DNA from: Dysosmobacter sp. Marseille-Q4140
GTDB lineage: Bacteria; Bacillota; Clostridia; Oscillospirales; Oscillospiraceae
DNA: 64,000 bases
Direction of reading: 5' to 3'
Assembly (NCBI GenBank): GCA_018228705.1
Contig: CP073694.1
Coordinates: 2,604,001-2,668,000, forward strand
Part shown: in pieces, positions 1 through 64,000 of the stretch
Numbering within the stretch: the first letter of the stretch is position 1
Layout of the letters: each line of letters begins with the position of its first letter
Position numbers and translations under genes: made by a program
The notes under the pieces: model-generated
Databases searched by the model: none
Seen by the model: only the letters and a program-made list of their open reading frames with translations
Told to the model about the DNA's origin: nothing

Positions 1-433
1 TCCCCCCGATTTCTATTTCCAGACACCCGCTGGTCAGCAAGATGTATTCTTCCGTGCCGGAGGGGTGGCCGGATGAGGAATAGGACGACAGAGGCGCCAA
101 TTCAATCCCAAAGAGGTCGAAGGACCGCTCCGGAGAGGCGCTGTAATAGCTGTAGCTTTTATAGCTGCCCTGGTTTTCCGCCTGGACCACCACATTTTCT
201 TTCCGGACCACTTTAAAATTCGGCTCGTGCGGATCTATCAATTCCGTATAGCGCACATTCAGCCCAGCGGCGATTTTCCAAATGGTATTCATGGTGGGAT
301 TGGATTCGCCCCGCTCCATCTGGGATAAAACGATCTTGCTGACACCGCAAAGTGCGGATAATTGCCCCAGGCTGAGCTGCCGCGCCATTCGCAGTCGTTT
401 TAGATTCATTCCCAAGATCTCATTCGGATTCAC
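1..433 (-). CDS. XRE-family regulator with C-terminal cupin domain (3' end outside window)
   Basis: The N-terminal ~60 residues form an XRE/Cro helix-turn-helix (NLKRLRMARQLSLGQLSALC, then SQMERGESNPT), a DNA-binding fold that typically represses its own region. From about residue 110 the sequence (GIELAPLSSYSSSGHPSGTEEY, then LTSGCLEIEIGG) is the start of a small cupin sensor domain, cut by the window edge. The start is the GTG at 433, preceded by a GGGGAGGAG ribosome site; no ATG fits better. It is divergent from the asparaginase gene and probably acts on the inverted repeat between them. XRE-cupin proteins often sense amino-acid or small-acid metabolites; the ligand here is unknown. Confidence 0.85.
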   Translation of the reverse strand, partial: MNPNEILGMNLKRLRMARQLSLGQLSALCGVSKIVLSQMERGESNPTMNTIWKIAAGLNVRYTELIDPHEPNFKVVRKENVVVQAENQGSYKSYSYYSASPERSFDLFGIELAPLSSYSSSGHPSGTEEYILLTSGCLEIEIGG

Positions 434-476
434 GCAGTCTCCTCCCCTGTTTCATACAGTTTAATATATTATACAC

Positions 477-529
477 TTGACAGATATAAATTACAAATAT
501 ATATTATTAAGTACAATCGTAATTTATAT
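477..529 (+). promoter_or_regulatory. Asparaginase promoter with inverted-repeat operator
   Basis: TTGACA at 477-482 and TATATT at 500-505 are spaced exactly 17 bp. An 11-bp perfect inverted repeat, ATATAAATTAC (484-494) and GTAATTTATAT (519-529), brackets the -10 and probable start site and is a likely operator for the divergent XRE-cupin regulator. The -35 box also rules out the ATG at 477 as the translation start. Confidence 0.75.
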
Positions 530-548
530 TACACAAGGAGGCATGGTT

Positions 549-1553
549 ATGTCCGAAGCTATCGTACAGGTCACCAGAGGGAGCATTGTAGAATCCTGCC
601 ACAGGGGATCTGTCGCCGTCACAAATGGGAGGGGAGATCTGATTGCCTATGCGGGGAACCCGGATTTTGTCACCTATATCCGCTCCGCGGCAAAGCCCTT
701 TCAGGCGATGAACATCCTCTTCTCCGGCGCATGGGAGGCGTTTGGCTTTACGGAGAAAGAGCTGGCCATTATGTGCTCTTCCCACTATGGAGAAGATTTT
801 CACCGGGAAACCATCCAAGGAATTTTAAAGAAGCTGGGATTGTCCCACCAGGACCTGTTATGCGGAGCTCCGCTGTCCATCAACCCGGCATACAGGGACC
901 GCCAGCTATGGGAGCATCTGCCCATTGATGAGACTAATTCGGACTGTTCCGGAAAGCACTGCGGCTTTCTCGCCGTCTGCAGGAAGAAAGGCTATCCCAT
1001 TGAGAACTATACCTCTCCGCAGCACCCCATGCAGAAGGAACTTCTGCACATTGTCTCCACTATGTGCAGCATTCCAGAGGCAGAGATTGCCATCGGAATT
1101 GACGGCTGCGGCGTTCCGGTCCACGCGATGCCGCTGCGTAACATGGCCATGGGCTACGCCCGCCTCACCGCTCCGGCACAGTTGGAAGAACCCTATCGCA
1201 GTGCCGCCAAGAGAATCACCGCGGCCATGGCCGCCTATCCAGAAATGATTGCCGGAACCGGCGGGTTCTGCACGGAGTTTCTCCGGCATACGCACGGGCG
1301 ATTCTGCGGCAAGCTGGGAGCCGAGGCGGTTTACTGCATCGGCGCGGCAGGGCAGGACTTGGGGATCGCAGTGAAAATCGAGGACGGGAATTATCGCGCG
1401 CTCTACCCGGCTGTGATGAGTGTTTTGATCCAGCTGAAGCTGCTGGATGAGAAGGAACGAACTGCCCTGCAGGCCTTCTCTGAGCCGGACAACCTCAACG
1501 ATCACGGCATTCCCGTGGGCAAGATCCGCCCATGCTTTTCCCTCCACCGGTAA
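549..1553 (+). CDS. Asparaginase (L-asparaginase II / pfam06089 family)
   Basis: About 334 residues. It matches the thermolabile asparaginase II family, which hydrolyses L-asparagine to aspartate and ammonia in the cytoplasm. Visible family motifs are RGSIVESCHRGSVAV near the N-terminus, IRSAAKPFQAM, CSSHYGE, NSDCSGKHCGFLAVC, GIDGCGVPVHAMPLRNMA and GTGGFCTE. The start is the ATG at 549, 7 nt after AAGGAGG; the upstream in-frame ATG at 477 lies within the promoter. It is a single gene facing away from the XRE-cupin gene. The C-terminus ends shortly after a PVGKIRP motif typical of the family end. Confidence 0.88.
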   Translation: MSEAIVQVTRGSIVESCHRGSVAVTNGRGDLIAYAGNPDFVTYIRSAAKPFQAMNILFSGAWEAFGFTEKELAIMCSSHYGEDFHRETIQGILKKLGLSHQDLLCGAPLSINPAYRDRQLWEHLPIDETNSDCSGKHCGFLAVCRKKGYPIENYTSPQHPMQKELLHIVSTMCSIPEAEIAIGIDGCGVPVHAMPLRNMAMGYARLTAPAQLEEPYRSAAKRITAAMAAYPEMIAGTGGFCTEFLRHTHGRFCGKLGAEAVYCIGAAGQDLGIAVKIEDGNYRALYPAVMSVLIQLKLLDEKERTALQAFSEPDNLNDHGIPVGKIRPCFSLHR

Positions 1554-1656
1554 CCGCGGAACAGGCACCCGGGTAAGCGCTGAAAAAGCGGGAGAGCCGG
1601 TTCCCAGCGGGTTTGCGGCTCCTGCTCCAGGGGAAGCGCCCTGCAATCTGCCGCGT

Positions 1657-1695
1657 AAAAAAGGAGCTGGCGCCCTTTCAAGGGCCGTCAGCTCC
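1657..1695 (-). terminator. Intrinsic terminator of the leftward catabolic operon
   Basis: On the minus strand, GGAGCTG (1695-1689) pairs with CAGCTCC (1669-1663) around an inner GGCCCTT/AAGGGC-type stem and is followed by six T residues (complement of 1657-1662). It lies downstream of the aldolase gene and also faces the asparaginase gene. Confidence 0.8.
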
Positions 1696-1822
1696 TTTGC
1701 AGCTTTCTCAGGGAAGTTTTAGGGAGCGCACCCCTTATTATGCGCCCATGCCTGCGCCCCTCCGCGCACTGACCGCAAACGCGAAGGCTTTTGCGGGGAG
1801 TCACAGGTTCACCGGAGAATCC

Positions 1823-2665
1823 TCACAGCAGCGCATCTTTCCCCGCGGCTCCCAAAAGCCGGATCTTCTGGCGGGCCACTTCTTTGACCTGTTCCCTTGC
1901 GTAGGCGGAAAGGATGCGGGGCTCTTTCTCTCCCTCCGAGAGTCCCTTCAGCATGGCGGCGGACCAAGCGTACTTTAACTCCGTGCCGATGTTTATCTTT
2001 GTGATCCCGCAGCGGATCGCCTCTTGGATGGCTTCATCAGGGGTCCCCGAACCTCCATGCAGGACAAGGGGAATCTTCACGGCCGCCTTAATTTCCTGAA
2101 TCCGGCGAAAATCGATGTGCGGCAGTGTCCGATACATCCCGTGGGTAGTTCCAACGGCCGCCGCCAAAGAGTCTACGCCCGTCTCCGATACCAACCGCAC
2201 GCAGTCATCCACAGCCGCAAGCGCTCCTGTGGCATCTGCCTCCCCCGCTTTCGCCACATGCCCCACTTCCGCTTCCGTATAAACCCCGTGGGCATGCGCC
2301 AGATCCACAATCTGCCGGGTAAAGGCGATATTCTCCTCCAACGGAGCCAGGGAACCGTCCACCATAACGGATTGAAATCCGTCCTGGATGGCATCCGTCA
2401 GCACCTGCTGATCCGTGGCATGGTCCAGATGCAGATAAGCGTGAATTTTAGCGGCGCGCAGGGCCTCCTGGACAGCGCTGGAGAGGACCTTCTGATGCAG
2501 GAAAGGATAGTACATATGATAGAGTTCTACGATGACTGGAGCCTTTTCCTCTTCCGCAGCTTCCAACACCGCAAAGAGGCCGTCCAAATTATAAAAATTG
2601 AATGCTGGAACCGCATAGTTTTTTTCCTGCGCGTCCTGCAGAAGTGTTTTGGGAGCGATGATCAT
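1823..2665 (-). CDS. Class II ketose-bisphosphate aldolase (Fba/GatY/KbaY family)
   Basis: 280 residues, the usual length for zinc-dependent class II aldolases that reversibly split a ketose-1,6-bisphosphate into DHAP and an aldehyde phosphate. Motifs in order: VPAFNFYN at the N-terminus, LHLDHA (catalytic Asp with a zinc-binding His), MVDGS, TEAEVGHV, GTTHGMY, LVLHGGSGTPDE (zinc His) and KINIGTEL (phosphate binding). It is the last gene of the leftward operon, 18 bp after the AEC permease. Next to a GRE/transaldolase cluster it more likely serves a specialised sugar phosphate, such as a tagatose-, fructose- or deoxyketose-type substrate, than central glycolysis; the substrate is not readable from sequence. 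Confidence 0.9.
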   Translation of the reverse strand: MIIAPKTLLQDAQEKNYAVPAFNFYNLDGLFAVLEAAEEEKAPVIVELYHMYYPFLHQKVLSSAVQEALRAAKIHAYLHLDHATDQQVLTDAIQDGFQSVMVDGSLAPLEENIAFTRQIVDLAHAHGVYTEAEVGHVAKAGEADATGALAAVDDCVRLVSETGVDSLAAAVGTTHGMYRTLPHIDFRRIQEIKAAVKIPLVLHGGSGTPDEAIQEAIRCGITKINIGTELKYAWSAAMLKGLSEGEKEPRILSAYAREQVKEVARQKIRLLGAAGKDALL

Positions 2666-2683
2666 TGTTTTCTGACCTCCAAA

Positions 2684-3604
2684 TCAAAAAAAATGAAACA
2701 GACTTGCCAGGATAAGCATCCCGACCATACCCGCGAAAATGGATGCGGTTACCAAAAGTCCGGACCGCGCGATATCTCCTCCATAACGGCGGGTATTGAC
2801 AATTACCAGTCCAGAGATCGGGGAAATACACAACAGCGCCAAGACCTGCCGGGTCATCTGGTCAAATGGCAAAAAACAATACGTGCAGACCGCTGTGATC
2901 GCGCCGAAGCAAAAGCGCTGCACCAGCAAAGGTGCAATCTTTCGAATCTCAGCCCAATCAAGCCGCCCTTCCATGGAAAAGCCCACCATCGCCATGCAAA
3001 CAAAGCTGTTTGCATCCGCGACCGGGGACAAAAAGGTGTTCACAATGGCTGGCAAATGCCACTTGAACGCCAAAAAAGGGAGGAGAATCAAGTACGCCAC
3101 AAAGGGCGGCGAGCAAATCAGGTGTTTGATGAGATCCCTTAAAAAGCCCCGGGAATCCGACTTTCGATTCAGCAGCGAGCAAGTTAACGCATACGTCCCG
3201 CCGTTTACCATGACAGAATTCCCCAAATCGGCCATGCATGCAACAATTACACCGCTGTCCCCGTAAAAACAGCGGATAAGGGGCAGCGCAAAGCTGCCGA
3301 TGTTGTAGCCGGTGGTGTTCATCATGGCAAACATGCGCAGGTCTTCTCCGGATTTCAGGTACAGCAGAGAAAACAGCCCCAGAGACAACAGGGTGAATGT
3401 CAAAAACAGCAGGGCCGTCGACGCAAAGTGCATATTGGAGGAGTAATCCTGAAAGGAACAGAGAATGGTTGCGGGAATTGTAAAATTCAACGCAACCTTT
3501 GTAATCACGGTGCCGCTCTCCTCCGGGAAAATGCCGTGCCGCTTAAAATAACTAGTTAAGAGGATAATCGAAAAAAGGCTAATTGGACGCCAAAATAAAT
3601 CCAT
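2684..3604 (-). CDS. AEC-family (auxin efflux carrier-like) permease
   Basis: 306 residues, very hydrophobic, with about eight to ten membrane segments. The N-terminal RHGIFPEESGTVITKVALNFTIPATIL and the central NTTGYNIGSFALPLI are typical of AEC proteins, a membrane family that includes malate and other carboxylate carriers in bacteria. It lies between a terminator after tctA and the aldolase gene, so it may form a weakly read-through distal part of the operon. It could import a substrate or export an end product of the island pathway; direction and substrate are not visible. Confidence 0.82.
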   Translation of the reverse strand: MDLFWRPISLFSIILLTSYFKRHGIFPEESGTVITKVALNFTIPATILCSFQDYSSNMHFASTALLFLTFTLLSLGLFSLLYLKSGEDLRMFAMMNTTGYNIGSFALPLIRCFYGDSGVIVACMADLGNSVMVNGGTYALTCSLLNRKSDSRGFLRDLIKHLICSPPFVAYLILLPFLAFKWHLPAIVNTFLSPVADANSFVCMAMVGFSMEGRLDWAEIRKIAPLLVQRFCFGAITAVCTYCFLPFDQMTRQVLALLCISPISGLVIVNTRRYGGDIARSGLLVTASIFAGMVGMLILASLFHFF

Positions 3605-3612
3605 AATCGTTC

Positions 3613-3656
3613 AAAAAGAAGTGGACAAGTGATCGCTCAGCGGTTCACTTGTCCAC
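3613..3656 (-). terminator. Terminator between tctA and the AEC permease
   Basis: A 12-bp perfect stem, GTGGACAAGTGA (3621-3632) with TCACTTGTCCAC (3645-3656), is followed on the minus strand by CTTCTTTTTG. It lies just after the tctA stop and should reduce transcription into the AEC and aldolase genes. Confidence 0.78.
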
Positions 3657-3671
3657 TTTCATGCATGACAC

Positions 3672-5198
3672 TTACCGATCGGCCTGAGCGTTTTGCTTTT
3701 GAGCGGCCCTCTTCGCGTTATGCCGTGAAATCGCAGGGACGATGATGGGGTAGAACAGGGAAATCGCGGAAATAACCAGCAGTACCATAGCGATGGGACG
3801 AGTCAAAAAATATCCCAAATCTCCTCCGGAAAGCGTCATCGCTCGCCGGAGATTGCTCTCCACGGTCTCTCCCAGCAGCAGGCCCAAAATAATCGGCGGC
3901 ATGGAGAAATCCAACTTCAGCAGGAAATAGCCGAGAATGCCGGCAATCAGCATGAAAATAACGTCGCCAAAGTTGTTGTTCAGGGCAAACGTACCCACTG
4001 TGCAGAAGGTGAAAATCAGGGGCGTCAGCCACTTTTGCGGCAAATTTCCGATCTTCGCGAAAATACGAATTCCGCAGAATCCCAAAATTGCGAAGGCGAT
4101 GTTCGCCATAAACAGGCCCACAATAATGGTGTAGACTTTTTCTCCCTGGTTGGTGAACAGCAGCGGTCCGGGGGTGATTCCCTGCAGCATCAGGGCGCCC
4201 AGCAGCAAAGCAGTGCCGGCATCTCCGGGAATGCCCAGAGTGAGCAGCGGGATCAGCGCGCCGCCCACAATGGCGTTGTTGGCGGATTCCGGAGCGGCAA
4301 TGCCCTCCGGAGTTCCTTCACCAAAGGGGACCTCGTTCTTCTTCACCCAGCGCTTGGCCTCGTTATATCCCACCCAGGAGGCGATATCACCGCCTGTGCC
4401 GGGGATTGCTCCAATGATGGTGCCCAGAACGGAGCAGCCCAGGACCACCGGGGTGCAGCGCTTAATATCATGGCGGCTGGGCAGGATCTGCTTGAGCTTC
4501 ACGTTTCTGCCCCGGGTCATTTCATCCAGGTCACCCTCAGAAGTGGTGAAGCACTGGGCCAGGGCATACAGGCCGATCAGCAGAGGGACAAAGGCGACGC
4601 CCGCCACCAGGTATGTAATATCAAAGGTATAACGGAACGTGGCGGACAGGGTATCAATTCCCACGGTGCCCAGAAGCAGGCCCAGAATCGCCCCCAAAAC
4701 GCCTTTGATGACGGATTTGGAGGAGACGCCGGTGACAATGCTCAGGCCGAAAATTCCCAGGGCAAAGTACTCCGTGACGCCGAATTTAATGGATACGGAG
4801 GCCAGCAGCGGCGCAGTGAAAAGGAGGCAGAAAGAGCCAAACAGGCCGCCGAAGCAGGAAGCGCTGGTGGAAATGGAAATGGCCCGGTCCGGCTGTCCCT
4901 TCTGCGCCATGGGATATCCGTCCAAACAAGTGGCGGCCGCGTTGGCCGTGCCGGGCGTATTGATGAGGATGGCGGTAATCGATCCGCCATACACGGAACC
5001 GCAAAACACGCCCAACAGCATCAAAATTCCATACAGGCCATCCAGGGAGAAAGTAAACGGCATCAAAATGGTCATGGCCATAATGGAGGACAAGCCCGGC
5101 ATTGCGCCGCAGAGGATGCCAAACAGCGCTCCCAGGAAAATGACGGCCAGCCCGTGCGGCGTGCAGACAATTTGCAAAGCAGGCAGGATATATTCCAT
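3672..5198 (-). CDS. tctA: TctA: large permease of a tripartite tricarboxylate-type transporter
   Basis: 508 residues, the usual length for TctA. The family signature region near the N-terminus (GALFGILCGAMPGLSSIMAMTI) and the second GAIPGTGGDIASWVGYNEAKR and GIPGDAGTALLLGAL segments are clear, within roughly eleven to twelve membrane helices. TctA forms the ion-driven transport channel with TctB and receives substrate from the periplasmic-type binding protein TctC. Family substrates are carboxylates and other small organic acids. It lies 16 bp downstream of tctB in the same operon as the GRE. Confidence 0.93.
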   Translation of the reverse strand: MEYILPALQIVCTPHGLAVIFLGALFGILCGAMPGLSSIMAMTILMPFTFSLDGLYGILMLLGVFCGSVYGGSITAILINTPGTANAAATCLDGYPMAQKGQPDRAISISTSASCFGGLFGSFCLLFTAPLLASVSIKFGVTEYFALGIFGLSIVTGVSSKSVIKGVLGAILGLLLGTVGIDTLSATFRYTFDITYLVAGVAFVPLLIGLYALAQCFTTSEGDLDEMTRGRNVKLKQILPSRHDIKRCTPVVLGCSVLGTIIGAIPGTGGDIASWVGYNEAKRWVKKNEVPFGEGTPEGIAAPESANNAIVGGALIPLLTLGIPGDAGTALLLGALMLQGITPGPLLFTNQGEKVYTIIVGLFMANIAFAILGFCGIRIFAKIGNLPQKWLTPLIFTFCTVGTFALNNNFGDVIFMLIAGILGYFLLKLDFSMPPIILGLLLGETVESNLRRAMTLSGGDLGYFLTRPIAMVLLVISAISLFYPIIVPAISRHNAKRAAQKQNAQADR

Positions 5199-5214
5199 AC
5201 GTCAGTCTCCTTTC

Positions 5215-5679
5215 TCAGTTAAATACCAGGCCCGTGGGCAGAGGTACCATCAGCAGCAGCTTGAAAACTACATACACAAACACGCACGTACCCACCGAAA
5301 AGATGGCCATAACCGGTTTCTTACGTTCTCCCAACAGATACATGACCGTAGGTACCATCAGCAGCAGGCCGATGTAGATACCCACCACATAGGTGATGAC
5401 GGCGAATATAATCAAAACACCGCTGAGCTTCATGACACGGTGAAAGCCTTCTGATTTGAATTGAATGGGAGCGGGTTTTTCCTTCTCCTTGGGCGTAAGG
5501 ATTCCTTGCAAAATCAAAAGTACAGAGAAAATGCCCATAGCAATGGAAAGGCATTCAGGCCACCAAGCGGGTCCTAAAGGGTCAGTGGGAAGTTTTGCCA
5601 CAAATGACGTGCCAATGGCGTAGGCGCCAATGGAAATAATTAAGAAAATAATTCCCGTAATGGTATTATATTTTTTCAC
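5215..5679 (-). CDS. tctB: TctB: small membrane subunit of the tripartite transporter
   Basis: 154 residues with four predicted membrane segments (about 8-25, 38-60, 80-100 and 118-145), the size and layout of TctB. It has little sequence conservation, so the call rests on length, hydropathy and position between tctC and tctA. It pairs with TctA in the cytoplasmic membrane. Confidence 0.88.
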   Translation of the reverse strand: MKKYNTITGIIFLIISIGAYAIGTSFVAKLPTDPLGPAWWPECLSIAMGIFSVLLILQGILTPKEKEKPAPIQFKSEGFHRVMKLSGVLIIFAVITYVVGIYIGLLLMVPTVMYLLGERKKPVMAIFSVGTCVFVYVVFKLLLMVPLPTGLVFN

Positions 5680-5698
5680 TTGAAGCCTCCGTTTCTTG

Positions 5699-5732
5699 GA
5701 GAGGAGAAAGAGCGTCTGCCCTTTCTCCTCTC
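5699..5732 (-). other. Intercistronic hairpin between tctC and tctB
   Basis: A 12-bp perfect stem, GAGAGGAGAAAG (5699-5710) and CTTTCTCCTCTC (5721-5732), with a 10-nt loop and no T-run after it. This is the form of an mRNA-stabilising or processing element, which would keep the binding-protein message more abundant than the membrane-subunit message. The role is inferred. Confidence 0.55.
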
Positions 5733-5773
5733 ACATAAGAAATGCTGGATGCAGGGTATCAGCCGACTATCGC

Positions 5774-6802
5774 TTAGCCCGCGGCCTGATCGCCCAGGGC
5801 ATACACATAGTATTCATACTGGGTCTTCCAGTAATCGATCATCTCGTCAATGGTATCCAGAGGCTGGGGAGTCATATAGAACCCTTCCACCGCGGCGGCA
5901 TACTCATCGGATTTGCAGGCGGTGTTCAGCAGCTCATTCAAATAGGTCACAACCTCATCGGGAGTCCCGGCAGGAGCAGCAATGGTGATCCAAGAGTACA
6001 CGGCCATTTCAGCGGCCTCGTCAAACACCTCGCCCAAAGCAGGCACTTCAGGCATCGTGGGAGACTTCTCGTTGGCGGTCACGCCGATGATCTTCAGCTC
6101 ACCGGCCTCAACCTGGCCAGCGGCGGAAACGGCGGAGTTAATGGTCATATCCACCTGGCCGTTGACAACAGCCACCATGGCGTCGGCGGCAGAGTCAAAG
6201 GGAACCAGCTTCAGGGTGCAGTCAAAGTAATCCTGGAAGGTCAGGCAGGCAAGGCCGTTGCCGGTTCCGATTCCAGTAATGCCGATGCTCAGCGCCTCAG
6301 GGCCGGACTGCGCTACTTCCACCATATCCTCCAGGGACTGGATCTCAGAATCGCTGCGGACAATGATGGCATACGGCTCGTTCTGCGTGCGGCAGAGGGG
6401 AATGAAGGCCTCTTCGGCCACCATGTCGGTAACACCCAGCGCACGGTTCAGCGGGAGGTCGCAGGACATTGCAACCAGCGTATACCCGTCAGCCTTGGCG
6501 GTTGCCACCTGCTCGCAGCCAACCATACCGCCGCTGCCGGCGACGTTTTCCACGACGAAGTTCACTCCGCTGGGAAGGGACTTGCCCGCGATATCCAAGA
6601 GTGCGCGGGTGCTCAGGTCTGTCGTACCGCCTGCTCCATAGGGAACGACAACCGTGATATTTTCAGTCGGGGTCCACGCAGCAGTCTCTTCAGACGAATC
6701 CGTATCAGTGGAAGTGTCCGAAGATGTGGAGGAATCGCCGCAAGCGGACATGGTGAAGATCATAGCCAGAGCCAACATCAATGCGAAGAGCTTTCTTTTC
6801 AT
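5774..6802 (-). CDS. tctC: TctC: substrate-binding lipoprotein of the tripartite transporter
   Basis: About 342 residues. The N-terminus MKRKLFALMLALAMIFTMSACGD is a lipoprotein signal with the lipobox SAC, followed by a Ser/Thr/Asp-rich linker. The mature part has the TTT/Bug family features VVPYGAGGTTDLSTRALL, a Gly-rich VENVAGSGGMVGCEQVA and a C-terminal AAPAGTP. Bug proteins close around a carboxylate through two water molecules; some bind other small molecules. The start at 6802 is chosen because AAAGGAA precedes it and the signal peptide begins there; the in-frame ATG at 6841 would prepend a charged extension. It precedes tctB and tctA and follows the transaldolase. Confidence 0.9.
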   Translation of the reverse strand: MKRKLFALMLALAMIFTMSACGDSSTSSDTSTDTDSSEETAAWTPTENITVVVPYGAGGTTDLSTRALLDIAGKSLPSGVNFVVENVAGSGGMVGCEQVATAKADGYTLVAMSCDLPLNRALGVTDMVAEEAFIPLCRTQNEPYAIIVRSDSEIQSLEDMVEVAQSGPEALSIGITGIGTGNGLACLTFQDYFDCTLKLVPFDSAADAMVAVVNGQVDMTINSAVSAAGQVEAGELKIIGVTANEKSPTMPEVPALGEVFDEAAEMAVYSWITIAAPAGTPDEVVTYLNELLNTACKSDEYAAAVEGFYMTPQPLDTIDEMIDYWKTQYEYYVYALGDQAAG

Positions 6803-6876
6803 GATAAGGTTCCTTTCTCCTTTTTTATTTAAATAAACCAAAGCGGCTTATTTACGAAATGGACTGTATCTGCTTG

Positions 6877-7536
6877 TTAAAAGACGCCCCCGGCGTTCTT
6901 ATTGCTCCAAAGGTCCAAAAAGCTGTTGAGGGTCATATCGGTAACAGGGTTCTTCATCATGCCCATCAGGACGCCGTACGGAAGTGTCACGGAAGTGGCG
7001 CCGCAGCGAAGCGCCTTGGCTGCATCGTACCCGTTCCGCACAGAAGCCGCCAGAATTTCCGTTGGAATATTGTGGGAATTATACGATTGGGCAATCTTGG
7101 AAATCGTTTTGGTTCCGTCCATACCCACCTCGTTGGCGCGGGCGATGAAGGGCGCAATGTACTTGGCGCCGGCCTTAGCGGCAACAATGGCCTGGGGCTC
7201 GGAATAAACCAGAGTAATGGCGCAGTTGATGCCGTCTTTGGACAAGGCGGCGCAAGCCTGAATGCCCGCGGGCGTCATCGGCAGCTTGACAATCATCTGG
7301 GGGCCCCAGGAGGAAATCTCCTTCGCTTCCCGGATCATCTCAGCGGGCTGCGTGGCCAGCACCTCCGCAAAAACAATGGCCCCGCCCGTCAGAGAGACGA
7401 TATTTTGAACGCCTTCCTTGTAAGAGCCAGACTGCTTGGACAGCAGCGCCGGATTGGTCGTCACACCATCCATAATGCCCAGCTCAAAAGCCTGTTGAAT
7501 CTCGTCCAGATTCGCGGTGTCCAAAAAGAATTTCAT
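6877..7536 (-). CDS. Small transaldolase / fructose-6-phosphate aldolase family (copy 1, transaldolase-type residues)
   Basis: 219 residues, one (beta/alpha)8 domain of the TalC/FSA family. The Schiff-base lysine is K84 in MIVKLP. The N-terminal MKFFLDTANLDEI and GVTTNPALL are classic. At positions matching E. coli FsaA Gln59 and Tyr131 this copy has Glu (FAEVL, E58) and Phe (YIAPF), the residues found in true transaldolases. It therefore probably transfers a dihydroxyacetone unit or cleaves a related ketose phosphate, rather than acting as a standard FSA. It lies between the GRE activase and tctC. The GRE-activase-Fsa neighbourhood is also found in E. coli (ybiW-ybiY-fsaA). Confidence 0.9.
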   Translation of the reverse strand: MKFFLDTANLDEIQQAFELGIMDGVTTNPALLSKQSGSYKEGVQNIVSLTGGAIVFAEVLATQPAEMIREAKEISSWGPQMIVKLPMTPAGIQACAALSKDGINCAITLVYSEPQAIVAAKAGAKYIAPFIARANEVGMDGTKTISKIAQSYNSHNIPTEILAASVRNGYDAAKALRCGATSVTLPYGVLMGMMKNPVTDMTLNSFLDLWSNKNAGGVF

Positions 7537-7606
7537 AGCAAATCACCTTTCCTTTTTTGGGTTTTTAAGAAAATCGTTGCAGACGGACATCTGCCAAAAG
7601 CAGAGA

Positions 7607-8497
7607 TCATCCGCTGATGCAAACAGAGAATCCTGCCGCTTGCAGTGCCTGTTGGAGTTCTTGCGCGCAATCCTGGGCCTGTTCGCCCGGAATCGCAGCT
7701 CCTGGGTATGAGCGCCGGAGCAGTTCATACTTTTTCTCTCCAAAGGAATGGTAGGGAAGCAGCTCAATCTGTTGGGGCTGGCAGGCGCGGAAAAACGTAA
7801 TAAATGCGGATATGCTCTCCTGATCCGTATTGAAGCCGGGAATCACGGGAATCCGGACTGTGACATCCGCCTGTGTCGCAATCAGGCGCGACACATTTTC
7901 CAAAATCATTTCACAGGGAACCCCAGTGAATTCCTGATGCCGGTCGCTGCGCGGATTTTTTACATCGCACAAAAAGTGATCGATGTACGGGGCACAAGCA
8001 GCAATGGCTTTCCAGGGCGCATAGCACGTGGTCTCAATGCAGGTATCCAACCCCGCCTGCTTGCATAGGGTGAGGCACTCATGCAAAAACTCCGGCTGCG
8101 CGAAGGGCTCTCCCCCGGAGAATGTGACGCCGCCGCAGGTGGATTGGAAAACCGTGCGGTCCTTGAGGACCTCTTCCACCAATTCTGCCGCAGAAAGGCT
8201 GCGGCCCTTTTGCACAATGGCGGTTTTGGGACAGACCGCTTCACACTTTCCGCAAAGGCAGCACAGATCCGGCTGGTAGGTTTCGCAGGAGGGCGGCTGA
8301 TGCTGCGGGCAAACACTGACGCATGCGCCGCAGGCCATGCAGCGGTCCTTGCTGAACATCAGCTGCGGACCCGCCTGCTGGGATTCCGGGTTTGAGCACC
8401 AGATACAGTGCAGAGGGCATCCCTTCAGGAATACCGTTGTCCGAATACCCGGGCCGTCGTGAATACAGAAACGCTGGATATCAAAAATAACCCCCAT
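7607..8497 (-). CDS. Glycyl-radical enzyme activating enzyme (radical SAM)
   Basis: 296 residues. The radical SAM cluster motif is CPLHCIWC after GPGIRTTVFLKG, followed by SNPESQ. An inserted ferredoxin-like segment (about residues 50-95) has two 4Fe-4S motifs, CMACGACVSVCP and CCLCGKCEAVCP, which separates it from plain PFL-activase and places it with activases of other glycyl-radical enzymes. GGVTFSGGEPFAQPEF is the SAM-binding GGE region. It installs the glycyl radical on the GRE encoded 12 bp upstream. It is oxygen-sensitive and cytoplasmic. The ATG at 8497 is the only start that keeps FDIQRFCIHDGPG. Confidence 0.95.
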   Translation of the reverse strand: MGVIFDIQRFCIHDGPGIRTTVFLKGCPLHCIWCSNPESQQAGPQLMFSKDRCMACGACVSVCPQHQPPSCETYQPDLCCLCGKCEAVCPKTAIVQKGRSLSAAELVEEVLKDRTVFQSTCGGVTFSGGEPFAQPEFLHECLTLCKQAGLDTCIETTCYAPWKAIAACAPYIDHFLCDVKNPRSDRHQEFTGVPCEMILENVSRLIATQADVTVRIPVIPGFNTDQESISAFITFFRACQPQQIELLPYHSFGEKKYELLRRSYPGAAIPGEQAQDCAQELQQALQAAGFSVCISG

Positions 8498-8509
8498 AGA
8501 TACCTCACA

Positions 8510-10879
8510 TTATGCCAGATCCGCTTCGTAACGCTCGATAATCGAATTTTGGGCTTTGAGGGACAGTTCCACAAAAATGGCGCTGTATCCAGCAACCCGG
8601 ACGACCAAGCTCCGATATTCATCGGGATTTTCCTGCGCGGCCAGCAAAACGCGGTTGTCTACAATATTGAACTGCCAGTGGAAAGACCCGGAGGCCACAA
8701 ACGCCCGCAGCAGCTGTGCCATTTTCCGCCGCCCTTCCGGCGTCTTAAACAGGGTGCCGTTCATCCGCTGGTTGACAATGATGCCATTGGGGAACCGCTT
8801 TTGATGGATCTTGGCAAGCGTCGCCAGGACAGCCGTCGGTCCGCTGCGGTCCATTCCATACATGGGGGTGAGGCCGTCAGACAGCGGCAACCCCTCCAGC
8901 CGGCCATCCGGGGTAGCGCTGCAGACATTGCCAAGGCCCACCTGCGCGCTTACGGAGTACAGCGCTCCCCAGAACGCCCCGCCCCGGCCGTTGCGGTGTT
9001 TCTCCAATTCATCCGCAAATGCATCCGTGATCCCGACAGCCAGACGATCCACGCAGTCTTCGTCATTTCCGAATTTGGGGAAGCGGTTCATAATGAACTG
9101 CCGCAGATATTCCTGACCCGCGAAATTGCTGCGCAAAATCTCGGTCAGTGAATCCAACGTCATCTTCTTTTCATCGTAAACGAGCCGCTTGATGGCATAC
9201 AAAGAATCCGCAACCGTGGCGGTTCCCACAGCCACAAGGCCGGTGGTGTTGTACACGGCGCCTCCGTTGGTACAATCCAAACCTCTGGCGACGCAGTCAT
9301 CCAAGAAGAGGCTGACAAAGGGAAGCGGCAGAATCTCCCGGTGGATCTGGTCGCTTAGGAGGGACTCTTCAATCTGAAGCTGCTCCCCCACTTTGAGGCA
9401 ATGCAGATAGCGCTGATAGAAATCCTCAAAGGTGGCGGGCTGTTCCTTATCCAGCTCCAGAAGAGAAATTCCGTATTTAATATCCGTTCCGTGATTCATG
9501 GCGATTTCCAGCAGCTTGGCAAGGTTGATATACCCGCCGTTGCACCTGGCCCAGTGCCGGTGCACACTGATTTCATCGCAGCCCACCGGTATGTAATCCC
9601 GCGCCTCCCGCAGCGGGATGCCGTGTTCCACCAAAGAGGGAATGATGCAGTTGTCATTCAAAACCTGCGGCATTCCGTTGCCGCTTCCGATGCTCTCAAC
9701 CACTTTGGCCAGAAACTCTTCCGGTGTGTTTTCATGCAGCCGGACTGTAAAATTCGGCTGATTCAGACGAATATGGCGATTGGCCATCAGGCATACATAG
9801 GACAGGAGATTGGTGGCGTCATTGCCGTCGGCGTCTACGCCGCCTACCACCAAATTCTGTCCGGAGGCATAACCGGCATTTACCTCCGCGGCTCCCTTGC
9901 TGTCAACCCGCAGAATTTCGCAGAACTTCAGGAAAAACAGGTCCGTCAGCTCCTGTGCGTACTCCAGGGAGATGGTCCCCGCTTGGAGATCCTTTTCCAG
10001 GTAAGAATTGCAGTATTGATCAAATCTGCCCGGTGTAATGGAAAAACCATTGGATTCAATCTGGGGGATTACCTGCATCAGCCAAACGGTCTGGAGTGCC
10101 TCCTGGTAAGTGGCGGCAGGTTTCGCAGGGACATGATCCAGAACCTCTGCCATCGTCAGCAATTCCTGACGGCGCTCCGGATTCCTCTCCTGCAGGGCCT
10201 TCTCTCTGGACAAAGCGGCATATCTTCTGGCGATGGCCAGCATCCCCTGGCAGATCTCTTCCTCCGCCTGGTAAAAGGCCAGCTTGTCTTCATACATCGG
10301 GTCTTCCGGCTTCAGAGAACCCTTCGCAGCCGCGATTTGGGCCTGCATTCCTTCCACGCCGCACGTCAGAAGCTTGCGGTAATCCATAGCGACATGGGCA
10401 AATCCGCTCCACTCGTGGGGGTCTGAGAGCAGCCCCATGGCAAAACCCTGCCGGATGGCTTCGCTGCGCCGCTGCATCAGATAATCGTGCGGGCACTTCC
10501 CCTGCCAATAGGGCTCCAGCTCCAGGAGCGTCGCCTTTACCTCAGGGGAAACCTTCAAACGGTTATATTCCCGCGTTTCAAACAAATCGATTTCCTTCAT
10601 GAACTCGATGTTCACTTCCGGAAACACTTCCGCAGACCGTGGCTGGGAGGCGGGATGTCCTACAATCACCTCTCCGTCCTGAATGAAGATGCTCATTTCC
10701 TCCAGGGTCTTCCGCAGGGCCTTGGCCCGTTTCAAAACGGTGGGTAAAGACTCATTTTCTTGATAGACCTTTGTATAAATGACCGCGCGCTCACAGCACA
10801 TCTCCGGAGTTAAAGAGAGAAATTCATCCTTTAACTGTTTGACACGTTCCGTGGGGCTTTCAGGTAAGCAACCAATCAT
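8510..10879 (-). CDS. Glycyl-radical enzyme of the PFL/dehydratase/lyase superfamily (YbiW/PflD-like candidate)
   Basis: 789 residues. The glycyl-radical loop RVAGYSA near the C-terminus has the radical Gly at 764; the thiyl cysteine is Cys434 in IPVGCDE, with the acidic residue two positions later that marks dehydratase/C-O lyase-type members rather than pyruvate formate-lyase, which has two adjacent Cys. The residue between Cys and Glu is Asp, whereas the well-known dehydratases carry GCVE. An activase and an Fsa-family aldolase follow directly. In E. coli, GREs in this neighbourhood (YbiW, PflD) open 1,5-anhydrohexitol-6-phosphates to 1-deoxyfructose-6-phosphate. The same reaction here is an inference from context; other polyol or hydroxyacid substrates remain possible. 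It is the first gene of the leftward operon. Confidence 0.9.
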   Translation of the reverse strand: MIGCLPESPTERVKQLKDEFLSLTPEMCCERAVIYTKVYQENESLPTVLKRAKALRKTLEEMSIFIQDGEVIVGHPASQPRSAEVFPEVNIEFMKEIDLFETREYNRLKVSPEVKATLLELEPYWQGKCPHDYLMQRRSEAIRQGFAMGLLSDPHEWSGFAHVAMDYRKLLTCGVEGMQAQIAAAKGSLKPEDPMYEDKLAFYQAEEEICQGMLAIARRYAALSREKALQERNPERRQELLTMAEVLDHVPAKPAATYQEALQTVWLMQVIPQIESNGFSITPGRFDQYCNSYLEKDLQAGTISLEYAQELTDLFFLKFCEILRVDSKGAAEVNAGYASGQNLVVGGVDADGNDATNLLSYVCLMANRHIRLNQPNFTVRLHENTPEEFLAKVVESIGSGNGMPQVLNDNCIIPSLVEHGIPLREARDYIPVGCDEISVHRHWARCNGGYINLAKLLEIAMNHGTDIKYGISLLELDKEQPATFEDFYQRYLHCLKVGEQLQIEESLLSDQIHREILPLPFVSLFLDDCVARGLDCTNGGAVYNTTGLVAVGTATVADSLYAIKRLVYDEKKMTLDSLTEILRSNFAGQEYLRQFIMNRFPKFGNDEDCVDRLAVGITDAFADELEKHRNGRGGAFWGALYSVSAQVGLGNVCSATPDGRLEGLPLSDGLTPMYGMDRSGPTAVLATLAKIHQKRFPNGIIVNQRMNGTLFKTPEGRRKMAQLLRAFVASGSFHWQFNIVDNRVLLAAQENPDEYRSLVVRVAGYSAIFVELSLKAQNSIIERYEADLA

Positions 10880-10925
10880 GTCAGCAATCCCTCTTTCCTA
10901 TTGATTGGATTTCAAACACATATCT

Positions 10926-11187
10926 ATAACATTTAGATGTTATAAATGAAAACAATCATAACGTTCGTTATAATATTGATATCATAGAACATAAAAAAGG
11001 TCAAGGAAAATATCCTTCTTGCGTTCTGCTTTCTCTGATAAATTTTTAAAAAATTTTTTGTAAAAAACGCCAAATATTATGCAAAAAGTAGTAACATTGA
11101 AAAAACTTCTTTAAAAACGCTTGACTTTTCATTTCTTAAATGATAACGTTTTATATAACATTTATAACACGTAATAGTTATAATGTT
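10926..11187 (+). promoter_or_regulatory. Divergent promoters and ATAAC/GTTAT operators of the GRE and dehydrogenase operons
   Basis: AT-rich control region. Leftward promoter: TTGACC (minus strand, 11004-10999), 17-bp spacer, TATCAA (10981-10976). Just downstream lie two inverted repeats, ATAACG-TT-CGTTAT (10958-10971) and ATAACAT-TTAG-ATGTTAT (10926-10943). On the rightward side TTGACT (11121-11126) is a likely -35 with a poor -10. ATAACG recurs at 11143-11148, and a longer repeat AACATTTATAAC (11157-11168) / GTTATAATGTT (11177-11187) follows. The placement at the start sites suggests repression, most simply by the DeoR protein encoded at 18359. Confidence 0.65.
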
Positions 11188-11215
11188 AATCACTGTGGTA
11201 AATGGAGGCTAAAAC

Positions 11216-12451
11216 ATGGCGACAGCAGTCATTATGCCAAGGCAAGGGCAGTCCGTAGAGAGCTGTCTGTTTGGCGAATGGAAAAAGGCAGTTGGTGATC
11301 CCGTCGAAATCGGGGACGTATTGTTCTCTTACGAGACGGACAAGGCCACCTTTGAGGAAGAAGCAAAAACAGCGGGCATTCTCCTGGCAACGCTGTGCGA
11401 ACCCGGAGATGATATTCCCTGCTTGGATACCGTCGCGGTAATCGGCGAGCAGGGGGAAGATATCTCCGCATTTTTAAACAAAAAAGAAGCGGATTCTTCG
11501 CAAGCGCAAAATTCCCCTGCCCCCCCGCCGGCAACGCCTGCCTCCGCAGCCACGCCCGAACGCCAATCGGCCGCCTCTTCCATAACCGGTATTTCTCCCC
11601 GCGCGCGGGCAACCGCAGAGAGGATTCACGTAGATCCCGCCGCGGCCGTACCCACCGGGCCCCACGGAAGGATTTTGGAGCGCGATATCCTGATGGCGCC
11701 CCGCACTGGCTCCTGTGAGCCGGAGCCCGTCCAAACGGCCGCGGAAGTTCCTTCCGCAGGTTACCGCGATGAGCCCCTGCCCAACATCCGCAAGCTGATT
11801 GCCTCATCCATGCAGAAATCGCTTAGCACATCGGCTCAGCTGACGCATCACACATCTTTTGATGCCAGTGAGATCATTGCGTACCGCAAGAAGCTCAAGG
11901 GTGCGCAGGAAACGCTGGGCCTGCCGTCTATTACATACAATGATATGGTCCTTTTTGCGGTTTCCCGGGTTCTGAAAAATCATCCCGCGCTCAACGCCCA
12001 CTTCCTGGGGGACAAAATCCGGTATTTCGACCACGTGCACCTGGGCATGGCGGTGGACACGCCCCGCGGCCTGATCGTGCCCACGATTTTTAATGCCGAC
12101 TGCAAATCTCTCAGCGAAATCGCAAAAGAGAGCAAGGAGCTGGCCGCGGCAGCGCAGAGCGGCTCCATCAATCCCGACCTCCTCACAGGCGCCAGCTTCA
12201 CGGTGTCCAATTTGGGGACCCTGGATATCGAGATGTTCACGCCGATCATCAACCCGCCGCAAACGGGGATTTTGGGCGTGGACTGCATCACAGACCGCGT
12301 CCGGGTTGTGGACGGCCAGATTACCGCGTATCCGGCCATGGGATTGTCTCTGACATATGACCACCGTGCTCTGGACGGCGCTCCTGCGTCTCGTTTCCTC
12401 AAGGAGCTGAAGACGGTCCTGGAGCAGTTCACAGAGCTGCTGGCAAAATAA
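11216..12451 (+). CDS. Dihydrolipoamide acyltransferase (E2) of an acetoin/2-oxoacid dehydrogenase-like complex
   Basis: 411 residues. Residues 1-78 are a lipoyl domain with the lipoyl lysine K43 in ETDKATF. An Ala/Pro-rich linker leads to a peripheral-subunit-binding domain around 122-158 (ISPRARATAERIHV, then GPHGRILERDI). The catalytic domain ends with the HxxxDG active site at 383-388 (DHRALDG). It transfers the acyl group made by E1 to CoA. It is the first gene of the rightward operon, in the order E2-E3-E1. The ATG at 11216 follows AATGGAGG. It has the one lipoyl domain typical of acetoin and many 2-oxoacid complexes. Confidence 0.93.
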   Translation: MATAVIMPRQGQSVESCLFGEWKKAVGDPVEIGDVLFSYETDKATFEEEAKTAGILLATLCEPGDDIPCLDTVAVIGEQGEDISAFLNKKEADSSQAQNSPAPPPATPASAATPERQSAASSITGISPRARATAERIHVDPAAAVPTGPHGRILERDILMAPRTGSCEPEPVQTAAEVPSAGYRDEPLPNIRKLIASSMQKSLSTSAQLTHHTSFDASEIIAYRKKLKGAQETLGLPSITYNDMVLFAVSRVLKNHPALNAHFLGDKIRYFDHVHLGMAVDTPRGLIVPTIFNADCKSLSEIAKESKELAAAAQSGSINPDLLTGASFTVSNLGTLDIEMFTPIINPPQTGILGVDCITDRVRVVDGQITAYPAMGLSLTYDHRALDGAPASRFLKELKTVLEQFTELLAK

Positions 12452-12466
12452 AAGGGGAGGATAGAC

Positions 12467-13834
12467 GTGTATTACGATCTAATCGTGCTGGGCGGCGGCC
12501 CAGGCGGATATTTGGCGGCGGAGAGAGCCGGGCAAGCCGGGTTAAAAACCCTTTGCATCGAGGATCAGCACATGGGCGGCACCTGCCTCAACGAGGGCTG
12601 CATTCCCACCAAGGCCATGCTGCACAGCGCAAAGTTATATGCCCACGCGGTGGGCAGCGCCTGTTACGGCGTCTCCGCCGAACACGTTCAGGTGGACCAC
12701 AGCGCCGTCATTGAGCGCAAGGAGCGGGTGATCCAGACCCTGGTCAGCGGAGTGCGCTCCGCGATGAAAGCCTGCAAAGTGGAAGTGGTGTCCGGTCGCG
12801 GCGTAATTACAGGCGCCGTTCCGGAAGGGTACGAAGTTCAAGTCGATCAGAGCCGGTTCACCGCCAAGAACTTGATCATTGCCACAGGCTCTGTCAGCGT
12901 ATCTCCCCCCATCGAAGGGCTGCAGGAGTCTTTGGCGTCCGGATTTGCCGTTACGAACCGGGAACTGCTCTCGACCAAGCAAGCGCCGAAGCGGCTGGTG
13001 GTGGTAGGCGGAGGCGTCATCGGCCTGGAGATGGCCTCCTACTACCAGATGACAGGCAGCGACGTCACGGTGGTGGAAATGCTGGATCATATTGCCGGTC
13101 CCTGCGACAAGGATCTGGTCCAGCTGCTGCAGAAGAACTACGTCCGGGACGGCATGAAATTCGAGCTGAATGCCCGCGTCAACGCCATCAAAGATGGAAA
13201 AGTCGTATGTCAGCGCGGGGAAGAGACCTTTGAATTGGAGACCGACTTGGTTTTGGTGGCTCTGGGACGGCGGCCAAACAGCTCCGGTATCGGGCTGGAA
13301 AATATCGGCGTCTTTGTGGAACACGGTGCCGTGCGGACGGACAACCAAATGCGCACCAATCTCCCGGGCGTCTATGCCGTGGGCGATGTAAACGGAAAAT
13401 ATATGCTTGCCCACACCGCCTATCGGGAAGCAGAAGTCGCCGTCCACACCATCTTGGGCGAAAAGGACACCATGAGTTACCGGGCCATCCCCAGCGTTCT
13501 CTACACAGTCCCCGAGCTCTCCAGCGTGGGTCTGACCGAAGAAGAAGCAAAGGCGCAGGGCCTGGATGTGGCGGTTGTCAAAATCCCCATGGCATACAGC
13601 GGCCGCTATGTGGCGGAGAACGAAAAGGGAGACGGCATTTTTAAGCTGGTAATTGACCGGAAACTGCGTACAATCGTAGGCGCGCAGGCTTTCGCCAATT
13701 ATTCCTCCGAATTCATCGCAATCATCGGCGTGTTTATTGAGTTGGCTGTTCCAATAGACTTGGTGAAAAAGCAGGTTTTCCCGCATCCCACTGTAGCAGA
13801 GATCATCCGAGAAGCCGCTTGTCAGTTTAATTAA
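12467..13834 (+). CDS. Dihydrolipoamide dehydrogenase (E3)
   Basis: 455 residues, full-length flavoprotein disulfide reductase. The FAD motif GGGPGGYLAA begins at residue 9, the redox pair is C40/C45 in GGTCLNEGCIPTK, the NAD motif is VVVGGGVIGLEMA, the FAD-binding YAVGDV lies near 310, and the C-terminal HPTVAE provides the catalytic His-Glu. It reoxidises the lipoyl group of E2 with NAD+. The start is GTG at 12467 with AGGGGAGG upstream, 15 bp after the E2 stop. Confidence 0.95.
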   Translation: MYYDLIVLGGGPGGYLAAERAGQAGLKTLCIEDQHMGGTCLNEGCIPTKAMLHSAKLYAHAVGSACYGVSAEHVQVDHSAVIERKERVIQTLVSGVRSAMKACKVEVVSGRGVITGAVPEGYEVQVDQSRFTAKNLIIATGSVSVSPPIEGLQESLASGFAVTNRELLSTKQAPKRLVVVGGGVIGLEMASYYQMTGSDVTVVEMLDHIAGPCDKDLVQLLQKNYVRDGMKFELNARVNAIKDGKVVCQRGEETFELETDLVLVALGRRPNSSGIGLENIGVFVEHGAVRTDNQMRTNLPGVYAVGDVNGKYMLAHTAYREAEVAVHTILGEKDTMSYRAIPSVLYTVPELSSVGLTEEEAKAQGLDVAVVKIPMAYSGRYVAENEKGDGIFKLVIDRKLRTIVGAQAFANYSSEFIAIIGVFIELAVPIDLVKKQVFPHPTVAEIIREAACQFN

Positions 13835-13864
13835 GTTTGAAGAAAGGGAAAGGAAAATACGGCC

Positions 13865-16330
13865 ATGTCCAAGCAAATTCTGATTGATCCTCGCGTTCTG
13901 CGCGCTTCCGGGACAATTCATTTTGACGATATTCCAGTCAACCAGTACAAAAAAGAAGTAAAGGACGAAGTTGGGAATTTTACCAAGAGCCAGTTTATGA
14001 ACATCTACCGGGACATGTGCTACATCCGGGAGTTCGAAACCATGCTCAACCTGATCAAGACCACCAGCGAGTATCAGGGTGTCGCCTATACGCACCCGGG
14101 CCCCGCGCACCTGGGAATCGGTCAGGAAGCCGCCTACGTCGGCCAGGCTTTCTGCCTCAATGAAGATGACTTCAGCTTCGGCTCTCACCGCAGCCACGGC
14201 GAAATTCTCGCCAGAGGACTCCACGCGGTAGAGACCATGGACGCGGGCAAACTGGACAAAATCATGACCACCTTCGCCGGCGGAAGAATCCGCAACGTGG
14301 TGGATGACGGAAAGAAGGACCTGCGCACTTTGGGCCGGGACTTCCTGCTCTACGGCATGATCTGTGAGACCTTCGGCCGTAAAAACGGCTTCAACAGCGG
14401 CCTGGGCGGCAGCATGCACGCCTTCTTCACCCCCTTCGGCATCTACCCCAACAACGCCATCGTGGGCGGCTCCGGCTCCATTGCCCCGGGCGCGGCCCTG
14501 TACAAGCTGAGCAACAAAAAGCCCGGCATCGTGGTCTGCAACATCGGCGACGCGGCCACGGCCTGCGGCCCCGTCTGGGAGGGCATGGTATTCAGCAGCA
14601 TGGACCAGTACCGCACCCTGTGGGGCAAGGACGGCGGCGGCATGCCCATCATCTTCAACATCTGGAACAACAGCTACGGCATGGGCGGCCAGACCAACGG
14701 CGAAACCATGGGCTATCAAATGCCCGCCCGGATCGGCGCGGCGCTCAATCCCCTGCAGATGCACGCTGAGCGGGTGGACGGCTACAATCCCCTGGCCGTC
14801 ATCGACGCGTACCGCCGCAAAAAGGAAGTCGCCAAGAAGGACGGCCCCGTCCTCCTGGAGGTGGTCACCTACCGCATCTCCGGCCACTCCCCCTCCGACT
14901 CCAGCAGCTACCGCACCAAAGAGGAAATCGCCCTCTGGGAGGCCGAGGACTCCATCAAGGAATACGGCCGGCAGCTGATCGACGCCGGTATCTGCGCGCA
15001 GAAAGACCTGGATGCCATTTGGGAGATGGTGCGGGCCGACATGCTGCGCAATATGAAACTGGGTATCGACGAGACCATCTCTCCCAGGCTGGATGTATTT
15101 GGAACGGAGCGCAACGCCATTGGCGATCTGATGTTCTCCAACCAGCACATCCGCAGCATGGACACCACCCGTCCCGCTGACGTCACCCTCCCCTATGAAG
15201 AGGGCCCCCGGGCCATTGCCTTTGCCAAAAAAGAGCGGAAGGGCCTGGACGCGGACGGCAAGCCCGTCTCCAAGAACAAGGTCTTTCAGATGCGCGACGC
15301 CATTGCCGAGCCCATGCTCAAGAAATTCTACGAGGACCCCACCATGGTCCTCTTCGGAGAGGATGTGCGGGACTGGGGCGGTTCCTATGCCGTGACCCGC
15401 GGCTTCACGGAGGCCATCCCCTACCACCGCTTCTTCAACACCGCCATCGCGGAAGCGGGCATTGTGGGCGCCGCTATCGGCTACGCCATGAGCGGCGGCC
15501 GGGCCGTTGCCGAGATCATGTACTGCGACTTCCTGGGGCGGGCCGGCGATGAGCTGTTCAATCAGCTCTCCAAATGGCAGAGCATGAGCGCGGGAGAACT
15601 GAAAATGCCCGTCATCGTGCGCATGAGCGTGGGGTCCAAATACGGCGCCCAGCACTCCCAGGACTGGTCCGCGCTGTGCGCCCACATCCCGGGGCTGAAG
15701 GTGGTGTTCCCGGCAACACCGTATGATGCCAAGGGCATGATGCAATCCGCCCTGAACGGCACCGACCCGGTCATCTTCCTGGAGAGCCAGCGGATTTACG
15801 ACATTGGGGAGCAGTTCCATCCGGAGGGCGTGCCTGAGGAGGAGTACGAGATCCCCCTGGGCGAGCCGGACGTGAAGCGGGTCGGCTCTGATGTCACGAT
15901 CCTCTCCATCGGCGCCACCCTCTACCGGGCCATGGACGCCGCCAAAATCCTCCAGGAGCAGTACGGGGTCTCCGCCGAGGTCATCGACGCCCGCTCCCTG
16001 GTTCCCTTTGACTATGATCCCGTCATCGCCTCCATCCATAAGACCGGCCGAATCGTAATTACGGGAGACGCCTGCGAGCGGAATTCCTTCATGCGGAACT
16101 TGGCCTCCAACATCGCGGAACTGGCCTTTGATGATCTGGACGCGCCGCCCGTGGTGGTCGGCTCCAAAAACTGGATTACGCCGGCCCACGAACTGGAAAA
16201 GGCGTTCTTCCCCCAGCCCGAGTGGATTGTCGATGCGATCCACCAGCGGATTCTGCCGCTGCCCGGCCATGTCTGCACCCGCAACTTCACGGAACTGGAG
16301 CAGATCCGGGAGAACCGTCTGGGCATCTAA
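13865..16330 (+). CDS. Fused E1 alpha-beta subunit, thiamine-diphosphate dehydrogenase (acetoin dehydrogenase-like)
   Basis: 821 residues, about the sum of separate alpha (~330) and beta (~330) subunits plus a linker near 440-480. The alpha half has the TPP motif from G228-D229 (GDAATACG, then WNNSYGM) and GGSMHAFF. The beta half has LFGEDVRDWGGSYAVTRGF, FNTAIAEAGIVGAAIGYA and SKYGAQHSQDW, with a C-terminal VVGSKNW region. Thiamine attacks a carbonyl; the resulting acyl group goes to E2. The substrate is unknown: acetoin-type ketols fit the family, and 1-deoxyketose phosphates share the same CH3-CO-CHOH head group. ATG at 13865; 30 bp after E3. Confidence 0.88.
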   Translation: MSKQILIDPRVLRASGTIHFDDIPVNQYKKEVKDEVGNFTKSQFMNIYRDMCYIREFETMLNLIKTTSEYQGVAYTHPGPAHLGIGQEAAYVGQAFCLNEDDFSFGSHRSHGEILARGLHAVETMDAGKLDKIMTTFAGGRIRNVVDDGKKDLRTLGRDFLLYGMICETFGRKNGFNSGLGGSMHAFFTPFGIYPNNAIVGGSGSIAPGAALYKLSNKKPGIVVCNIGDAATACGPVWEGMVFSSMDQYRTLWGKDGGGMPIIFNIWNNSYGMGGQTNGETMGYQMPARIGAALNPLQMHAERVDGYNPLAVIDAYRRKKEVAKKDGPVLLEVVTYRISGHSPSDSSSYRTKEEIALWEAEDSIKEYGRQLIDAGICAQKDLDAIWEMVRADMLRNMKLGIDETISPRLDVFGTERNAIGDLMFSNQHIRSMDTTRPADVTLPYEEGPRAIAFAKKERKGLDADGKPVSKNKVFQMRDAIAEPMLKKFYEDPTMVLFGEDVRDWGGSYAVTRGFTEAIPYHRFFNTAIAEAGIVGAAIGYAMSGGRAVAEIMYCDFLGRAGDELFNQLSKWQSMSAGELKMPVIVRMSVGSKYGAQHSQDWSALCAHIPGLKVVFPATPYDAKGMMQSALNGTDPVIFLESQRIYDIGEQFHPEGVPEEEYEIPLGEPDVKRVGSDVTILSIGATLYRAMDAAKILQEQYGVSAEVIDARSLVPFDYDPVIASIHKTGRIVITGDACERNSFMRNLASNIAELAFDDLDAPPVVVGSKNWITPAHELEKAFFPQPEWIVDAIHQRILPLPGHVCTRNFTELEQIRENRLGI

Positions 16331-16499
16331 CCGCCCAGCGGCCGGTCTCGTCCGCGGGAAGGAAGCCTTGCGGCAAGCGGAGGGCGGATCGCTTTCCGCG
16401 CTCTGAGCCGCATCCGTCAAGGTATGCAGTCTTTCACAGGCAATGCAGCCCTTGGAGAGGGGCTATAAAAACTACTACTCTCACTCAAAGGAGCGCACT

Positions 16500-17189
16500 A
16501 TGGAACTGTACTTAAATGAAGAACGGGCAGACGTCATTGCAAAATACCTGGATCTCTACCCCATCGACGGAATCACCACCAATCCCAAAATGATCGGAAG
16601 CCTGGGAAAAGTTCCCTACGAGGAAACCCTGCGGAACCTGCGGAAGGTCGTGGGCGGCAAGAAGCTGTTCACGCAGGTCACCGCCGAGACGTATGAGGAC
16701 ATTCTGCTTGAGGCGGAATACATCTGCTCCATCGCAGGCCGGAACACCTACATCAAGGTCCCCGCAAACGAAGTGGGCATCAAAGCGCTGAAAACCCTGC
16801 ATGAACAGGGCTACCACACTTTGGGAACGCTTTGCTTCACCACCATTCAGGCGATGATGGCGCTGCAGGCCGGTGCGGATTACGTGGCGGTTTTGTACAA
16901 TTATATGGTAAACGCGGGCTATGACGCCTCAAAGACGCTGAAGGACATTGCCGCCTATATTCGCGAGAGCGGCTGCCACGGGAAACTCATGGGCGTCGGT
17001 GTCCGCAGCCACCAGCAGTTCAGCGACTGCGCCGGCTGCGGCTGCCAGGCAATCAATCTCAATGCCGATAACATCACTGAGTGGATGCAGAACGAGCCGT
17101 CCGTGACCACCACCAGAGACTTCCTCAATGGTTGGGAGGCCACCTGGGGTCCCGGAGCAAAGATAAAGGACTTTATCAGCAAACCGTAA
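16500..17189 (+). CDS. Fructose-6-phosphate aldolase / transaldolase family (copy 2, FSA-like)
   Basis: 229 residues. Schiff-base lysine K86 in TYIKVPANEVG; N-terminal MELYLNEERADV resembles the FsaA start. It keeps Gln at the FsaA Gln59 position (LFTQV) but has Leu near the Tyr131 position (DYVAVLYNY), so it is neither a textbook FSA nor a textbook transaldolase. An FSA would cleave fructose-6-phosphate-like or 1-deoxyfructose-6-phosphate substrates without a bisphosphate. The start is the ATG at 16500 after AAGGAG; the in-frame ATG at 16443 lacks a ribosome site. It is 169 bp after the E1 gene in the same direction. Confidence 0.88.
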   Translation: MELYLNEERADVIAKYLDLYPIDGITTNPKMIGSLGKVPYEETLRNLRKVVGGKKLFTQVTAETYEDILLEAEYICSIAGRNTYIKVPANEVGIKALKTLHEQGYHTLGTLCFTTIQAMMALQAGADYVAVLYNYMVNAGYDASKTLKDIAAYIRESGCHGKLMGVGVRSHQQFSDCAGCGCQAINLNADNITEWMQNEPSVTTTRDFLNGWEATWGPGAKIKDFISKP

Positions 17190-17202
17190 TCATCGCCCAA
17201 AG

Positions 17203-17236
17203 AGCAAAGCCCCCGGTCCACGCCGGAGGCTTTGCT
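17203..17236 (+). terminator. Hairpin after FSA copy 2 (weak terminator/attenuator)
   Basis: GAGCAAAGCC-type sequence (17202-17210) pairs with GGCTTTGCTC (17228-17237) through a GC-rich inner stem. There is no T-run after it, so termination is probably partial. It separates the E2-E3-E1-FSA message from the kinase promoter. Confidence 0.45.
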
Positions 17237-17290
17237 CACCATTGCAAGAAAAACAACTGCTAAAATTTACAAAATTGTGAAAATTTCATT

Positions 17291-17332
17291 TGACGGTTGA
17301 GCGGCTTTTGTGTTAACATTTTTGTTATGTTC
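17291..17332 (+). promoter_or_regulatory. Promoter and half-site operator of the PfkB kinase-DeoR pair
   Basis: TTGACG (17291-17296), 17-bp spacer, TTAACA (17314-17319). AACAT (17316-17320) and ATGTT (17328-17332) form an inverted repeat over the -10 and start region and resemble the AACAT/ATGTT arms of the main operators at 10.9-11.2 kb, suggesting DeoR autoregulation. Confidence 0.5.
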
Positions 17333-17362
17333 AGGAGTTTGCTCAAGGCAGAGGGGTAACGT

Positions 17363-18319
17363 ATGTTTGACATTTTATGTATTGGAGAAACAGCCGTTGA
17401 TATTATCTGCAAACCGGTGTCCGAGTGTCTTTTTTCCAATGTCTGCAGCCCGGTGGAGAGCATTTCAATTCAGTCGGGCGGAGATGCCTTAAACAACGCC
17501 GTGGACCTTGCCAAGCTGGGAAATCAGGTTTGTTATGTTGGCCGAATCGGATTGGACGCCGGCGGGGAGTTTGTTCTGGGAGCGCTCCAGAACGCAGGCG
17601 TAGATGTCTCCCACGTAGTGCGCACCGATTGCCCCCATGCGAAAGTGAATCTCTTAATCAAGCCTGACGGCAACCGGGCTTTTTTCTATTACGGAGGAAC
17701 CAGCCGGGAATTTTCCGCATCTGATGTGGACCCTGCCCTGTTGTCCTCGTGCAAAATTTTACAGGTGGGCGGCACGTTCCACTTGCCGGCATTCGACGGG
17801 GCGGGCGCCGCAGAATTGTTTCAAGCCGCCCAAAAGGCCGGGGTATTGACGTCTATGGACGTTACAAATGATTTCACCGGACGGTGGAATGAAATTATTT
17901 CCCCGTGCTATCCCCATTTGGACTACTTCCTCCCCAGCATCGACCAGGCCAAGCTCATCAGCGGATACCAGGACCCCAGGGATATCGCGGCTTTCTTCCT
18001 GGACCGCGGCGTTAAACACGTGGCGATCAAGCTGGGCGCCGAGGGCAGCTTCTACCAGTCGGGGAACAAGGCGTTTTTCTGCGGAACGTATCACGTCCCC
18101 GTGGTAGAAACCACCGGCGCGGGAGACGCCTTCTGCGCGGGGTTCCTGACCGCTCTTGTGCGCAACTGCTCTCCGGAGGAATGCGTATTGACCGCAACAG
18201 CAGCGTCAGCGCAGGTGATACAGGCCGTGGGCGCCAACACGGGCATGTGTTCCTACGCGCAGCTGCAGGCATTTATCCGGGAAAACCAGCCGCCAGAAAT
18301 TCATTATGTAACGGATTAA
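17363..18319 (+). CDS. PfkB-family carbohydrate kinase
   Basis: 318 residues of the ribokinase fold. N-terminal FDILCIGETAVDIICKP, the SGGDALNNAVDLAKLG substrate loop, GRIGLDAGGEFVLGAL, and the anion-hole/catalytic motif TTGAGDAFCAGF with the base Asp255. It transfers phosphate from ATP to a sugar or sugar derivative in the cytoplasm. In this island it is the obvious candidate to phosphorylate the incoming substrate before the GRE or aldolase step. The specificity (fructose, anhydrosugar or sugar acid) is not determinable from sequence. It is 40 bp upstream of the DeoR regulator, likely one transcript. Confidence 0.92.
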   Translation: MFDILCIGETAVDIICKPVSECLFSNVCSPVESISIQSGGDALNNAVDLAKLGNQVCYVGRIGLDAGGEFVLGALQNAGVDVSHVVRTDCPHAKVNLLIKPDGNRAFFYYGGTSREFSASDVDPALLSSCKILQVGGTFHLPAFDGAGAAELFQAAQKAGVLTSMDVTNDFTGRWNEIISPCYPHLDYFLPSIDQAKLISGYQDPRDIAAFFLDRGVKHVAIKLGAEGSFYQSGNKAFFCGTYHVPVVETTGAGDAFCAGFLTALVRNCSPEECVLTATAASAQVIQAVGANTGMCSYAQLQAFIRENQPPEIHYVTD

Positions 18320-18358
18320 AAATTCTAATCAAGGCCAAGCAATAAGGGATAGACGAGT

Positions 18359-19210
18359 ATGAATGAGAGACAGTCTAAAATTTTATATTTCATTGAGAGC
18401 AAGGGCAGCGTGCAGATCAAGGAGCTGCAGGAGCTTGTGTCGGACTATACGCCCATGACGCTATGGCGTGACTTGGCCAAATTAGAGGAACTGGGTTACA
18501 TCCGCCGTTACCGCGGAGGCGCTTCCGCAATCCGAAACCAGTTTACAGAACAGGAGCAGTCCTTTTTCTACCGGCTGAAAAAAAATGTCTACGAAAAAGA
18601 AGAGATTTCAAGGATTGCCGTGGGATTGCTGAATTCCTACCACGCCCTCTACCTGGACGGCGGAAGCACAACGTATTCGTTGGCCAAACGGCTGCCGGAC
18701 GGGCATTTTACCATCATCACCAGCGGAGCCAATATCGCGGTAGAGCTCTCCCAGCGAAATGGATACAACGTAAATTTACTGGGCGGCCAGGTGATCGGCA
18801 CGACCCTGGCTTGTTCAGGGCCTCAGGCAGAGGACATGCTCGGCAGCATGAATGTTGATGTAGCGGTGCTGTCCACATCTGGTTTTTCCCTGGAAAACGG
18901 ATTCGCCAGCGGATATCTCAGTGAAGCGCATTTGAAAAAACGCGTCATTGAAAAAGCCTCTTCCTGCGTGATCATGCTGATGGATAAAGGCAAAATCGGA
19001 AAAGTCCAGCCGTTTACTTTCGGCCGTCCCAACGACATCGATGTCTTGATTACGGATGAAGAGCTTCCACAAAACGTCATGGAAGAGATGGGGAAACATC
19101 ACGTAAAGGTGTTTTTTCCAAAAGATGGTTACGAGGAACAGGAGCGAAGGGCCTGGCTGGAGGAATTTTTGTCTACGCAAAAGAGGTATTCCCGTTCCGG
19201 CACCAATTGA
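18359..19210 (+). CDS. DeoR-family transcriptional regulator of the island
   Basis: 283 residues. Residues 1-55 are the DeoR winged helix (RQSKILYFIESKGSVQIKELQELV, then TPMTLWRDLAKLEELGYIRRYRGGA). The rest is the sugar-phosphate-sensing domain of the family, with YLDGGSTTYSLAKRL, ITSGANIAVEL, LLGGQVIG and an MDKGKIGK segment near the end, where ISOCOT-fold proteins bind phosphorylated sugars. It is cotranscribed with the PfkB kinase, so its inducer is probably that kinase's product or a later intermediate. The ATAAC/GTTAT palindromes at 10.9-11.2, 17.3 and 19.4 kb are candidate sites. Confidence 0.92.
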   Translation: MNERQSKILYFIESKGSVQIKELQELVSDYTPMTLWRDLAKLEELGYIRRYRGGASAIRNQFTEQEQSFFYRLKKNVYEKEEISRIAVGLLNSYHALYLDGGSTTYSLAKRLPDGHFTIITSGANIAVELSQRNGYNVNLLGGQVIGTTLACSGPQAEDMLGSMNVDVAVLSTSGFSLENGFASGYLSEAHLKKRVIEKASSCVIMLMDKGKIGKVQPFTFGRPNDIDVLITDEELPQNVMEEMGKHHVKVFFPKDGYEEQERRAWLEEFLSTQKRYSRSGTN

Positions 19211-19223
19211 ATGTTAAATTTTT

Positions 19224-19276
19224 GAGTCTCATCTGTTAGAAAGCCCGTTGTGCTGAAAACAGATGAGACTCTTTTT
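19224..19276 (+). terminator. Intrinsic terminator after the DeoR gene
   Basis: A 14-bp perfect stem, GAGTCTCATCTGTT (19224-19237) and AACAGATGAGACTC (19258-19271), is followed directly by TTTTT. The loop is about 20 nt. Confidence 0.85.
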
Positions 19277-19433
19277 CCCCGCAGGGAGCTCCTGTCAGGG
19301 TCGCTGCTTTGTTGCATATATAATTTTGAAAATCAGCGAAAAATATTTCATTTTGAAATTTTGCTTTTTAATATGTACATATCTGTACTGTCTCTTGCAA
19401 TCGTGATAATCTCCTGATCTTTTTAAATTATAG

Positions 19434-19462
19434 TTGAAAAGTGTTATATATTGGTATATAAT
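19434..19462 (+). promoter_or_regulatory. Promoter of the ManA-like gene with overlapping palindrome
   Basis: TTGAAA (19434-19439), 17-bp spacer, perfect TATAAT (19457-19462). TTATATA-TTGG-TATATAA (19444-19461), a 7-4-7 inverted repeat of the same geometry as the island operator at 10926, overlaps the spacer and -10, a repression layout. Confidence 0.72.
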
Positions 19463-19496
19463 GCAGTTATAAAAAGTTATATAGGAGGCATGCCGT

Positions 19497-20582
19497 ATGG
19501 ATCTGTTTCATCAACCCTGGGAACTCATTCCCAGCCATGTCCGTGGAAAAGGAGGCCGCGAAATTGGAAGATTTCGCGGAGACCCCGCCGCAGTAGATTG
19601 TGCGGATGGATCTGAGTGCTGGGTCGGGGCCGTCAACACCGTTCAAGCGCCTCCTGCTGATCAGCCATACAAGGGATGCAGCCAGGTGATTTTGCCGGAT
19701 GGCCAAGTCCTCTATTTATTCCAGGCAATCGCCATGGCGCCTCAAGAAGTTCTGGGGGAAAAACATATCGCACAATACGGAACGGGCTTAGGCGTTCTGG
19801 TGAAATTCCTGGATGCGCAGGTGCAATACCGCCTTCAATGCCACCCCACCCGGCCTTGGGCCAAGAAGATGTGGAACAGTGATTTCGGGAAAGAGGAGAG
19901 CTGGTACATCATCAGCACACGTGAGGACACCCGGGAACCCGCATACATTTTGCTGGGGTTCAAGGAGGGGATCACTCCCGAACTCTGGGAAAAATACTAT
20001 CGCAAGGATGATACCGCAGCCCTGGAAAACCTCTGCCACAAAATCCATGTCAAGCCAGGCGACGCCTTCTTCGTAGGAGGAGGCTGCCCGCACGCAGTCG
20101 GAGCAGGCTGTCTATTGATCGAAGTCCAGGAGCCGTCCGATTTAACCCTGGGGGCCCGGCCATTTTATGCAGAGACCATTCGCGATGACGACGTGCCGGA
20201 AGACGTGTTTGATCGGCGCCTCCTCGGGGCATATATCTACGAAGGGCGCAGCTATGCTGACAACCTGAAAAAATGGGCCTCCAAGAAAACGTGTTTCCGC
20301 AAGGGTCCATGGGGTGAAGAAATCATTCTGATCGGGCCGGATCATACACAGTATTTTTCCGTCACAAGGCTGTCCGTACACGGTGAGGCAGCATTTTATC
20401 ACACGGGATATCCCCAAATTGCGATTGTAGAGTCTGGCAAAGGCACACTGATTTGGGACGGGGGCTCCATGGAAGTCAGCCAAGCCAAAGAACTGTTTTT
20501 CCCGGTGGACATTCCAAATTTCCGCGTCGTCGGAGATGTTGATTTTGTCCTGTCCAATCCAGGCGGTGTTTCCTTCTCATAA
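19497..20582 (+). CDS. Class I mannose-6-phosphate isomerase-like protein
   Basis: 361 residues, cupin-type zinc isomerase family that interconverts mannose-6-phosphate and fructose-6-phosphate. Zinc-site motifs are visible: QCHPTRPWAKK (Gln and His ligands near residue 117) and GGGCPHAVGAGCLLIEVQEPSDLT (His and Glu region). The start ATG at 19497 follows AGGAGG by 8 nt. It has its own promoter after a terminator but shares operator geometry with the island. It may supply or handle fructose/mannose phosphates related to the GRE substrate, or isomerise an unusual sugar phosphate; the N-terminus lacks the usual YxW-G start region, so the exact substrate is uncertain. Confidence 0.8.
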   Translation: MDLFHQPWELIPSHVRGKGGREIGRFRGDPAAVDCADGSECWVGAVNTVQAPPADQPYKGCSQVILPDGQVLYLFQAIAMAPQEVLGEKHIAQYGTGLGVLVKFLDAQVQYRLQCHPTRPWAKKMWNSDFGKEESWYIISTREDTREPAYILLGFKEGITPELWEKYYRKDDTAALENLCHKIHVKPGDAFFVGGGCPHAVGAGCLLIEVQEPSDLTLGARPFYAETIRDDDVPEDVFDRRLLGAYIYEGRSYADNLKKWASKKTCFRKGPWGEEIILIGPDHTQYFSVTRLSVHGEAAFYHTGYPQIAIVESGKGTLIWDGGSMEVSQAKELFFPVDIPNFRVVGDVDFVLSNPGGVSFS

Positions 20583-20651
20583 ATCCACATCAGAATTCGG
20601 AACCCAGGGAGAATTCAGCCCCATCAAGCCGGTTTTCCCTCCCCCATTATC

Positions 20652-20687
20652 AAAAAATAACTACACCTTTCGGTGTGGTTATTTTTT
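20652..20687. terminator. Bidirectional intrinsic terminator after the ManA-like gene
   Basis: Stem from AAAAAATAACTACACC (20652-20667) to GGTGTGGTTATTTTTT (20672-20687), loop TTTC. A and T runs on the two sides make it work in both directions; it marks the end of the catabolic island genes. Confidence 0.88.
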
Positions 20688-20843
20688 GGTACATCCGGAG
20701 GGGGTTGGACCTACTTTTAGTACGATTTTACTGTGACGCTACCGAGAACTGGTGGAACGTTTTGCTATAATAATCCCGTTTCGTTGAGGTTGCACCAATG
20801 GGCGGTATTATTTTTCTATGTTGCTATGTTCTATTCGATAGGA

Positions 20844-20932
20844 TGTCCGATAGAACGTTCGTCAAAGACTTTTTAACAGGGGTGAAGTAAGCGTAAGCTT
20901 GTCCGATAGAATCGAATTTTTGTCCGATAGAA
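20844..20932 (+). repeat. Three copies of TGTCCGATAGAA
   Basis: Exact 12-bp repeats at 20844-20855, 20900-20911 and 20921-20932, with a related inverted TTCTATTCGATAGGA just upstream (about 20829-20843). They lie immediately after the stop of the AlbA-type gene, in AT-rich DNA with no gene (20688-20935). They may be protein-binding repeats or an element end. Confidence 0.7.
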
Positions 20933-20935
20933 CTA

Positions 20936-22375
20936 TTATTCAGCGGAATATAGATAGTATTTTCGATATCGTCCAATGCCGTCAGCTTTAAGTATCTTCA
21001 TGCTTACCATACCTACCAATTCGCGATTTGCCATTTTATCATCACCGACAGAGTTCATTCCGTTCAGCTCACGATAGGTGCTATTGTTAATGCCATCTTT
21101 ATTATGATGCCGCAGGTAAACCAAACAGTTGAGTTGACGATCTTTTAGATTATATTCCCAGAAGCGTTTGAGCCACTCTTTGTCGTCCGCCGAAATAAAG
21201 GCAGACGTAAAAAGCGTAGCTTTGAAGGATTGCCCAGAAATATTCTCGAACATGGGAGCCTGAAGGCCAGCTTCGCGAATTGTTTGTTTGATAGTCCTAA
21301 TCCCGCGAGCCTTTTGCTCCGTATATCCATTTTCCTTAAAGAAATTCATCACTAATGGGTTGCGTGTGACTGACTGGGTACTTTCAAGCTCGTCTATTGG
21401 CATTAGACTTCTGCCTGGATTGATTATCTCGATTCTATTCGCATAAATGTCAACTTGTATGCGTGAGCTATTCGTAGCATAATCTCTATGGACAATTGCG
21501 TTGGCGAGCGCCTCACGAATTGCGATCTCTGGGATAACTAAATAATCCTGACGTTTACCGTCTGGTCCAATCATTCCACGTACCGGAAGCTTACTCTTTA
21601 TGAACGAAAAGGCACTTTCAAACTGGTCTATTACACACCCGTCAAACTCTCGACTATCTGTATAGGTGAGACTGGCATCACCAACGACTTTATCTATATC
21701 CGGATATTGAGTTACTGCAATATTCATTGTCGGCGCGACTACTTCTTTTAGAGCCAATTTATTCCCGAAGGCCAAGAGCCCGAATAGCGTAACTTTTCCG
21801 TCAACGACCACCTTTTGTTTCTGTAAAATTTCTTCTTCAGAAAAACGTTGATAAACGTTATTATTTCTTGAATTCAGTAAGTCGATATATTCTTTGATTT
21901 TACGATCGTCCAAAACCTCATGATAATCCACTTCATAAGTAAAAGTTTCTGCTCCGCCTTGTGCTGCTACTGCAAACCGCATAATATCTTCGTCGGTCGC
22001 CTTGATATTTGTGGATCCTACCCGAATATAGGTACCGTCCCTGACTCCTCTTCTCTTTGAATAAAGTGGACGCATAATGGCTGGAAGTGGATCAATAATT
22101 ACAGCTACATGATTCTCTTCAATACTTATTATCGGTACAATTTTATGATTAAAGCCCGTATTACACAAGCTAACAAAATTCTTCTGTAGAGAGTCCAATT
22201 CTTTGCTTGAAAGGCCGGTTTCTTCGCCGTCATCTTTCACACCAAATAGAATCTTTCCGCCATCGGTATTTGAAAAAGCGCTAATCGACATCCAGGCATT
22301 CTCTGGCAATTGTCCGTGATTGGCACTTTTGAACTCCAATCGTTCACTTTCTGGGTCTAATATTCTGCTTGCCAT
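20936..22375 (-). CDS. AlbA_2/Schlafen-type ATP-binding protein (COG2865, putative DNA-binding regulator)
   Basis: 479 residues. The N-terminal domain has the AlbA_2/Schlafen layout ESERLEFKSA, ISAFSNTDGGKILFGVKDDG and PIISIEENHVAVIIDPL. A GHKL-like ATPase-type central part follows (IREALANAIVHRDYATNSSRIQVDIYANRIEIINPG, then ARGIRTIKQTIREAGLQAPMFE), and a winged-helix region near the C-terminus. Such proteins occur as regulators and in phage-defence loci; the role here is unknown. Codon use is clearly AT-rich compared with the flanks, a sign of transfer. A TATAAT at 22385-22390 (minus strand) lies only 8 nt before the ATG, so the leader may be very short. Confidence 0.82.
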   Translation of the reverse strand: MASRILDPESERLEFKSANHGQLPENAWMSISAFSNTDGGKILFGVKDDGEETGLSSKELDSLQKNFVSLCNTGFNHKIVPIISIEENHVAVIIDPLPAIMRPLYSKRRGVRDGTYIRVGSTNIKATDEDIMRFAVAAQGGAETFTYEVDYHEVLDDRKIKEYIDLLNSRNNNVYQRFSEEEILQKQKVVVDGKVTLFGLLAFGNKLALKEVVAPTMNIAVTQYPDIDKVVGDASLTYTDSREFDGCVIDQFESAFSFIKSKLPVRGMIGPDGKRQDYLVIPEIAIREALANAIVHRDYATNSSRIQVDIYANRIEIINPGRSLMPIDELESTQSVTRNPLVMNFFKENGYTEQKARGIRTIKQTIREAGLQAPMFENISGQSFKATLFTSAFISADDKEWLKRFWEYNLKDRQLNCLVYLRHHNKDGINNSTYRELNGMNSVGDDKMANRELVGMVSMKILKADGIGRYRKYYLYSAE

Positions 22376-22778
22376 ACCTCTACATTATAGCATATTGATT
22401 ACCACCTGCGACAAACCGTGAACTACCTTATGCGATTTGAATCCCCTATCTCCAATTAACAGAGGTATATGATTGGAGTCCTGAATGAGGGAAGTGAAAA
22501 AATAGTTTGTAAAACTTAAGAAAAGAGGGGAACGAACCCCCCATTTTTTGTTATCTCTGTTATTCTCTATATTTCTCCATAACCACTTTTTAAGGCTTTT
22601 AATCGGCATTTATTAGGTATTATAGAATTGATGTTGTTTAAGTTATTGGTAACAATTGGTGTGAGTTGAATTATCAGTATCACTATTAGTTGAAAGCTGA
22701 TGCAGGCGTGTCTATATATAATATAGCGCGAAAATGAGGGTAACGATATCCGATTTTGACGTCCTAACACATAACTTT

Positions 22779-22821
22779 AGAGCAAGATTTCCTATGGGAA
22801 ATTCTTGCTCTGAAGCTTTTT
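22779..22821 (+). terminator. Stem-loop terminator in AT-rich intergenic DNA
   Basis: AGAGCAAGATTTCC (22779-22792) pairs with GGAAATTCTTGCTCT (22797-22811) with one bulge, followed by GAAGCTTTTT. The rest of 22376-22930 holds only weak short ORFs on the minus strand without convincing ribosome sites; I see no other gene there. Confidence 0.6.
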
Positions 22822-22930
22822 AGAAATAAAATTATAACTTTGCATATCCTGTAACAATAAGGTGCAGCGGGCAATCGCACAATATATAGCATGTATTCGT
22901 AAAATATATACTATATATTGAATTCTTTGC

Positions 22931-22959
22931 TTGTAAATATGCTGTATCTATGATATACT
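22931..22959 (+). promoter_or_regulatory. Promoter of the membrane/SH3 protein gene
   Basis: TTGTAA (22931-22936), 17-bp spacer, TATACT (22954-22959), 37 bp before the ATG. Confidence 0.65.
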
Positions 22960-22995
22960 TTATCACTGTAGTAGGTTACAAGGAGCGATTAGGAT

Positions 22996-23883
22996 ATGTC
23001 GAAAACTATGGCAGCATTTTATGAAGACCCTCCATACTTAGAAGCATGGAATCGTATTCAGCGGCAGATAGATTCGATGACCCAGCCTTTACTGAATATA
23101 CAACAGAATTATGCGGCATTGACAAGAAATCTCTCTGCCGTGTTAGATTCACCTGCAATCCAAAACATCAATAGAATGTGTAAGGCGTTTGATAGTCAGT
23201 CCATGTCAGCTCTATACCGTACCCAGGAAATTATAGAAAAGATCGACACTTCTGGAATGGTGGCTGCCCTTAGGCAGTACCAGGCTACTATCGACTCTTT
23301 TATGCCAAAAGACTTTCAGACGCAGCTCAGCATGCGGCTTGAAGAATGGTCTCGTGTTGTGTCAAAAGTTATTCCGTGTCAAATCGAGCCTTTAACTGAG
23401 GCAAGAATAGCGGAACTAACCAGACTGTCGTCACTGGCAGAAGAATATACCAGAGATTTTAGGGATGAGTCTGGTATCCTGTCCGAAGGTGAACAAGAAC
23501 TTGTGGCAGGAGAGGTAGAAGAAATTCTTCATTCGGGGAAAAATTGGGATCAGCGTTTCGCAGAACGAATGAAGATTCTTTCTCAGACCCATCCATCTAT
23601 TGTATGGGTACTTGTGTATGTGTTTCTCCCAATTTTAATTAGTATTATTGCCAATATAGCCTCGTCTGCAATAGGGCAAGCTTTATCCTCAGCTAATATA
23701 TATGAAGAGCCACACTCTTCTTCTCAGGTAGTGTATCATATTGAACTAAAGGAAAGAGTTGTGGTGATAGGAGACGCTCCCTATTACTATGAGGTTGAGA
23801 TACATGATGAGTCCTCTGGGAATTGTTATACAGGCTATGTCAGCAAGAGGTCTATTTCTCTGATGGAAAGCGAGGAGAAATAG
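22996..23883 (+). CDS. Unknown protein with helical N-domain, one membrane segment and a C-terminal SH3-like domain
   Basis: 295 residues; not recognised. Residues 1-200 are helical and rich in Gln/Ser without cysteine clusters. Residues about 202-226 (PSIVWVLVYVFLPILISIIANIA) are a membrane segment. After it, residues 232-290 contain the pattern of a bacterial SH3 domain, with SSQVVYHIELKERVVVIGDAPYYYEVEI and a final GYVSKRSISLM. SH3 domains of this type bind peptidoglycan or peptides. The ATG at 22996 follows AAGGAG. Its 3' end overlaps the convergent serine recombinase gene by 32 bp. AT-rich; probably cargo of the mobile region. Confidence 0.75.
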   Translation: MSKTMAAFYEDPPYLEAWNRIQRQIDSMTQPLLNIQQNYAALTRNLSAVLDSPAIQNINRMCKAFDSQSMSALYRTQEIIEKIDTSGMVAALRQYQATIDSFMPKDFQTQLSMRLEEWSRVVSKVIPCQIEPLTEARIAELTRLSSLAEEYTRDFRDESGILSEGEQELVAGEVEEILHSGKNWDQRFAERMKILSQTHPSIVWVLVYVFLPILISIIANIASSAIGQALSSANIYEEPHSSSQVVYHIELKERVVVIGDAPYYYEVEIHDESSGNCYTGYVSKRSISLMESEEK

Positions 23884-25162
23884 GCCGGACTGGCATAGAA
23901 GCAGACATCTTCTCCATCACAATCCCATCTATTTCCTGCTCCAGTTCCGTCACTTTCTCCTGTAATGACAAAATGTGGGCGTCGAGGACCGGTTTCCTCA
24001 ACGCCCACATTTTTTGCAGTTTTACAAGTTTCTCCCACTCTTTAATACGACTATCCCGAACCGCCGTGAGATACTCCCACACCATGTCGTCCAGCGTTTC
24101 CTCGTGGATACGGTGGGAGCTGCAATAGCTTTTTCCACTCCGGTGGTAGCCCTTACAGACATACTCCACACGCCGCTTGCTGTTCCAATACCGAATCATT
24201 GGGACGAAGACATTGCCGCACTCCTGGCACCGGAGCAGCCCGGCATAGCGGTGCTTGGAGCGGTTTCCGTTGGCTGGCCGGGCCCGGCCTTTCAGCTGTT
24301 GCTGAACCAGTTTCCATATATCCGGCTCCACGATGACCGGGAAGAAGTTTTCATGGCGGTACCATTCCGCCTGCTCCAATCGCTTCGCCTTGCCACCATG
24401 GGTCTCGGACCGATGGTTGATAAGAACACCAGTATAGGCCTCTTCGGTAAGCACATTTTTTACACTGGCATATGTCCAGAGATAGCGATTATCTCTGGTT
24501 TTATACGCAGCCCGCACTTCTCGTCCGCATTGTTCAGCCCGTAGCTGCGCCGGGGTCTTTCGTCCCAAATCATTGAGCCTGCGGGCGATCTCCTTCTGTC
24601 CAAAGCCATGTAAGTACAGAGAATAGATCATCCGTACGGTTTCTGCTGCCTCTGGGTGGAAATTAACCATGTTGGTGTTGCGATCTTTCCAGTAGCCAAA
24701 GGGAGGAGTAATCACAATGCCTGCTCGCTGCTTCTGTCGGTAACCAGTGCGGATCTTCTTTCCAATATCCTTGGCGTAGTAGTCATTCATCAGGCCACGG
24801 ACGCCGATGACCAGATCATCCTCATCTGAGGTGGTGTCCAGCCCTTCCGTGACAGAGATCACCCGAACACCGCGTTCCCGCAGGTAGTCGATGAAAAGGG
24901 CCGTCTGCGTCCTGTGCCGCCCCAGACGGGAGAGATCCTTGACGAGGACAGCGTCCAGCCTGCCAGTATCCACAGCCGCCGTGAGCTCATTTAGCCCACG
25001 GCGGCTGAAATTCATACCGCTAACATTATCATCAGAGGATAATCCTATGATTTGGTGCCCCTGCCGCTCCGCAAAGGCTCGGCAGATCTCCTGCTGATTC
25101 AGCAGGGAATTCATCTCGCAGTCGTCGTCATTGGATAACCTGGAATAAATCCACACTCTCAT
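23852..25162 (-). CDS. Large serine recombinase (copy 1)
   Basis: 436 residues. Resolvase catalytic domain at the N-terminus (MRVWIYSRLSNDDD, nucleophile Ser10; VKDLSRLGRHRTQTALFIDYLRERGVRV). The recombinase domain includes TGYRQKQRAGIVITPPFGYWKD, followed by a zinc-ribbon (CQECGNVF, then CKGYHRSGKSYCSSH) and a C-terminal coiled coil. It excises or integrates the mobile element. It starts inside the stop of copy 2 (4-bp overlap), so the two are translationally coupled. It is shorter than copy 2, mostly in the coiled coil and C-terminal part. Confidence 0.93.
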   Translation of the reverse strand: MRVWIYSRLSNDDDCEMNSLLNQQEICRAFAERQGHQIIGLSSDDNVSGMNFSRRGLNELTAAVDTGRLDAVLVKDLSRLGRHRTQTALFIDYLRERGVRVISVTEGLDTTSDEDDLVIGVRGLMNDYYAKDIGKKIRTGYRQKQRAGIVITPPFGYWKDRNTNMVNFHPEAAETVRMIYSLYLHGFGQKEIARRLNDLGRKTPAQLRAEQCGREVRAAYKTRDNRYLWTYASVKNVLTEEAYTGVLINHRSETHGGKAKRLEQAEWYRHENFFPVIVEPDIWKLVQQQLKGRARPANGNRSKHRYAGLLRCQECGNVFVPMIRYWNSKRRVEYVCKGYHRSGKSYCSSHRIHEETLDDMVWEYLTAVRDSRIKEWEKLVKLQKMWALRKPVLDAHILSLQEKVTELEQEIDGIVMEKMSASMPVRPISPRFPSEK

Positions 25163-26829
25163 TCTTCTCCCCCGTTTTCCCAGAAGTCACTCATAATGAT
25201 GCGGCCCAGCCGCTCGAAGTCGTAGTTTTGAGAGAGATAACAGTCTGTTTGCTCCCCATTTTCGTAGATATCCAGATGATCCCGGAAGGGAGCCTTCAGG
25301 CAGATGGTCAGCGAGAGTTTTCCATCTTCCTCGTGGACATAGATTTTATCCACCAGCAGACGCAGATGGGCTTCGGTCAGATGCCCCTCTTTCAGGATGT
25401 CATCCATCATAGTGATGTCCCGCTTCAGCTTGGCCTGCCGGCTGCGCAGAGTTTCCTCAATATTTTGCAGTTCTTCGATCTGCTTTTGGGCCGCCGCAAT
25501 CTCGGCTTCCCGTTTCTGGATCATCCGGTCATAGCGCTCGGCATTGGCTTTGTCCCGAATCCGTTCCATCAAGATGGCCTCCATTTCTTCCTCCAGCAGG
25601 GTGATTCGCTCCTGCTGCTTTTTGATCTGAGCGGTAGCGGCACTGGCCTTTGGCTGCCATTGGTCAATCAGCTGCTCCATAGTCTGGAAATTTTCCTCAT
25701 ACATTTTCTTGGTTCGGATCAGTTCCTTGGTGATGAGCGCATCCAGGATGCGCTCATCCACCGTGTGGGAGGAGCAGTATTCCTTCCCGTACCTGTGATA
25801 GGTGTCGCAGCGATACTCCACCCGCTCTCCGCTTTTCGTATGGATCCGTTTTCCCACAAAGGAGCGGCCGCAGTCGTCACAGCGCAGGAGGCCTCCATAC
25901 CGCAGGATACTCTGACTGGCGCCGGCCCGGACATTTCGTTCCTTTCGTTCCGCCAGCAGCACCTGAGCCTGCTCCCAGATCTCTCTGGATACAATGGGCG
26001 GGAAGAAGTTCTCGTGCCGGAACTGCTCCTCGGGTTCCGTGAAGCGGAAAGTCTTGTTGATCTTGTTGCGCTCGCTTTTGTGGCAGATCAGCGTACCGAT
26101 GTAACTCTCATCTTGCAGAATGCGGCCCACCATCCTCCCATCCCAGAGATACCTTTTCAAGATGCCGTCCTGGGTATTGGGCGTGTGCTTGTTCAGAAGT
26201 CCCAGCTGCGTCAGCGCCGGGGTTTTCCGCTTTTGCTCATTGAGCATTTTGGCGATCGTCTTGAGACCATGACCGCCAATGTAGGCTGTGAAGATCATCC
26301 GGACTGTTTCAGCGGCTTCCTCCACAATGACAACCTGTTTGGTGTTCTTATCCTTGAAGTATCCAAAGGGCGGGGTCATGACGATGCCCTCTTTTTGCTT
26401 CTGACGATATCCCGTGCGGACTCGTCGGCTGCCGTCCCGGGCGTAGAAGTCATTGACCAGTCCCTTGAATCCAATGATGAGATCATCCGCCTCATTGAAG
26501 GTGTCGATATTTTCCGTGGCGGAGAGCACCCGGACATTGTGCTCCCGCAGATAGTCGATGAACAGAGCAGTCTGGGTGCGGTGCCGCCCCAGACGGGAGA
26601 GGTCTTTCACTACGATGGCCTCGATCCGCCCGGCTTCCACCGCCTCACAGATCTGATCGATTCCCGCCCGGTTAAAATGCATTCCGCTGACATTGTCATC
26701 GAAGGATTCGCCCACGACTTCGTGTCCATTGGTAACGGCGTAGTGGTAGATAATATTCCGCTGGTTGCTGAGGGAATTGAGTTCCTTGTCCTCATCTCTG
26801 GAGAGACGATAGTAGAGCCAGACTTTCAC
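25159..26829 (-). CDS. Large serine recombinase (copy 2)
   Basis: 556 residues. Catalytic Ser10 in VWLYYRLSRDED, VKDLSRLGRHRTQ, the recombinase domain with GIVMTPPFGYFKDK, the zinc ribbon CDDCGRSF then CDTYHRYGKEYCSSH, a long coiled coil at about 400-480 (KKQQERITLLEEEMEAIL), and a C-terminal tail. Pairs of serine recombinases encoded in tandem occur in mobilizable transposons of Firmicutes, where both may be needed for excision. The catalytic domains of the pair are similar but diverged. It belongs to the same leftward gene string as the mobilization genes. Confidence 0.93.
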   Translation of the reverse strand: MKVWLYYRLSRDEDKELNSLSNQRNIIYHYAVTNGHEVVGESFDDNVSGMHFNRAGIDQICEAVEAGRIEAIVVKDLSRLGRHRTQTALFIDYLREHNVRVLSATENIDTFNEADDLIIGFKGLVNDFYARDGSRRVRTGYRQKQKEGIVMTPPFGYFKDKNTKQVVIVEEAAETVRMIFTAYIGGHGLKTIAKMLNEQKRKTPALTQLGLLNKHTPNTQDGILKRYLWDGRMVGRILQDESYIGTLICHKSERNKINKTFRFTEPEEQFRHENFFPPIVSREIWEQAQVLLAERKERNVRAGASQSILRYGGLLRCDDCGRSFVGKRIHTKSGERVEYRCDTYHRYGKEYCSSHTVDERILDALITKELIRTKKMYEENFQTMEQLIDQWQPKASAATAQIKKQQERITLLEEEMEAILMERIRDKANAERYDRMIQKREAEIAAAQKQIEELQNIEETLRSRQAKLKRDITMMDDILKEGHLTEAHLRLLVDKIYVHEEDGKLSLTICLKAPFRDHLDIYENGEQTDCYLSQNYDFERLGRIIMSDFWENGGEE

Positions 26830-26909
26830 TCACGGCACCTCCTCTCGAATGGAATTGATTTTGCAAGCAGAACATATCACAGGCATCTGTGAATAGCCAT
26901 GAAAAGAAC

Positions 26910-27086
26910 TCAGTTCTGATTCGATTCTACAAAACCAACAATCTGCGCCTGCGGTTTTGTGAAGGGATTGTCCACGACAAGATAGTCGTGGATCAGCATT
27001 TTCAAAAATGCGTCAAATTGTGTATCGTTCCCCACATAGGAATACATGACACTGGATAGTTCGGGTTTTGTCGTTCTCTTTCCCAT
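26910..27086 (-). CDS. Small hypothetical protein of the mobile element
   Basis: 58 residues from the ATG at 27086, which has AAAGGAG just upstream; an in-frame ATG at 27122 lacks a ribosome site. The sequence is acidic-hydrophobic without cysteine motifs (contains SVMYSYVGNDTQFDAFLKM and DYLVVDNPFTKP). It lies between the relaxase and recombinase genes with the same orientation, so it may take part in transfer or excision control. Not recognised. Confidence 0.6.
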   Translation of the reverse strand: MGKRTTKPELSSVMYSYVGNDTQFDAFLKMLIHDYLVVDNPFTKPQAQIVGFVESNQN

Positions 27087-27129
27087 AGGCTCCTTTCCGC
27101 CCAATTCGGGCTGTGTTGACATGCAGAGA

Positions 27130-28431
27130 TTACATGCTTTGTTTCCAAGTAAGTTCGTCTTCGTGATCGTCCTCTCTGTGGCCCATGGCGATCTTTAATT
27201 CCCGCTCTTGGAGCAGTACCTTGCGGTCTGTATGCTGGCGCATGGCGGTGGCGTCCCTTACGGGATCAGCAGCTTGATCACACTCCAAAGAGCGGCCAAG
27301 CCGGACCAGATCACCTGCAAGACCACCATAGCCACCATGGTGCCCAGCAGGATCAGGGCCAGCCATATCACGACCGACATTGCTGTTCTCAAACTGGGCG
27401 GAGAGATAGAGAGTTCTTTCTTCTTCCCAGCCTGTTGCAGTAGCCGCTGTACTTCCGCCATACCTCGCGTCAGTGCCTCCATCTGCGCCTGGGCGGGGCA
27501 CGGCTCCCTCTGGCTGGAACCCCCCCGCAGAAGGGCTGTGTGGGCCGCTGTGTGCCGCTCCAGCTCGTCCAGCCGATAGAGCAGCTCCTGCCATTCCTCT
27601 TTGCTGGGACAGGTTTGGGTTGGTATCGCGTTCCGCCGCTTCAATTCCTCCATTGGCAAGCGCTGCCCGGATTCGGAACTCATATTCCATGACCTCCTTG
27701 GTGTACCTCCGATCGTGGAGCCGGTCGTCCCGGCACTTCATTCCTGTAGGCGTGGTGTAGGTAATGTTCTTCCGGCTGTCCGTCCACCGCACCTGATACC
27801 CTTCACTCTCCATCAGAGAGATGAATTCTTCCCTGGTGGAAGCGTACCGCATGCACTGGTCGATGGTATTTATCAGCCGGAACTTCCAGCTCTCACCCTT
27901 GGCAGCGGAGCGGTATTCTCTGGCGCTCATACCTTTTGCTTTTCTCTGTTGTTGCTTCGGCAAAACGGAAAGTCTGTATTTCAGGCAGAGTCCATCGGAG
28001 AGTGTGCGCAGACCGCTCAAGGTGTTTGGTCCCTGGCGGAGCATCTTCCCGGACTTATAACAAACCGCGTTCACAATGAAATGGGAGTGGATGTGTTCCG
28101 CATCGATATGAGTGGCGATGAGCACCTCACTGTCCGGCCACGCCTGCTCCGCAAATTCCCGAGCCACCTGGTGCGCCAAAGCTCCGGTGATGTTCTCGTT
28201 CGGGGAGAAGGACTGAACATAGTGATAGAACCAGATTGGGCTGTTCTTTCGGTGCATCTGCCGGGTGGCAAGGAACTCCTGGGCGGCCAGCTGGGGTGTG
28301 CAGTTCTGTCCGCTGACCAGTTGCCAGCCGTCCTCCTGCTCTGTTTTCTGCTTTTGGGACACATAACCTGCCACACCGCGAAGTGCTCCGACGGATTGCT
28401 TCTGGTATTTGATAAATGTGACAGTTGCCAT
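27130..28431 (-). CDS. Relaxase / mobilization nuclease (MobA/VirD2-like)
   Basis: 433 residues. The N-terminal 200 residues form a relaxase nuclease domain with the three-histidine metal motif HIDAEHIHSHF near residue 110 and upstream WFYHYVQSFSP. A tyrosine would carry the 5' end of the nicked strand. From about residue 250 the protein turns into a Gly/Ala/Arg-rich, low-complexity tail, the stretch where a second reading frame (27258-27683) is used, which explains the odd composition. The start overlaps the mobC stop by one base. It nicks at oriT and leads DNA into a recipient with a helper conjugation system. Confidence 0.92.
   Translation of the reverse strand: MATVTFIKYQKQSVGALRGVAGYVSQKQKTEQEDGWQLVSGQNCTPQLAAQEFLATRQMHRKNSPIWFYHYVQSFSPNENITGALAHQVAREFAEQAWPDSEVLIATHIDAEHIHSHFIVNAVCYKSGKMLRQGPNTLSGLRTLSDGLCLKYRLSVLPKQQQRKAKGMSAREYRSAAKGESWKFRLINTIDQCMRYASTREEFISLMESEGYQVRWTDSRKNITYTTPTGMKCRDDRLHDRRYTKEVMEYEFRIRAALANGGIEAAERDTNPNLSQQRGMAGAALSAGRAGAAHSGPHSPSAGGFQPEGAVPRPGADGGTDARYGGSTAATATGWEEERTLYLSAQFENSNVGRDMAGPDPAGHHGGYGGLAGDLVRLGRSLECDQAADPVRDATAMRQHTDRKVLLQERELKIAMGHREDDHEDELTWKQSM
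27258..27683 (-). CDS. Nested coiled-coil membrane protein inside the relaxase gene (MobB/MbeB-like position)
   Basis: 141 residues in another frame than the relaxase. AAGGAGG (27693-27699, minus strand) stands 9 nt before the ATG at 27683, inside relaxase coding sequence, which is strong evidence for translation. The N-terminal part is charged and helical (KEEWQELLYRLDELERHTAAH, then QAQMEALTRGMAEVQRLLQQA). Residues about 102-138 (SVVIWLALILLGTMVAMVVLQVI) form one or two membrane segments. ColE1-type plasmids carry mob genes nested in their relaxase gene in the same way; a membrane-anchored relaxosome helper is the likely role. Confidence 0.75.
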   Translation of the reverse strand: MSSESGQRLPMEELKRRNAIPTQTCPSKEEWQELLYRLDELERHTAAHTALLRGGSSQREPCPAQAQMEALTRGMAEVQRLLQQAGKKKELSISPPSLRTAMSVVIWLALILLGTMVAMVVLQVIWSGLAALWSVIKLLIP

Positions 28432-28748
28432 CAGCGCACCTCCCGGTCAGTCAGTTCCTGCAATTTCAGATAGACCTGGCTGAGCGATTGCCACGCATCC
28501 CCCAGATGTACCTCTTTGATCCTGCCCATGTTGCACAGCACCACCAGCTGATTGATGCTGCGTCCGATGCCCTTGAGTTCATGGGTGATCTCTTTCAGTC
28601 CATCGATCACCACCACTCTGTGCCGCAGAGCTGCCGCGCGCACATAGGCACCCACCGGCATCTGGGCCGTTTCCGCTTTTGCTGCGATGCTGTCGTACTG
28701 CTCCTGCGTGAGCCGAAGCGTGATCCGCACTTCCTTTTTCTGTTTCAT
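28431..28748 (-). CDS. mobC: MobC-like relaxosome accessory protein
   Basis: 105 residues. The N-terminal EVRITLRLTQEQYDSIAAKA is a ribbon-helix-helix DNA-binding start, and the middle GIGRSINQLVVLCNMG is the conserved MobC core. It helps the relaxase open the DNA at oriT. It ends with TGATG, sharing one base with the relaxase start, and lies just downstream of the hairpin cluster at 28775-28864. Confidence 0.88.
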   Translation of the reverse strand: MKQKKEVRITLRLTQEQYDSIAAKAETAQMPVGAYVRAAALRHRVVVIDGLKEITHELKGIGRSINQLVVLCNMGRIKEVHLGDAWQSLSQVYLKLQELTDREVR

Positions 28749-28763
28749 GCGGCACCTCCGTTC

Positions 28764-29930
28764 TCAAAGTGGGTCCGGGCTTCCGCCCGGAATCCGCCGG
28801 TTTCCGGCGGCGCCCAGTCCGACAAAGTCGGACGAAGGCTCTGCTTGCCCTCCCAAATGGGAGGAATCCGCATCCCCGGCCCTTACTGTGCTCTCTTCAG
28901 CGGGTCGATTATCGAAGACAGGGTCGATAGGGACGATTTCTCCGGCACCCTCCAAATCGACACTATCGGCACGGTGCAGTTCGATCACGCGTCTTCCGTT
29001 GCTGCGGCGAATCACTGCCGTAATTCCAACTTTTCCTAGAGCTTCAGTGCTTTGCAGGATCATTCTGGAGATTTTCTTAGGTGTGATTCCTTCCATTCTG
29101 TCAGGGTCAATTTTCGCAGAGAGCTCCGTGGGAGTGCCGATAAATGTTGTTCTGGCACTCATAAATGCAGAGAGAAGAATGACAATCCGTTCCTCCCGCA
29201 GCACAGGCTCTTCTCTGCTGTCCGAGACCAGCTCCCACACATTATCGCTGCTGCGCTGGAGCGTCAGCTCCCGGTACTCGATGTCACGACCGACACAGGT
29301 TAGCCTGGCCTTGCCGCTGCCGCGCCGTTCTTCCACCAGAGTGAAGCTGGAATCCACCGCACCGCTGATGGCCGTGGTGCCGGAGATCCGGTGAAATACA
29401 TCCTCTGCACCTTCTTTCCGCAGATGGTGGATGAGCAGGATGGCGATGCCGTGCCGATCCGCCAGGTGCTTCAGCACCGACAGATCCCGGTAGTCGTTGG
29501 CATAGGTAGCGTCGTGGACTGGTCGAACCATCTGCAGGGTATCGATGATGACCAGCACGGTGTCGGGGTATGCGGTGAGGAATGTTTCTACCTGCTCCTC
29601 CAGTCCCTGACCGATGAGCGCGCACTCTGTGCAGAAGTGGACGCTGTCCGGTGCGTCCTCGGTGATCTCAAAGAGCCGGTTCTGGATACGGAGAACGGAG
29701 TCCTCTAGACAGAGGTAGAGGGTGGTACCCTGTTTGGTGGTCATATTCCAGACCGGTTCTCCTTTGGCTACTGTCACCGCCAGCCACAGAGCCAGCCAGG
29801 ATTTGCCCACCTTCGGGGAACCTGCCAGGATGTGCAGACCCTGCGCAAGCAGGGTGTCCACCACAAAACAGACAGGCTGAAGAGGCTGAGACATCAGGGT
29901 GGCACCATCCACGGTTTTCAGAGTTTTCAT
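28764..29930 (-). CDS. RepA-like AAA ATPase / helicase loader of the element
   Basis: 388 residues. Walker A GSPKVGKSWLALWLA near residue 37, Walker B VLVIIDTLQMV near 127, and a sensor-type LLIHHLRKE. This is the hexameric RepA/RecA-like ATPase family found in plasmids and mobilizable transposons, where it unwinds or primes element DNA after nicking. The last about 35 codons overlap four strong hairpins (candidate oriT), so the C-terminal peptide is probably dispensable. The start at 29930 is preceded by AAAGGAGGGGAG. Confidence 0.85.
   Translation of the reverse strand: MKTLKTVDGATLMSQPLQPVCFVVDTLLAQGLHILAGSPKVGKSWLALWLAVTVAKGEPVWNMTTKQGTTLYLCLEDSVLRIQNRLFEITEDAPDSVHFCTECALIGQGLEEQVETFLTAYPDTVLVIIDTLQMVRPVHDATYANDYRDLSVLKHLADRHGIAILLIHHLRKEGAEDVFHRISGTTAISGAVDSSFTLVEERRGSGKARLTCVGRDIEYRELTLQRSSDNVWELVSDSREEPVLREERIVILLSAFMSARTTFIGTPTELSAKIDPDRMEGITPKKISRMILQSTEALGKVGITAVIRRSNGRRVIELHRADSVDLEGAGEIVPIDPVFDNRPAEESTVRAGDADSSHLGGQAEPSSDFVGLGAAGNRRIPGGSPDPL
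28775..28864. repeat. Cluster of four hairpins, candidate oriT
   Basis: Four consecutive perfect inverted repeats in 90 bp: CCGGGC/GCCCGG (28775-28790), CCGCCGG/CCGGCGG (28794-28810), GTCCGAC/GTCGGAC (28817-28833) and CCTCCCA/TGGGAGG (28849-28864). They lie at the 3' end of the ATPase gene, just upstream of mobC and the relaxase, where a transfer origin is expected. Confidence 0.6.
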
Positions 29931-29994
29931 ATTCTCCCCTCCTTTAGATATTGTTTTTATATAATTTATTTTCTATCTTAAGTTAACACACTTC

Positions 29995-30023
29995 TTGACT
30001 TTTGAAAATAGGTAATGTATAGT
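29995..30023 (+). promoter_or_regulatory. Promoter of the DUF6076 gene
   Basis: TTGACT (29995-30000), 17-bp spacer, TATAGT (30018-30023). Transcription would begin near 30030, downstream of the in-frame ATG at 30015, which places the true start at 30078. Confidence 0.75.
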
Positions 30024-30077
30024 TTTAATACATACACTATATTGCCGCAACTAGATTCTCTACCGGAGGGAACTGCT

Positions 30078-31154
30078 ATGGCTGTTCTGGGGAAAGATGT
30101 ATTCGATCTGTATCGCCCCCACACCCACACCAAAATTCAGTTTGGAGATAAGGGCTACTGGGTAGAGTGGGTTACTGACTGTCTGCCCTATGGAGCAACC
30201 CTTACTGAGATTCTTAACTGCAGCATCACAGATTACAGTGCCAGGCTATCCGCTGTGGAGCAGGCCGTCGCAGCTCATGACCCGGAGCTGCTATCGGAAC
30301 AGCTGGAGGCACTGATGTGTGCCTTTATGGAGCTTCCTCTCTATCGGCTGTATATTCTTGAGCCGGACGCTATAGAGTCAGATTGGTTTTGGAAATCGAT
30401 CGAAGCAGGACAACCACCGGATCTGATTGCTGAAATGCTAAAAGACCCGGACGCATTTCTGTTGAAATACATCCGGGCCAGAGACGACATTTTATATATT
30501 CAAGAGCGCTACGGCTGGTTTCTGGAGTCCCTGTTTGAGGGCCAGCCATTTGAAAAGAAAAAGGGCCAGAAGAAGATTCCTCTGGCCAAGCAGCTAACAG
30601 ATCATTTTTTGGAAGCTCTGGTCAGCGGCGTCAGCTTAGGGGAGGATAATCAGATTGATGCTCCTCAGGTGAATATTCAGTACGCTGTACTGGAGCAGGA
30701 AGGCCGCCAACCGGAACTGGTGGAAAAGATGTACTTTGACCGTCTGTTGGACTTCGTCTATGTGGAACTGATGCGCGGGATGCAGAAGGGCTTTGTCCCC
30801 AAGCGCTGTGCCAATTGCGGCCGGTGGTTTCTCCAGTATCCAGGAGCTACCTATGCTTACTGTGATGGACCGGCCCCCGGTCAGGAAGATAAGACCTGCC
30901 GGGAGATTGGTGCAACGGCCAGTTTTCAGGATAAGGTGCGCAACAACGAGATCTGGAAGCTGCACCAACGGGCCTATAAGAAGTACTTTGCTCGCACACG
31001 CAAGGGTACCATGAGCAAGCCGGAGTTTGAAAAATGGGCCCGGGACGCAGAGCGATTGAGAGACCGGGCGCTGAGAAGCTATGAAAGATCACAGACACTT
31101 GAGGAGAAAAACCTGATCCTGGAGAAATTGAAAGCGAACCTAAATTGCGTGTGA
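30078..31154 (+). CDS. DUF6076-type protein with C-terminal zinc finger
   Basis: About 358 residues. The first two thirds are helical and acidic; the last third has a cysteine cluster, KRCANCGRWFLQ, YAYCDG and KTCREIG, followed by a basic helical tail (RAYKKYFARTRKG, then KWARDAERLRDRALRSYE). Such proteins recur in Firmicute mobile elements, function unknown; the zinc ribbon and basic tail suggest nucleic-acid contact. The ATG at 30078 has GGAGGG 7 nt upstream. It is divergent from the RepA-like gene. Confidence 0.75.
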   Translation: MAVLGKDVFDLYRPHTHTKIQFGDKGYWVEWVTDCLPYGATLTEILNCSITDYSARLSAVEQAVAAHDPELLSEQLEALMCAFMELPLYRLYILEPDAIESDWFWKSIEAGQPPDLIAEMLKDPDAFLLKYIRARDDILYIQERYGWFLESLFEGQPFEKKKGQKKIPLAKQLTDHFLEALVSGVSLGEDNQIDAPQVNIQYAVLEQEGRQPELVEKMYFDRLLDFVYVELMRGMQKGFVPKRCANCGRWFLQYPGATYAYCDGPAPGQEDKTCREIGATASFQDKVRNNEIWKLHQRAYKKYFARTRKGTMSKPEFEKWARDAERLRDRALRSYERSQTLEEKNLILEKLKANLNCV

Positions 31155-31220
31155 GAAAAGGAAATAGTCAGGTAGCATATTGTGCTGGTTTTTACTCCTC
31201 ACATAAAATTTTTGGCACAA

Positions 31221-31517
31221 TCAATCAAAGCGGACATCCATTTCGGTCTTATCGCACCGAGACGGATGTCCGCTTTCGTAGTGGTTCAGTTCATTTGAGA
31301 GTTCCCAGGCCAATTTGAATCCGCAGAGAAAGCTGTCTATGGAGCGTTCCTCTGCAATCAGATTTTGGGTATCAATGATCCGCAATACTAATTTTCTCTC
31401 TGGTTTTTCCAGCCGCTCAATCAGCTGGTGGTGGCAGGCCTCGATTTCCTGCTCGGCCTCCTCCATGGGCAGAGGTGTGTAGAATCGATCATACAGTAGC
31501 TTCATGGTGTCGTTCAT
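31221..31517 (-). CDS. Small conserved protein (DUF6809-like)
   Basis: 98 residues from the ATG at 31517, which follows AAGGAGG by 8 nt; the longer ORF start at 31664 lacks a ribosome site. Helical and acidic, with LYDRFYTPLPMEEAEQEIEA and a central DTQNLIAEERSIDSFLCGF. Similar small proteins accompany Oscillospirales mobile elements. An inverted repeat AAAGCGGACATCC/GGATGTCCGCTTT spans its last codons (about 31229-31275) and may end the transcript. Function unknown. Confidence 0.65.
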   Translation of the reverse strand: MNDTMKLLYDRFYTPLPMEEAEQEIEACHHQLIERLEKPERKLVLRIIDTQNLIAEERSIDSFLCGFKLAWELSNELNHYESGHPSRCDKTEMDVRFD

Positions 31518-31688
31518 GTGTCTCGCCTCCTTGCAGCAAGACACCATATCACAGAGGCGCCAGAATATCCAGGGGAAAGCAAAGAATCGCCTTGCACAAA
31601 ACAACGGCGTCAATTCTTCGATAAAAAAGTCAGAAAAAGGAAAAGAGTGACAGCCGTTGTCCACGATACGTGCTATAATGGGTGTACA

Positions 31689-31922
31689 TCAGTCCTCAAA
31701 GGCCAGAAATTTTTGCGGCGCCACATCCAGTGCTGCGGCGATGTCAAACAAAGTGTCCAGGGACAGTGCCTTGGAAATGTTCGGCGCCTCCAGGTGACCG
31801 ATATACGCAGGGGTCAGACCGACCTGCTCTGCCAGCTCTTCCTGGGTCAGCCCCCGGAGCTTTCGGTAGTAAGCGATCTTCAACCCGATCTGGCGGTATT
31901 GTTCAGCATAGACGGATTTCAT
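31689..31922 (-). CDS. XRE-family regulator (single helix-turn-helix)
   Basis: 77 residues from the ATG at 31922 after GGAGG (8 nt). A Cro/CI helix-turn-helix fills the protein: GLKIAYYRKLRGLTQEELAEQVGLTPAYIGHLE, then LDTLFDIAAALDVAPQKFLAFED. It is divergent from the WYL operon, with which it shares a 130-bp control region, and probably regulates element genes. Confidence 0.85.
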   Translation of the reverse strand: MKSVYAEQYRQIGLKIAYYRKLRGLTQEELAEQVGLTPAYIGHLEAPNISKALSLDTLFDIAAALDVAPQKFLAFED

Positions 31923-31968
31923 AGTCGATTCCTCCATATGCAACTATGGTAGCGAATCGCGACAAAAA

Positions 31969-31997
31969 TTGACATGAGTTTGCAAATATATTATCAT
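31969..31997 (+). promoter_or_regulatory. Promoter of the WYL operon
   Basis: Consensus TTGACA (31969-31974), 17-bp spacer, TATCAT (31992-31997), about 55 bp before the WYL start. Confidence 0.75.
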
Positions 31998-32052
31998 ATC
32001 TAGTAAATAGTAATATATGCTTGTGAGCACATGATGATTCATGGAGGGTCGT

Positions 32053-32985
32053 ATGGACGGCACAGCAGTGAAATCAGAGCGGTTGCTGCAGATCTATTCC
32101 CGGCTGGTCAGCGGGGATGTTCTTCCGAAAAAGGAACTGGCGCAGCAGTTTCACGTCACGGAGAGGAGCATCCAGCGTGACATGGAGTCGCTGCGCTGTT
32201 TTTTCGCTGAACAGGGGCTGCGGCAGGATATCGTCTACGACAAGGGAAAGCGTGGCTACAAACTGGAACAGCCTGCTCTGCCATTGCTGAACAACAGCGA
32301 GATCCTGGCGGTATGCAAGATTCTGTTGGAGAGCCGCTCCATGCGCCGGGATGAGATGCTGCCGATTCTGGACAAGCTGATCTCCTGCTGTGTGCCGGAG
32401 CAGAGCAAACGGGCGGTGACAGAACTGCTGGCCAACGAGAAGCACCACTACATTGAGCCGCACCATGGTCAGCACATTCTCCCTGGACTGTGGGAAATTG
32501 GACAAGCGGTACAGGAGCACCGGGTGATGGAGATCGAGTACGAGCGCATGAAAGAACCTAAATTGGTACGCCGCAGGGTGCTTCCGGTTGGGATCATGTT
32601 TTCGGAGTACTACTTCTACTTGACCGCTTTTCTGGAAGATAAAACGGATTTTGACAACCCAGATGATCTGTTCCCCACCATCTACCGCATTGACAGGATC
32701 CGGTCTTTCAAAATCCTGGGTGAGCACTTCCAGGTCCCTTACAAGGACCGCTTTCAGGAGGGGGAGTTTCGCAAGCGGGTACAGTTCATGTATGGCGGCA
32801 GGCTGGAACGCATCCGCTTCAAGTATACCGGCCCGTCCATCGAGGCGGTGCTGGATCGCTTGCCCACGGCGGAGATCATGTCTCAGGACAAGGAAGGCTG
32901 GACTGTGGAGGCAGAGGTGTTTGGCAAGGGCATCGAGATGTGGCTGAGAAGTCAGGGAGAGTATGTTGCCAGAATAAATACCTGA
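32053..32985 (+). CDS. HTH-WYL transcriptional regulator
   Basis: About 310 residues. The N-terminal winged helix (SERLLQIYSRLVSGDVLPKKELAQQFHVTERSIQRDMESL) is followed by a helical linker and a WYL domain (residues about 150-235: EYERMKEPKLVRRRVLPVGIMFSEYYFYLTAF, then YRIDRIRSFKIL), and a WCX C-terminal part. WYL domains bind nucleic-acid or nucleotide ligands, and WYL regulators often govern phage-defence genes. The start is the ATG at 32053; the ATG at 32041 overlaps its GGAGGG ribosome site. It is first in an operon with two unknown genes. Confidence 0.9.
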   Translation: MDGTAVKSERLLQIYSRLVSGDVLPKKELAQQFHVTERSIQRDMESLRCFFAEQGLRQDIVYDKGKRGYKLEQPALPLLNNSEILAVCKILLESRSMRRDEMLPILDKLISCCVPEQSKRAVTELLANEKHHYIEPHHGQHILPGLWEIGQAVQEHRVMEIEYERMKEPKLVRRRVLPVGIMFSEYYFYLTAFLEDKTDFDNPDDLFPTIYRIDRIRSFKILGEHFQVPYKDRFQEGEFRKRVQFMYGGRLERIRFKYTGPSIEAVLDRLPTAEIMSQDKEGWTVEAEVFGKGIEMWLRSQGEYVARINT

Positions 32986-33011
32986 AGAAAGGAAGAAATG
33001 GAGGGGCGGCA

Positions 33012-34211
33012 TTGAGCAGATATGATGAACTCAGACGGGAGAAACGTCTAATCGACGAAGAAGCGCGGTCTATTTCCATGGAGCTCAAACGGATCGAAGT
33101 CGAGGCCTCTCGGGCGAGCTATATTGCCGGACATGCGGAAGAGGCCCTTTCCAACATCGACCGGGAATTTGAAGAGGCCACACAGCTACAAAAAAGTGAC
33201 ATGGCTGTTCTCTTCTTGGCAATTGCCCTCCAATGTGTCAGGCAATATTTTCTCACAAAATTTCCAGAGCGTTTGGATGATCAGACCGCCGCTCAAAAAG
33301 TAAAAACGACAGAGGAGCATTCAAACCGTGGGACGACACTATATCACCCATCTTTAGAGGAGATCATATCTTGTCCGGTTCCGTTCGATGCGAACATCGG
33401 CAGTAATGGCGCACTTGCGGGTGGAGGTTCACTTGGGCACCGGGCTACTGCGATCGGACATGATCCTGTCATAGGATTGGTAGTCGGAACGGCAAATATC
33501 ACGACTGCCACTCTGACGACATGGGATTTCCAGTCATATCATATCGAGACTCGAGACCTCATTACAAAAACTGGAAGAAATATGGGGCCTCGGGATTGTT
33601 TTGCAGGGGAAGCAGATACAGCAGAAGTCTTTTATCATACCTCCGAAAGAACCCTGCATGAGGGTATTGGGGGAAAAGAGGCTGTCTGCGCTGCACTGTG
33701 TAAAGAAATTGAACATCTCCGATCCGATATTGGCTCCACAAAAAGCTTGCCATTTCCGGTCGTTTCACATTTTTCACCCAAAGTGGCAAGCCGGCTCGCG
33801 GAATATGGAATCGATTTTGGAAACGTCGTTCAGGTGTCAAAACAAGCGGGGCTATCAGCTTTTATCAACTTCGTGATCACAAAGCTGCACGGACTCTTAC
33901 TTTTATCGGAGGAAAGCGAACAAGATATCGACTTTTTTGAGGCGCGTACCCGTAAAATATTGCTGTATTCCAACACGATTGCCTCCGCCAGCAATCTACT
34001 GGGAGTTGGTGCAGCCGAGGCGGTCGCCTTTTATACAGAAAATTCTAAATTAGCTGAGCAAGGGCTCCAATACCTAGATATTGGCGGACTTATTGTAACA
34101 ACACATCGCCTTATTTCAGATCGGATATTTATTCGAAGAATTAAACAGGAATTTTTGGAAAATCACTGGTATGAAACCGTTATGGATCAGATGGGAGGAG
34201 AAACAGAATGA
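33012..34211 (+). CDS. Unrecognised protein A of the WYL operon
   Basis: About 399 residues, translated from a TTG at 33012, 5 nt after GGAGGGG; upstream in-frame codons overlap the WYL gene. Residues 1-70 are a charged coiled coil (RREKRLIDEEARSISMELKRIEVEA). A Gly-rich part around 130-175 contains GHRATAIGHDPVIGLVVGTANITTATLT, followed by helical segments (SAFINFVITKLHGLLLLSEE). There is no Walker motif and no obvious signal peptide. It shares 4 bp with the next gene, so the two probably work together. I do not recognise the family. Confidence 0.75.
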   Translation: MSRYDELRREKRLIDEEARSISMELKRIEVEASRASYIAGHAEEALSNIDREFEEATQLQKSDMAVLFLAIALQCVRQYFLTKFPERLDDQTAAQKVKTTEEHSNRGTTLYHPSLEEIISCPVPFDANIGSNGALAGGGSLGHRATAIGHDPVIGLVVGTANITTATLTTWDFQSYHIETRDLITKTGRNMGPRDCFAGEADTAEVFYHTSERTLHEGIGGKEAVCAALCKEIEHLRSDIGSTKSLPFPVVSHFSPKVASRLAEYGIDFGNVVQVSKQAGLSAFINFVITKLHGLLLLSEESEQDIDFFEARTRKILLYSNTIASASNLLGVGAAEAVAFYTENSKLAEQGLQYLDIGGLIVTTHRLISDRIFIRRIKQEFLENHWYETVMDQMGGETE

Positions 34212-35617
34212 GCACACGAGATTTTGAGGCTGGAATGGCAGCCGGAGCGAAGCCCTTTGAGACAAAGTTCAGCCAACAAGCATCGGACATACGGAAGATC
34301 GGTAAGGATATGGAAAAGTGGCGCAACCGATACGGCTCGATGATGGATGTAATTCTTGACGATTTGGGGGATCAGGAAAAACAGCGTATCTATAGGATCC
34401 AAACCAAACTGGATCCCGCCAATATGGGTGAAAGCGAACAGGAGCTGTTGGTCTGCATTCTGTATACAGTGGCGCGGCATACCGAGGCCACGGACACGGA
34501 ACGGAACCGCCTGCGGCAGAAGTTCCTGCACGGTGTAGAAAACTATCTGGGCATCACTCGCCCTCAGAGCATGAAAGAGATCTCTGATCTGCAGGAACCC
34601 ATCGAAAATATCGACAGGAAATCTGAAGAGAAAACCATCCTGCAGGTGCTCTCAGAGTATCTCTATCTGACCTATGGAAATTATGCTTTTATGGACGAGG
34701 ATCTGGTGGTCCGATATTTTGCCGCCGTTGCGACCCCTGATTTTCTGGAAGAGATCCAGGAGAGCATCGATGAGCAGTTCCGTGCCGTGGGGCCGGAGGG
34801 ATTGGCAGCGAAGTACCAGGATCTGAAAGCCGCCAAAAGCGCTGAGGCGGAGGCTGAAAAGGCTCCTAAGCTCCGGATCTATGTTGAGATGCCCAAAATG
34901 GGAAAAAAGAAAGATCCTCAGACTGAGGAGGAGAGCAAGAGCGCTAAAAGACTGAAGGCGCAGCTGCAGAACAATAGGTACCCCCGGTGTGACGCACCAG
35001 TAGATGTGGACTTCTGCGTGTACTATCCCACGAGCCCGGATGCGGATAGCATCAGAGATGCCTTTAAAAATGACTTTTCAGTTAGGCCGCTCTACAGGCA
35101 GTATGGCTGCGAGATTTATTGCAAAGGCAGTAGTATCTTCTTGAATTATGCGCTGCCTGAAAATATGAGCGACGCGCTGCGGGAAGGGATCGTGGAGCTT
35201 TATGGAAAGTACAGTACCTGCGCCTTTGATCCAGAAATATTGCAATGGGAAGAGGACCATAAGTCAAAAGAAAAAGAGAAATATCTGGCATATAAAGCAA
35301 ATGCATTGGTGGACTTGGCTGCTCAAAGTGTCAAGAGAGTTGCGCAAAAGGGAATGCATACGGAGGATAAACGCCTTCCGATCGCCATTGGGAAAAAAGC
35401 CGGCGGGACAGTTCTACGAGGCATTCAGATGGCTAGCACAGGGGGAGCAAAAGTCATGTTAAAAGCAGGCAATCTCGTTGAAGCGGCAGGGGACAAGGCA
35501 TCCGTTAGATCTATCAATGCACAGTTTGATAAGAAAATTTTACCCAAGATCCAGAGAGATCTGCTGATGTTTAAACTTCTGGAACTATTGGAGAACGGTA
35601 CGATCACAACGGAATAA
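34208..35617 (+). CDS. Unrecognised protein B of the WYL operon (TerB-like helical region)
   Basis: 469 residues, ATG at 34208 overlapping gene A by ATGA. Residues about 55-185 are all-helical (QRIYRIQTKLDPANM, CILYTVARHTEATDTERNRLR, EEKTILQVLSEYLYLTYGNY) and look like a TerB-type or similar helical bundle. Residues about 205-245 are Lys/Glu-rich, then a mixed alpha/beta part with DAPVDVDFCVYYPTS and YGCEIYCKGSSIFLNYALP. The C-terminal region is helical and Gly/Ala-rich (KKAGGTVLRGIQMASTGG). Function unknown; the pair with gene A and the WYL regulator form a cargo cassette at the right end of the element. Confidence 0.72.
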   Translation: MSTRDFEAGMAAGAKPFETKFSQQASDIRKIGKDMEKWRNRYGSMMDVILDDLGDQEKQRIYRIQTKLDPANMGESEQELLVCILYTVARHTEATDTERNRLRQKFLHGVENYLGITRPQSMKEISDLQEPIENIDRKSEEKTILQVLSEYLYLTYGNYAFMDEDLVVRYFAAVATPDFLEEIQESIDEQFRAVGPEGLAAKYQDLKAAKSAEAEAEKAPKLRIYVEMPKMGKKKDPQTEEESKSAKRLKAQLQNNRYPRCDAPVDVDFCVYYPTSPDADSIRDAFKNDFSVRPLYRQYGCEIYCKGSSIFLNYALPENMSDALREGIVELYGKYSTCAFDPEILQWEEDHKSKEKEKYLAYKANALVDLAAQSVKRVAQKGMHTEDKRLPIAIGKKAGGTVLRGIQMASTGGAKVMLKAGNLVEAAGDKASVRSINAQFDKKILPKIQRDLLMFKLLELLENGTITTE

Positions 35618-35643
35618 GGATCTATCACTAAGGTGACATCACC

Positions 35644-35696
35644 TTTAGGTTCTCGTGCAGCGATGCGTGTGGGTTCGAGTCCCTTCAGGCGCACCA
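35644..35696 (+). tRNA. 3' half of a tRNA-Leu (UAG-type) gene, candidate attR
   Basis: From the anticodon loop onward the sequence reads like tRNA-Leu: TTTAGGT, a 3' anticodon-stem strand TCTCG, a short variable arm GCA-GCGA-TGC, the T-loop GGGTTCGAGTCCC and an acceptor end CAGGCGC with ACCA at 35693-35696. The 5' half is absent: the bases before it do not pair with the anticodon stem or acceptor. The T-stem has a T:T mismatch. This is the footprint of an element that used the tRNA as its attachment site. It is not a functional tRNA. Confidence 0.65.
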
Positions 35697-35700
35697 AAAA

Positions 35701-35738
35701 AGAAAGGCATCTGCTGAAAGCAGATGCCTTTCTTTTTT
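35701..35738 (+). terminator. Intrinsic terminator behind the tRNA fragment
   Basis: A 14-bp stem, AGAAAGGCATCTGC (35701-35714) and GCAGATGCCTTTCT (35720-35733), with a five-base loop and a T-run to 35738. It is probably the original terminator of the tRNA gene. Confidence 0.88.
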
Positions 35739-35739
35739 G

Positions 35740-35960
35740 GGGTTCCGCCGCCCAAAGGGCGGCTCCACCCTCCGGTGATTGGAATGCTCGGGCGAAGCAC
35801 CCGCAAGGGGCACACCGCATCCGTAAGGCGGCAAAGCCGCCAACGGCTGCGCGGTGAATTCGCCCTGCGCCGAGGTTTTGCCTGCGGCAAAACGCTCGTA
35901 CGGCGCAAATGCGCCGCCGGCCAGAAGGCCGGTTTGCCAGTTCTCCTGCTGCTGTCTCAA
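35740..35960. repeat. Hairpin-rich intergenic DNA
   Basis: About 220 bp without a gene, packed with short GC-rich inverted repeats such as CCGCCC-AAA-GGGCGG (about 35747-35761), GGCGGCAAAGCCGCC (about 35826-35840) and GGCCAGAAGGCC (about 35923-35935). ORFs across it look like translation of the repeats. Confidence 0.6.
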
Positions 35961-35992
35961 TTATGGAAAATATCGATTTTAATCGCCCCTTG

Positions 35993-36032
35993 CAAAAGAG
36001 GAGGACATCCGTATGGATGCCCCCCTCTTTTG
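35993..36032 (-). terminator. Terminator of the acid-sugar operon
   Basis: An 18-bp stem with two mismatches between 35993-36010 and 36015-36032, loop GTAT, with A/T tracts at the base. It lies 7 bp past the RpiB-like gene stop on the minus strand. Confidence 0.7.
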
Positions 36033-36038
36033 ATGTAT

Positions 36039-36482
36039 TCAGCAGGTGTGGCGGTTTTCGTAATCCACGATCGCGTCCACCTTTTTGCCGGAGCGCTCGT
36101 TGTACTCGTACGTGCAGCTCAGGTACGCGGCGATCAGTTCCTTTGCCAGCATATTGCCCGTGACCTGACTGCCCAGCGTGATGATGTTGCAGTTGTTGGA
36201 CAGGCACGCCCGCTTGGCGGAATAGACGTTCAGTACGTTTGCCGCATAGGCGCCCTTGACCTTGTTGGCCGCCAGCATGACGCCGATGCCGGTGCCGCAG
36301 AACAGGATACCACGGTCAAATTCCTTCGCCGCCACAGCCTCCGCCGCCCGGATGGCGACGTTGGCATAGATGGGATCGTCGCTGCCGAAATCCGTCACCT
36401 CATGGCCCAATTCCCTGACGAATTCCATCATTTCCTGCTTGAATGCGGCGGCATTGGGGTCGCAAGCCATTACAATTTTCAT
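36039..36482 (-). CDS. RpiB/LacAB-family sugar-phosphate isomerase
   Basis: 147 residues, the usual size of RpiB. Motifs: MKIVMACDPNAAAFKQ, GSDDP(I)YAN in the place of the usual DYPD, FCGTGIGVMLAANKVKGAYAANV (catalytic Cys and anion-hole glycines) and NNCNIITLGSQV. The family interconverts aldose and ketose phosphates, e.g. ribose-5-phosphate or erythrose/erythrulose-4-phosphate. As the last gene of an acid-sugar cluster, a four-carbon or five-carbon phosphate is the likely substrate rather than the pentose-phosphate pathway. Confidence 0.88.
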   Translation of the reverse strand: MKIVMACDPNAAAFKQEMMEFVRELGHEVTDFGSDDPIYANVAIRAAEAVAAKEFDRGILFCGTGIGVMLAANKVKGAYAANVLNVYSAKRACLSNNCNIITLGSQVTGNMLAKELIAAYLSCTYEYNERSGKKVDAIVDYENRHTC

Positions 36483-36522
36483 TGGAAACCCTCTTGTTCT
36501 CTAGAGAATACCGATGACTGGC

Positions 36523-37488
36523 TCAGTCAAACTTCTGCCCTTCCAGCGGGTACTGCGGGCAGCCGAATTTCTTTGCCCACCAGCTGGTCATCAGGGGAGC
36601 CAGGATGCAGCTGACCACCACAGACGCGGCCACCTGGACCGTCGCCGTCTCGGCAACAGCCGCCAGAGAGGGATCCACCACCGCGATGGCCGCCGGGACG
36701 GCTACGGCGTTGCCGGCCGTGGTCGCCACGCCCCAGGCCGCATACCCGGGACGGCGGCTGATAAAGCGGTCGCACAGGCAGATGAACGCGCCGCCGATGA
36801 ACACCGTGGTGAGGCCCAGGACGATGCCGGAGATGCCGCCCTTGACCACATTGACCAGATTGATGCCGGTGCCCAGAGCAAAGCCGATGATGGGGATGAT
36901 GGCGGAGCCCATGGGAGAGAACAGGTCCCGCATGTCGTGGTCCAGATTCCCGATGATCATGCCGGCGGCCACGGGAATGATCGCCGCGATCAGGGACTGG
37001 AAGGGAATGTCCGCCAGACCGGAGGCGCCCAGCGCCACCAGAGTGAAGAAGGGGCCGTCATTGAGCGCCAGCAGGGGGAAGCAGCCGGCGTCCGCACGGT
37101 CGCCGTAGTTGCCCATCAGTGTCAGATATACGCTGCCGTTGCTGTTGGTGACTGCGCTGATGATCGCCAGGGAGGACAGGCCCAGGAAGCCGGCGGAGCC
37201 GAAGATCTTGCCCACCAGAATGCCGAGGCCCGCACCGATGATAAACTTCGAGATCAGGAGCACGCCGCCGCGCTTGAGCACCTTGCCCATGTCGCCGACC
37301 TGCAGGGCGGTGCCCATGCAGAACAGCTGCGCGCCCAGCAGGGTATTGGTGCCTGCGCTGGAGAACACCGCCTGCGTCAGTCCGCCGATCTGCCAGATAT
37401 TCGGGAAGATCGTGGTGATGATGCTGCCCAAAAGGAGCGGGACTACCATCATTCCGGCAGGAACCTTTTTCAAGAACTTCATAATCAT
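36523..37488 (-). CDS. 2-keto-3-deoxygluconate permease family transporter (KdgT-like)
   Basis: 321 residues with about ten membrane helices. The KdgT family pattern is evident: FLKKVPAGMMVVPLLLGSIITTIFPNIW at the N-terminus, FCMGTALQVGDMGKVLKRGGVLL, SNGSVYLTLMGNYGD and LNDGPFFTLVALGASGLADIP. The family imports sugar acids by proton symport. It precedes the RpiB-like gene and follows the DUF1537 kinase, so it most likely brings in a four-carbon acid sugar (threonate or erythronate). Confidence 0.9.
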   Translation of the reverse strand: MIMKFLKKVPAGMMVVPLLLGSIITTIFPNIWQIGGLTQAVFSSAGTNTLLGAQLFCMGTALQVGDMGKVLKRGGVLLISKFIIGAGLGILVGKIFGSAGFLGLSSLAIISAVTNSNGSVYLTLMGNYGDRADAGCFPLLALNDGPFFTLVALGASGLADIPFQSLIAAIIPVAAGMIIGNLDHDMRDLFSPMGSAIIPIIGFALGTGINLVNVVKGGISGIVLGLTTVFIGGAFICLCDRFISRRPGYAAWGVATTAGNAVAVPAAIAVVDPSLAAVAETATVQVAASVVVSCILAPLMTSWWAKKFGCPQYPLEGQKFD

Positions 37489-37526
37489 AAATACTTCCCC
37501 CTTCTTTTTTCTCTCGCTTTTCTCTG

Positions 37527-38873
37527 TTATCTGTTTGCTTCCAGCAAGATCCTGTTTACAATGTCGATGCCCACCTCGTCATAGCCGCAGAAGCCGCCTT
37601 TGACGACCACCGGCATGCCGTCATAAGAGCCTGCCAGCCGACCTACATCGATCTGGGGAACGATGTTGTCCACGGCGCGGATATAGGCAGTCCCGATCAT
37701 TTTGCAGACGCTTTCCATCGTGTCGCCTCCGGTCAGGAGCAGTCCCGCGATGCGATCGCGCCCAAATTCACGCAAAACGCTGTCGGTGATCTCCGCCAGG
37801 CCGCGGTTGATGCGTGCGGAGCTCTCACCCTGCGCATAGCCATGCCGTTCGTCCTCCTCCCTGAGATTGACCAGGGAGTCGTGGAGCGCCGTCTCCACCA
37901 GGAGCACCTTCGGAGGATTGGGCGCGCGCAAAACGCTGCGAAGTTGGACGAGGGTCTGCGTGACCTCCGCCGTGTGTTCCTCCTCGTCTCCCAGGAGGCG
38001 GTTTGGCGATACGCTGACGCGCACAGACGCCGGCTCCGCCTGGAGAAGAAGCTCCATCTGTTTCTTCGTGTACGGATTTGCGGAGCCTGCAATGATCAGT
38101 GCGGTCTTTCCCTTTGCCGGCTCCGCAGCGTCCTTCTGCGCTGGCTTGTCCTCGCTGGCGATCCCCCGCGCGACTGCGAGCTTCATGGTAAAAGCGCCCG
38201 GATCTACCGCCAGGATGTTCCAGTTCAGTTCCACGCAGGCATTGGCGATCTCCGCCTCATGGGCCATGCTCACCGCGTCCAGGATGAAGAATTCCGTTCC
38301 GGCTTCACGGCTTTTCCGCAGCGCCTGCTGGATGGCCTCGCAGCCCTGCTGCACCACCGTTATGGGGATCAGGTCCACCTTCCGCCTGGTCTGCTTTTGG
38401 ATGATGGCGGGCACATAGCATTCCGTGACGGGAGTTTTCACATCCTGCGCGACGGAGGTTTCGTTCAGAATGACGCTGTCGATGACAGAGTAGCCGCCCA
38501 CGCAGATCCGTTTGGACGGCGGCATGGACGTGACCATGACTGCGACCGTGTCGCCGCCCAAGACGTCCAGCATGGCGTCTGCCTCGTATCCGATGCCGCC
38601 CCGCATGGTGGTGTCGATCTTTTTGGAAAAGTACCGCACCCCGGCCGCCTTCAGGGCCAGTGTGGTGCTCTTCACTGCCTCATATGCCGCCTGGGGAGGG
38701 AGCGCGCGGCTGCTGGTGCTTACGTAAATGGCCTCCAGCTTTTTTGCCTCGTCGTTTCCGGCCATCGTCTCCGCATTGAGAAACAGCCCGGTTTTCACGT
38801 GGGCCTTTGCCATCATCATTCCTGCGCTGGCTGTGCCGGTGAAGTCGTCCGCTACTACCCCGATCTGAAGCAT
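37527..38873 (-). CDS. Four-carbon acid-sugar kinase (DUF1537, DtnK/OtnK family)
   Basis: 448 residues. The N-terminal substrate domain starts with IGVVADDFTGTASAGMMMA, with a conserved KKIDTTMRGGIGYEADAML; the C-terminal nucleotide domain has IIAGSANPYTKKQ, LLLTGGDTME and VVVKGGFCGY. DUF1537 proteins phosphorylate D-threonate, D- or L-erythronate and related acids at the 4-position. Together with PdxA2 upstream this gives the known route acid sugar to 4-phosphate to DHAP plus CO2. The start ATG at 38873 shares one base with the pdxA2 stop (TAATG), so they are coupled. Confidence 0.92.
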   Translation of the reverse strand: MLQIGVVADDFTGTASAGMMMAKAHVKTGLFLNAETMAGNDEAKKLEAIYVSTSSRALPPQAAYEAVKSTTLALKAAGVRYFSKKIDTTMRGGIGYEADAMLDVLGGDTVAVMVTSMPPSKRICVGGYSVIDSVILNETSVAQDVKTPVTECYVPAIIQKQTRRKVDLIPITVVQQGCEAIQQALRKSREAGTEFFILDAVSMAHEAEIANACVELNWNILAVDPGAFTMKLAVARGIASEDKPAQKDAAEPAKGKTALIIAGSANPYTKKQMELLLQAEPASVRVSVSPNRLLGDEEEHTAEVTQTLVQLRSVLRAPNPPKVLLVETALHDSLVNLREEDERHGYAQGESSARINRGLAEITDSVLREFGRDRIAGLLLTGGDTMESVCKMIGTAYIRAVDNIVPQIDVGRLAGSYDGMPVVVKGGFCGYDEVGIDIVNRILLEANR

Positions 38874-39955
38874 TACGCTCCCTCCTTCGCTCCTGTCAGC
38901 TGCACGGCAAAGTCGATGGCGTTCAGCAGACTCAGCTCGTTCGCCTCGCCGTTGCCGGCGTGTCCGTATCCGGTTCCGTGGTCCACGGAGGAGCGGATGA
39001 TGGAAAAGCCCAGGTTGACATTGATGCCGGAGACCGCATCCCACTTGCCGGCTTCCTTGTTGTAGACAAAGCCTTCGATTTTGCAGGGGATGTGTCCCTG
39101 GTCGTGATACATGACGATTACGATGTCGTACCAGCCGCCCAGTGCCTTGGAGAAAATGGTATCCGGCGGCGTGGGCTTTTTCTCGGGGATGTTGATGCCC
39201 TCCGCCAGCGCCTGGTCGATGGCGGGCTGGATCTCCTCGATCTCCTCCCGGCCGAACATGCCGTTTTCGCCGCTGTGGGGGTTCAGGCCCGCCACGCCGA
39301 TCTTGGGGTTGGCAATGCCGATCTTCTTCATGGCGTCGTTGGCCAGCCGGATCACGTCGAGCACGCGGTCCTTCTTGACGCGGTCGCAGGCCTCTCTCAA
39401 GGAGCAATGGGTGCTGACGTGGGCGACGCGCAGGTCGTTGTGTCCCAGCATGGTGCACCACTTCTCCGCGTGGGTGTAATGGGCATAGACCTCGGTGTGG
39501 CCCACAAAATGGTGCCCGGCCATGTTGATGGCCTCCTTGGAAAATGCATTGGTGACGGTCGCGTCGACTTCACCCTTCATGGCAAGGTCGATGAGCTTGA
39601 CCACATACTGAAAGCTGGACTCTCCGCCCAGCACCGTGGCCCCGAGGCCGAAGGGCTTGGGATCCTTGGGGTCTCCCGGGATATCCTCCCGCTTGATCAG
39701 CCCCATGTCATACACGTCGATCACGCCCGGAACGTACTGGGCCTCGGAGATCGCGTGGATCGGACGGATCTTCACGTCGAACCCGGACAGCGTTTTCTGG
39801 ACGGCTGCCGCGTACTCCATTGCGCTCGCATCGCCGATAATGACCGGCCTGCACATGTCATACAGCTTTGGATCCTTGAAGATCCTGACCGAGATCTCCG
39901 GCCCGTTCCCGAAGGGATCCCCCATTGATATGCCTACAATCGGTTTCGTTCCCAC
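38873..39955 (-). CDS. pdxA2: PdxA2-type 4-phosphothreonate/erythronate dehydrogenase
   Basis: 360 residues. The PdxA family motifs are GISMGDPFGNGPEI at the N-terminus, VTNAFSKEAINMAGHHFVGHTEVYA (metal and substrate His), NPHSGENGMFGREE and MYHDQGHIPCKI. PdxA2 oxidises and decarboxylates 4-phospho-D-threonate/erythronate to DHAP using NAD. The kinase partner directly downstream supports this over the pyridoxal-synthesis PdxA, and no other pdx gene is near. First gene of the leftward operon; the start ATG at 39955 follows AAAGGAGACGGAG. Confidence 0.9.
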   Translation of the reverse strand: MGTKPIVGISMGDPFGNGPEISVRIFKDPKLYDMCRPVIIGDASAMEYAAAVQKTLSGFDVKIRPIHAISEAQYVPGVIDVYDMGLIKREDIPGDPKDPKPFGLGATVLGGESSFQYVVKLIDLAMKGEVDATVTNAFSKEAINMAGHHFVGHTEVYAHYTHAEKWCTMLGHNDLRVAHVSTHCSLREACDRVKKDRVLDVIRLANDAMKKIGIANPKIGVAGLNPHSGENGMFGREEIEEIQPAIDQALAEGINIPEKKPTPPDTIFSKALGGWYDIVIVMYHDQGHIPCKIEGFVYNKEAGKWDAVSGINVNLGFSIIRSSVDHGTGYGHAGNGEANELSLLNAIDFAVQLTGAKEGA

Positions 39956-40008
39956 AACTCCGTCTCCTTTCGATGTCGTAAGTTAAAATTATGACTAATC
40001 ATATAAAA

Positions 40009-40174
40009 CAAAAGCTTTTGACTTATTTTTTCTTTTGTTTGATATTTTACTTATAGCACAATATTCGAATAGCTTCAATGATTTCCGCGGCTTAAAATTT
40101 ACCAAAACTTCGTAACGTTTTTTGTGCGTTTGCGCAAATGGGCTGTGTTTGTTTCGGAGCGGCATTTGCGCAAA
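40009..40174. promoter_or_regulatory. Operator region of the acid-sugar cluster
   Basis: Two copies of the perfect palindrome TTTGCGCAAA at 40129-40138 and 40165-40174, 36 bp apart, and another palindrome CAAAAGCTTTTG at 40009-40020, stand between the divergent pdxA2 and DeoR genes. They are likely binding sites for the DeoR protein. 40175-40678 is GC-rich and shows no gene; it may be a long leader. Confidence 0.55.
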
Positions 40175-40678
40175 CAGACTTTCCGTACGCTTTGTCCTGC
40201 GGCGGAACCTGCGGAAAACGGCCCATCTGCGTTGTTTCCGGCCGCGCGTTTCGAACAAAGGCCGCCTTGTATAAGCGGGAACGGCTTTCGCCTGATTCGG
40301 GGCCGCCTGAGTCACCGAAAGCAGGGGAGGTCCGCGGGGCCGGAAAGGGACCGTGCTCGGGAAAACCATTTGCAAACAGCGGGGAAACCTGATAAAATTG
40401 ACCCAGCTTCCGGTATTTGCGGCAGGTGCATGTCCGGCGCCCGAGCCCCTGCAGCGGGCAGGAGGATCGGGTGAAAAGACGCCTGCACTCCGTGCGCCGC
40501 TGTGCGGGGCGATGGCGGGATCCCCGTCCAACGGGACCGGGGCCTCCGCTCCGGTGAGGAAGGCCCAGCTGAGCGTTTGAGGCCGGCCGCCGGCAGCGTG
40601 ATTCTGCGGCTGCATGGGGCCGGACTGCCTCCGGCGGGGATTGGCGCGGGACATCAACCAGGAACAGGAAAGATCGAT

Positions 40679-41446
40679 ATGAAACAGGAAGAAAGATTGA
40701 GAACGATTCTCAGAGAACTGGAGAATACGGGGGAAGTTCGGGTCACGGATCTGAGCAGGCTGCTGCAGTGCTCGGAAGTGACGATCCGGGGGGATATCAA
40801 GCGCCTTGATGAGGAGGGACGGCTGAAGCGGACTTACGGCGGAGCCATCCGCAGATCCGCCGGGATCTCCGTTTCCTTCCGGCCGGGCCTCTACTATGAG
40901 CGAGCCGCGCAAAAGCGGGCCATCGCCCAGAAGGCATACACATATATCGAGGACAGGGACACCATCATGCTGGGCGATTCCACGACCTGCCTGTACCTTG
41001 CGGAATGTATCCAGAAGGGTCCGGAAAAGCAGGTGTCTGTCATCACCAACTCCCTTTGCGCGGCTGCCATGCTGGTCTCCTGCGATCATGTGACGCTCTT
41101 TGTGCTGGGGGGAAAGGTGTTCTCCGAGTCTCCCAACATGCTGGACGGGATCACGGCGGCCCAAGTGCGCAGATACCATGTCAACAAGGCGTTTATCGGC
41201 ATCAACGGCATCAACCTGAAGGTGGGACTTACAGCGGCAGGCGCCCCGCAGCTGGAAGTGAAGCGGGAGATGCTGGCCTGCGCGGACCGCACCTTTGTGC
41301 TGGCGGACAGCAGCAAGTTCGGCAGCAAGGACCTGTTCATGGTCTGTTCGGTGGATGAGATTTACAGCATTATTACGGATAACGAAATTGAGGAATCCTA
41401 TGTAAAAGAGGCGGAGAAGATGAATGTGCGGGTTGTGATCGCATAG
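40679..41446 (+). CDS. DeoR-family regulator of the acid-sugar operon
   Basis: 255 residues. N-terminal winged helix (QEERLRTILRELENTGEVRVTDLSRLLQCSEVTIRGDIKRLDEEGRLKRTYGGA) and sensing domain with LGDSTTCLYLAECI, ITNSLCAAAML, VLGGKV, NGINLKVGLT and LADSSKFG. The likely effector is a phosphorylated acid sugar or DHAP-like product of the divergent operon. The ATG at 40679 is chosen for the AGGAAAG ribosome site; an upstream in-frame extension is of non-coding composition. Confidence 0.9.
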   Translation: MKQEERLRTILRELENTGEVRVTDLSRLLQCSEVTIRGDIKRLDEEGRLKRTYGGAIRRSAGISVSFRPGLYYERAAQKRAIAQKAYTYIEDRDTIMLGDSTTCLYLAECIQKGPEKQVSVITNSLCAAAMLVSCDHVTLFVLGGKVFSESPNMLDGITAAQVRRYHVNKAFIGINGINLKVGLTAAGAPQLEVKREMLACADRTFVLADSSKFGSKDLFMVCSVDEIYSIITDNEIEESYVKEAEKMNVRVVIA

Positions 41447-41573
41447 GGAGATCAAGCCCGGCACTGCGGCATCCGGGGCATGGGGAGCGTGTCTCCTGGG
41501 GCAGAAACGCTGCCGAGCTTCCGGAACCGGCAACAGGAGGGGCCGGCCCGGGCCTGTTTCCGCTGCATACGAA

Positions 41574-41609
41574 ACAAGGAAGGCGCGAGAGTTCTCGCGC
41601 CTTCCTTGT
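41574..41609. terminator. Bidirectional terminator between DeoR and methyltransferase genes
   Basis: Perfect hairpin from 41574-41590 to 41593-41609 (core AAGGCGCGAGA / TCTCGCGCCTT) with a two-base loop and ACAAGG/CCTTGT ends. The convergent genes on both sides share it. Confidence 0.8.
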
Positions 41610-41664
41610 TTCCTTTTGCTGCTGTTGGATGTGCGCCGCCTGACCTGCTGTGCGCAGGAATGTG

Positions 41665-42297
41665 TCAGCCAGGCGTCTGCCAAGGCTTTTTCGCGGTCAC
41701 GCAGAGCCAGTTGCGCCGGGAGACGCGGTCTGTGCGTACCTGGCAGAACCCCGCGGATCGCAGAAAGTGCTCCAGCTGCGCTGCGGTGTAAATCTTCATG
41801 CCTTTGATGATGGCACACCATTTTTCCTGAGCGGGATCGGAGCCGTCGGCTTCATTGCAGATCAGAAAGCAGCCGCCCGGTTTCAGGACCCGAAGCATCT
41901 GGCGGAAGCTCTGCTCCGGATCCGGCCAGAAATAGACGGTCTCAAAGGCGGTGACCAGATCGAAGGCACTGTCGGGAAAGGGAAGAGACGCCACGTCTCC
42001 CACCATGACCCGGCAAAGACCAGCGGCCACGGCCCGGCGGTTGACCTTTTCTGCTTTGTCTGCGCTTACAGGGGAGTGGTCCAGCCCAATGACCAGCCCG
42101 CCGGAAAAACGCTTCCGCATGGCGGCCATGTTGGCGCCGCCTCCGCAGCCTGCATCCAGCACCAGGCTGCCGTCCTTTAACTCCAGGTGCTGCATGCCCC
42201 AGCGGGCCACGGAGGCATGGCCCCGGTTCATCATGGACACCATGATTTTTCCGCCCAGGCCCTGCGGATTTCGGGTGTGTTCAAAGAAATTGTGCAT
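41665..42297 (-). CDS. Class I SAM-dependent methyltransferase
   Basis: 210 residues. SAM-binding motif I LVLDAGCGGGANMAAM, motif II GLDHSP, DVASLPFPDSAFDLVTAFETVYFWPD (acidic post-motif) and LRVLKPGGCFLICNE. It is a UbiE/Methyltransf_11 type enzyme of unknown substrate. The start is the ATG at 42297, 10 nt after GGAGGG; the in-frame ATG at 42366 lacks a ribosome site. A 16-bp palindrome lies 110 bp upstream and probably regulates it. Confidence 0.85.
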   Translation of the reverse strand: MHNFFEHTRNPQGLGGKIMVSMMNRGHASVARWGMQHLELKDGSLVLDAGCGGGANMAAMRKRFSGGLVIGLDHSPVSADKAEKVNRRAVAAGLCRVMVGDVASLPFPDSAFDLVTAFETVYFWPDPEQSFRQMLRVLKPGGCFLICNEADGSDPAQEKWCAIIKGMKIYTAAQLEHFLRSAGFCQVRTDRVSRRNWLCVTAKKPWQTPG

Positions 42298-42407
42298 GAT
42301 CGCTTGACCCTCCTCGTTTGTGTGGATTGAACTTCCGCTGTTCCCCGCAGGGGTCCCGGCCGGCATCCAGCGGGAGCACGGGGCGGCTGCGGATGGTATG
42401 CAATGGT

Positions 42408-42423
42408 GTTAGTTTAAACTAAC
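42408..42423 (-). promoter_or_regulatory. 16-bp perfect palindrome upstream of the methyltransferase
   Basis: GTTAGTTTAAACTAAC at 42408-42423, probably an operator for a TetR- or GntR-like repressor. A second, looser palindrome with CATATAG (42547-42553) and CTATATG (42568-42574) arms lies 125 bp upstream. Confidence 0.6.
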
Positions 42424-42631
42424 CATATGCGGATTGTAGCACGCTGTCCGGCAATATGCAAGGGGTGACCGGCGCAAATCCTGTGCGGGTCCGTGCCGGC
42501 CAATTTTTCGGATTCCGGGCCTGCAATTTGCCGGACAACGTAGCATCATATAGCTGGCTTTAGCTAACTATATGCCACCAGATCCAGCATAAAGGCAGGT
42601 AAGTTCTGATATTGACGATTGGGAGAGCAAT

Positions 42632-42930
42632 ATGGTGAGTAAATTTTTGACAAACGGAGGACACGGTTTGATCCGCTGGAGCGGCAGTATGCCGGGCGTA
42701 CGGATCTGCCAGTTTGAACTGGAGGAGTCCTGGGCGGAAAAAATGCGGGCCATTCCGCTTGCGGGGGCGCCTGGCCATTTTGAGATGGTTTTCTGTCAGG
42801 GCGGGAGTGCCATCGCCGAACGCATGCATGCCGCTCCGGCAAGGTGGAGGCGGAGAACGTCTTTTTGCGCTCCGAAGTGTTCGGGTTCCGCTCTTTCAAA
42901 ATCAGCGGAGAGTTGAAAGGATCCGTCATG
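42632..42930 (+). pseudogene. Degraded AraC-type sensor domain (frameshifted fragment)
   Basis: Frame 1 reads MVSKFLTNGGHGLIRWSGSMPG, then MRAIPLAGAPGHFEMVFCQGGSAIAERMHA, like the N-terminal domain of AraC-family regulators. It then degenerates, while another frame from about 42838 continues the domain (GKVEAENVFLRSEVFGFRSFKISG). No AraC helix-turn-helix follows; the blaI promoter begins at 42959. I read this as a decayed, frameshifted gene; a short live gene is less likely. Confidence 0.4.
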
Positions 42931-42958
42931 ACCGCCTGCTGCCGGCGCGGAAAGACAC

Positions 42959-43012
42959 TTGACAAAGAAATTATACGGCTGTATAATAAAATCGAATTAT
43001 ACGAGTGTATAA
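42959..43012 (+). promoter_or_regulatory. Consensus promoter with two BlaI-type operators
   Basis: Perfect TTGACA (42959-42964), 17-bp spacer and perfect TATAAT (42982-42987). Two palindromes TTATACGGCTGTATAA (42971-42986) and TTATACGAGTGTATAA (42997-43012) cover the -10 and the start region, the placement expected for autorepression by BlaI. Confidence 0.88.
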
Positions 43013-43027
43013 AAAGGAGGCAGGCTG

Positions 43028-43414
43028 ATGGAGCAGGAGATCAAACGGCTGGGAGATGCCGAACTGGAGATCATGCAGGCAGTGTGGCGGGCGGAGGGAC
43101 CGGTCAGCGCCAGCGAGGTGCGCGCGGCCCTCCGGGGCCGGCGGGACTGGGCGCTGGCCACGCTGATGACGGTTCTGAAGCGCCTTTGTGACAAGGGGTT
43201 TCTCCTGTGCGAAAAGCAGGGGCGGAACAATCTGTACCGGGCGCTGATCGCGGAGGAGACCTATCAGCAGCAGGAGGGCCGCACGGTGCTGGAAAAGCTC
43301 TACGGCAACTCCGTGACCGGTCTGGTGGCGTCGCTGTACGCAGGAAAGTCCATTGACGATGCGGACATGGCGGAGCTCAAGCGCTTTTTGGAGGAATGGG
43401 AGGGCGGAACATGA
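43028..43414 (+). CDS. blaI: BlaI/MecI/CopY-family repressor
   Basis: 128 residues: winged helix LGDAELEIMQAVWRAEGPVSASEVRAAL, then RDWALATLMTVLKRLCDKGFLLCEKQGRNNLYRALI, and a dimerisation tail. BlaI proteins are cleaved when the partner BlaR1-like membrane protease senses a cell-wall signal. The gene overlaps the next one by ATGA and is controlled by two palindromes at its own promoter. It starts after AAGGAGG. Confidence 0.93.
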   Translation: MEQEIKRLGDAELEIMQAVWRAEGPVSASEVRAALRGRRDWALATLMTVLKRLCDKGFLLCEKQGRNNLYRALIAEETYQQQEGRTVLEKLYGNSVTGLVASLYAGKSIDDADMAELKRFLEEWEGGT

Positions 43415-45351
43415 TGGAGTCCTTTGTCATCGATCTGCTGCGGACGTCCCTGGTGGTGGGGGCGGCCGCCTGTGCGCTGGCCGCCGCGGCCCGGCCGTGG
43501 TACCGGCGCTTTTCCGCCGGGGGAAGGAACCGGCTGTGGCTGCTGCTGTCGATTTTGCTGCTGGCGGGACCCTTTCTGCGGCCGCCTCAGGCCTACCGCA
43601 TCGCCTTGCCCGCCGCCGTTTCGGCTCCGGCGGAAGAGGCCTACCGCGGTCAGGCCGCCGCGCCGCAGTCTGCGGGAGAGACGGGGGGAGAGACGGCGGG
43701 AGAGACGGCGGAGAGCGTCCCCCAGACCGCTGCGGCACCGGCCCTGCAGGCCGCTGCGCCGGAGGAGGGGGAAAGCTCCGCCCGGCTGCCGTCCGTGACG
43801 CCGGAAACAGCCGCCCAGTGGATCTGGGGAGTGGGGGCCGCCGCCTTTGTGCTGTGGCAGGCCGGGGGAGAGTTCCTTTTCCGCCGCCGGGTCCGCCGGT
43901 GGGACGTTCCGGAGGAGGACGAGGCGGTACTGGCGCTGTACCGGTCGGTGCTGCCCGAGGTGCCCCATCCGCCGCTGCTGCGCTGCGCCGCCGTGGAGAC
44001 CCCGGTGCTGGCGGGGGCGCTGCGGCCCAGGCTCCTGCTGCCAGAGCGGACGTATGAGGCGGAGACGCTGGGCTACCTGTTCCGCCATGAGCTGTGCCAC
44101 CGGAAGAGCCGGGATATCTGGCGCAAGCTGCTGTATCTGACGGCAAATGCCGTCCACTGGTTCAACCCTGCCGTGTGGCTGCTGCGCCGGGAGGCGGAGC
44201 GGGATCTGGAGCGGCTGTGCGACGAGCGGGTGGTGGCCGCGGCGGGGGCCGCGGAGCGCCGGGCTTACGGCGCGGTGCTGCTGGATGCAGCCGGATCCAT
44301 CCGGGGACCGGCAGCCTCCACGTACATCTCCAATGACGCCAGGGCCCTGCGGGACCGGCTGGAGAGCATCCTGCGCCCCGGCAGGCGCAGCGGCCGGGTC
44401 TGGACGGCGCTGGCGGGCCTGGCGGTCTGCGGCGCGGTGGTGCTCACCGGCTGCTTCGGCGGCGCAGAGGTCCCCGCGGACACGGCGGAGAGCATCGGAA
44501 CAGACCGGGAGATCCAACACATCCTGATCCTGGGCACTGCGCAGAATACGCCCCAGCTGAGCTGCGACGCGGTGCTGCTGGTGACATGCGACTATGACCG
44601 GCCTGCCCTGGATGTCCTGAGTATCCCGCGGGATACCTACTTCGCTCAGGCGGAGGGGACGGCCAAGACGCCCGGCAGAGGCGCCTTTTCCTCCGACACG
44701 CCTCTGGAGACGGCGGCGGAGCTGGTCTCCCAGCTGACCGGTACCCGTGTGGACGCCACAGTGATCGTCGACGCGGAGGCCCTGGCCGGCCTGGTGGAAG
44801 CCGTGGGCGGCGTGACCTGCGCCGTTCCCCGGGATATGGACTACGACGACCCGGCCCAGGGGCTGTCCATCCACCTGACGGAGGGCACCCGGCACCTGGA
44901 CGGAGAGCAGTTCGTGGGGCTTCTGCGCTACCGGCTGGGGAACGATCTCAGCGAGAGCTATCCCCAGGGGGACCTGGACCGGATCCGAACCCAGCAGCAG
45001 GCCATCGGGGCCCTGGCGGAGGCGGTCTGCGGATGCTCCCTGGAACAGATCGCGGACCTGACAGCCTTGGCGGCTGAGAGCGTGACTACGGACCTCTCCG
45101 CTCAGCAGCTGCTGTATCTGAGCAAGGGGCTCCTGTCCGGCGGTCTGTCCGCGGAGGATGTGACCTGTTCCACGCTGCCGGGGGCGAATGGCTCCATCTG
45201 GAGCGAGGAATACCAGTGCCATCTGAGCTACTGGATCCCCGCCGGGACGGAGGAGATCAGTGGGATGCCGGACCTGAGCGATCCCCAGTCGGCGGCGGAG
45301 ACGGACCGGCAGGCTATGGAGGCGGCGGGGGCCGTTCCCCATGACCCGTGA
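43411..45351 (+). CDS. M56 (BlaR1-type) membrane peptidase fused to an LCP domain
   Basis: 646 residues. Membrane segments near 8-30, 40-58, 138-160 and 343-365; a Gln/Glu/Ala-rich extracellular insert at 60-135. The M56 zinc motif HELCH has His226-Glu227-His230, followed by DLERLCDE. After the last membrane helix, instead of a beta-lactam sensor, there is a LytR-CpsA-Psr domain (about 375-545): VLSIPRDTYFA, GGVTCAVPRDMDYDD, LDGEQFVGLLRYR and DLDRIRTQQQAI. LCP enzymes attach polymers to peptidoglycan. The fusion suggests that an LCP-type ligand or cell-wall intermediate, not a penicillin, triggers cleavage of BlaI. The start ATG at 43411 overlaps the blaI stop. Confidence 0.88.
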   Translation: MMESFVIDLLRTSLVVGAAACALAAAARPWYRRFSAGGRNRLWLLLSILLLAGPFLRPPQAYRIALPAAVSAPAEEAYRGQAAAPQSAGETGGETAGETAESVPQTAAAPALQAAAPEEGESSARLPSVTPETAAQWIWGVGAAAFVLWQAGGEFLFRRRVRRWDVPEEDEAVLALYRSVLPEVPHPPLLRCAAVETPVLAGALRPRLLLPERTYEAETLGYLFRHELCHRKSRDIWRKLLYLTANAVHWFNPAVWLLRREAERDLERLCDERVVAAAGAAERRAYGAVLLDAAGSIRGPAASTYISNDARALRDRLESILRPGRRSGRVWTALAGLAVCGAVVLTGCFGGAEVPADTAESIGTDREIQHILILGTAQNTPQLSCDAVLLVTCDYDRPALDVLSIPRDTYFAQAEGTAKTPGRGAFSSDTPLETAAELVSQLTGTRVDATVIVDAEALAGLVEAVGGVTCAVPRDMDYDDPAQGLSIHLTEGTRHLDGEQFVGLLRYRLGNDLSESYPQGDLDRIRTQQQAIGALAEAVCGCSLEQIADLTALAAESVTTDLSAQQLLYLSKGLLSGGLSAEDVTCSTLPGANGSIWSEEYQCHLSYWIPAGTEEISGMPDLSDPQSAAETDRQAMEAAGAVPHDP

Positions 45352-45571
45352 GACCGGCCGACGGGAGAGCGGAAAGCAGCAGATACCGCGGAAACCGCCG
45401 GAGCGGAGCGGACGGCCCATGTGGTCTGGGTCAGTGAGGAGGCGCGAATCGCGTCCTTTCATCCGGTGAAGGGGTATCTTCCCCGGCGCTTCTGGAACCA
45501 CGCCTTTTTATGGGCTATCTGTACTCCCTGCAAAGACGCAGCTTCCGCTTTCAGTGAAGGGGAGGGCGCGA

Positions 45572-45605
45572 AACAGCCGTGCCGGAAAGGCGCGGCTGTT
45601 TTTTT
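45572..45605 (+). terminator. Intrinsic terminator after the M56-LCP gene
   Basis: AACAGCCGTGCC (45572-45583) pairs with GGCGCGGCTGTT (45589-45600), followed by a T-run to 45605. The rest of 45352-45707 shows no gene; a TATAAT at 45653-45658 may serve the histidine kinase. Confidence 0.8.
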
Positions 45606-45707
45606 AACATCTGCCGGAGCAATGACGGCTACCATTTCCTGCCGGAAGGGAGTATAATAAAAAATAGCGAAATCAGGGGGAGGTCCCTGTCGGGAGGGTA
45701 TGGCGTG

Positions 45708-48272
45708 ATGAAGAGAAAGACCATCCGCTTTTTGTGGGTCAGTCTGGCGGTCCTGGCCGCGCTGTGCGTGGCGGTGTTCGCGTGGCTTAATCAGACTATG
45801 GTGCAAAAGAGCAACGAGACCATCACCCGGGTGGCAAATATCTATATGGAGGAGATCAACACCCAGCTGCGGCGGCACTTTGACTCGCTGGTGGAAATGC
45901 AGCTGTCCCAGGTGGAGGGACTCATCCTGGCTGTGCCGCCCGAGACGGTGCGGACGATGGATGAGGACACCGTGCAGACCTTGACGGAAAAGGGGAGAGC
46001 CAGAGGTTTTACCTACCTGGCCCTGTACAACACCGACGGCCAGGCGGATATCCTGTATGGGGAACCGGTGACGATCCGGGAGGAGGACCGCTTTCTGGAT
46101 TCCCTGAACCAGGCGGAGCCGAAAGTCGTCCTGGGCGACACCGCCGCCGGTCAGGGTGTGCTGCTGCTGAGCGTGTCGGTGGGCTATCCGGTATCGGAGG
46201 GATATCCCATGCGGGACGGCAGCCGGTGCACCGCCCTGCTGGCCGGTGTGCCCGTGGAGTTGGTCAACCTGGCGCTGTCACTGGACGAGGACGAGACGCT
46301 GGTGTTCTCCCACATCATTGAGAGAAGCGGCCGCTTTGTGGTGAAGAATTCCCGGTTGGATACGGACAACTATTACGACTGGCTGCTGGCGCGGGGAGAA
46401 TTTGCCGGAAAGAGCCCGGAACAGGTGGTCTCCGAGATGCGCGGGAGCCTGGCTCAGGGAGGATTTTTCAGCATGGCCATGTCGCTGGACGGCCGGCATC
46501 GGCATGTCTACTGCTCTCCGCTGTCCAACTCCGAGTGGTATCTGGTCACAGTGATGCCCTACGGCGCGCTGGACGAGGCGGTGTCGGATCTGGGCAGTGA
46601 CCGGGCGGCCACCATGCTGGCCGGATGCGGGATCCTGCTGGCGGCCACGCTGGTGGTGTTCTTCCTGTATCTGCGCATGTCCCGGCGCCAGCTGGCGGCC
46701 GTGGAAAAGGCCCAGCGGGAGGCCGAGCGGGCCAACCGGGCCAAGAGCGAGTTCCTCTCCAATATGAGCCACGACATCCGCACTCCCATGAACGCCATCG
46801 TGGGCATGACCGCCATCGCCGCGGCCAATATGGACAACCCCGACCGGGTGGCCTCCTGTCTGCGGAAGATCTCCCTGTCCAGCCAGCACCTGCTGGGCCT
46901 GATCAACGACGTTCTGGATATGTCCAAGATCGAAAGCGGCAAGCTGACGCTGAACGTGGACGTCATCTGCCTGCGGGAGATCATGGAGAGCATCGTCAGC
47001 ATCATCCAGCCCCAGGTAAAGGCCAAGCGGCAGCTGTTCGACGTGTTTATCCAGAACATCCGGCGGGAGAACCTGTACTGCGACAGCGTGCGGCTGAACC
47101 AGGTGCTGCTGAACCTGCTGTCCAACGCCATGAAGTTCACCCCCGAGGAGGGCAGCATCACCGTGACGGTCTCTCAGGAGGATTCCCCCCGGGGCGAGGG
47201 CTTCGTCCGGACCCACTTCATCGTCCGGGACACCGGCATCGGCATGTCGGAGGAATTCCAGAAAAAGATCTTCGACTCCTTTGCCCGGGAGGACAGCACC
47301 CGCGTCCAGCGCACCGAGGGCACCGGCCTGGGTATGGCTATCACCAAATACATTGTGGATGAGATGCGGGGCACCATCGCCGTGGCCAGCCGGCGGGGCG
47401 AGGGCAGCGAGTTCCATGTGACGCTGGATCTGGAGACCGCTCCCGAGGACGACGAAACCATGCGCCTGCCCGACTGGGAGATGCTGGTGGTGGACGACGA
47501 CGAGCAGTTGTGCCGCTCCGCCGCCGACTCCCTCCGGGACATGGGCGTCCGGGCGGAGTGGGCGCTCAGCGGACCGCAGGCCATCGACATGGCCCGGGAG
47601 CGGCACCGCCAGGGCCGGGATTACCAGGTGATCCTGCTGGACTGGAAGATCCCGGGCATGGACGGCATCGAGACGGCCCGGCGCCTGCGGGCAGCCATCG
47701 GGGACCATGTGCCCATCCTGCTGATCTCCGCCTACGACTGGAGCGACATTGAGGACCAGGCCCGTCAGGCCGGCATCAGCGGCTTTTTGTCCAAGCCGCT
47801 GTTCAGGTCCACCCTGTACCACGGCCTGCTGCGCTTTGCCGGGGACGAGGCGGCCCGGCCGGAGGAGCCCCAGGAAACCGGCCGGGACTTTTCCGGCGTC
47901 CGCATCCTGCTGGCGGAGGACAACGAGCTCAACTGGGAGATCGCGAGCGAGCTGCTCACGGCTCAGGGCTTCCGGCTGGACTGGGCAGAGAACGGTCAGC
48001 GGTGCGTGGAGCTGTTCGAATCCGCTGAGGCCGGGACCTACGACCTGATCCTGATGGACCTGCGGATGCCGGTGATGAACGGCTACGACGCCACCCGGGC
48101 CATCCGTGCCCTTGACCGGCCGGACGCCCAGACCATTCCCATCATCGCCATGACCGCCGACGCCTTCTCCGAGGACATCCACCGGTGCCTGGAGTGCGGT
48201 ATGGACGCCCATATCGCAAAGCCCCTGGACATGCGGGAGCTGCTGCGCCTGCTGCAGCGGTATCTGCCGTGA
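45708..48272 (+). CDS. Hybrid sensor histidine kinase with two receiver domains
   Basis: 854 residues. Membrane helices at about 8-28 and 303-323 flank an extracellular sensor region of about 270 residues. The kinase core has the phospho-acceptor His in SNMSHDIRTPMNAIVG, N-box NQVLLNLLSNAMKFTP, DTGIGM and GTGLGMAITK. Two receiver domains follow: LVVDDDEQL, then LLDWKIPGMDG, and ILLAEDNELN, then LMDLRMPVMNGYDAT. Both carry the phospho-acceptor Asp. There is no HPt or output domain, so the phosphate goes to an external partner not encoded adjacently. The start at 45708 is 9 nt after GGAGGG. Confidence 0.92.
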   Translation: MKRKTIRFLWVSLAVLAALCVAVFAWLNQTMVQKSNETITRVANIYMEEINTQLRRHFDSLVEMQLSQVEGLILAVPPETVRTMDEDTVQTLTEKGRARGFTYLALYNTDGQADILYGEPVTIREEDRFLDSLNQAEPKVVLGDTAAGQGVLLLSVSVGYPVSEGYPMRDGSRCTALLAGVPVELVNLALSLDEDETLVFSHIIERSGRFVVKNSRLDTDNYYDWLLARGEFAGKSPEQVVSEMRGSLAQGGFFSMAMSLDGRHRHVYCSPLSNSEWYLVTVMPYGALDEAVSDLGSDRAATMLAGCGILLAATLVVFFLYLRMSRRQLAAVEKAQREAERANRAKSEFLSNMSHDIRTPMNAIVGMTAIAAANMDNPDRVASCLRKISLSSQHLLGLINDVLDMSKIESGKLTLNVDVICLREIMESIVSIIQPQVKAKRQLFDVFIQNIRRENLYCDSVRLNQVLLNLLSNAMKFTPEEGSITVTVSQEDSPRGEGFVRTHFIVRDTGIGMSEEFQKKIFDSFAREDSTRVQRTEGTGLGMAITKYIVDEMRGTIAVASRRGEGSEFHVTLDLETAPEDDETMRLPDWEMLVVDDDEQLCRSAADSLRDMGVRAEWALSGPQAIDMARERHRQGRDYQVILLDWKIPGMDGIETARRLRAAIGDHVPILLISAYDWSDIEDQARQAGISGFLSKPLFRSTLYHGLLRFAGDEAARPEEPQETGRDFSGVRILLAEDNELNWEIASELLTAQGFRLDWAENGQRCVELFESAEAGTYDLILMDLRMPVMNGYDATRAIRALDRPDAQTIPIIAMTADAFSEDIHRCLECGMDAHIAKPLDMRELLRLLQRYLP

Positions 48273-48276
48273 TCTG

Positions 48277-48307
48277 CCGTGCGCCCGCTTGCGGGCGCAC
48301 GGTTTTT
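48277..48307 (+). terminator. Intrinsic terminator after the hybrid kinase
   Basis: 12-bp perfect stem CCGTGCGCCCGC (48277-48288) and GCGGGCGCACGG (48291-48302), loop TT, then TTTTT. Confidence 0.9.
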
Positions 48308-48328
48308 CCCTGCCGTGGACAATGGTGG

Positions 48329-48357
48329 TTTACCGGCGGAAAAAAGTCTGATACAAT
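48329..48357 (+). promoter_or_regulatory. Promoter of the two-component operon
   Basis: TTTACC (48329-48334), 17-bp spacer, TACAAT (48352-48357), about 32 bp before the response-regulator start. Confidence 0.6.
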
Positions 48358-48388
48358 CAAAGGACCACTGATAAAGGAGGATACCGCC

Positions 48389-49063
48389 ATGGCCCCGTTG
48401 ATCCTGATCGCGGAGGATGACGCCGACATCCGCAGCCTGCTTCGGCTCTATCTGGAGGGGGAGGGCTTCCGGGTGGCAGAGGCCGCCGACGGCGCCGCCG
48501 CTCTGGACCTGGCCCGGGCCGAGCCGCCGGACATGGCCATTTTGGATGTGATGATGCCGGTGATGAACGGCTTTGAGCTGACCCGGGCCCTGCGGGCTTA
48601 CAGCGACGTGCCCATTTTGATCCTCTCCGCCAAGAGCCAGGACAACGACAAGATCCTGGGTCTGAACCTGGGCGCCGACGACTACATCGCAAAGCCCTTC
48701 AACCCGGTGGAGATCGTGGCCCGGGTCCGGGCCCAGCTGCGCCGGGCCGCCCGGACGGGGGGCGACGTGCTGCGGGTGGGGGATCTGGCCCTGGACACCG
48801 CCTCGTTCCAGCTGACCCGGGGCGGTACGCCCATCCCCTTGACGCCCATGGAGTACAAGGTCCTGGCCCTGCTCATGCGGGCCCCGGGGCGGATCTTCAC
48901 CAAGGTCCAGCTGTACGAAGGGGCGGTGGGCCCCTATTTCGAGGGAGACGACAACACGATGATGGTGCACATCTCCAAGCTGCGGGAGAAGATCGAGGAG
49001 GATCCCAAAAATCCTCGCTACATCATCACGGTGAGAGGATTGGGGTATAAGATTGAAAAATAA
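48389..49063 (+). CDS. OmpR-family response regulator
   Basis: 224 residues. Receiver with ILIAEDDADIRSLL, the phospho-acceptor Asp in MAILDVMMPVMNG and the Lys of YIAKPFNPVEI; C-terminal winged helix with PLTPMEYKVLALLMRAPGRIFTKVQLYE and RGLGYKIEK. It receives phosphate from the kinase that overlaps its 3' end. The ATG at 48389 follows AAAGGAGG by 8 nt. Confidence 0.94.
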   Translation: MAPLILIAEDDADIRSLLRLYLEGEGFRVAEAADGAAALDLARAEPPDMAILDVMMPVMNGFELTRALRAYSDVPILILSAKSQDNDKILGLNLGADDYIAKPFNPVEIVARVRAQLRRAARTGGDVLRVGDLALDTASFQLTRGGTPIPLTPMEYKVLALLMRAPGRIFTKVQLYEGAVGPYFEGDDNTMMVHISKLREKIEEDPKNPRYIITVRGLGYKIEK

Positions 49064-50669
49064 ACGACGCTCCGGCAGCCTCTTCGCGCTGCTGGCCCGG
49101 ACGTATCTGCTCTTTACGCTGACGCTGCTGGCCATCGCGGCGGGGGTGTTCTGCCTGTGGGAAGCGTGGCTGACGGACCTCTACCGCCCGGTGGACTGGG
49201 ACGGGCTTTTGACGGACCCGGCTCTGGAGAGCGGAGACTACGGCCGGGCGGCCCGGTCCCTTGCCAAAGGCGGCGGGGAATTTGCCGTCTATGACCAGGC
49301 GGGGCGGCTGCGCTACGCCTCCGGCGACGGCTTCGATCCGATCTGTACCGCCGGAGAACTGGACTGCGTGCCCCTTTACGGCGACGACGTGTCCACGACG
49401 GTGTTCCCCCGGCAGAGCCCCGACGGCGCGTCGGGCTATCTGCTCATCCGCCAGCGCTATGACGGCAGCGAGACCGCGCCCGCGGAGCTCATGGCCCTGG
49501 ATGGGGACTACCAAGTGACCTACGGCGGCTTTTCCGACGGCCGCACAGGCTATACCCGCCGGGAGTACCAGTATCTCACCGGCACCCGCTTTCCCGGCAC
49601 CCGCTTGGTGCGCCAGGAGATCTCCTCTGCCCGCGGTGAGGAGACGCTGCTGCTGCGGGAGCGGCTTTTGACGCCGGAGGAGGACCTGCGCCACTACCGG
49701 GAGTCCTGGCGGATCTGGCTTTTGTGTGTACCGCTGTACCTGCTGGGGGCAGGGGCCTTTTTGTGGTGGCTGAGCCGCAAGATCGGCAGGCCCCTGCGGC
49801 GGCTCAACGACGCCGTGGAGGCCCAGGCGGAGGGACGGTCGGTCCGGGTGGGCGAGTGCGGCGGCACCAGGGAGATCCGGCGCATCGCCGAGAGCTTCGA
49901 CCGCTTTGCCGACCGCCTGGACGAAAGCGAGGCGGAGCGGCGCCGCCTGGACCAGGGCCGCCAGAAGCTCATCGCCGATATCTCCCACGATATCAAGACC
50001 CCCGTCACCGTCATTGCCGGGTATGTGGACGCCATCTGCGACGGCACGGCGCCGCCTCAGGAGCGGGAGCGGTATCTCCGGGCCATCCGGGCCCGGGCGG
50101 AGACCCTGACGGAGCTGGTGGAGGCCTTCCACGAGTACAGCAAGGTGGAGCACCCGGCTTTCGTGCTCCACCGGGAGCGGACGGACCTGTGCGAGTTCCT
50201 GCGGGCGTATCTGGCGAAAAAGTACGGCGAGATCGACCTGGCGGGCTTCTCGCTGGAGGTGGCCATCCCGGAGCGGCCCCTCTTTTGCCGGCTGGACCGG
50301 CTCCAGTTCACCCGGGTGCTGGACAACCTCCTCACCAACGCCCTGCGCCACAACCGCCTGGGGACCGTGCTGTTCTTCGATGTGGAGCGGGAGGGGACCC
50401 AGGCCCTGGTGCGGGTGGCGGACAACGGCGCCGGTATCCCCCCGGAGCAGGCCGCCCGGCTGTTCGAGCCCTTCGTGGTGGGCAGCGAGGCCCGCTCCGG
50501 CAAGGGCAGCGGCCTGGGGCTGTCCATCACCCGGCGGATCGTGGAAAAGCACGGCGGCACCATCGTCCTCTCGCCCCGGCCGGGCCCCGGCCGCAGCACG
50601 GAGTTTTTGCTGCGCCTGCCCCTGGACCCGTCCCCGGCGCCGCCCCGGAGAGAAGAGACAGCCGAATAA
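49053..50669 (+). CDS. Sensor histidine kinase (partner of the OmpR-type regulator)
   Basis: 538 residues from a TTG at 49053, inside the last codons of the regulator gene (11-bp overlap). Membrane helices at about 12-36 and 221-244 bracket an extracellular sensor domain; a HAMP-like region follows. Phospho-acceptor His in ADISHDIKTPVTVIAGY, N-box RVLDNLLTNALRHN, DNGAGI and GKGSGLGLSITRRI. It probably controls the ABC export module encoded 130 bp downstream, since such kinases commonly lie beside MacB-like transporters. Confidence 0.92.
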   Translation: MKNKRRSGSLFALLARTYLLFTLTLLAIAAGVFCLWEAWLTDLYRPVDWDGLLTDPALESGDYGRAARSLAKGGGEFAVYDQAGRLRYASGDGFDPICTAGELDCVPLYGDDVSTTVFPRQSPDGASGYLLIRQRYDGSETAPAELMALDGDYQVTYGGFSDGRTGYTRREYQYLTGTRFPGTRLVRQEISSARGEETLLLRERLLTPEEDLRHYRESWRIWLLCVPLYLLGAGAFLWWLSRKIGRPLRRLNDAVEAQAEGRSVRVGECGGTREIRRIAESFDRFADRLDESEAERRRLDQGRQKLIADISHDIKTPVTVIAGYVDAICDGTAPPQERERYLRAIRARAETLTELVEAFHEYSKVEHPAFVLHRERTDLCEFLRAYLAKKYGEIDLAGFSLEVAIPERPLFCRLDRLQFTRVLDNLLTNALRHNRLGTVLFFDVEREGTQALVRVADNGAGIPPEQAARLFEPFVVGSEARSGKGSGLGLSITRRIVEKHGGTIVLSPRPGPGRSTEFLLRLPLDPSPAPPRREETAE

Positions 50670-50685
50670 GAGATCGGAAATGGGG

Positions 50686-50719
50686 ATCCCCCGGACCGCA
50701 CAGGTCCGGGGGATTTTTT
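50686..50719 (+). terminator. Intrinsic terminator after the sensor kinase
   Basis: 12-bp stem ATCCCCCGGACC (50686-50697) and GGTCCGGGGGAT (50703-50714), loop GCACA, followed by a T-run. Confidence 0.88.
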
Positions 50720-50802
50720 GCTTTCTTTGCAAATCTTAAGAAAACGCAAAGGGGCGGTAAAGACTGGGGCGGTATGATACACCGCAGAAAGGGGGCTGAC
50801 CC

Positions 50803-51537
50803 ATGAACCAGCCTGATCCGCGGAGCCGTCCCATCATCGAGGTGCGGGACGTCCGCAAGGAATATCCCATCGGCGACGAGACGGTGGTGGCGCTCAAGCG
50901 CATCAATCTCCAGGTTTTTCGGGGGGAGATCTGCTGTATCTTCGGCACCTCCGGCTCCGGAAAGAGCACGCTGCTCAACCAGTTGGCCGGGATGGAGAAG
51001 CCCACCCGGGGCGAGGTGCGCATCGGCGGCGTACCTATCTCCCGGCTGGATGAGAACCAGCTGGCATCCTTCCGCCAGAAGCACCTGGGCTTCGTGTTCC
51101 AATCTTACAACCTGCTGCCCAACCTCACCGCCACGGAGAACGTGGCCATGCCGCTGCTGTTCCGGGGCGTGCCCCGGCGGGAGCGGGAGGAGGCGGCCCG
51201 GGCCCTTTTGAAGCGGGTGGGCCTGAGTCACCGGCTGGACCATTTTCCCCGGCAGATGTCCGGCGGCCAGCAGCAGCGGGCGGGCATCGCCCGGGCCTTC
51301 ATCGCCCGGCCGGACGTGGTCTTTGCCGACGAGCCGACCGGCAACCTGGACTCCAAGACCACCGTGGAGATCATGGAGATGATCTGCACCTTTGCCCGCA
51401 ACTATCACCAGACCATCATCCTGGTGACCCACGATCCGGAGATGGCGTCCTACGCCGACCGGATCGTCACCCTCATCGACGGCGAGATCGTCAGCAATCA
51501 ACGAAATCAAAAGGAGAATCCCCGCCATGAAACGTAA
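50803..51537 (+). CDS. ABC transporter ATP-binding protein (MacB/LolD type)
   Basis: 244 residues. Walker A GTSGSGKSTLLNQLAGM, Q-loop, signature MSGGQQQRAGIARAF, Walker B DVVFADEPTGNLD and H-loop VTHDPEMA. The EPTGNLD motif is typical of the LolD/MacB/FtsE group, which powers FtsX-like permeases. Its 3' end overlaps the CARDB-type protein gene, and the permease follows; all three form an export or mechanotransmission module. Confidence 0.93.
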   Translation: MNQPDPRSRPIIEVRDVRKEYPIGDETVVALKRINLQVFRGEICCIFGTSGSGKSTLLNQLAGMEKPTRGEVRIGGVPISRLDENQLASFRQKHLGFVFQSYNLLPNLTATENVAMPLLFRGVPRREREEAARALLKRVGLSHRLDHFPRQMSGGQQQRAGIARAFIARPDVVFADEPTGNLDSKTTVEIMEMICTFARNYHQTIILVTHDPEMASYADRIVTLIDGEIVSNQRNQKENPRHET

Positions 51538-53629
51538 TCTGCTTATCCGCGGCTGCGCGCTGTTGCTGCTGGTGGTCCTGGCGGCCACCCTGGTCCCCAT
51601 GGCCTCCGCCGCCGGCGGCAGCCTGTACATCACAGGCTACACCGTCACCGATGCCGGCGGCAGGCCGGTGGGCGCCATCACCAAGGGCTCCACGGTGAAC
51701 ATCGCTGTGTCCGTCAAGGACATCAGCAACGGCAGCGGCCAGGGCAATCTCCAGAGCCTGGACATCGCCAAGCTGGACGACAGCTTCACCGGCGGCACCG
51801 TGACCGTCCGCAAAACCTCCCCGGACGGCATGCCCCTGGTCTATGAGGTGCTGCTGACGGGCGTCCAGTACAAGGGCGTGGGCCAGGCCCTGCGGTTCCA
51901 GGTGGGCAGCGCCGGTCAGCCGGACACCTATCAGACCATGGAGACCACCATCACCGAGGCGGTGGTCTACGAGGCGCCCCAGCCGGTGGCGCCGCCCCCG
52001 GCCGAGGCCCCGGAGCCCTCCCCGGCACCCATGGTGGTGATCTCCCGCAGCGAGCTGGAGCAGCCCCTGCGCCCTGGCCAGGAGGTGGAACTGACGGTGT
52101 ACTTCCGCAACCTCAGCGGCCCCCGCCTGCGCTCCCCGGTGGCCTCCTTTACCCCCTCGGAGGGGCTGAGCATTGTGGGCGGCGCCTCCTCCTTCCCCCT
52201 GGACGACATCTCCGGCAAAAAGAGCGTCAGCCTCAAGCTGCGCGTCAGGGCCGCCAGTGTCATCTCCTCGCCCAATCAGTCCCTGGGGGTGGAGCTGAAG
52301 TACAACTATCACAACAACGTCTCCATGGTCCAGGCCACCGCCAACGACAAGATCTCCATTCCCGCCGTGGCCCGGGAGAGCGTGCCCCAGCCGGTGGTGG
52401 TGACGACCCGCTCCGCCATGGACACGCCCATGGCGCCGGGGGAGATCCGGGAGATCACCCTGTCCTTTGCCAATACCAGCGAGGCCCGGCTGGTCTCGCC
52501 GGTGCTCTCCGTGACGCCCTCAGAGGCGCTGGTGCTGAAGAACGACGTCTCCACCTTCCTGATGGAGGATATCGCTCCCGGCGCCGCCGGTACTGTGATG
52601 CTGAAGCTGCAAGCTGCAAAGGATGTGACCTCCGCCAACCAATCTGTCAGCACAGAGCTGAAATTCGCCTATGACAACGGCACCGCTCTGGCGCAGGCAT
52701 CCGTGTCGGACAAGATCAACGTCCCCGTGGACGTCCCCTCCAAGGCGGACGCCCCCACGCCCAATATTGTCATCCGCAGCTTCACCTACGGCGAGAGCTC
52801 CGTGGCCACGGGCAGCGCGTTTCCCCTGAACTTCACCTTTGTCAACACCGGCAAGATGGGCATTGAGAATGTGGTGGTCACCGTGGACGGCGGAGAGAGC
52901 TTTACCATGGACAACAGCACCAACACCTTCTACTACCCCGCGCTGTCCGCCGGGGGCAGCCAGACCCAGGAGGTGCCCATGCGGGTGGTGCCCACCGGCA
53001 AGAGCGGTGCCCAGAGCATCACGGTGGGCTTCAAATATGAGTACATATCCGGTGACAAGCGAACCCAGGCCAATACGGACATCCGGATCTCCGTTCCGGT
53101 CTATCAGCCCGACCGCTTCCAGATCAACGCCCCCGCCGTGCCGGAGACGGTGACGGTGGGTGAGGAGACGGCCATCACCCTGGCCTATGTGAACAAGGGC
53201 CGGGGCGACATTTCCAACGTGGAGGCCGTGGTGGAGGGCGACGGAGTGGACACCCCCGCCCGGACCCAGTACCTGGGCAACATCATTGCCGGCAGCAGCG
53301 GCAACATCGGCTTTGCCCTGACGCCCAGCCAGGAGGGGGAGATCCCCCTGACGCTGAAGATCTCCTATGAAAATGCGGACCAGCAGCTGGTGACCCGGGA
53401 GTTCCCCGTCACGCTCAAGGCCGAGGAGCCGCCCATGGTGGAGGAGACGGATTTTGAAGAGCCGGAGCAAAGCGGCGGCTTCCCCTGGCTGGCGGTGGTC
53501 CTGGTGATCGCCGGAGCCGGAGCCGGCGGTGGGGCGCTGTGGCTGCGCAAGCGGAAAAAGAAGGCGGAGGCCGTGACCGACGGCAGCTGGGAGGACTGGG
53601 ACCAGGCACCGGGCAGTGAGGAGGCGTGA
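51527..53629 (+). CDS. Large secreted CARDB/COG1361-type protein with C-terminal membrane anchor
   Basis: 700 residues. Signal peptide at 1-25 (LLIRGCALLLLVVLAATLVPMASA), then four or more immunoglobulin-like repeats of about 120 residues, each with patterns such as RPGQEVELTVYFRNLS, APGEIREITLSFANTS and ATGSAFPLNFTFVNTG (COG1361, S-layer/CARDB type). A C-terminal membrane helix lies at about 645-667 (FPWLAVVLVIAGAGAGGGALWL), then a short acidic tail. Located between the ATPase and permease genes, it stands where MacA-like adaptor proteins are found in other bacteria. It probably forms the extracellular part of the complex. Confidence 0.85.
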   Translation: MKRNLLIRGCALLLLVVLAATLVPMASAAGGSLYITGYTVTDAGGRPVGAITKGSTVNIAVSVKDISNGSGQGNLQSLDIAKLDDSFTGGTVTVRKTSPDGMPLVYEVLLTGVQYKGVGQALRFQVGSAGQPDTYQTMETTITEAVVYEAPQPVAPPPAEAPEPSPAPMVVISRSELEQPLRPGQEVELTVYFRNLSGPRLRSPVASFTPSEGLSIVGGASSFPLDDISGKKSVSLKLRVRAASVISSPNQSLGVELKYNYHNNVSMVQATANDKISIPAVARESVPQPVVVTTRSAMDTPMAPGEIREITLSFANTSEARLVSPVLSVTPSEALVLKNDVSTFLMEDIAPGAAGTVMLKLQAAKDVTSANQSVSTELKFAYDNGTALAQASVSDKINVPVDVPSKADAPTPNIVIRSFTYGESSVATGSAFPLNFTFVNTGKMGIENVVVTVDGGESFTMDNSTNTFYYPALSAGGSQTQEVPMRVVPTGKSGAQSITVGFKYEYISGDKRTQANTDIRISVPVYQPDRFQINAPAVPETVTVGEETAITLAYVNKGRGDISNVEAVVEGDGVDTPARTQYLGNIIAGSSGNIGFALTPSQEGEIPLTLKISYENADQQLVTREFPVTLKAEEPPMVEETDFEEPEQSGGFPWLAVVLVIAGAGAGGGALWLRKRKKKAEAVTDGSWEDWDQAPGSEEA

Positions 53630-53632
53630 GCG

Positions 53633-54970
53633 TTGAAACAAAATGATCTGCTGCGTATTTGCCTGCAAAATCTCATGCGCCGCAAGTCCCGCACCTTCCT
53701 CACGGTGCTGGGCGTGCTCATCGGCTGCTGCTCCATCGTCATCATGGTGTCTCTGGGCATCGGCATGAAGCAGTCCCAGGAAAAGCTGCTGGCGGAGATG
53801 GGTGATCTGACCATCGTTACCGTCAACGCCCCCCAGGGCGGCCGGGGCAAGCTGAAGCTGGACGACGCCCTGGTGCGCCGCCTGCGGACCCTGGAGGGGG
53901 TGGAGTCCGTGACGCCCAAGCAGTCTCTGGAGGTGGAGTCCATCCGGCTGGTGACCGGGATCGGCGGCCGCTATGTGGCCGACTGGTCGGCGCTGGTGGG
54001 TCTGGACACCGCCGAGATGGAGAAGATGGGCTATCAGGTCCTCTCCGGCGACCGGGCGCAGAAGAGCGGCGACGTGCTGGTGGGACAGTATCTGGCGTAC
54101 AGCTTCCGGGACACCCTGCGCCCTGACGGCAGCAACATGGTGGACCGCTGGAGCGGCATGTGGGACGAGAGCGGAAAGGATAAGGATCCGCCGCCACCCT
54201 ATTTTGACCCCCTCAGCGGCCCAATCACCCTGGAGGCGGAGACGGCAAACGGCAAAATCACCGCCCAGCTGCGTCCTGTGGGCGTGGTGAAGGAGGACTA
54301 CTCCAAGGGGGCGGAGACCTCCGAGGGGGTGATCATGAGCCTTTCGGACCTGCGCGGGCTGCTGACCAAGGCCCTGGGCAACGGCAAGAAGATGCCGGCC
54401 TACGACTCTGTCCTGGTAAAGGTGCAGAACATCTCTCAGGTGAAGCCGGTGGAGAGCCAGATCAAGACCATGGGCTACTCCACGGAGTCCATGGAGAGCA
54501 TCCGGGAGCCCATGGAAAAGGAGGCCCGGCAAAAGCAGATGATGCTGGGAGGCCTTGGCGCCATCTCCCTGTTCGTGGCGGCCCTGGGCATCACCAACAC
54601 CATGATCATGTCCATCTCCGAGCGGACCCGGGAGATCGGCATTATGAAGGCTCTGGGCTGTTATGTCCGGGACATCCGGGTGATGTTTCTGGCGGAGGCG
54701 GGCGCCATCGGCCTCATCGGAGGACTGGTGGGCTGCGTCATCAGCTTCGTGATCTCGGTGATCATCAACCTGGTATCCATGGGGCTGTCGCCGGAGAATC
54801 TGCCGGCGGCCATCCTGGGCGGCGGCGAGACCTCCCGGGTGTCGGTGATCCCCCCGTGGCTGCTGCTGTTCGCGGTGGTGTTCTCCGTGCTGATCGGCCT
54901 GGGCTCCGGGTACTATCCGGCCAACAAGGCGGTCCAGATCCCCGCTCTGGAGGCGATTAAAAGCGAATGA
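53633..54970 (+). CDS. MacB/FtsX-family ABC permease
   Basis: 445 residues from a TTG at 53633 after GGAGG. An N-terminal membrane helix (RTFLTVLGVLIGCCSIVIMVSLGIGM), a large extracellular domain (about 45-305) and three C-terminal helices with the FtsX pattern (LGAISLFVAALGITNTMIMSISERTREIGIMKALGC, then ALEAIKSE). It works with the ATPase at 50803 and the anchored protein at 51527 to pull or export a substrate across the envelope; the substrate is unknown. Confidence 0.92.
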   Translation: MKQNDLLRICLQNLMRRKSRTFLTVLGVLIGCCSIVIMVSLGIGMKQSQEKLLAEMGDLTIVTVNAPQGGRGKLKLDDALVRRLRTLEGVESVTPKQSLEVESIRLVTGIGGRYVADWSALVGLDTAEMEKMGYQVLSGDRAQKSGDVLVGQYLAYSFRDTLRPDGSNMVDRWSGMWDESGKDKDPPPPYFDPLSGPITLEAETANGKITAQLRPVGVVKEDYSKGAETSEGVIMSLSDLRGLLTKALGNGKKMPAYDSVLVKVQNISQVKPVESQIKTMGYSTESMESIREPMEKEARQKQMMLGGLGAISLFVAALGITNTMIMSISERTREIGIMKALGCYVRDIRVMFLAEAGAIGLIGGLVGCVISFVISVIINLVSMGLSPENLPAAILGGGETSRVSVIPPWLLLFAVVFSVLIGLGSGYYPANKAVQIPALEAIKSE

Positions 54971-54992
54971 CCCCCCGATACGAAGAAAATCA

Positions 54993-55020
54993 GGCGGCGC
55001 CCTCTTGACAGGGCGCCGCC
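54993..55020 (+). terminator. Hairpin after the permease gene
   Basis: 11-bp stem GGCGGCGCCCT (54993-55003) and AGGGCGCCGCC (55010-55020). Only a short, mixed T tract follows, so termination is moderate. Confidence 0.6.
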
Positions 55021-55040
55021 GTCGTGTTATATTTGCATTA

Positions 55041-55066
55041 CGGTTAGTTACTAAACTAATTAACCG
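55041..55066 (+). promoter_or_regulatory. Palindromic operator of the GntR-ABC module
   Basis: A 26-bp imperfect palindrome with CGGTTA (55041-55046) and TAACCG (55061-55066) arms and inner TTAGTT/ACTAA elements, 20 bp before the start codon of the GntR gene. A TATATT lies just upstream (about 55027-55032). Probably the autorepression site. Confidence 0.65.
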
Positions 55067-55086
55067 ACTAGGAAAGGAGGCGGCCT

Positions 55087-55458
55087 GTGCAGTTTACAGA
55101 GGACCGGCCCATCTTCCAGCAGCTGGCGGAGCAGCTGGAGGAGGCCATTCTGGCCGGGTCGTACCCGGAGGAGAGCCAGGTGCCCTCCATCACCGAGTAC
55201 TCCGTGGCCTACAAGATCAATCCCGCCACAGCCCTCAAGGGCATCAATCTGCTGGTGGACGCGGGGCTGCTGTACAAGAGGCGGGGCGTGGGGATGTTCG
55301 TCTCTCCCGGCGCCCGGGAGAAGCTCCTGGGGGCCCGGCGGGAGCGGTTTTATCACGATCACATCCAGCGCACGGTGCGGGAGGCCCGGAACCTGGGGCT
55401 GACGGACCGGGAAGTGCTGGATTTGCTGGAAAGGGGTTTACAGGAACATGGCGATTGA
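55087..55458 (+). CDS. GntR-family regulator, YtrA subfamily
   Basis: 123 residues: winged helix RPIFQQLAEQLEEAILAGSYPEESQVPSITEYSVAYKINPATALKGINLLVDAGLLYKRRG, followed by a short helical tail, the compact YtrA layout. GTG start at 55087 after GGAAAGGAGG. YtrA proteins repress the ABC genes next to them and respond to cell-envelope antibiotics. The gene overlaps the ATPase gene by 11 bp. Confidence 0.92.
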   Translation: MQFTEDRPIFQQLAEQLEEAILAGSYPEESQVPSITEYSVAYKINPATALKGINLLVDAGLLYKRRGVGMFVSPGAREKLLGARRERFYHDHIQRTVREARNLGLTDREVLDLLERGLQEHGD

Positions 55459-56302
55459 ATTTCAACACGTCACCAAGCGTTTCGGCGCCGTCACGGCGCT
55501 GGAGGACGTGTCGGTGACCTTCGGCGGCGATAAAATTTACGGGCTGCTGGGCAACAACGGCGCGGGCAAGTCCACCCTGCTGAATATCCTGACAGGCCGG
55601 ATCTGCCCGGATGGCGGCGCCGTCACCGTGGACGGCGCGCCGGTCACCGGCGACGAGGCCCTGGGGAAGCTCTTCCTGGTGGGGGAGCAGAACCTCTATC
55701 CCGACGATATGCGGGTCAAGGGTGCCTTCGCCGCAGCGGAGCTGTTTTACCCGAATTTTGACCGGGCGAAAGCGGAGGACCTGGCAGAGCAGTTCGGCCT
55801 GTCCGTCAAACAGAAGATCAACCGCCTCTCCACCGGCTACGGCTCCATCTTCCGGAACATTCTGGGCCTGTGCGTGGGCACGCCCTACGTGCTCTTCGAC
55901 GAGCCGGTGCTGGGGCTGGATGCCCAGCACCGGGACCTCTTTTACCGGCTGCTGCTGGAGACCTACGCGGAGCAGCCCCGGACCATCGTGCTCTCCACCC
56001 ACCTCATCGATGAGGTGGCGCAGATCGTGGAGCACACGGTCATCATCCGGGCTGGCCGTATCCTCCAGGACGCCCCCACGGAGCAGCTGACGGCGGGGGC
56101 CTGCACCATCTCCGGCCCGGCCGCCGCCGTGGACGATTATACGGCGGGGAAGGATGTCCTGACGGCGCGGAGTCTGGGCGGCCTCAAGACCGTGTGCCTG
56201 CGCGGAGGCGACGGCGGACCGCTGCCCGCCGGGCTGGAGCGGACCCGCCTGGGGCTCCAGGAGTACTTTATCAGTTTGATGGAAGAGGAGGATCGGAAAT
56301 GA
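55448..56302 (+). CDS. ABC transporter ATP-binding protein (YtrB-like)
   Basis: 284 residues. Walker A GNNGAGKSTLLNILTG, the family's variant signature LSTGYGSIFRNILGLC (the LSGGQ position reads LSTGY), Walker B YVLFDEPVLGLDAQHRD and H-loop LSTHLIDEV. The C-terminal 70 residues are a regulatory extension. It pairs with the permease that overlaps its stop by ATGA, under the YtrA-type repressor. Confidence 0.92.
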   Translation: MAIEFQHVTKRFGAVTALEDVSVTFGGDKIYGLLGNNGAGKSTLLNILTGRICPDGGAVTVDGAPVTGDEALGKLFLVGEQNLYPDDMRVKGAFAAAELFYPNFDRAKAEDLAEQFGLSVKQKINRLSTGYGSIFRNILGLCVGTPYVLFDEPVLGLDAQHRDLFYRLLLETYAEQPRTIVLSTHLIDEVAQIVEHTVIIRAGRILQDAPTEQLTAGACTISGPAAAVDDYTAGKDVLTARSLGGLKTVCLRGGDGGPLPAGLERTRLGLQEYFISLMEEEDRK

Positions 56303-57051
56303 GCGTGGCGTTGAACCGGGCGCTCCGGTACGGGATCCGCAATTACCTCCGGGCGGCGGGTATTTTGCTGCTGGTGATGCTGCTGATCCCCCTGGCCCTG
56401 TGGGTCATGCTGGCGATGCTGGGCGGCAGCGGCAGCAATTTCAACGGCTACTCCCTGTCGGTGGGGGTATTCGGATTCGTGCTGGGCTTGGTGGGCATCC
56501 GGGAAAACCTGCGGATGTTAAACCAGAACGGTGTCTCCCGCCGCACCGCCTTTCTGGCAGAGATTGTCAGCCAGGCAGTGGTGGCGGTGCTGGTGGCCCT
56601 GGGGACAACGGCGGTGCTGGCGGTGTATCGTGCCCTCCCCGGCCTCATGGCTCGGGTGGAGGTGTCGGATGTGTACCAGCTGCTCTACGAGGGGGCGGAC
56701 ATGGGCCCCGCCGGCTATCTGCGGACGGCGGTGTTCTCCGCCGCCATGGCCTTTTCCCTGGCGGGGGTGGGCCAGTTCTGGTCGGTGCTGTACTGGCGCC
56801 TGAGCAAGTTCTGGACGGTGATCGTCTCCATCGCCATTCCCCTGGTGCTGATCTTCGGCCCTGCGGCGGTGCTGACCGCTGTGGGCGACACTCCGGCGGG
56901 GGAGGCCATTGTCCGGGTGCTGGCGGCCCTGGGGCGGTTCTTTATAGGCTCTGTGTGGAACGCCGCTCTGGTGTTTCTGACGGTGGCGGCAGTGAGCTTT
57001 GCCCTCAGCTGGCTGCTGGTCCGCCGGGCGGTAATCCGGGGCGCCAAATGA
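56299..57051 (+). CDS. ABC-2-type permease of the GntR-controlled module
   Basis: 250 residues with six membrane segments (RAAGILLLVMLLIPLALWVML near the N-terminus, GVFGFVLGLVGI, VVAVLVALGTTAVLAVY, VFSAAMAFSLAGVG, IVSIAIPLVLIFGPAAVL, AALVFLTVAAVSFALSWLLV). The ATG at 56299 overlaps the ATPase stop. Together they resemble small YtrA-controlled ABC exporters or stress pumps; the substrate is unknown. Confidence 0.85.
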   Translation: MSVALNRALRYGIRNYLRAAGILLLVMLLIPLALWVMLAMLGGSGSNFNGYSLSVGVFGFVLGLVGIRENLRMLNQNGVSRRTAFLAEIVSQAVVAVLVALGTTAVLAVYRALPGLMARVEVSDVYQLLYEGADMGPAGYLRTAVFSAAMAFSLAGVGQFWSVLYWRLSKFWTVIVSIAIPLVLIFGPAAVLTAVGDTPAGEAIVRVLAALGRFFIGSVWNAALVFLTVAAVSFALSWLLVRRAVIRGAK

Positions 57052-57061
57052 ATACAAGACA

Positions 57062-57097
57062 AAAAGGGAGAGCGGACGGCCGTCCGCTCTCCCTTTT
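57062..57097. terminator. Bidirectional terminator
   Basis: Perfect 18-bp inverted repeat spanning 57062-57097 (arms AAAAGGGAGAGCGGACGG and its complement) with A and T tracts at both ends, between the ABC permease and the convergent VOC gene. Confidence 0.88.
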
Positions 57098-57110
57098 GAT
57101 GTACGGCTTT

Positions 57111-57506
57111 TTACAGCATTTTCAGCAGCTCCAGCTGTTCGCCGGAGGGGCCGGTGAAGAACCAGTTCTCCAGCCCGCCGAAGGTGCTGGGCAGGACGTT
57201 TTTCTCCCCGGTCATAAAGGTGTCCACACCCAGGGCCTTCAGGTCCGCCGCGGCTTTGTCCACATCGTCCACGTAAATGGCGATGTGGGGGATAACGCCC
57301 TCACCGCCGGGGACCGAGGCGATCAGCTCCACGGTGAAGCCCGCCAGCTCCACCAGTGCCAGCTCGTTGGCCTGGGCCGGGGGACAGGCGGGGGCACGCT
57401 GGAGCAGCCTGCCGCCGATGCGCTCATAAAAGGCGATGCTCGCGTCCATGTCTGCCGTGCGGACGGCGATGTGGCCCAGGCCCTGATAGTGTTCATTCAT
57501 ATTCAT
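57111..57506 (-). CDS. VOC-family (glyoxalase/dioxygenase superfamily) protein
   Basis: 131 residues with the paired beta-alpha-beta VOC fold: GLGHIAVRTADMDASIAFYERIGGRLL at the N-terminus, ELALVELAGFTVELIAS, then HIAIYVDDVDKAAADLKALG and WFFTGPSGEQLELLKML. Potential metal ligands are His12, Glu and a C-terminal Glu. It may be a glyoxalase I or methylmalonyl-CoA epimerase-like enzyme; the residues do not decide. The ATG at 57506 follows GGAGG. Confidence 0.85.
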   Translation of the reverse strand: MNMNEHYQGLGHIAVRTADMDASIAFYERIGGRLLQRAPACPPAQANELALVELAGFTVELIASVPGGEGVIPHIAIYVDDVDKAAADLKALGVDTFMTGEKNVLPSTFGGLENWFFTGPSGEQLELLKML

Positions 57507-57528
57507 ATGGATCCTCCTTCATGGTAGT

Positions 57529-58824
57529 TCACGGGTGGGATGGGGGTGCGCTCTCCGGCAGCTCCCCGGGAATCAGCGCGCCGATGACGCCGCACACCGC
57601 CGCCGGCAGCAGCCAGCCGAAGCCGATGGAGGCCAGGGGCAGCGCATCCAGGAAGGGCAGCTCCACGCCGCCGTAAGTGGAGAGGGTTTTCAGCAGGCTC
57701 ACCGCCAGGGCGCCCAGGGCCGCCAGCCGGTATACCCACACCCGCCGCAGCCGCCGGCCCGCCAGAGCCAGCAGGATCAGGGCCAGGGTGGGGGGATAGA
57801 CCACGTCCAGAATGGGTCCGGCGATGGCAACGATCTGATCCAGGCCGAAGTTGGACACCACGGCGCTGAACACGCAGATTACCGCCGCCGTCACCGGGTA
57901 GGACAGCCGTCCGCCGGTGAGGCCGGAAAAGTAGGAGGCGGCGGAGCTGACCAGCGCCACCGCCGTGGTGACACAGGCCAGGGCCACCACGATGGAAAAC
58001 AGCACCACGCCCGCAAAGCCCAAGAGGTTCCGTACGATGGATACCACCAGATACGTCCGGTTCACGGTCAGATCGAAGAACCGGGAGGTGGTGACGCCCA
58101 GGTAGGTCAGGCCCAGGTATACCACCAGCAGCGCCGCTCCGGCCACGGCGCCGGCGCCCGCCACCACGGTGAACTTGTCCTTCAGAGCGGTGTGGCCCTT
58201 GGCCTCGGCGCTTTTGAGCACGATGATGCCGAACACCATGGCCGCCAGTACGTCCATGGTCTGGTAGCCGGCCTCGATGCCGGTGGCGGGGACGTTGTCC
58301 ACCAGGGTCCTGGCAGGCACGGGGCCGATGGGGTCGATAACGCCCTTGACGATCAGAATGAGCAGTCCCAGCAGCAGCGCCGGGGTGAGCACCTTGCCCA
58401 CGATGTCCACCACGGCGGATTCCTTCACGCACAGCAGGAAGATCACCGCGAAGAACAAAATGGAGAACAGCACCGGACTGAACCCGGACACCAGAGGCGA
58501 CAGGGCCATCTCATAGGTGGTGGCCGCCGTCCGGGGGATGGCAAGCATGGGCCCGATGCACAGCACAATGGCGCTCATCAGCACCGTGGCGGGAACGCGG
58601 CTCAGAGGGCGGGTGATGCCGTCGCTGCCGCCCTGGCGGAGGATGGCGAACAGAGCCAGCAGCGCCAGGCCGATGTCCGCCAGATAGTAGCAGAGAAAGC
58701 CCAGGAACCACTGGTGTCCTGATTCCAGTCCCAGATAGGGGGGAAAGACCACGTTTCCGGCGCCGAAGAACATGGAGAACAGGGCGAAGCCGATTACAAA
58801 AATGTCCTTCCAGATACGCTTCAT
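57529..58824 (-). CDS. brnQ: Branched-chain amino acid transporter (BrnQ/LIVCS family)
   Basis: 431 residues, twelve membrane helices. N-terminal IGFALFSMFFGAGNVVFPPYLGLESG is the family signature; TYLVVSIVRNLLG and ALACVTTAVALVSSAASYFSGLTG follow. It takes up Leu, Ile and Val with sodium or protons. The start at 58824 follows AAGGAGG. A TTGCCC/TATAAT promoter lies upstream. Confidence 0.92.
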   Translation of the reverse strand: MKRIWKDIFVIGFALFSMFFGAGNVVFPPYLGLESGHQWFLGFLCYYLADIGLALLALFAILRQGGSDGITRPLSRVPATVLMSAIVLCIGPMLAIPRTAATTYEMALSPLVSGFSPVLFSILFFAVIFLLCVKESAVVDIVGKVLTPALLLGLLILIVKGVIDPIGPVPARTLVDNVPATGIEAGYQTMDVLAAMVFGIIVLKSAEAKGHTALKDKFTVVAGAGAVAGAALLVVYLGLTYLGVTTSRFFDLTVNRTYLVVSIVRNLLGFAGVVLFSIVVALACVTTAVALVSSAASYFSGLTGGRLSYPVTAAVICVFSAVVSNFGLDQIVAIAGPILDVVYPPTLALILLALAGRRLRRVWVYRLAALGALAVSLLKTLSTYGGVELPFLDALPLASIGFGWLLPAAVCGVIGALIPGELPESAPPSHP

Positions 58825-58876
58825 AAAAACCTCCTTGTCCCATTCGCCGCCGGGCGGCCCGATATTGCCAGAATCT

Positions 58877-58905
58877 ATTATATACGATTTTTTCCAAAAG
58901 GGCAA
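58877..58905 (-). promoter_or_regulatory. Promoter of the BrnQ gene
   Basis: Minus strand TTGCCC (58905-58900), 17-bp spacer, perfect TATAAT (58882-58877), about 50 bp before the start codon. Confidence 0.65.
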
Positions 58906-59039
58906 ACGCTTTCCCGGGGCCATCCGCCGGCAGCAGAAAATTTTTGAGGAAAGGGGAACTTTTTTGCTTAGCCGCCGTCCAAAAGTTGAAAACCAGGGCG
59001 AATACCGCCCGAAAATTTTTTGTTACAGGAGAGAAACCA

Positions 59040-59828
59040 ATGAAAAAGAGATGGACGGCCCTTCTGCTGGCCCTGACGATGACCCTGGCTCTGACTGCCT
59101 GCGGCGGAGAGCAGCCTTCCGGCGAAGAGGATGCGCAGGAGAGCGTGGAGGAGACGGTGGACGATGCCCAGACGGAGACCGGCGAGGATATGACGGAGAC
59201 CGGCACCGAGGAAGCGGAGGACGAGCAGGCGCAGGAGCCCCAGTTGGGAGAGCAGCCCGCCGACACCACTGAAAAGCCCCAGACCGGCAGCAGTCCCGCC
59301 GACACCAACGAGAAGCCCCAGAGCCAGCCGGTGGAAAAGCCCTCCACGGAGCAGAAGCCTGCCCAGGAGCAGAAGCCCGCTGAGGAGCAGAAGCCTGCTG
59401 AGGAGCAGAAGCCCGCGGCCTCCGCAGACCTGTCCGCCTTTGCCGCGGACCTGGCCGCCTCCCAGACCAACTGGCCCGGCATGATGGCCCTGGAGGGCGA
59501 GGCGCTGGACACCTACTATCCCGGCCTGTCCGCCCTGTCCCCCAAGCAGTGCGTGGTACAGATGGCCATGATCTCCGCCTCCGCCGTGGAGATCGCCCTG
59601 GTGGAGGTGGCCTCCAGCGCCGATGTGGAGACCGTCAAGGGCATCTTCCAGTCCCGGATCGACTATCAGCTGGGCGACGGGGAGAACCCCGGCGGCCTGC
59701 TGTATCCGGCCTCCGTGGAGCTGTGGCAGAACAACGCCCGCATCGTCTCCAACGGCAACTATGTGATGCTGGTGGTCTTTGAGAACGCCGACGGCGTGGT
59801 GGACAGCTTCAACGCCCAGTTCGCCTGA
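59040..59828 (+). CDS. Lipoprotein with DUF4358-like domain and Gln-Lys-Pro repeats
   Basis: 262 residues. Signal MKKRWTALLLALTMTLALTACGG with lipobox TAC. Residues 25-135 are an acidic linker with short repeats (EEQKPA in tandem, and TEKPQTG/NEKPQSQ). The C-terminal domain (about 138-262: DLSAFAADLAASQTNWPGMM, then VEIALVEVASSADVETVKGIFQSRIDYQ) fits the DUF4358 family of Firmicute lipoproteins, of unknown role. The linker would hold the domain away from the membrane. ATG at 59040. Confidence 0.85.
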   Translation: MKKRWTALLLALTMTLALTACGGEQPSGEEDAQESVEETVDDAQTETGEDMTETGTEEAEDEQAQEPQLGEQPADTTEKPQTGSSPADTNEKPQSQPVEKPSTEQKPAQEQKPAEEQKPAEEQKPAASADLSAFAADLAASQTNWPGMMALEGEALDTYYPGLSALSPKQCVVQMAMISASAVEIALVEVASSADVETVKGIFQSRIDYQLGDGENPGGLLYPASVELWQNNARIVSNGNYVMLVVFENADGVVDSFNAQFA

Positions 59829-59851
59829 GCAGCCGGAAATCAGAAAAGGAA

Positions 59852-59883
59852 ACACGGGACCCGCCCGCCGGCGGGTCCCGTGT
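59852..59883. terminator. Bidirectional hairpin terminator
   Basis: 14-bp perfect stem ACACGGGACCCGCC (59852-59865) and GGCGGGTCCCGTGT (59870-59883) between convergent genes; GCTGTTTTGC follows on the plus strand. Confidence 0.75.
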
Positions 59884-59893
59884 GCTGTTTTGC

Positions 59894-61015
59894 TCAGATC
59901 TTCACCAGTTCATACTGCCGGGTGCCCAGCCCCAGCTTCTCCGCGTGCTCCAGGCACACCTGCCACTCGGTGTCCGGGTGGACGGCGTGGAAGAAGTCCT
60001 TGTCGGCGCAGTCGCAGTCCTGGTCAAAGACGGCGGAGTTGCGGACCGGCGTCTGGGCCAGGACCGCATCGGCGCAGGCCTGGTCCAGGGCCACGGGATC
60101 GAAGGAGGCGAACATGCCCACGTTGGGGACGATGGGCACGTCGTTCTCCCCGTGGCAGTCGCAGTTGGGGGACACGTCCACCACCAGCGACACATGGAAG
60201 CAGGGGCGGCCGTCCACCACAGCCTTGGTGTACTCGGCGATCTTCTTGTTGAGGATGGCCGGGGCCTCGTCGTACAGGCACTGGATGGCGTCCTTGGGGC
60301 ACACGGCCAGACACCGGGCGCAGCCCACGCACTTGTCGGTGTTGATGGTGGCCTTGCCGTCGGGACCGAACTCCGGGGCGCCGTGGGCGCAGATCTTGGC
60401 GCAGGCCCGGCAGCCGATGCACTTTTTCTGCTTGACGAAGGGCTTGCCGGAGTTGTGCTGCTCCATCTTGCCGGCCCGGGAGCCGCAACCCATGCCGATG
60501 TTTTTCAGGGTGCCGCCCATGCCGGCCTGCTCGTGGCCCTTGAAGTGGGTCAGGGAGACGAACACGTCGGCGTCCATGACGGCCCGGCCGATCTTGGCGG
60601 CCTTGACGTACTCGCCGCCCTCCACGGGCACCTCCACCTCGTCGTTGCCCTTGAGGCCGTCGGCGATGATGACATGGCAGCCGGTGGAGTAGGGGGTGAA
60701 GCCGTTGACGTAGGCGGACTCGATGTGGTCCAGGGCATTTTTGCGGCCGCCCACGTACAGGGTGTTGCAGTCGGTCAGGAAGGGCTTGCCCCCCTGGCTC
60801 TTCACCAGGTCCGCCACCACCTTGGCCCAGTTGGGCCGCAGGTATGCCAGGTTCCCCGGCTCGCCGAAGTGCATCTTGATGGCGACGAATTTGTCCTCCA
60901 TGTCGATCTCGCCGAAGCCGGCGGTCATCATCAGCCGGGCCAGCTTCTGGGGCAGGTTCTCACGCCAACTGGGGCAGCGGAAATCTGCGAAATAGACCTT
61001 TGCTTTTTCTGCCAT
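59894..61015 (-). CDS. DUF362 protein with two 4Fe-4S ferredoxin clusters
   Basis: 373 residues. The DUF362 domain covers about 1-180 (KVYFADFRCPSWRENLPQKL, VAIKMHFGEPGN, THFKGHEQAGMGGTLKNIGMGCGSR). Two ferredoxin motifs follow at about 190-245, CIGCRACAKICAHGAP and CVGCARCLAVCP. The C-terminal part contains CDCHGENDVPIVPNVGMFASFDPVALDQA. The family is common in anaerobes and thought to handle electrons; the reaction is unknown. The start is the ATG at 61015 (MAEKAKVYF). Confidence 0.9.
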   Translation of the reverse strand: MAEKAKVYFADFRCPSWRENLPQKLARLMMTAGFGEIDMEDKFVAIKMHFGEPGNLAYLRPNWAKVVADLVKSQGGKPFLTDCNTLYVGGRKNALDHIESAYVNGFTPYSTGCHVIIADGLKGNDEVEVPVEGGEYVKAAKIGRAVMDADVFVSLTHFKGHEQAGMGGTLKNIGMGCGSRAGKMEQHNSGKPFVKQKKCIGCRACAKICAHGAPEFGPDGKATINTDKCVGCARCLAVCPKDAIQCLYDEAPAILNKKIAEYTKAVVDGRPCFHVSLVVDVSPNCDCHGENDVPIVPNVGMFASFDPVALDQACADAVLAQTPVRNSAVFDQDCDCADKDFFHAVHPDTEWQVCLEHAEKLGLGTRQYELVKI

Positions 61016-61103
61016 ATGCGGTACTCCTTCTCCTCTTTTTTCCTTGTTCCCTTGAAAACGCCTGGGGTCCGGCGGACGAAGGGGGCCTGCCTGCCCCCGC
61101 CCC

Positions 61104-61514
61104 TCAGGGCAGGTCCACCGTGATATTGTCGGTGCCGTGCTCGTCGAATTCCGAGAGGTAGGCGTCGATGCGGTCCATCAGCTGGCTGTAATTCTCCCGG
61201 GTCAGGGGCTCACCGTCCATATCCCGCAGGGCCAGCTCCTCCGCCAGGATCTCATAAAACACGATGTCCTCGTAATGCTCGATGGCCTCGTGGATGCCGC
61301 CGTCGGCAAAGGCTCGGGAGGGGATCAGCTCTCCCCGGTACAGCTCCACCAGCTTGCTCATCCTGTGCTGAAGGCAATGGGAAAAGACCAGGCTCTCCAC
61401 CTCGTCGTACTCCTTGATGCGGTCGTTTTCGCGGGTGGAGTTCATCACCCAGTTGCCTATGTAGACCAGATCCAGCAGATACCGGAACTGCTGCTCCGTC
61501 AATTCGATCTTCAT
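61104..61514 (-). CDS. Conserved hypothetical protein of Oscillospirales type
   Basis: 136 residues, acidic and helical: ELTEQQFRYLLDLVYIGNWVMNSTRENDRIKEYDEVESLVFSHCLQH, later LAEELALRDMDGE. No known domain that I recognise. The ATG at 61514 is preceded by AGGGAGGTG. A single gene between the DUF362 gene and the divergent murI. Confidence 0.72.
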   Translation of the reverse strand: MKIELTEQQFRYLLDLVYIGNWVMNSTRENDRIKEYDEVESLVFSHCLQHRMSKLVELYRGELIPSRAFADGGIHEAIEHYEDIVFYEILAEELALRDMDGEPLTRENYSQLMDRIDAYLSEFDEHGTDNITVDLP

Positions 61515-61644
61515 GGGGAAAACACCTCCCTGTCAGTTCTCTGCCGCCGGCGTCCCCGGCGGCGCACATTGGTACAGTATGATTATAGCAAAGCCGCAGG
61601 GGAAATGCCATATAAAAAAGCGGGGAAAAAGACTAAAATCTGTC

Positions 61645-61673
61645 TTGCGGCCCTGGGGGTTGCATAGTATAAT
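61645..61673 (+). promoter_or_regulatory. Promoter of the murI operon
   Basis: TTGCGG (61645-61650), 17-bp spacer, perfect TATAAT (61668-61673), about 80 bp before murI. Confidence 0.65.
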
Positions 61674-61751
61674 ATATAATTCAGATGCGATGCGCTTCGT
61701 GCCCGCCGGGCCGGAAGGGCGGCGCAGACGGATAAGGAGTTTGAAACAGTT

Positions 61752-62567
61752 ATGGATATGCGACCCATCGGCGTGTTCGATTCGGGCCTGGGCGGGCTGA
61801 CGGCGGTCAGCTCCCTGTGGCGCATCCTGCCGGAGGAGGACCTCATCTACTTCGGCGACACGGCCCGGGTGCCCTACGGCGGCCGCTCCCCGGAGACGAT
61901 TTTGAAATACGCCCGCCAGGACGTGCGGTTCCTGCGGTCCTTTGATCTCAAGGCCATTTTGATCGCCTGCGGTACGGTCACCACCACCTCCCTCACCACC
62001 TTGCAGGCGGAAAACGACCTGCCCATGGTGGGCGTGGTGGAGCCCACCTGTCAGCGGGCGGTGCTGGTGACGAAAAACAAGCGGGTGGGGATGATCGCCA
62101 CGGCGGCCTCCGTCCGCTCCGGGGCCTACGAGGCGGCGCTGCGCCGTCTGGACCCGGAGATCCAGGTGTTCTGCCGGGCCTGCCCGCTGCTGGTGCCCCT
62201 GGTGGAAAACGGCCGCATCCGCCCCGGCGACGTGGTCATCGAGACGGTGGCGGCGGAGTATCTGGAGCCCCTGCGCCAAGCCGGAGTGGACACGGTGATC
62301 CTGGGCTGCACCCATTATCCGCTACTGCTGGAGGTCATCGCCCAGATCATGGGCCCCGGGGTGGAGCTGGTTTCCGCCGGTGAGGAGTCCGCCTTCCAGC
62401 TCAAGCGGATGCTGAAAGAGCGGGGCCTCCGGGCACCGGAGGACCGCCAGGGCCAGACGGAGTTTTACGTCAGCGACCGGGTGGAGGACTTTGAACAGAC
62501 GGCTACGCTGTTCCTGCGCCAGGACCTGCGCCACGCCGCACGGAGGATCGACATTGACCAGTACTGA
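61752..62567 (+). CDS. murI: Glutamate racemase
   Basis: 271 residues. It makes D-glutamate for peptidoglycan. The N-terminal IGVFDSGLGGLTAVSSL and YFGDTARVPYGGRS are canonical. The first catalytic Cys is C73 in LIACGTVTTTS, a variant of the usual CNTAS, and the second is in LGCTHYPLL near 184. Two ATGs (61752, 61758) are possible; AAGGAG lies 12 nt before the first. It overlaps the DUF1934 gene. Confidence 0.94.
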   Translation: MDMRPIGVFDSGLGGLTAVSSLWRILPEEDLIYFGDTARVPYGGRSPETILKYARQDVRFLRSFDLKAILIACGTVTTTSLTTLQAENDLPMVGVVEPTCQRAVLVTKNKRVGMIATAASVRSGAYEAALRRLDPEIQVFCRACPLLVPLVENGRIRPGDVVIETVAAEYLEPLRQAGVDTVILGCTHYPLLLEVIAQIMGPGVELVSAGEESAFQLKRMLKERGLRAPEDRQGQTEFYVSDRVEDFEQTATLFLRQDLRHAARRIDIDQY

Positions 62568-62994
62568 GAACCGTTCGCTGCCTGTCCTGCTGTCCATCCG
62601 GGGCGAGCAGTATTTCGACGGCGTGGACCCCGACGCCACGGAGCTGATGACCGAGGGGACCATGGAGCTGTCGGAGGAGGGGCTGACCCTCCGCTATCAG
62701 GAGAGCGCCCTGACCGGCATGGAGGGCACCGTCACCACCTTTGAATTGCGTGGCCCCCGGGTGACGCTGACCCGCAGCGGGGCGGTGAACTCCCAGATGA
62801 TCTTCGAGGAGGGGCGCCAGCACACGTCGCTGTACGAGACGCCCTTCGGAGAGCTGTCGGTGGACATCCAGACCAGCCGCCTGCGCCACAACCTGACGGA
62901 GCGGGGCGGCGTCATGGAGATCCGGTACTCCATCGCCGTGGAGCACACCGTCACAGGTCGGAACTGCTTCAAGATCCGGGTAAAGCGGAAGTAA
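62554..62994 (+). CDS. DUF1934 family beta-barrel protein (YwiB-like)
   Basis: 146 residues from a TTG at 62554, 7 nt after GGAGG and overlapping the murI stop. Lipocalin-like beta pattern: LPVLLSIRGEQYFDGVDPDATELMTEG, then ALTGMEGTVTTFELRGPRVTLTRSG and MEIRYSIAVEHTVTGRNCFKIRVK. YwiB-type proteins of unknown function commonly precede argS in Firmicutes, as here. The last 54 bases are duplicated downstream. Confidence 0.85.
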   Translation: MTSTENRSLPVLLSIRGEQYFDGVDPDATELMTEGTMELSEEGLTLRYQESALTGMEGTVTTFELRGPRVTLTRSGAVNSQMIFEEGRQHTSLYETPFGELSVDIQTSRLRHNLTERGGVMEIRYSIAVEHTVTGRNCFKIRVKRK

Positions 62995-63180
62995 GAGAGA
63001 GGCGCCGGCGGCTCGCGCGGCAGCGCGTCCAAGCATTTCGGCGCAGCCGGAATCTTGCCGGAAGGCGAATTTACTTCGCCTGAGGATTTCAATCAAAAGG
63101 GCTCCCGCGGGGCCTGCCCCGTGGGAAGCACACCGTCACAGGCCGGAACTGCTTCAAGATCCGGGCAAAGCGGAAGTGAG
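62941..63180 (+). repeat. Direct duplication of the DUF1934 3' end
   Basis: The last codons of the gene (about 62941-62994) recur at about 63127-63180 with three substitutions, about 186 bp away. The DNA between and after (62995-63283) has no gene; it contains GC-rich hairpins and the start of argS leader sequence. Confidence 0.8.
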
Positions 63181-63283
63181 AAGCAGCGGGCAGAATAGAG
63201 AATGCGCCGCGGAGGATCCCTTCGGGGCGATCAACGAAAGAATGACGGCGGCATGGCCGCCGCGTAAGGAGAGGAACAAACTC

Positions 63284-64000
63284 ATGATCAACATGATCCA
63301 GAACGCAAAAGACCAGGCCGCGGCCCTGGCCATGGCCGCCTACCGCGCCGCCGCGGCCGACGGGACCCTGCCCCAGGCGGCGGTCCCCGCCGCCCCGGTG
63401 GAGATCCCCAAGGACACCGCCAACGGCGACTTCACCACCACCTTTGCCATGGCCGCCGCCCGGGCCCTGCGCCAGCCCCCCCGGGCCATCGCCCAGGCCC
63501 TGCTGGACCACATGGACCTCAGCGGCAGCTACTTCACCTCCGCCGAGATCGCCGGCCCCGGCTTTCTGAACTTCCGCCTGGGCAGCGACTGGTACGGCGG
63601 CGTCCTGTCCGCCGTGGAGGCCGAGGGCGACAGCTACGGCACCAACGACGGCCTCAAGGGGAAGAAGTATATGGTGGAGTTCGTCTCCGCCAACCCCACC
63701 GGCCCCATGCACATGGGCAACGCCCGGGGCGGCGTTCTGGGTGACACCCTGGCAAGCGTCCTCTCCGCCTGCGGCGCCGACGTGACGCGGGAGTTCTACG
63801 TCAACGACGCCGGCCACCAGATCGACAAGTTCGCCCACTCCATCGAGGCCCGCTACCTCCAGATCATCCAGGGTGAGGACGCGGTCCCCTTCCCGGAGGA
63901 CGGCTACCAGGGCGTGGACATCCGGGAGCTGGCCCAGGCCTACTATGACCAGCACGGCGAGGAACTGCTGAACGTCCCGGCGGAAGAGCGCCAGGAAAAG
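63284..64000 (+). CDS. argS: Arginyl-tRNA synthetase (5' part; continues past the window)
   Basis: 239 residues are visible. The N-terminal additive domain (about 1-120, MIQNAKDQAAALAMAAYRAAAADG, then FTTTFAMAAARALRQPPRAIAQAL) is followed by the catalytic core with VEFVSANPTGPMHMGNARGGVLGDTLASVL, the HIGH-like signature HMGN. It charges tRNA-Arg with arginine. The ATG at 63284 is preceded by AAGGAGAGG. The C-terminal anticodon domain is beyond the window. Confidence 0.95.
   Translation, partial: MINMIQNAKDQAAALAMAAYRAAAADGTLPQAAVPAAPVEIPKDTANGDFTTTFAMAAARALRQPPRAIAQALLDHMDLSGSYFTSAEIAGPGFLNFRLGSDWYGGVLSAVEAEGDSYGTNDGLKGKKYMVEFVSANPTGPMHMGNARGGVLGDTLASVLSACGADVTREFYVNDAGHQIDKFAHSIEARYLQIIQGEDAVPFPEDGYQGVDIRELAQAYYDQHGEELLNVPAEERQEK

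What the first reader, a model, noticed from the sequence alone, without database searches (positions are those of the whole stretch)
6877..19210. GRE-activase-FSA island coupled to an acetoin-dehydrogenase-like complex
The gene set GRE + ferredoxin-type activase + Fsa-family aldolase matches the E. coli YbiW/PflD route, in which anhydrohexitol-6-phosphate is opened to 1-deoxyfructose-6-phosphate and cleaved by Fsa. Here it is joined, under shared operators, to an E1/E2/E3 complex whose family cleaves acetoin-type ketols. 1-Deoxyfructose-6-phosphate carries the same CH3-CO-CHOH head group as acetoin, so the complex could split it to acetyl-CoA and erythrose-4-phosphate, which the transaldolase could use. 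This would be a new, redox-yielding branch. The GRE and enzyme-family assignments are seen in sequence; the substrate link is hypothesis.
Basis: partly seen in the sequence, partly recalled or inferred. Interest (0 to 1): 0.8.

Follow-up and report, generated by a model that had tools for sequence, protein, structure and literature searches.

The report
Radical enzyme paired with ketol-cleaving complex
A bacterium carries a radical enzyme of unknown substrate next to, and probably controlled together with, an acetoin-dehydrogenase-like complex whose relatives often sit among sugar-breakdown genes, which suggests but does not prove a route from a sugar-like compound straight to acetyl-CoA.

Summary
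The genes are real and correctly placed: a glycyl radical enzyme (GRE) with activase and a small transaldolase/FSA-family protein on the minus strand, divergent from E2-E3-E1 (one-chain E1), a second FSA-like protein, PfkB kinase and DeoR regulator. The AT-rich 336-bp gap carries paired palindromes. The GRE is not a YbiW or PflD ortholog: it forms its own well-supported clade (motif GCDE), scores closer to diol dehydratases, and has TctABC here and TRAP transporters in three of five related loci. Its substrate is open. The E1 half gained support: this one-chain E1 is common (71 of 391 Clostridia genomes, 38 of 294 of the Planctomycetota sample), often in loci with DeoR/SorC regulators, sorbitol-6-phosphate-dehydrogenase-like SDRs and rhamnulokinases; only the window pairs it with a GRE among 67 loci read. 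Acetoin dehydrogenase is cited as forming 1-deoxyketoses. Best reading: the GRE makes a methyl ketone and the complex cleaves CH3-CO-CHOH-R to acetyl-CoA plus a shorter aldehyde. 1-Deoxyfructose-6-phosphate itself is unproven. A published prediction gives a related complex to lactaldehyde, so a C3 substrate is a live rival.

The parts
8510..10879 (-). glycyl radical enzyme, GCDE clade (Cys434, Glu436, glycyl loop RVAGYSA)
   Evidence: predicted fold pLDDT 92.5 matches diol dehydratases best
7607..8497 (-). GRE activase, radical SAM with ferredoxin-type domain
   Evidence: TIGR02494 340.5 vs cut-off 174.35 bits; Fer4
6877..7536 (-). small transaldolase/FSA-family protein; Lys85, Asp6, Arg134, Ser166 kept, Tyr131 replaced by Phe
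   Evidence: (224.9 bits, below cut-off 245.95)
5774..6841 (-). TctC-type solute-binding protein
   Evidence: PF03401
5215..5679 (-). TctB-like small permease (by position and length only)
   Evidence: no NCBIfam hit; not scanned with Pfam
3672..5198 (-). TctA-like large permease (my reading of the sequence and its place beside TctC)
   Evidence: no NCBIfam hit; not scanned with Pfam
2684..3604 (-). AEC-type membrane transporter
   Evidence: PF03547
1823..2665 (-). class II ketose-bisphosphate aldolase family
   Evidence: TIGR00167 251.4 vs cut-off 215.6
10880..11215 (.). divergent AT-rich control region with palindromes at 10926-10944 and 11163-11181
11216..12451 (+). E2: lipoyl, E3-binding and CAT-type acyltransferase domains
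   Evidence: PF00364, PF02817, PF00198
12467..13834 (+). E3 dihydrolipoyl dehydrogenase
   Evidence: TIGR01350 459.1 vs cut-off 408.8
13865..16330 (+). E1, alpha and beta parts in one 821-aa chain, thiamine-diphosphate dependent by family
   Evidence: PF00676, PF02779, PF02780; family alignments
16443..17189 (+). FSA-like protein; catalytic Lys kept, phosphate-site residues replaced (R134Y, S166G; also D6N, Y131L)
17363..18319 (+). PfkB-family sugar kinase
   Evidence: PF00294
18359..19210 (+). DeoR-family regulator
   Evidence: PF00455, PF08220
19497..20582 (+). mannose-6-phosphate-isomerase-like cupin protein, possibly part of the locus
   Evidence: TIGR00218 74.1 bits, below cut-off 116.2; 286-bp gap

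Best explanation
A catabolic island for an imported, probably anionic, sugar-like or polyol-like compound. Step 1 (inferred): the GRE takes a hydrogen from a carbinol carbon and expels the group on the neighbouring terminal carbon, giving a methyl ketone CH3-CO-CHOH-R (1-deoxyketose type). Step 2 (inferred): the kinase phosphorylates this compound or a product. Step 3 (inferred): the E1 binds the ketone on thiamine diphosphate, releases the shorter aldehyde R-CHO, and passes the acetyl unit through E2 to CoA, with E3 making NADH. Step 4 (inferred): the small transaldolase and the aldolase return the shorter aldose (phosphate) to central metabolism. What is shown: the genes, their motifs, two divergent operons with a paired-palindrome control region, and the frequent sugar-locus setting of the E1 family elsewhere. 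What is not shown: any substrate.
For: One-chain E1 loci often carry sugar genes. Within 9 kb of E1, 54 of 67 loci have a DeoR/SorC regulator, 26 a sorbitol-6-phosphate-dehydrogenase-like SDR (>=39% id), 25 an IolM-like zinc dehydrogenase (>=25%), 14 a PHP-type protein and 7 a rhamnulokinase-like kinase (>=44%). In 75 control loci of other GREs (whole loci, mean 17.7 kb) the counts are DeoR 9, SDR 0, zinc dehydrogenase 1, PHP 0, kinase 1, E1 0. The closest fetched E1 (74% id, L171) sits with zinc dehydrogenase, PHP protein, DeoR and an SDR that passes the sorbitol-6-phosphate dehydrogenase cut-off (371 vs 307 bits). Such an SDR acting beside the methyl of a 6-deoxyhexitol phosphate would also make CH3-CO-CHOH-R (inference). 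Four plasmid loci (rhizobia and kin) pair this E1 with a lipoyl protein, an alpha/beta hydrolase (annotated acoC in one record) and sugar transporters, with kinases in or near them. Acetoin dehydrogenase is cited, by title, as forming 1-deoxyketoses. A fused E1 is present in G001, G002 and G202, the three genomes with GREs of >=58% identity, against base rates of 71/391 and 38/294. The window E1 clade includes P0010 and P0016, whose longest contigs match in length those of GREs P0135 and P0143.
Against: No substrate is known for any member I found. 37 of 67 E1 loci lack all of SDR >=39%, zinc dehydrogenase >=60%, kinase >=44% and PHP protein, and only the window has a GRE near E1 (1 of 67). 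The E1s of G001, G002 and G202 lie outside the window's E1 clade, and fused E1 also occurs in 5 of 20 searched genomes with other GREs, so genome-level co-occurrence is weak. In G202 GRE and E1 lie millions of bases apart, and the GRE locus has a split transketolase instead. G005 and G023, with GREs of 49-52%, lack the fused E1 (drafts, may be incomplete). L030 (52% GRE) has shikimate-type and glutaryl-CoA dehydrogenase genes, not sugar genes, among the four neighbours annotated. No NCBIfam model calls the window's E1/E2 acetoin-type; the best hits are PDH-like and below cut-off. Published inference gives a related complex to lactaldehyde.
Confidence: 0.4

Rival explanations
1. C3-fragment reading: an aldolase/FSA first releases hydroxyacetone or lactaldehyde, and the E1/E2/E3 complex oxidises that C3 deoxy fragment to an acyl-CoA.
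For: PMC8579813 (passages) assigns Athe_0702-4, a three-subunit acetoin-dehydrogenase homolog in a DeoR-regulated rhamnose cluster, to the last step of rhamnose (lactaldehyde) use. Class II aldolases lie within 9 kb in 5 of 67 E1 loci. FSA with 1-deoxyfructose-6-phosphate would give hydroxyacetone.
Against: 62 of 67 E1 loci have no such aldolase within 9 kb. The window FSA has the transaldolase-like Phe (meaning recalled). Acetoin-type cleavage of hydroxyacetone would release formaldehyde.
Confidence: 0.23
2. One reading: TctABC/AEC import an anhydrohexitol, PfkB makes the 6-phosphate, the GRE opens it to 1-deoxyfructose-6-phosphate, and E1 gives acetyl-CoA and erythrose-4-phosphate for the transaldolase.
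For: GRE + activase + FSA-family gene set as in E. coli; kinase present; Phe131 suits use of erythrose-4-phosphate (inference).
Against: GRE outside the YbiW and PflD clades, a pocket residue differs from both, no PTS among the island's genes; TctABC here and TRAP in L001, L005, L170 suit anions better than a neutral anhydrohexitol (recalled). In G012 a PflD-like GRE (61% id to PflD) lies on another contig than the fused E1.
Confidence: 0.1
3. Ordinary neighbours: the complex is a pyruvate or branched-chain 2-oxoacid dehydrogenase that happens to lie beside a GRE diol dehydratase.
For: Best E1/E2 family hits are PDH-type; beta-part PDB hits are 2-oxoacid E1s; some relatives are named 2-oxoisovalerate dehydrogenase E1; only 1 of 67 E1 loci has a GRE near.
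Against: E1 family members sit with DeoR/SorC regulators in 54 of 67 loci and with sugar kinases, dehydrogenases or transporters in many; paired palindromes before both operons.
Confidence: 0.13

Closest known systems
E. coli YbiW/PflD radical pathway (1,5-anhydroglucitol- and 1,5-anhydromannitol-6-phosphate to 1-deoxyfructose-6-phosphate; passage in PMC12441222, PDB titles 8id7, 8id0)
   Same: GRE + activase + FSA-family protein; catalytic Cys and Glu kept
   Different: GRE in a separate clade, 35-36% identical; GCDE motif; TctABC not PTS; Phe at FsaA Tyr131; added E1/E2/E3 complex
B12-independent glycerol and 1,2-propanediol dehydratases (PDB 1r8w, 9rcp, 5i2g)
   Same: best fold and profile matches; His162 aligned with the conserved His (active-site role recalled)
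   Different: Asp of these enzymes replaced by Asn447, the His before Ser by Phe279; own clade; sugar-type neighbours
Acetoin dehydrogenase complex (AcoA/B/C/L)
   Same: E1/E2/E3 make-up; four plasmid-borne relatives carry a lipoyl + alpha/beta-hydrolase pair
   Different: E1 in one chain; CAT-type E2 in the window; sugar-locus setting; no acetoin-specific family hit above cut-off
Caldicellulosiruptor bescii Athe_0702-4 (PMC8579813, passages)
   Same: three genes, acetoin-dehydrogenase homolog, DeoR-regulated sugar cluster
   Different: rhamnose cluster, no GRE mentioned in the passages; sequence not compared here; lactaldehyde role proposed there

Membership tests
PFL2/dehydratase-type glycyl radical enzymes | subfamily profile score, catalytic Cys, glycyl loop, cognate activase | tested here: met
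   704.7 vs 678.2 bits, Cys434, RVAGYSA, activase 340.5 bits
YbiW/PflD anhydrohexitol-6-phosphate lyases | falls in the YbiW or PflD clade | tested here: not met
   separate clade, local support 100, in FastTree of 104 rows; PRK09983 (PflD) 556 vs cut-off 1109
YbiW/PflD anhydrohexitol-6-phosphate lyases | sugar-phosphate-binding residues of 8id7/8id0 | not testable with these tools
   no coordinates of ligand contacts available; only chosen columns compared
YbiW/PflD anhydrohexitol-6-phosphate lyases | acts on 1,5-anhydrohexitol 6-phosphates | not testable with these tools
   needs enzyme assay
Acetoin dehydrogenase complex | intact E1, lipoyl E2 and E3 genes in one operon | tested here: met
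Acetoin dehydrogenase complex | acetoin-type rather than 2-oxoacid-type E1/E2 by sequence | tested here: inconclusive
   PDH-type models score best, all below cut-off; acetoin E2 model 55 vs 307
Acetoin dehydrogenase complex | acetoin cleavage activity | not testable with these tools
   needs enzyme assay
Fructose-6-phosphate aldolase (FSA) | equivalog score and Tyr131 | tested here: not met
   224.9 vs 245.95; Phe at that column

The most novel reading that the evidence does not exclude
The one-chain E1 complexes found here in Clostridia, Planctomycetota, Chloroflexota and rhizobia form a family of acetyl-CoA-forming 1-deoxyketose (phosphate) dehydrogenases. Their methyl-ketol substrates are made either by oxidation of 6-deoxysugar derivatives (loci with the sorbitol-6-phosphate-dehydrogenase-like SDR and zinc dehydrogenase) or, in the window's lineage, by a new clade of glycyl radical enzymes.
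Probability: 0.3. Interest if true: 0.8.

Novelty: new variant of a known kind. Interest (0 to 1): 0.57.

Why it matters
If right, it gives a function to a common but unassigned dehydrogenase complex (71 of 391 sampled Clostridia genomes), adds a GRE clade with no known substrate, and shows a fermentation route that yields acetyl-CoA and NADH directly from deoxyketoses. It would also tell where carbon from deoxysugars and anhydro- or modified sugars goes in anaerobes.

Tried and rejected
Rejected: the GRE as a YbiW or PflD ortholog (tree). Rejected: L117 as an anhydrohexitol/PTS locus. Its FSA lies near an E1, but the neighbours scanned are phosphoglucomutase-like, acetate-transporter-like and ProA, with no PtsA or GldA hit; in the same genome a PflD-like GRE (61% id to PflD) lies on another contig with no E1 label in the 19.9-kb stretch read (L259). 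Led nowhere: viral-contig scans with GRE and E1; family of G327 searched for the GRE, 0 of 32; paper searches for 1-deoxy-D-fructose 6-phosphate (0 papers) and acetoin dehydrogenase + rhamnulokinase (0); listings without a use here. Searches gave the three papers of which I saw passages (PMC12441222, PMC3424233, PMC8579813); PMC3870299 was looked up from a citation and has no 'acetoin' (passages). The PHP-type protein gave no NCBIfam hit (1e-10 or 1e-15) and no Pfam hit (1e-5); it is called PHP from its HxH and DHD motifs and a weak 3e0f match (E 0.028). The E1 structure job had not finished when last asked. The first gene calls (28, 29) wrongly took a long antisense ORF over E1/E3 and were replaced. 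The GRE alignment used 35 of the 120 listed hits plus the window. The 15-kb cut in the contig-length test was picked after seeing the matches; without it, chance gives two or more matches in 8% of trials. The confidence of the best explanation was lowered from 0.42 to 0.40, and that of the ordinary-neighbours rival raised from 0.12 to 0.13, on rereading and after the recount.
Full report
Observation. The minus-strand set is longer than stated: GRE, activase, FSA-family protein, TctC, TctB, TctA, an AEC-type permease and a class II ketose-bisphosphate aldolase, with gaps of 12 to 94 bp. The plus-strand set is E2, E3, E1, an FSA-like protein, a PfkB kinase and a DeoR regulator; a mannose-6-phosphate-isomerase-like gene follows after 286 bp. 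The 336-bp gap between the two sets is 26% GC against 57% for the window. It holds a perfect 19-bp palindrome before the GRE and a 3-mismatch copy before E2. These are the only sites of the pattern in the window, with 0.01 expected by chance; the pattern was taken from the first site, so only the second is independent. Shared control is likely but untested.

Neighbours of related GREs. GREs of at least 49% identity were found in five genomes: L001/G001, L002 and L237/G002, L005/G005, L030/G023 and L170/G202 (4 of the 80 kept loci). G202 is probably Petroclostridium, as its contig length equals that of P0166. TRAP transporters precede the GRE in L001, L005 and L170. L001 also has an FSA-family protein and a PfkB kinase. 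L170 has transaldolase-like, ribose-5-phosphate-isomerase-B-like, split transketolase-like, SDR and DeoR genes. L030 has neither: the four of its genes scanned are DAHP synthase, AroB, glutaryl-CoA dehydrogenase and lysyl-tRNA ligase. The G002 contigs are too short to tell. TRAP and Tct systems mostly carry anions (recalled), which speaks against a neutral anhydrohexitol. The fused E1 occurs in G001, G002 and G202 but not in G005 and G023. It also occurs in 5 of the 20 other GRE-bearing genomes searched (G007, G008, G012, G017, G022), and the E1s of G001, G002 and G202 lie outside the window's E1 clade. Genome-level co-occurrence is thus weak evidence.

The E1 family. The search for the 821-residue one-chain E1 filled its list of 7998 candidates, which may include other E1 types. 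It was found at E <= 1e-180 in 71 of 391 Clostridia genomes and 38 of 294 genomes of the Planctomycetota sample. In the same samples a GRE of at least 50% identity was found in 1 of 391 and 1 of 294 (the seed genome G002 itself). So the complex did not arise for the GRE. In 67 chosen loci E2 is near in 59 and E3 in 57, a DeoR or SorC regulator in 54, and a GRE in 1, the window. An SDR of the sorbitol-6-phosphate dehydrogenase type is near in 26, an IolM-like zinc dehydrogenase in 25, a PHP-type protein in 14 and a rhamnulokinase-like kinase in 7; 37 of 67 have none of the four, counting the zinc dehydrogenase at 60% identity or more. L193 also has L-rhamnose isomerase. In 75 loci of other GREs these markers occur 0, 1, 0 and 1 times, DeoR 9 times and E1 0 times. 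Many loci are from related genomes, so the counts are not independent. On four plasmids of rhizobia and kin the E1 is followed by a lipoyl-domain protein and an alpha/beta hydrolase, the two halves of an AcoC-type E2 (recalled), near sugar kinases and sugar transporters; two have a psicose-epimerase-like protein. In the E1 tree the window falls in a 10-row clade whose sister clade holds L171, with the SDR, zinc dehydrogenase, PHP-type protein and DeoR. P0010 and P0016 of the window's clade have longest contigs of the same length as GREs P0135 and P0143, which hints at E1-GRE pairs elsewhere.

Chemistry. A sorbitol-6-phosphate-dehydrogenase-like SDR working next to the methyl group of a 6-deoxyhexitol phosphate would give the same CH3-CO-CHOH-R head group that a GRE can give from a terminal diol, ether, amine or sulfonate. 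That common head group is the best link between the two kinds of locus (inference).

The small aldolases. The minus-strand protein keeps Lys85, Asp6, Arg134 and Ser166 but has Phe for Tyr131, as does L001. The plus-strand protein keeps Lys but has Tyr, Gly, Asn and Leu for Arg134, Ser166, Asp6 and Tyr131. As I recall, Phe marks transaldolases. If so, the first enzyme would use, not release, an aldose phosphate, which fits a tetrose phosphate made by E1 better than release of hydroxyacetone.

Rivals. PMC8579813 (passages) proposes that a three-subunit acetoin-dehydrogenase homolog in a DeoR-regulated rhamnose cluster handles lactaldehyde. I did not compare its sequence. This C3 reading could also hold here through hydroxyacetone. 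An ordinary 2-oxoacid dehydrogenase remains possible, since the best family models are PDH-type.

Verdict. In the ten searches made (an open-licence library, mostly listings) I found no description of this pairing; the JACS 2024 paper on the YbiW/PflD route is not held.

Noticed in passing
L175, L177, L180, L181, L193, L171, L243, L251, L120 (E1 loci): Recurrent set of fused E1 with E2 (E3 in all but L120), sorbitol-6-phosphate-dehydrogenase-like SDR, IolM-like zinc dehydrogenase and, in part of them, rhamnulokinase-like kinase and a PHP-type protein, across Clostridia, Planctomycetota and Chloroflexota: a possible unassigned deoxysugar pathway.
   Followed up: partly
L214, L215, L216, L217 (plasmids of rhizobia and kin): Fused E1 next to a split AcoC-like E2 (lipoyl protein plus alpha/beta hydrolase) and sugar transporters; L214 and L217 also have a carbohydrate kinase in the same run of genes; substrate not assigned.
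   Followed up: partly
L007 9887-16986 (Christensenella): Related GRE (40% id, GCIE motif) with sugar ABC transporter, DhaK, a DhaL-RpiB fusion and two SDRs; looks like polyol use. A fused E1 lies about 20 kb away (L115).
   Followed up: partly
G546: One genome of the order of G001 carries four GREs of 42-44% identity to the window's GRE.
   Followed up: no
window 12635-16420 (-): A 1261-aa antisense ORF runs over E3 and E1; probably an effect of codon usage, not a gene.
   Followed up: no
window 23852-29930: A large serine recombinase ORF (25159-26829) with a similar ORF beside it (23852-25162, not scanned), a MobA/VirD2-like relaxase and an AAA protein: a mobile element just beyond the island.
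   Followed up: partly
window 16443-17189: FSA-like protein that keeps the Schiff-base Lys but has lost the usual phosphate-binding residues; substrate probably not a phosphate at that end.
   Followed up: partly
L184 and L260: Split transketolase-like genes next to (L184) or about 12 kb from (L260, G249) a fused E1, as also beside the GRE in L170.
   Followed up: no
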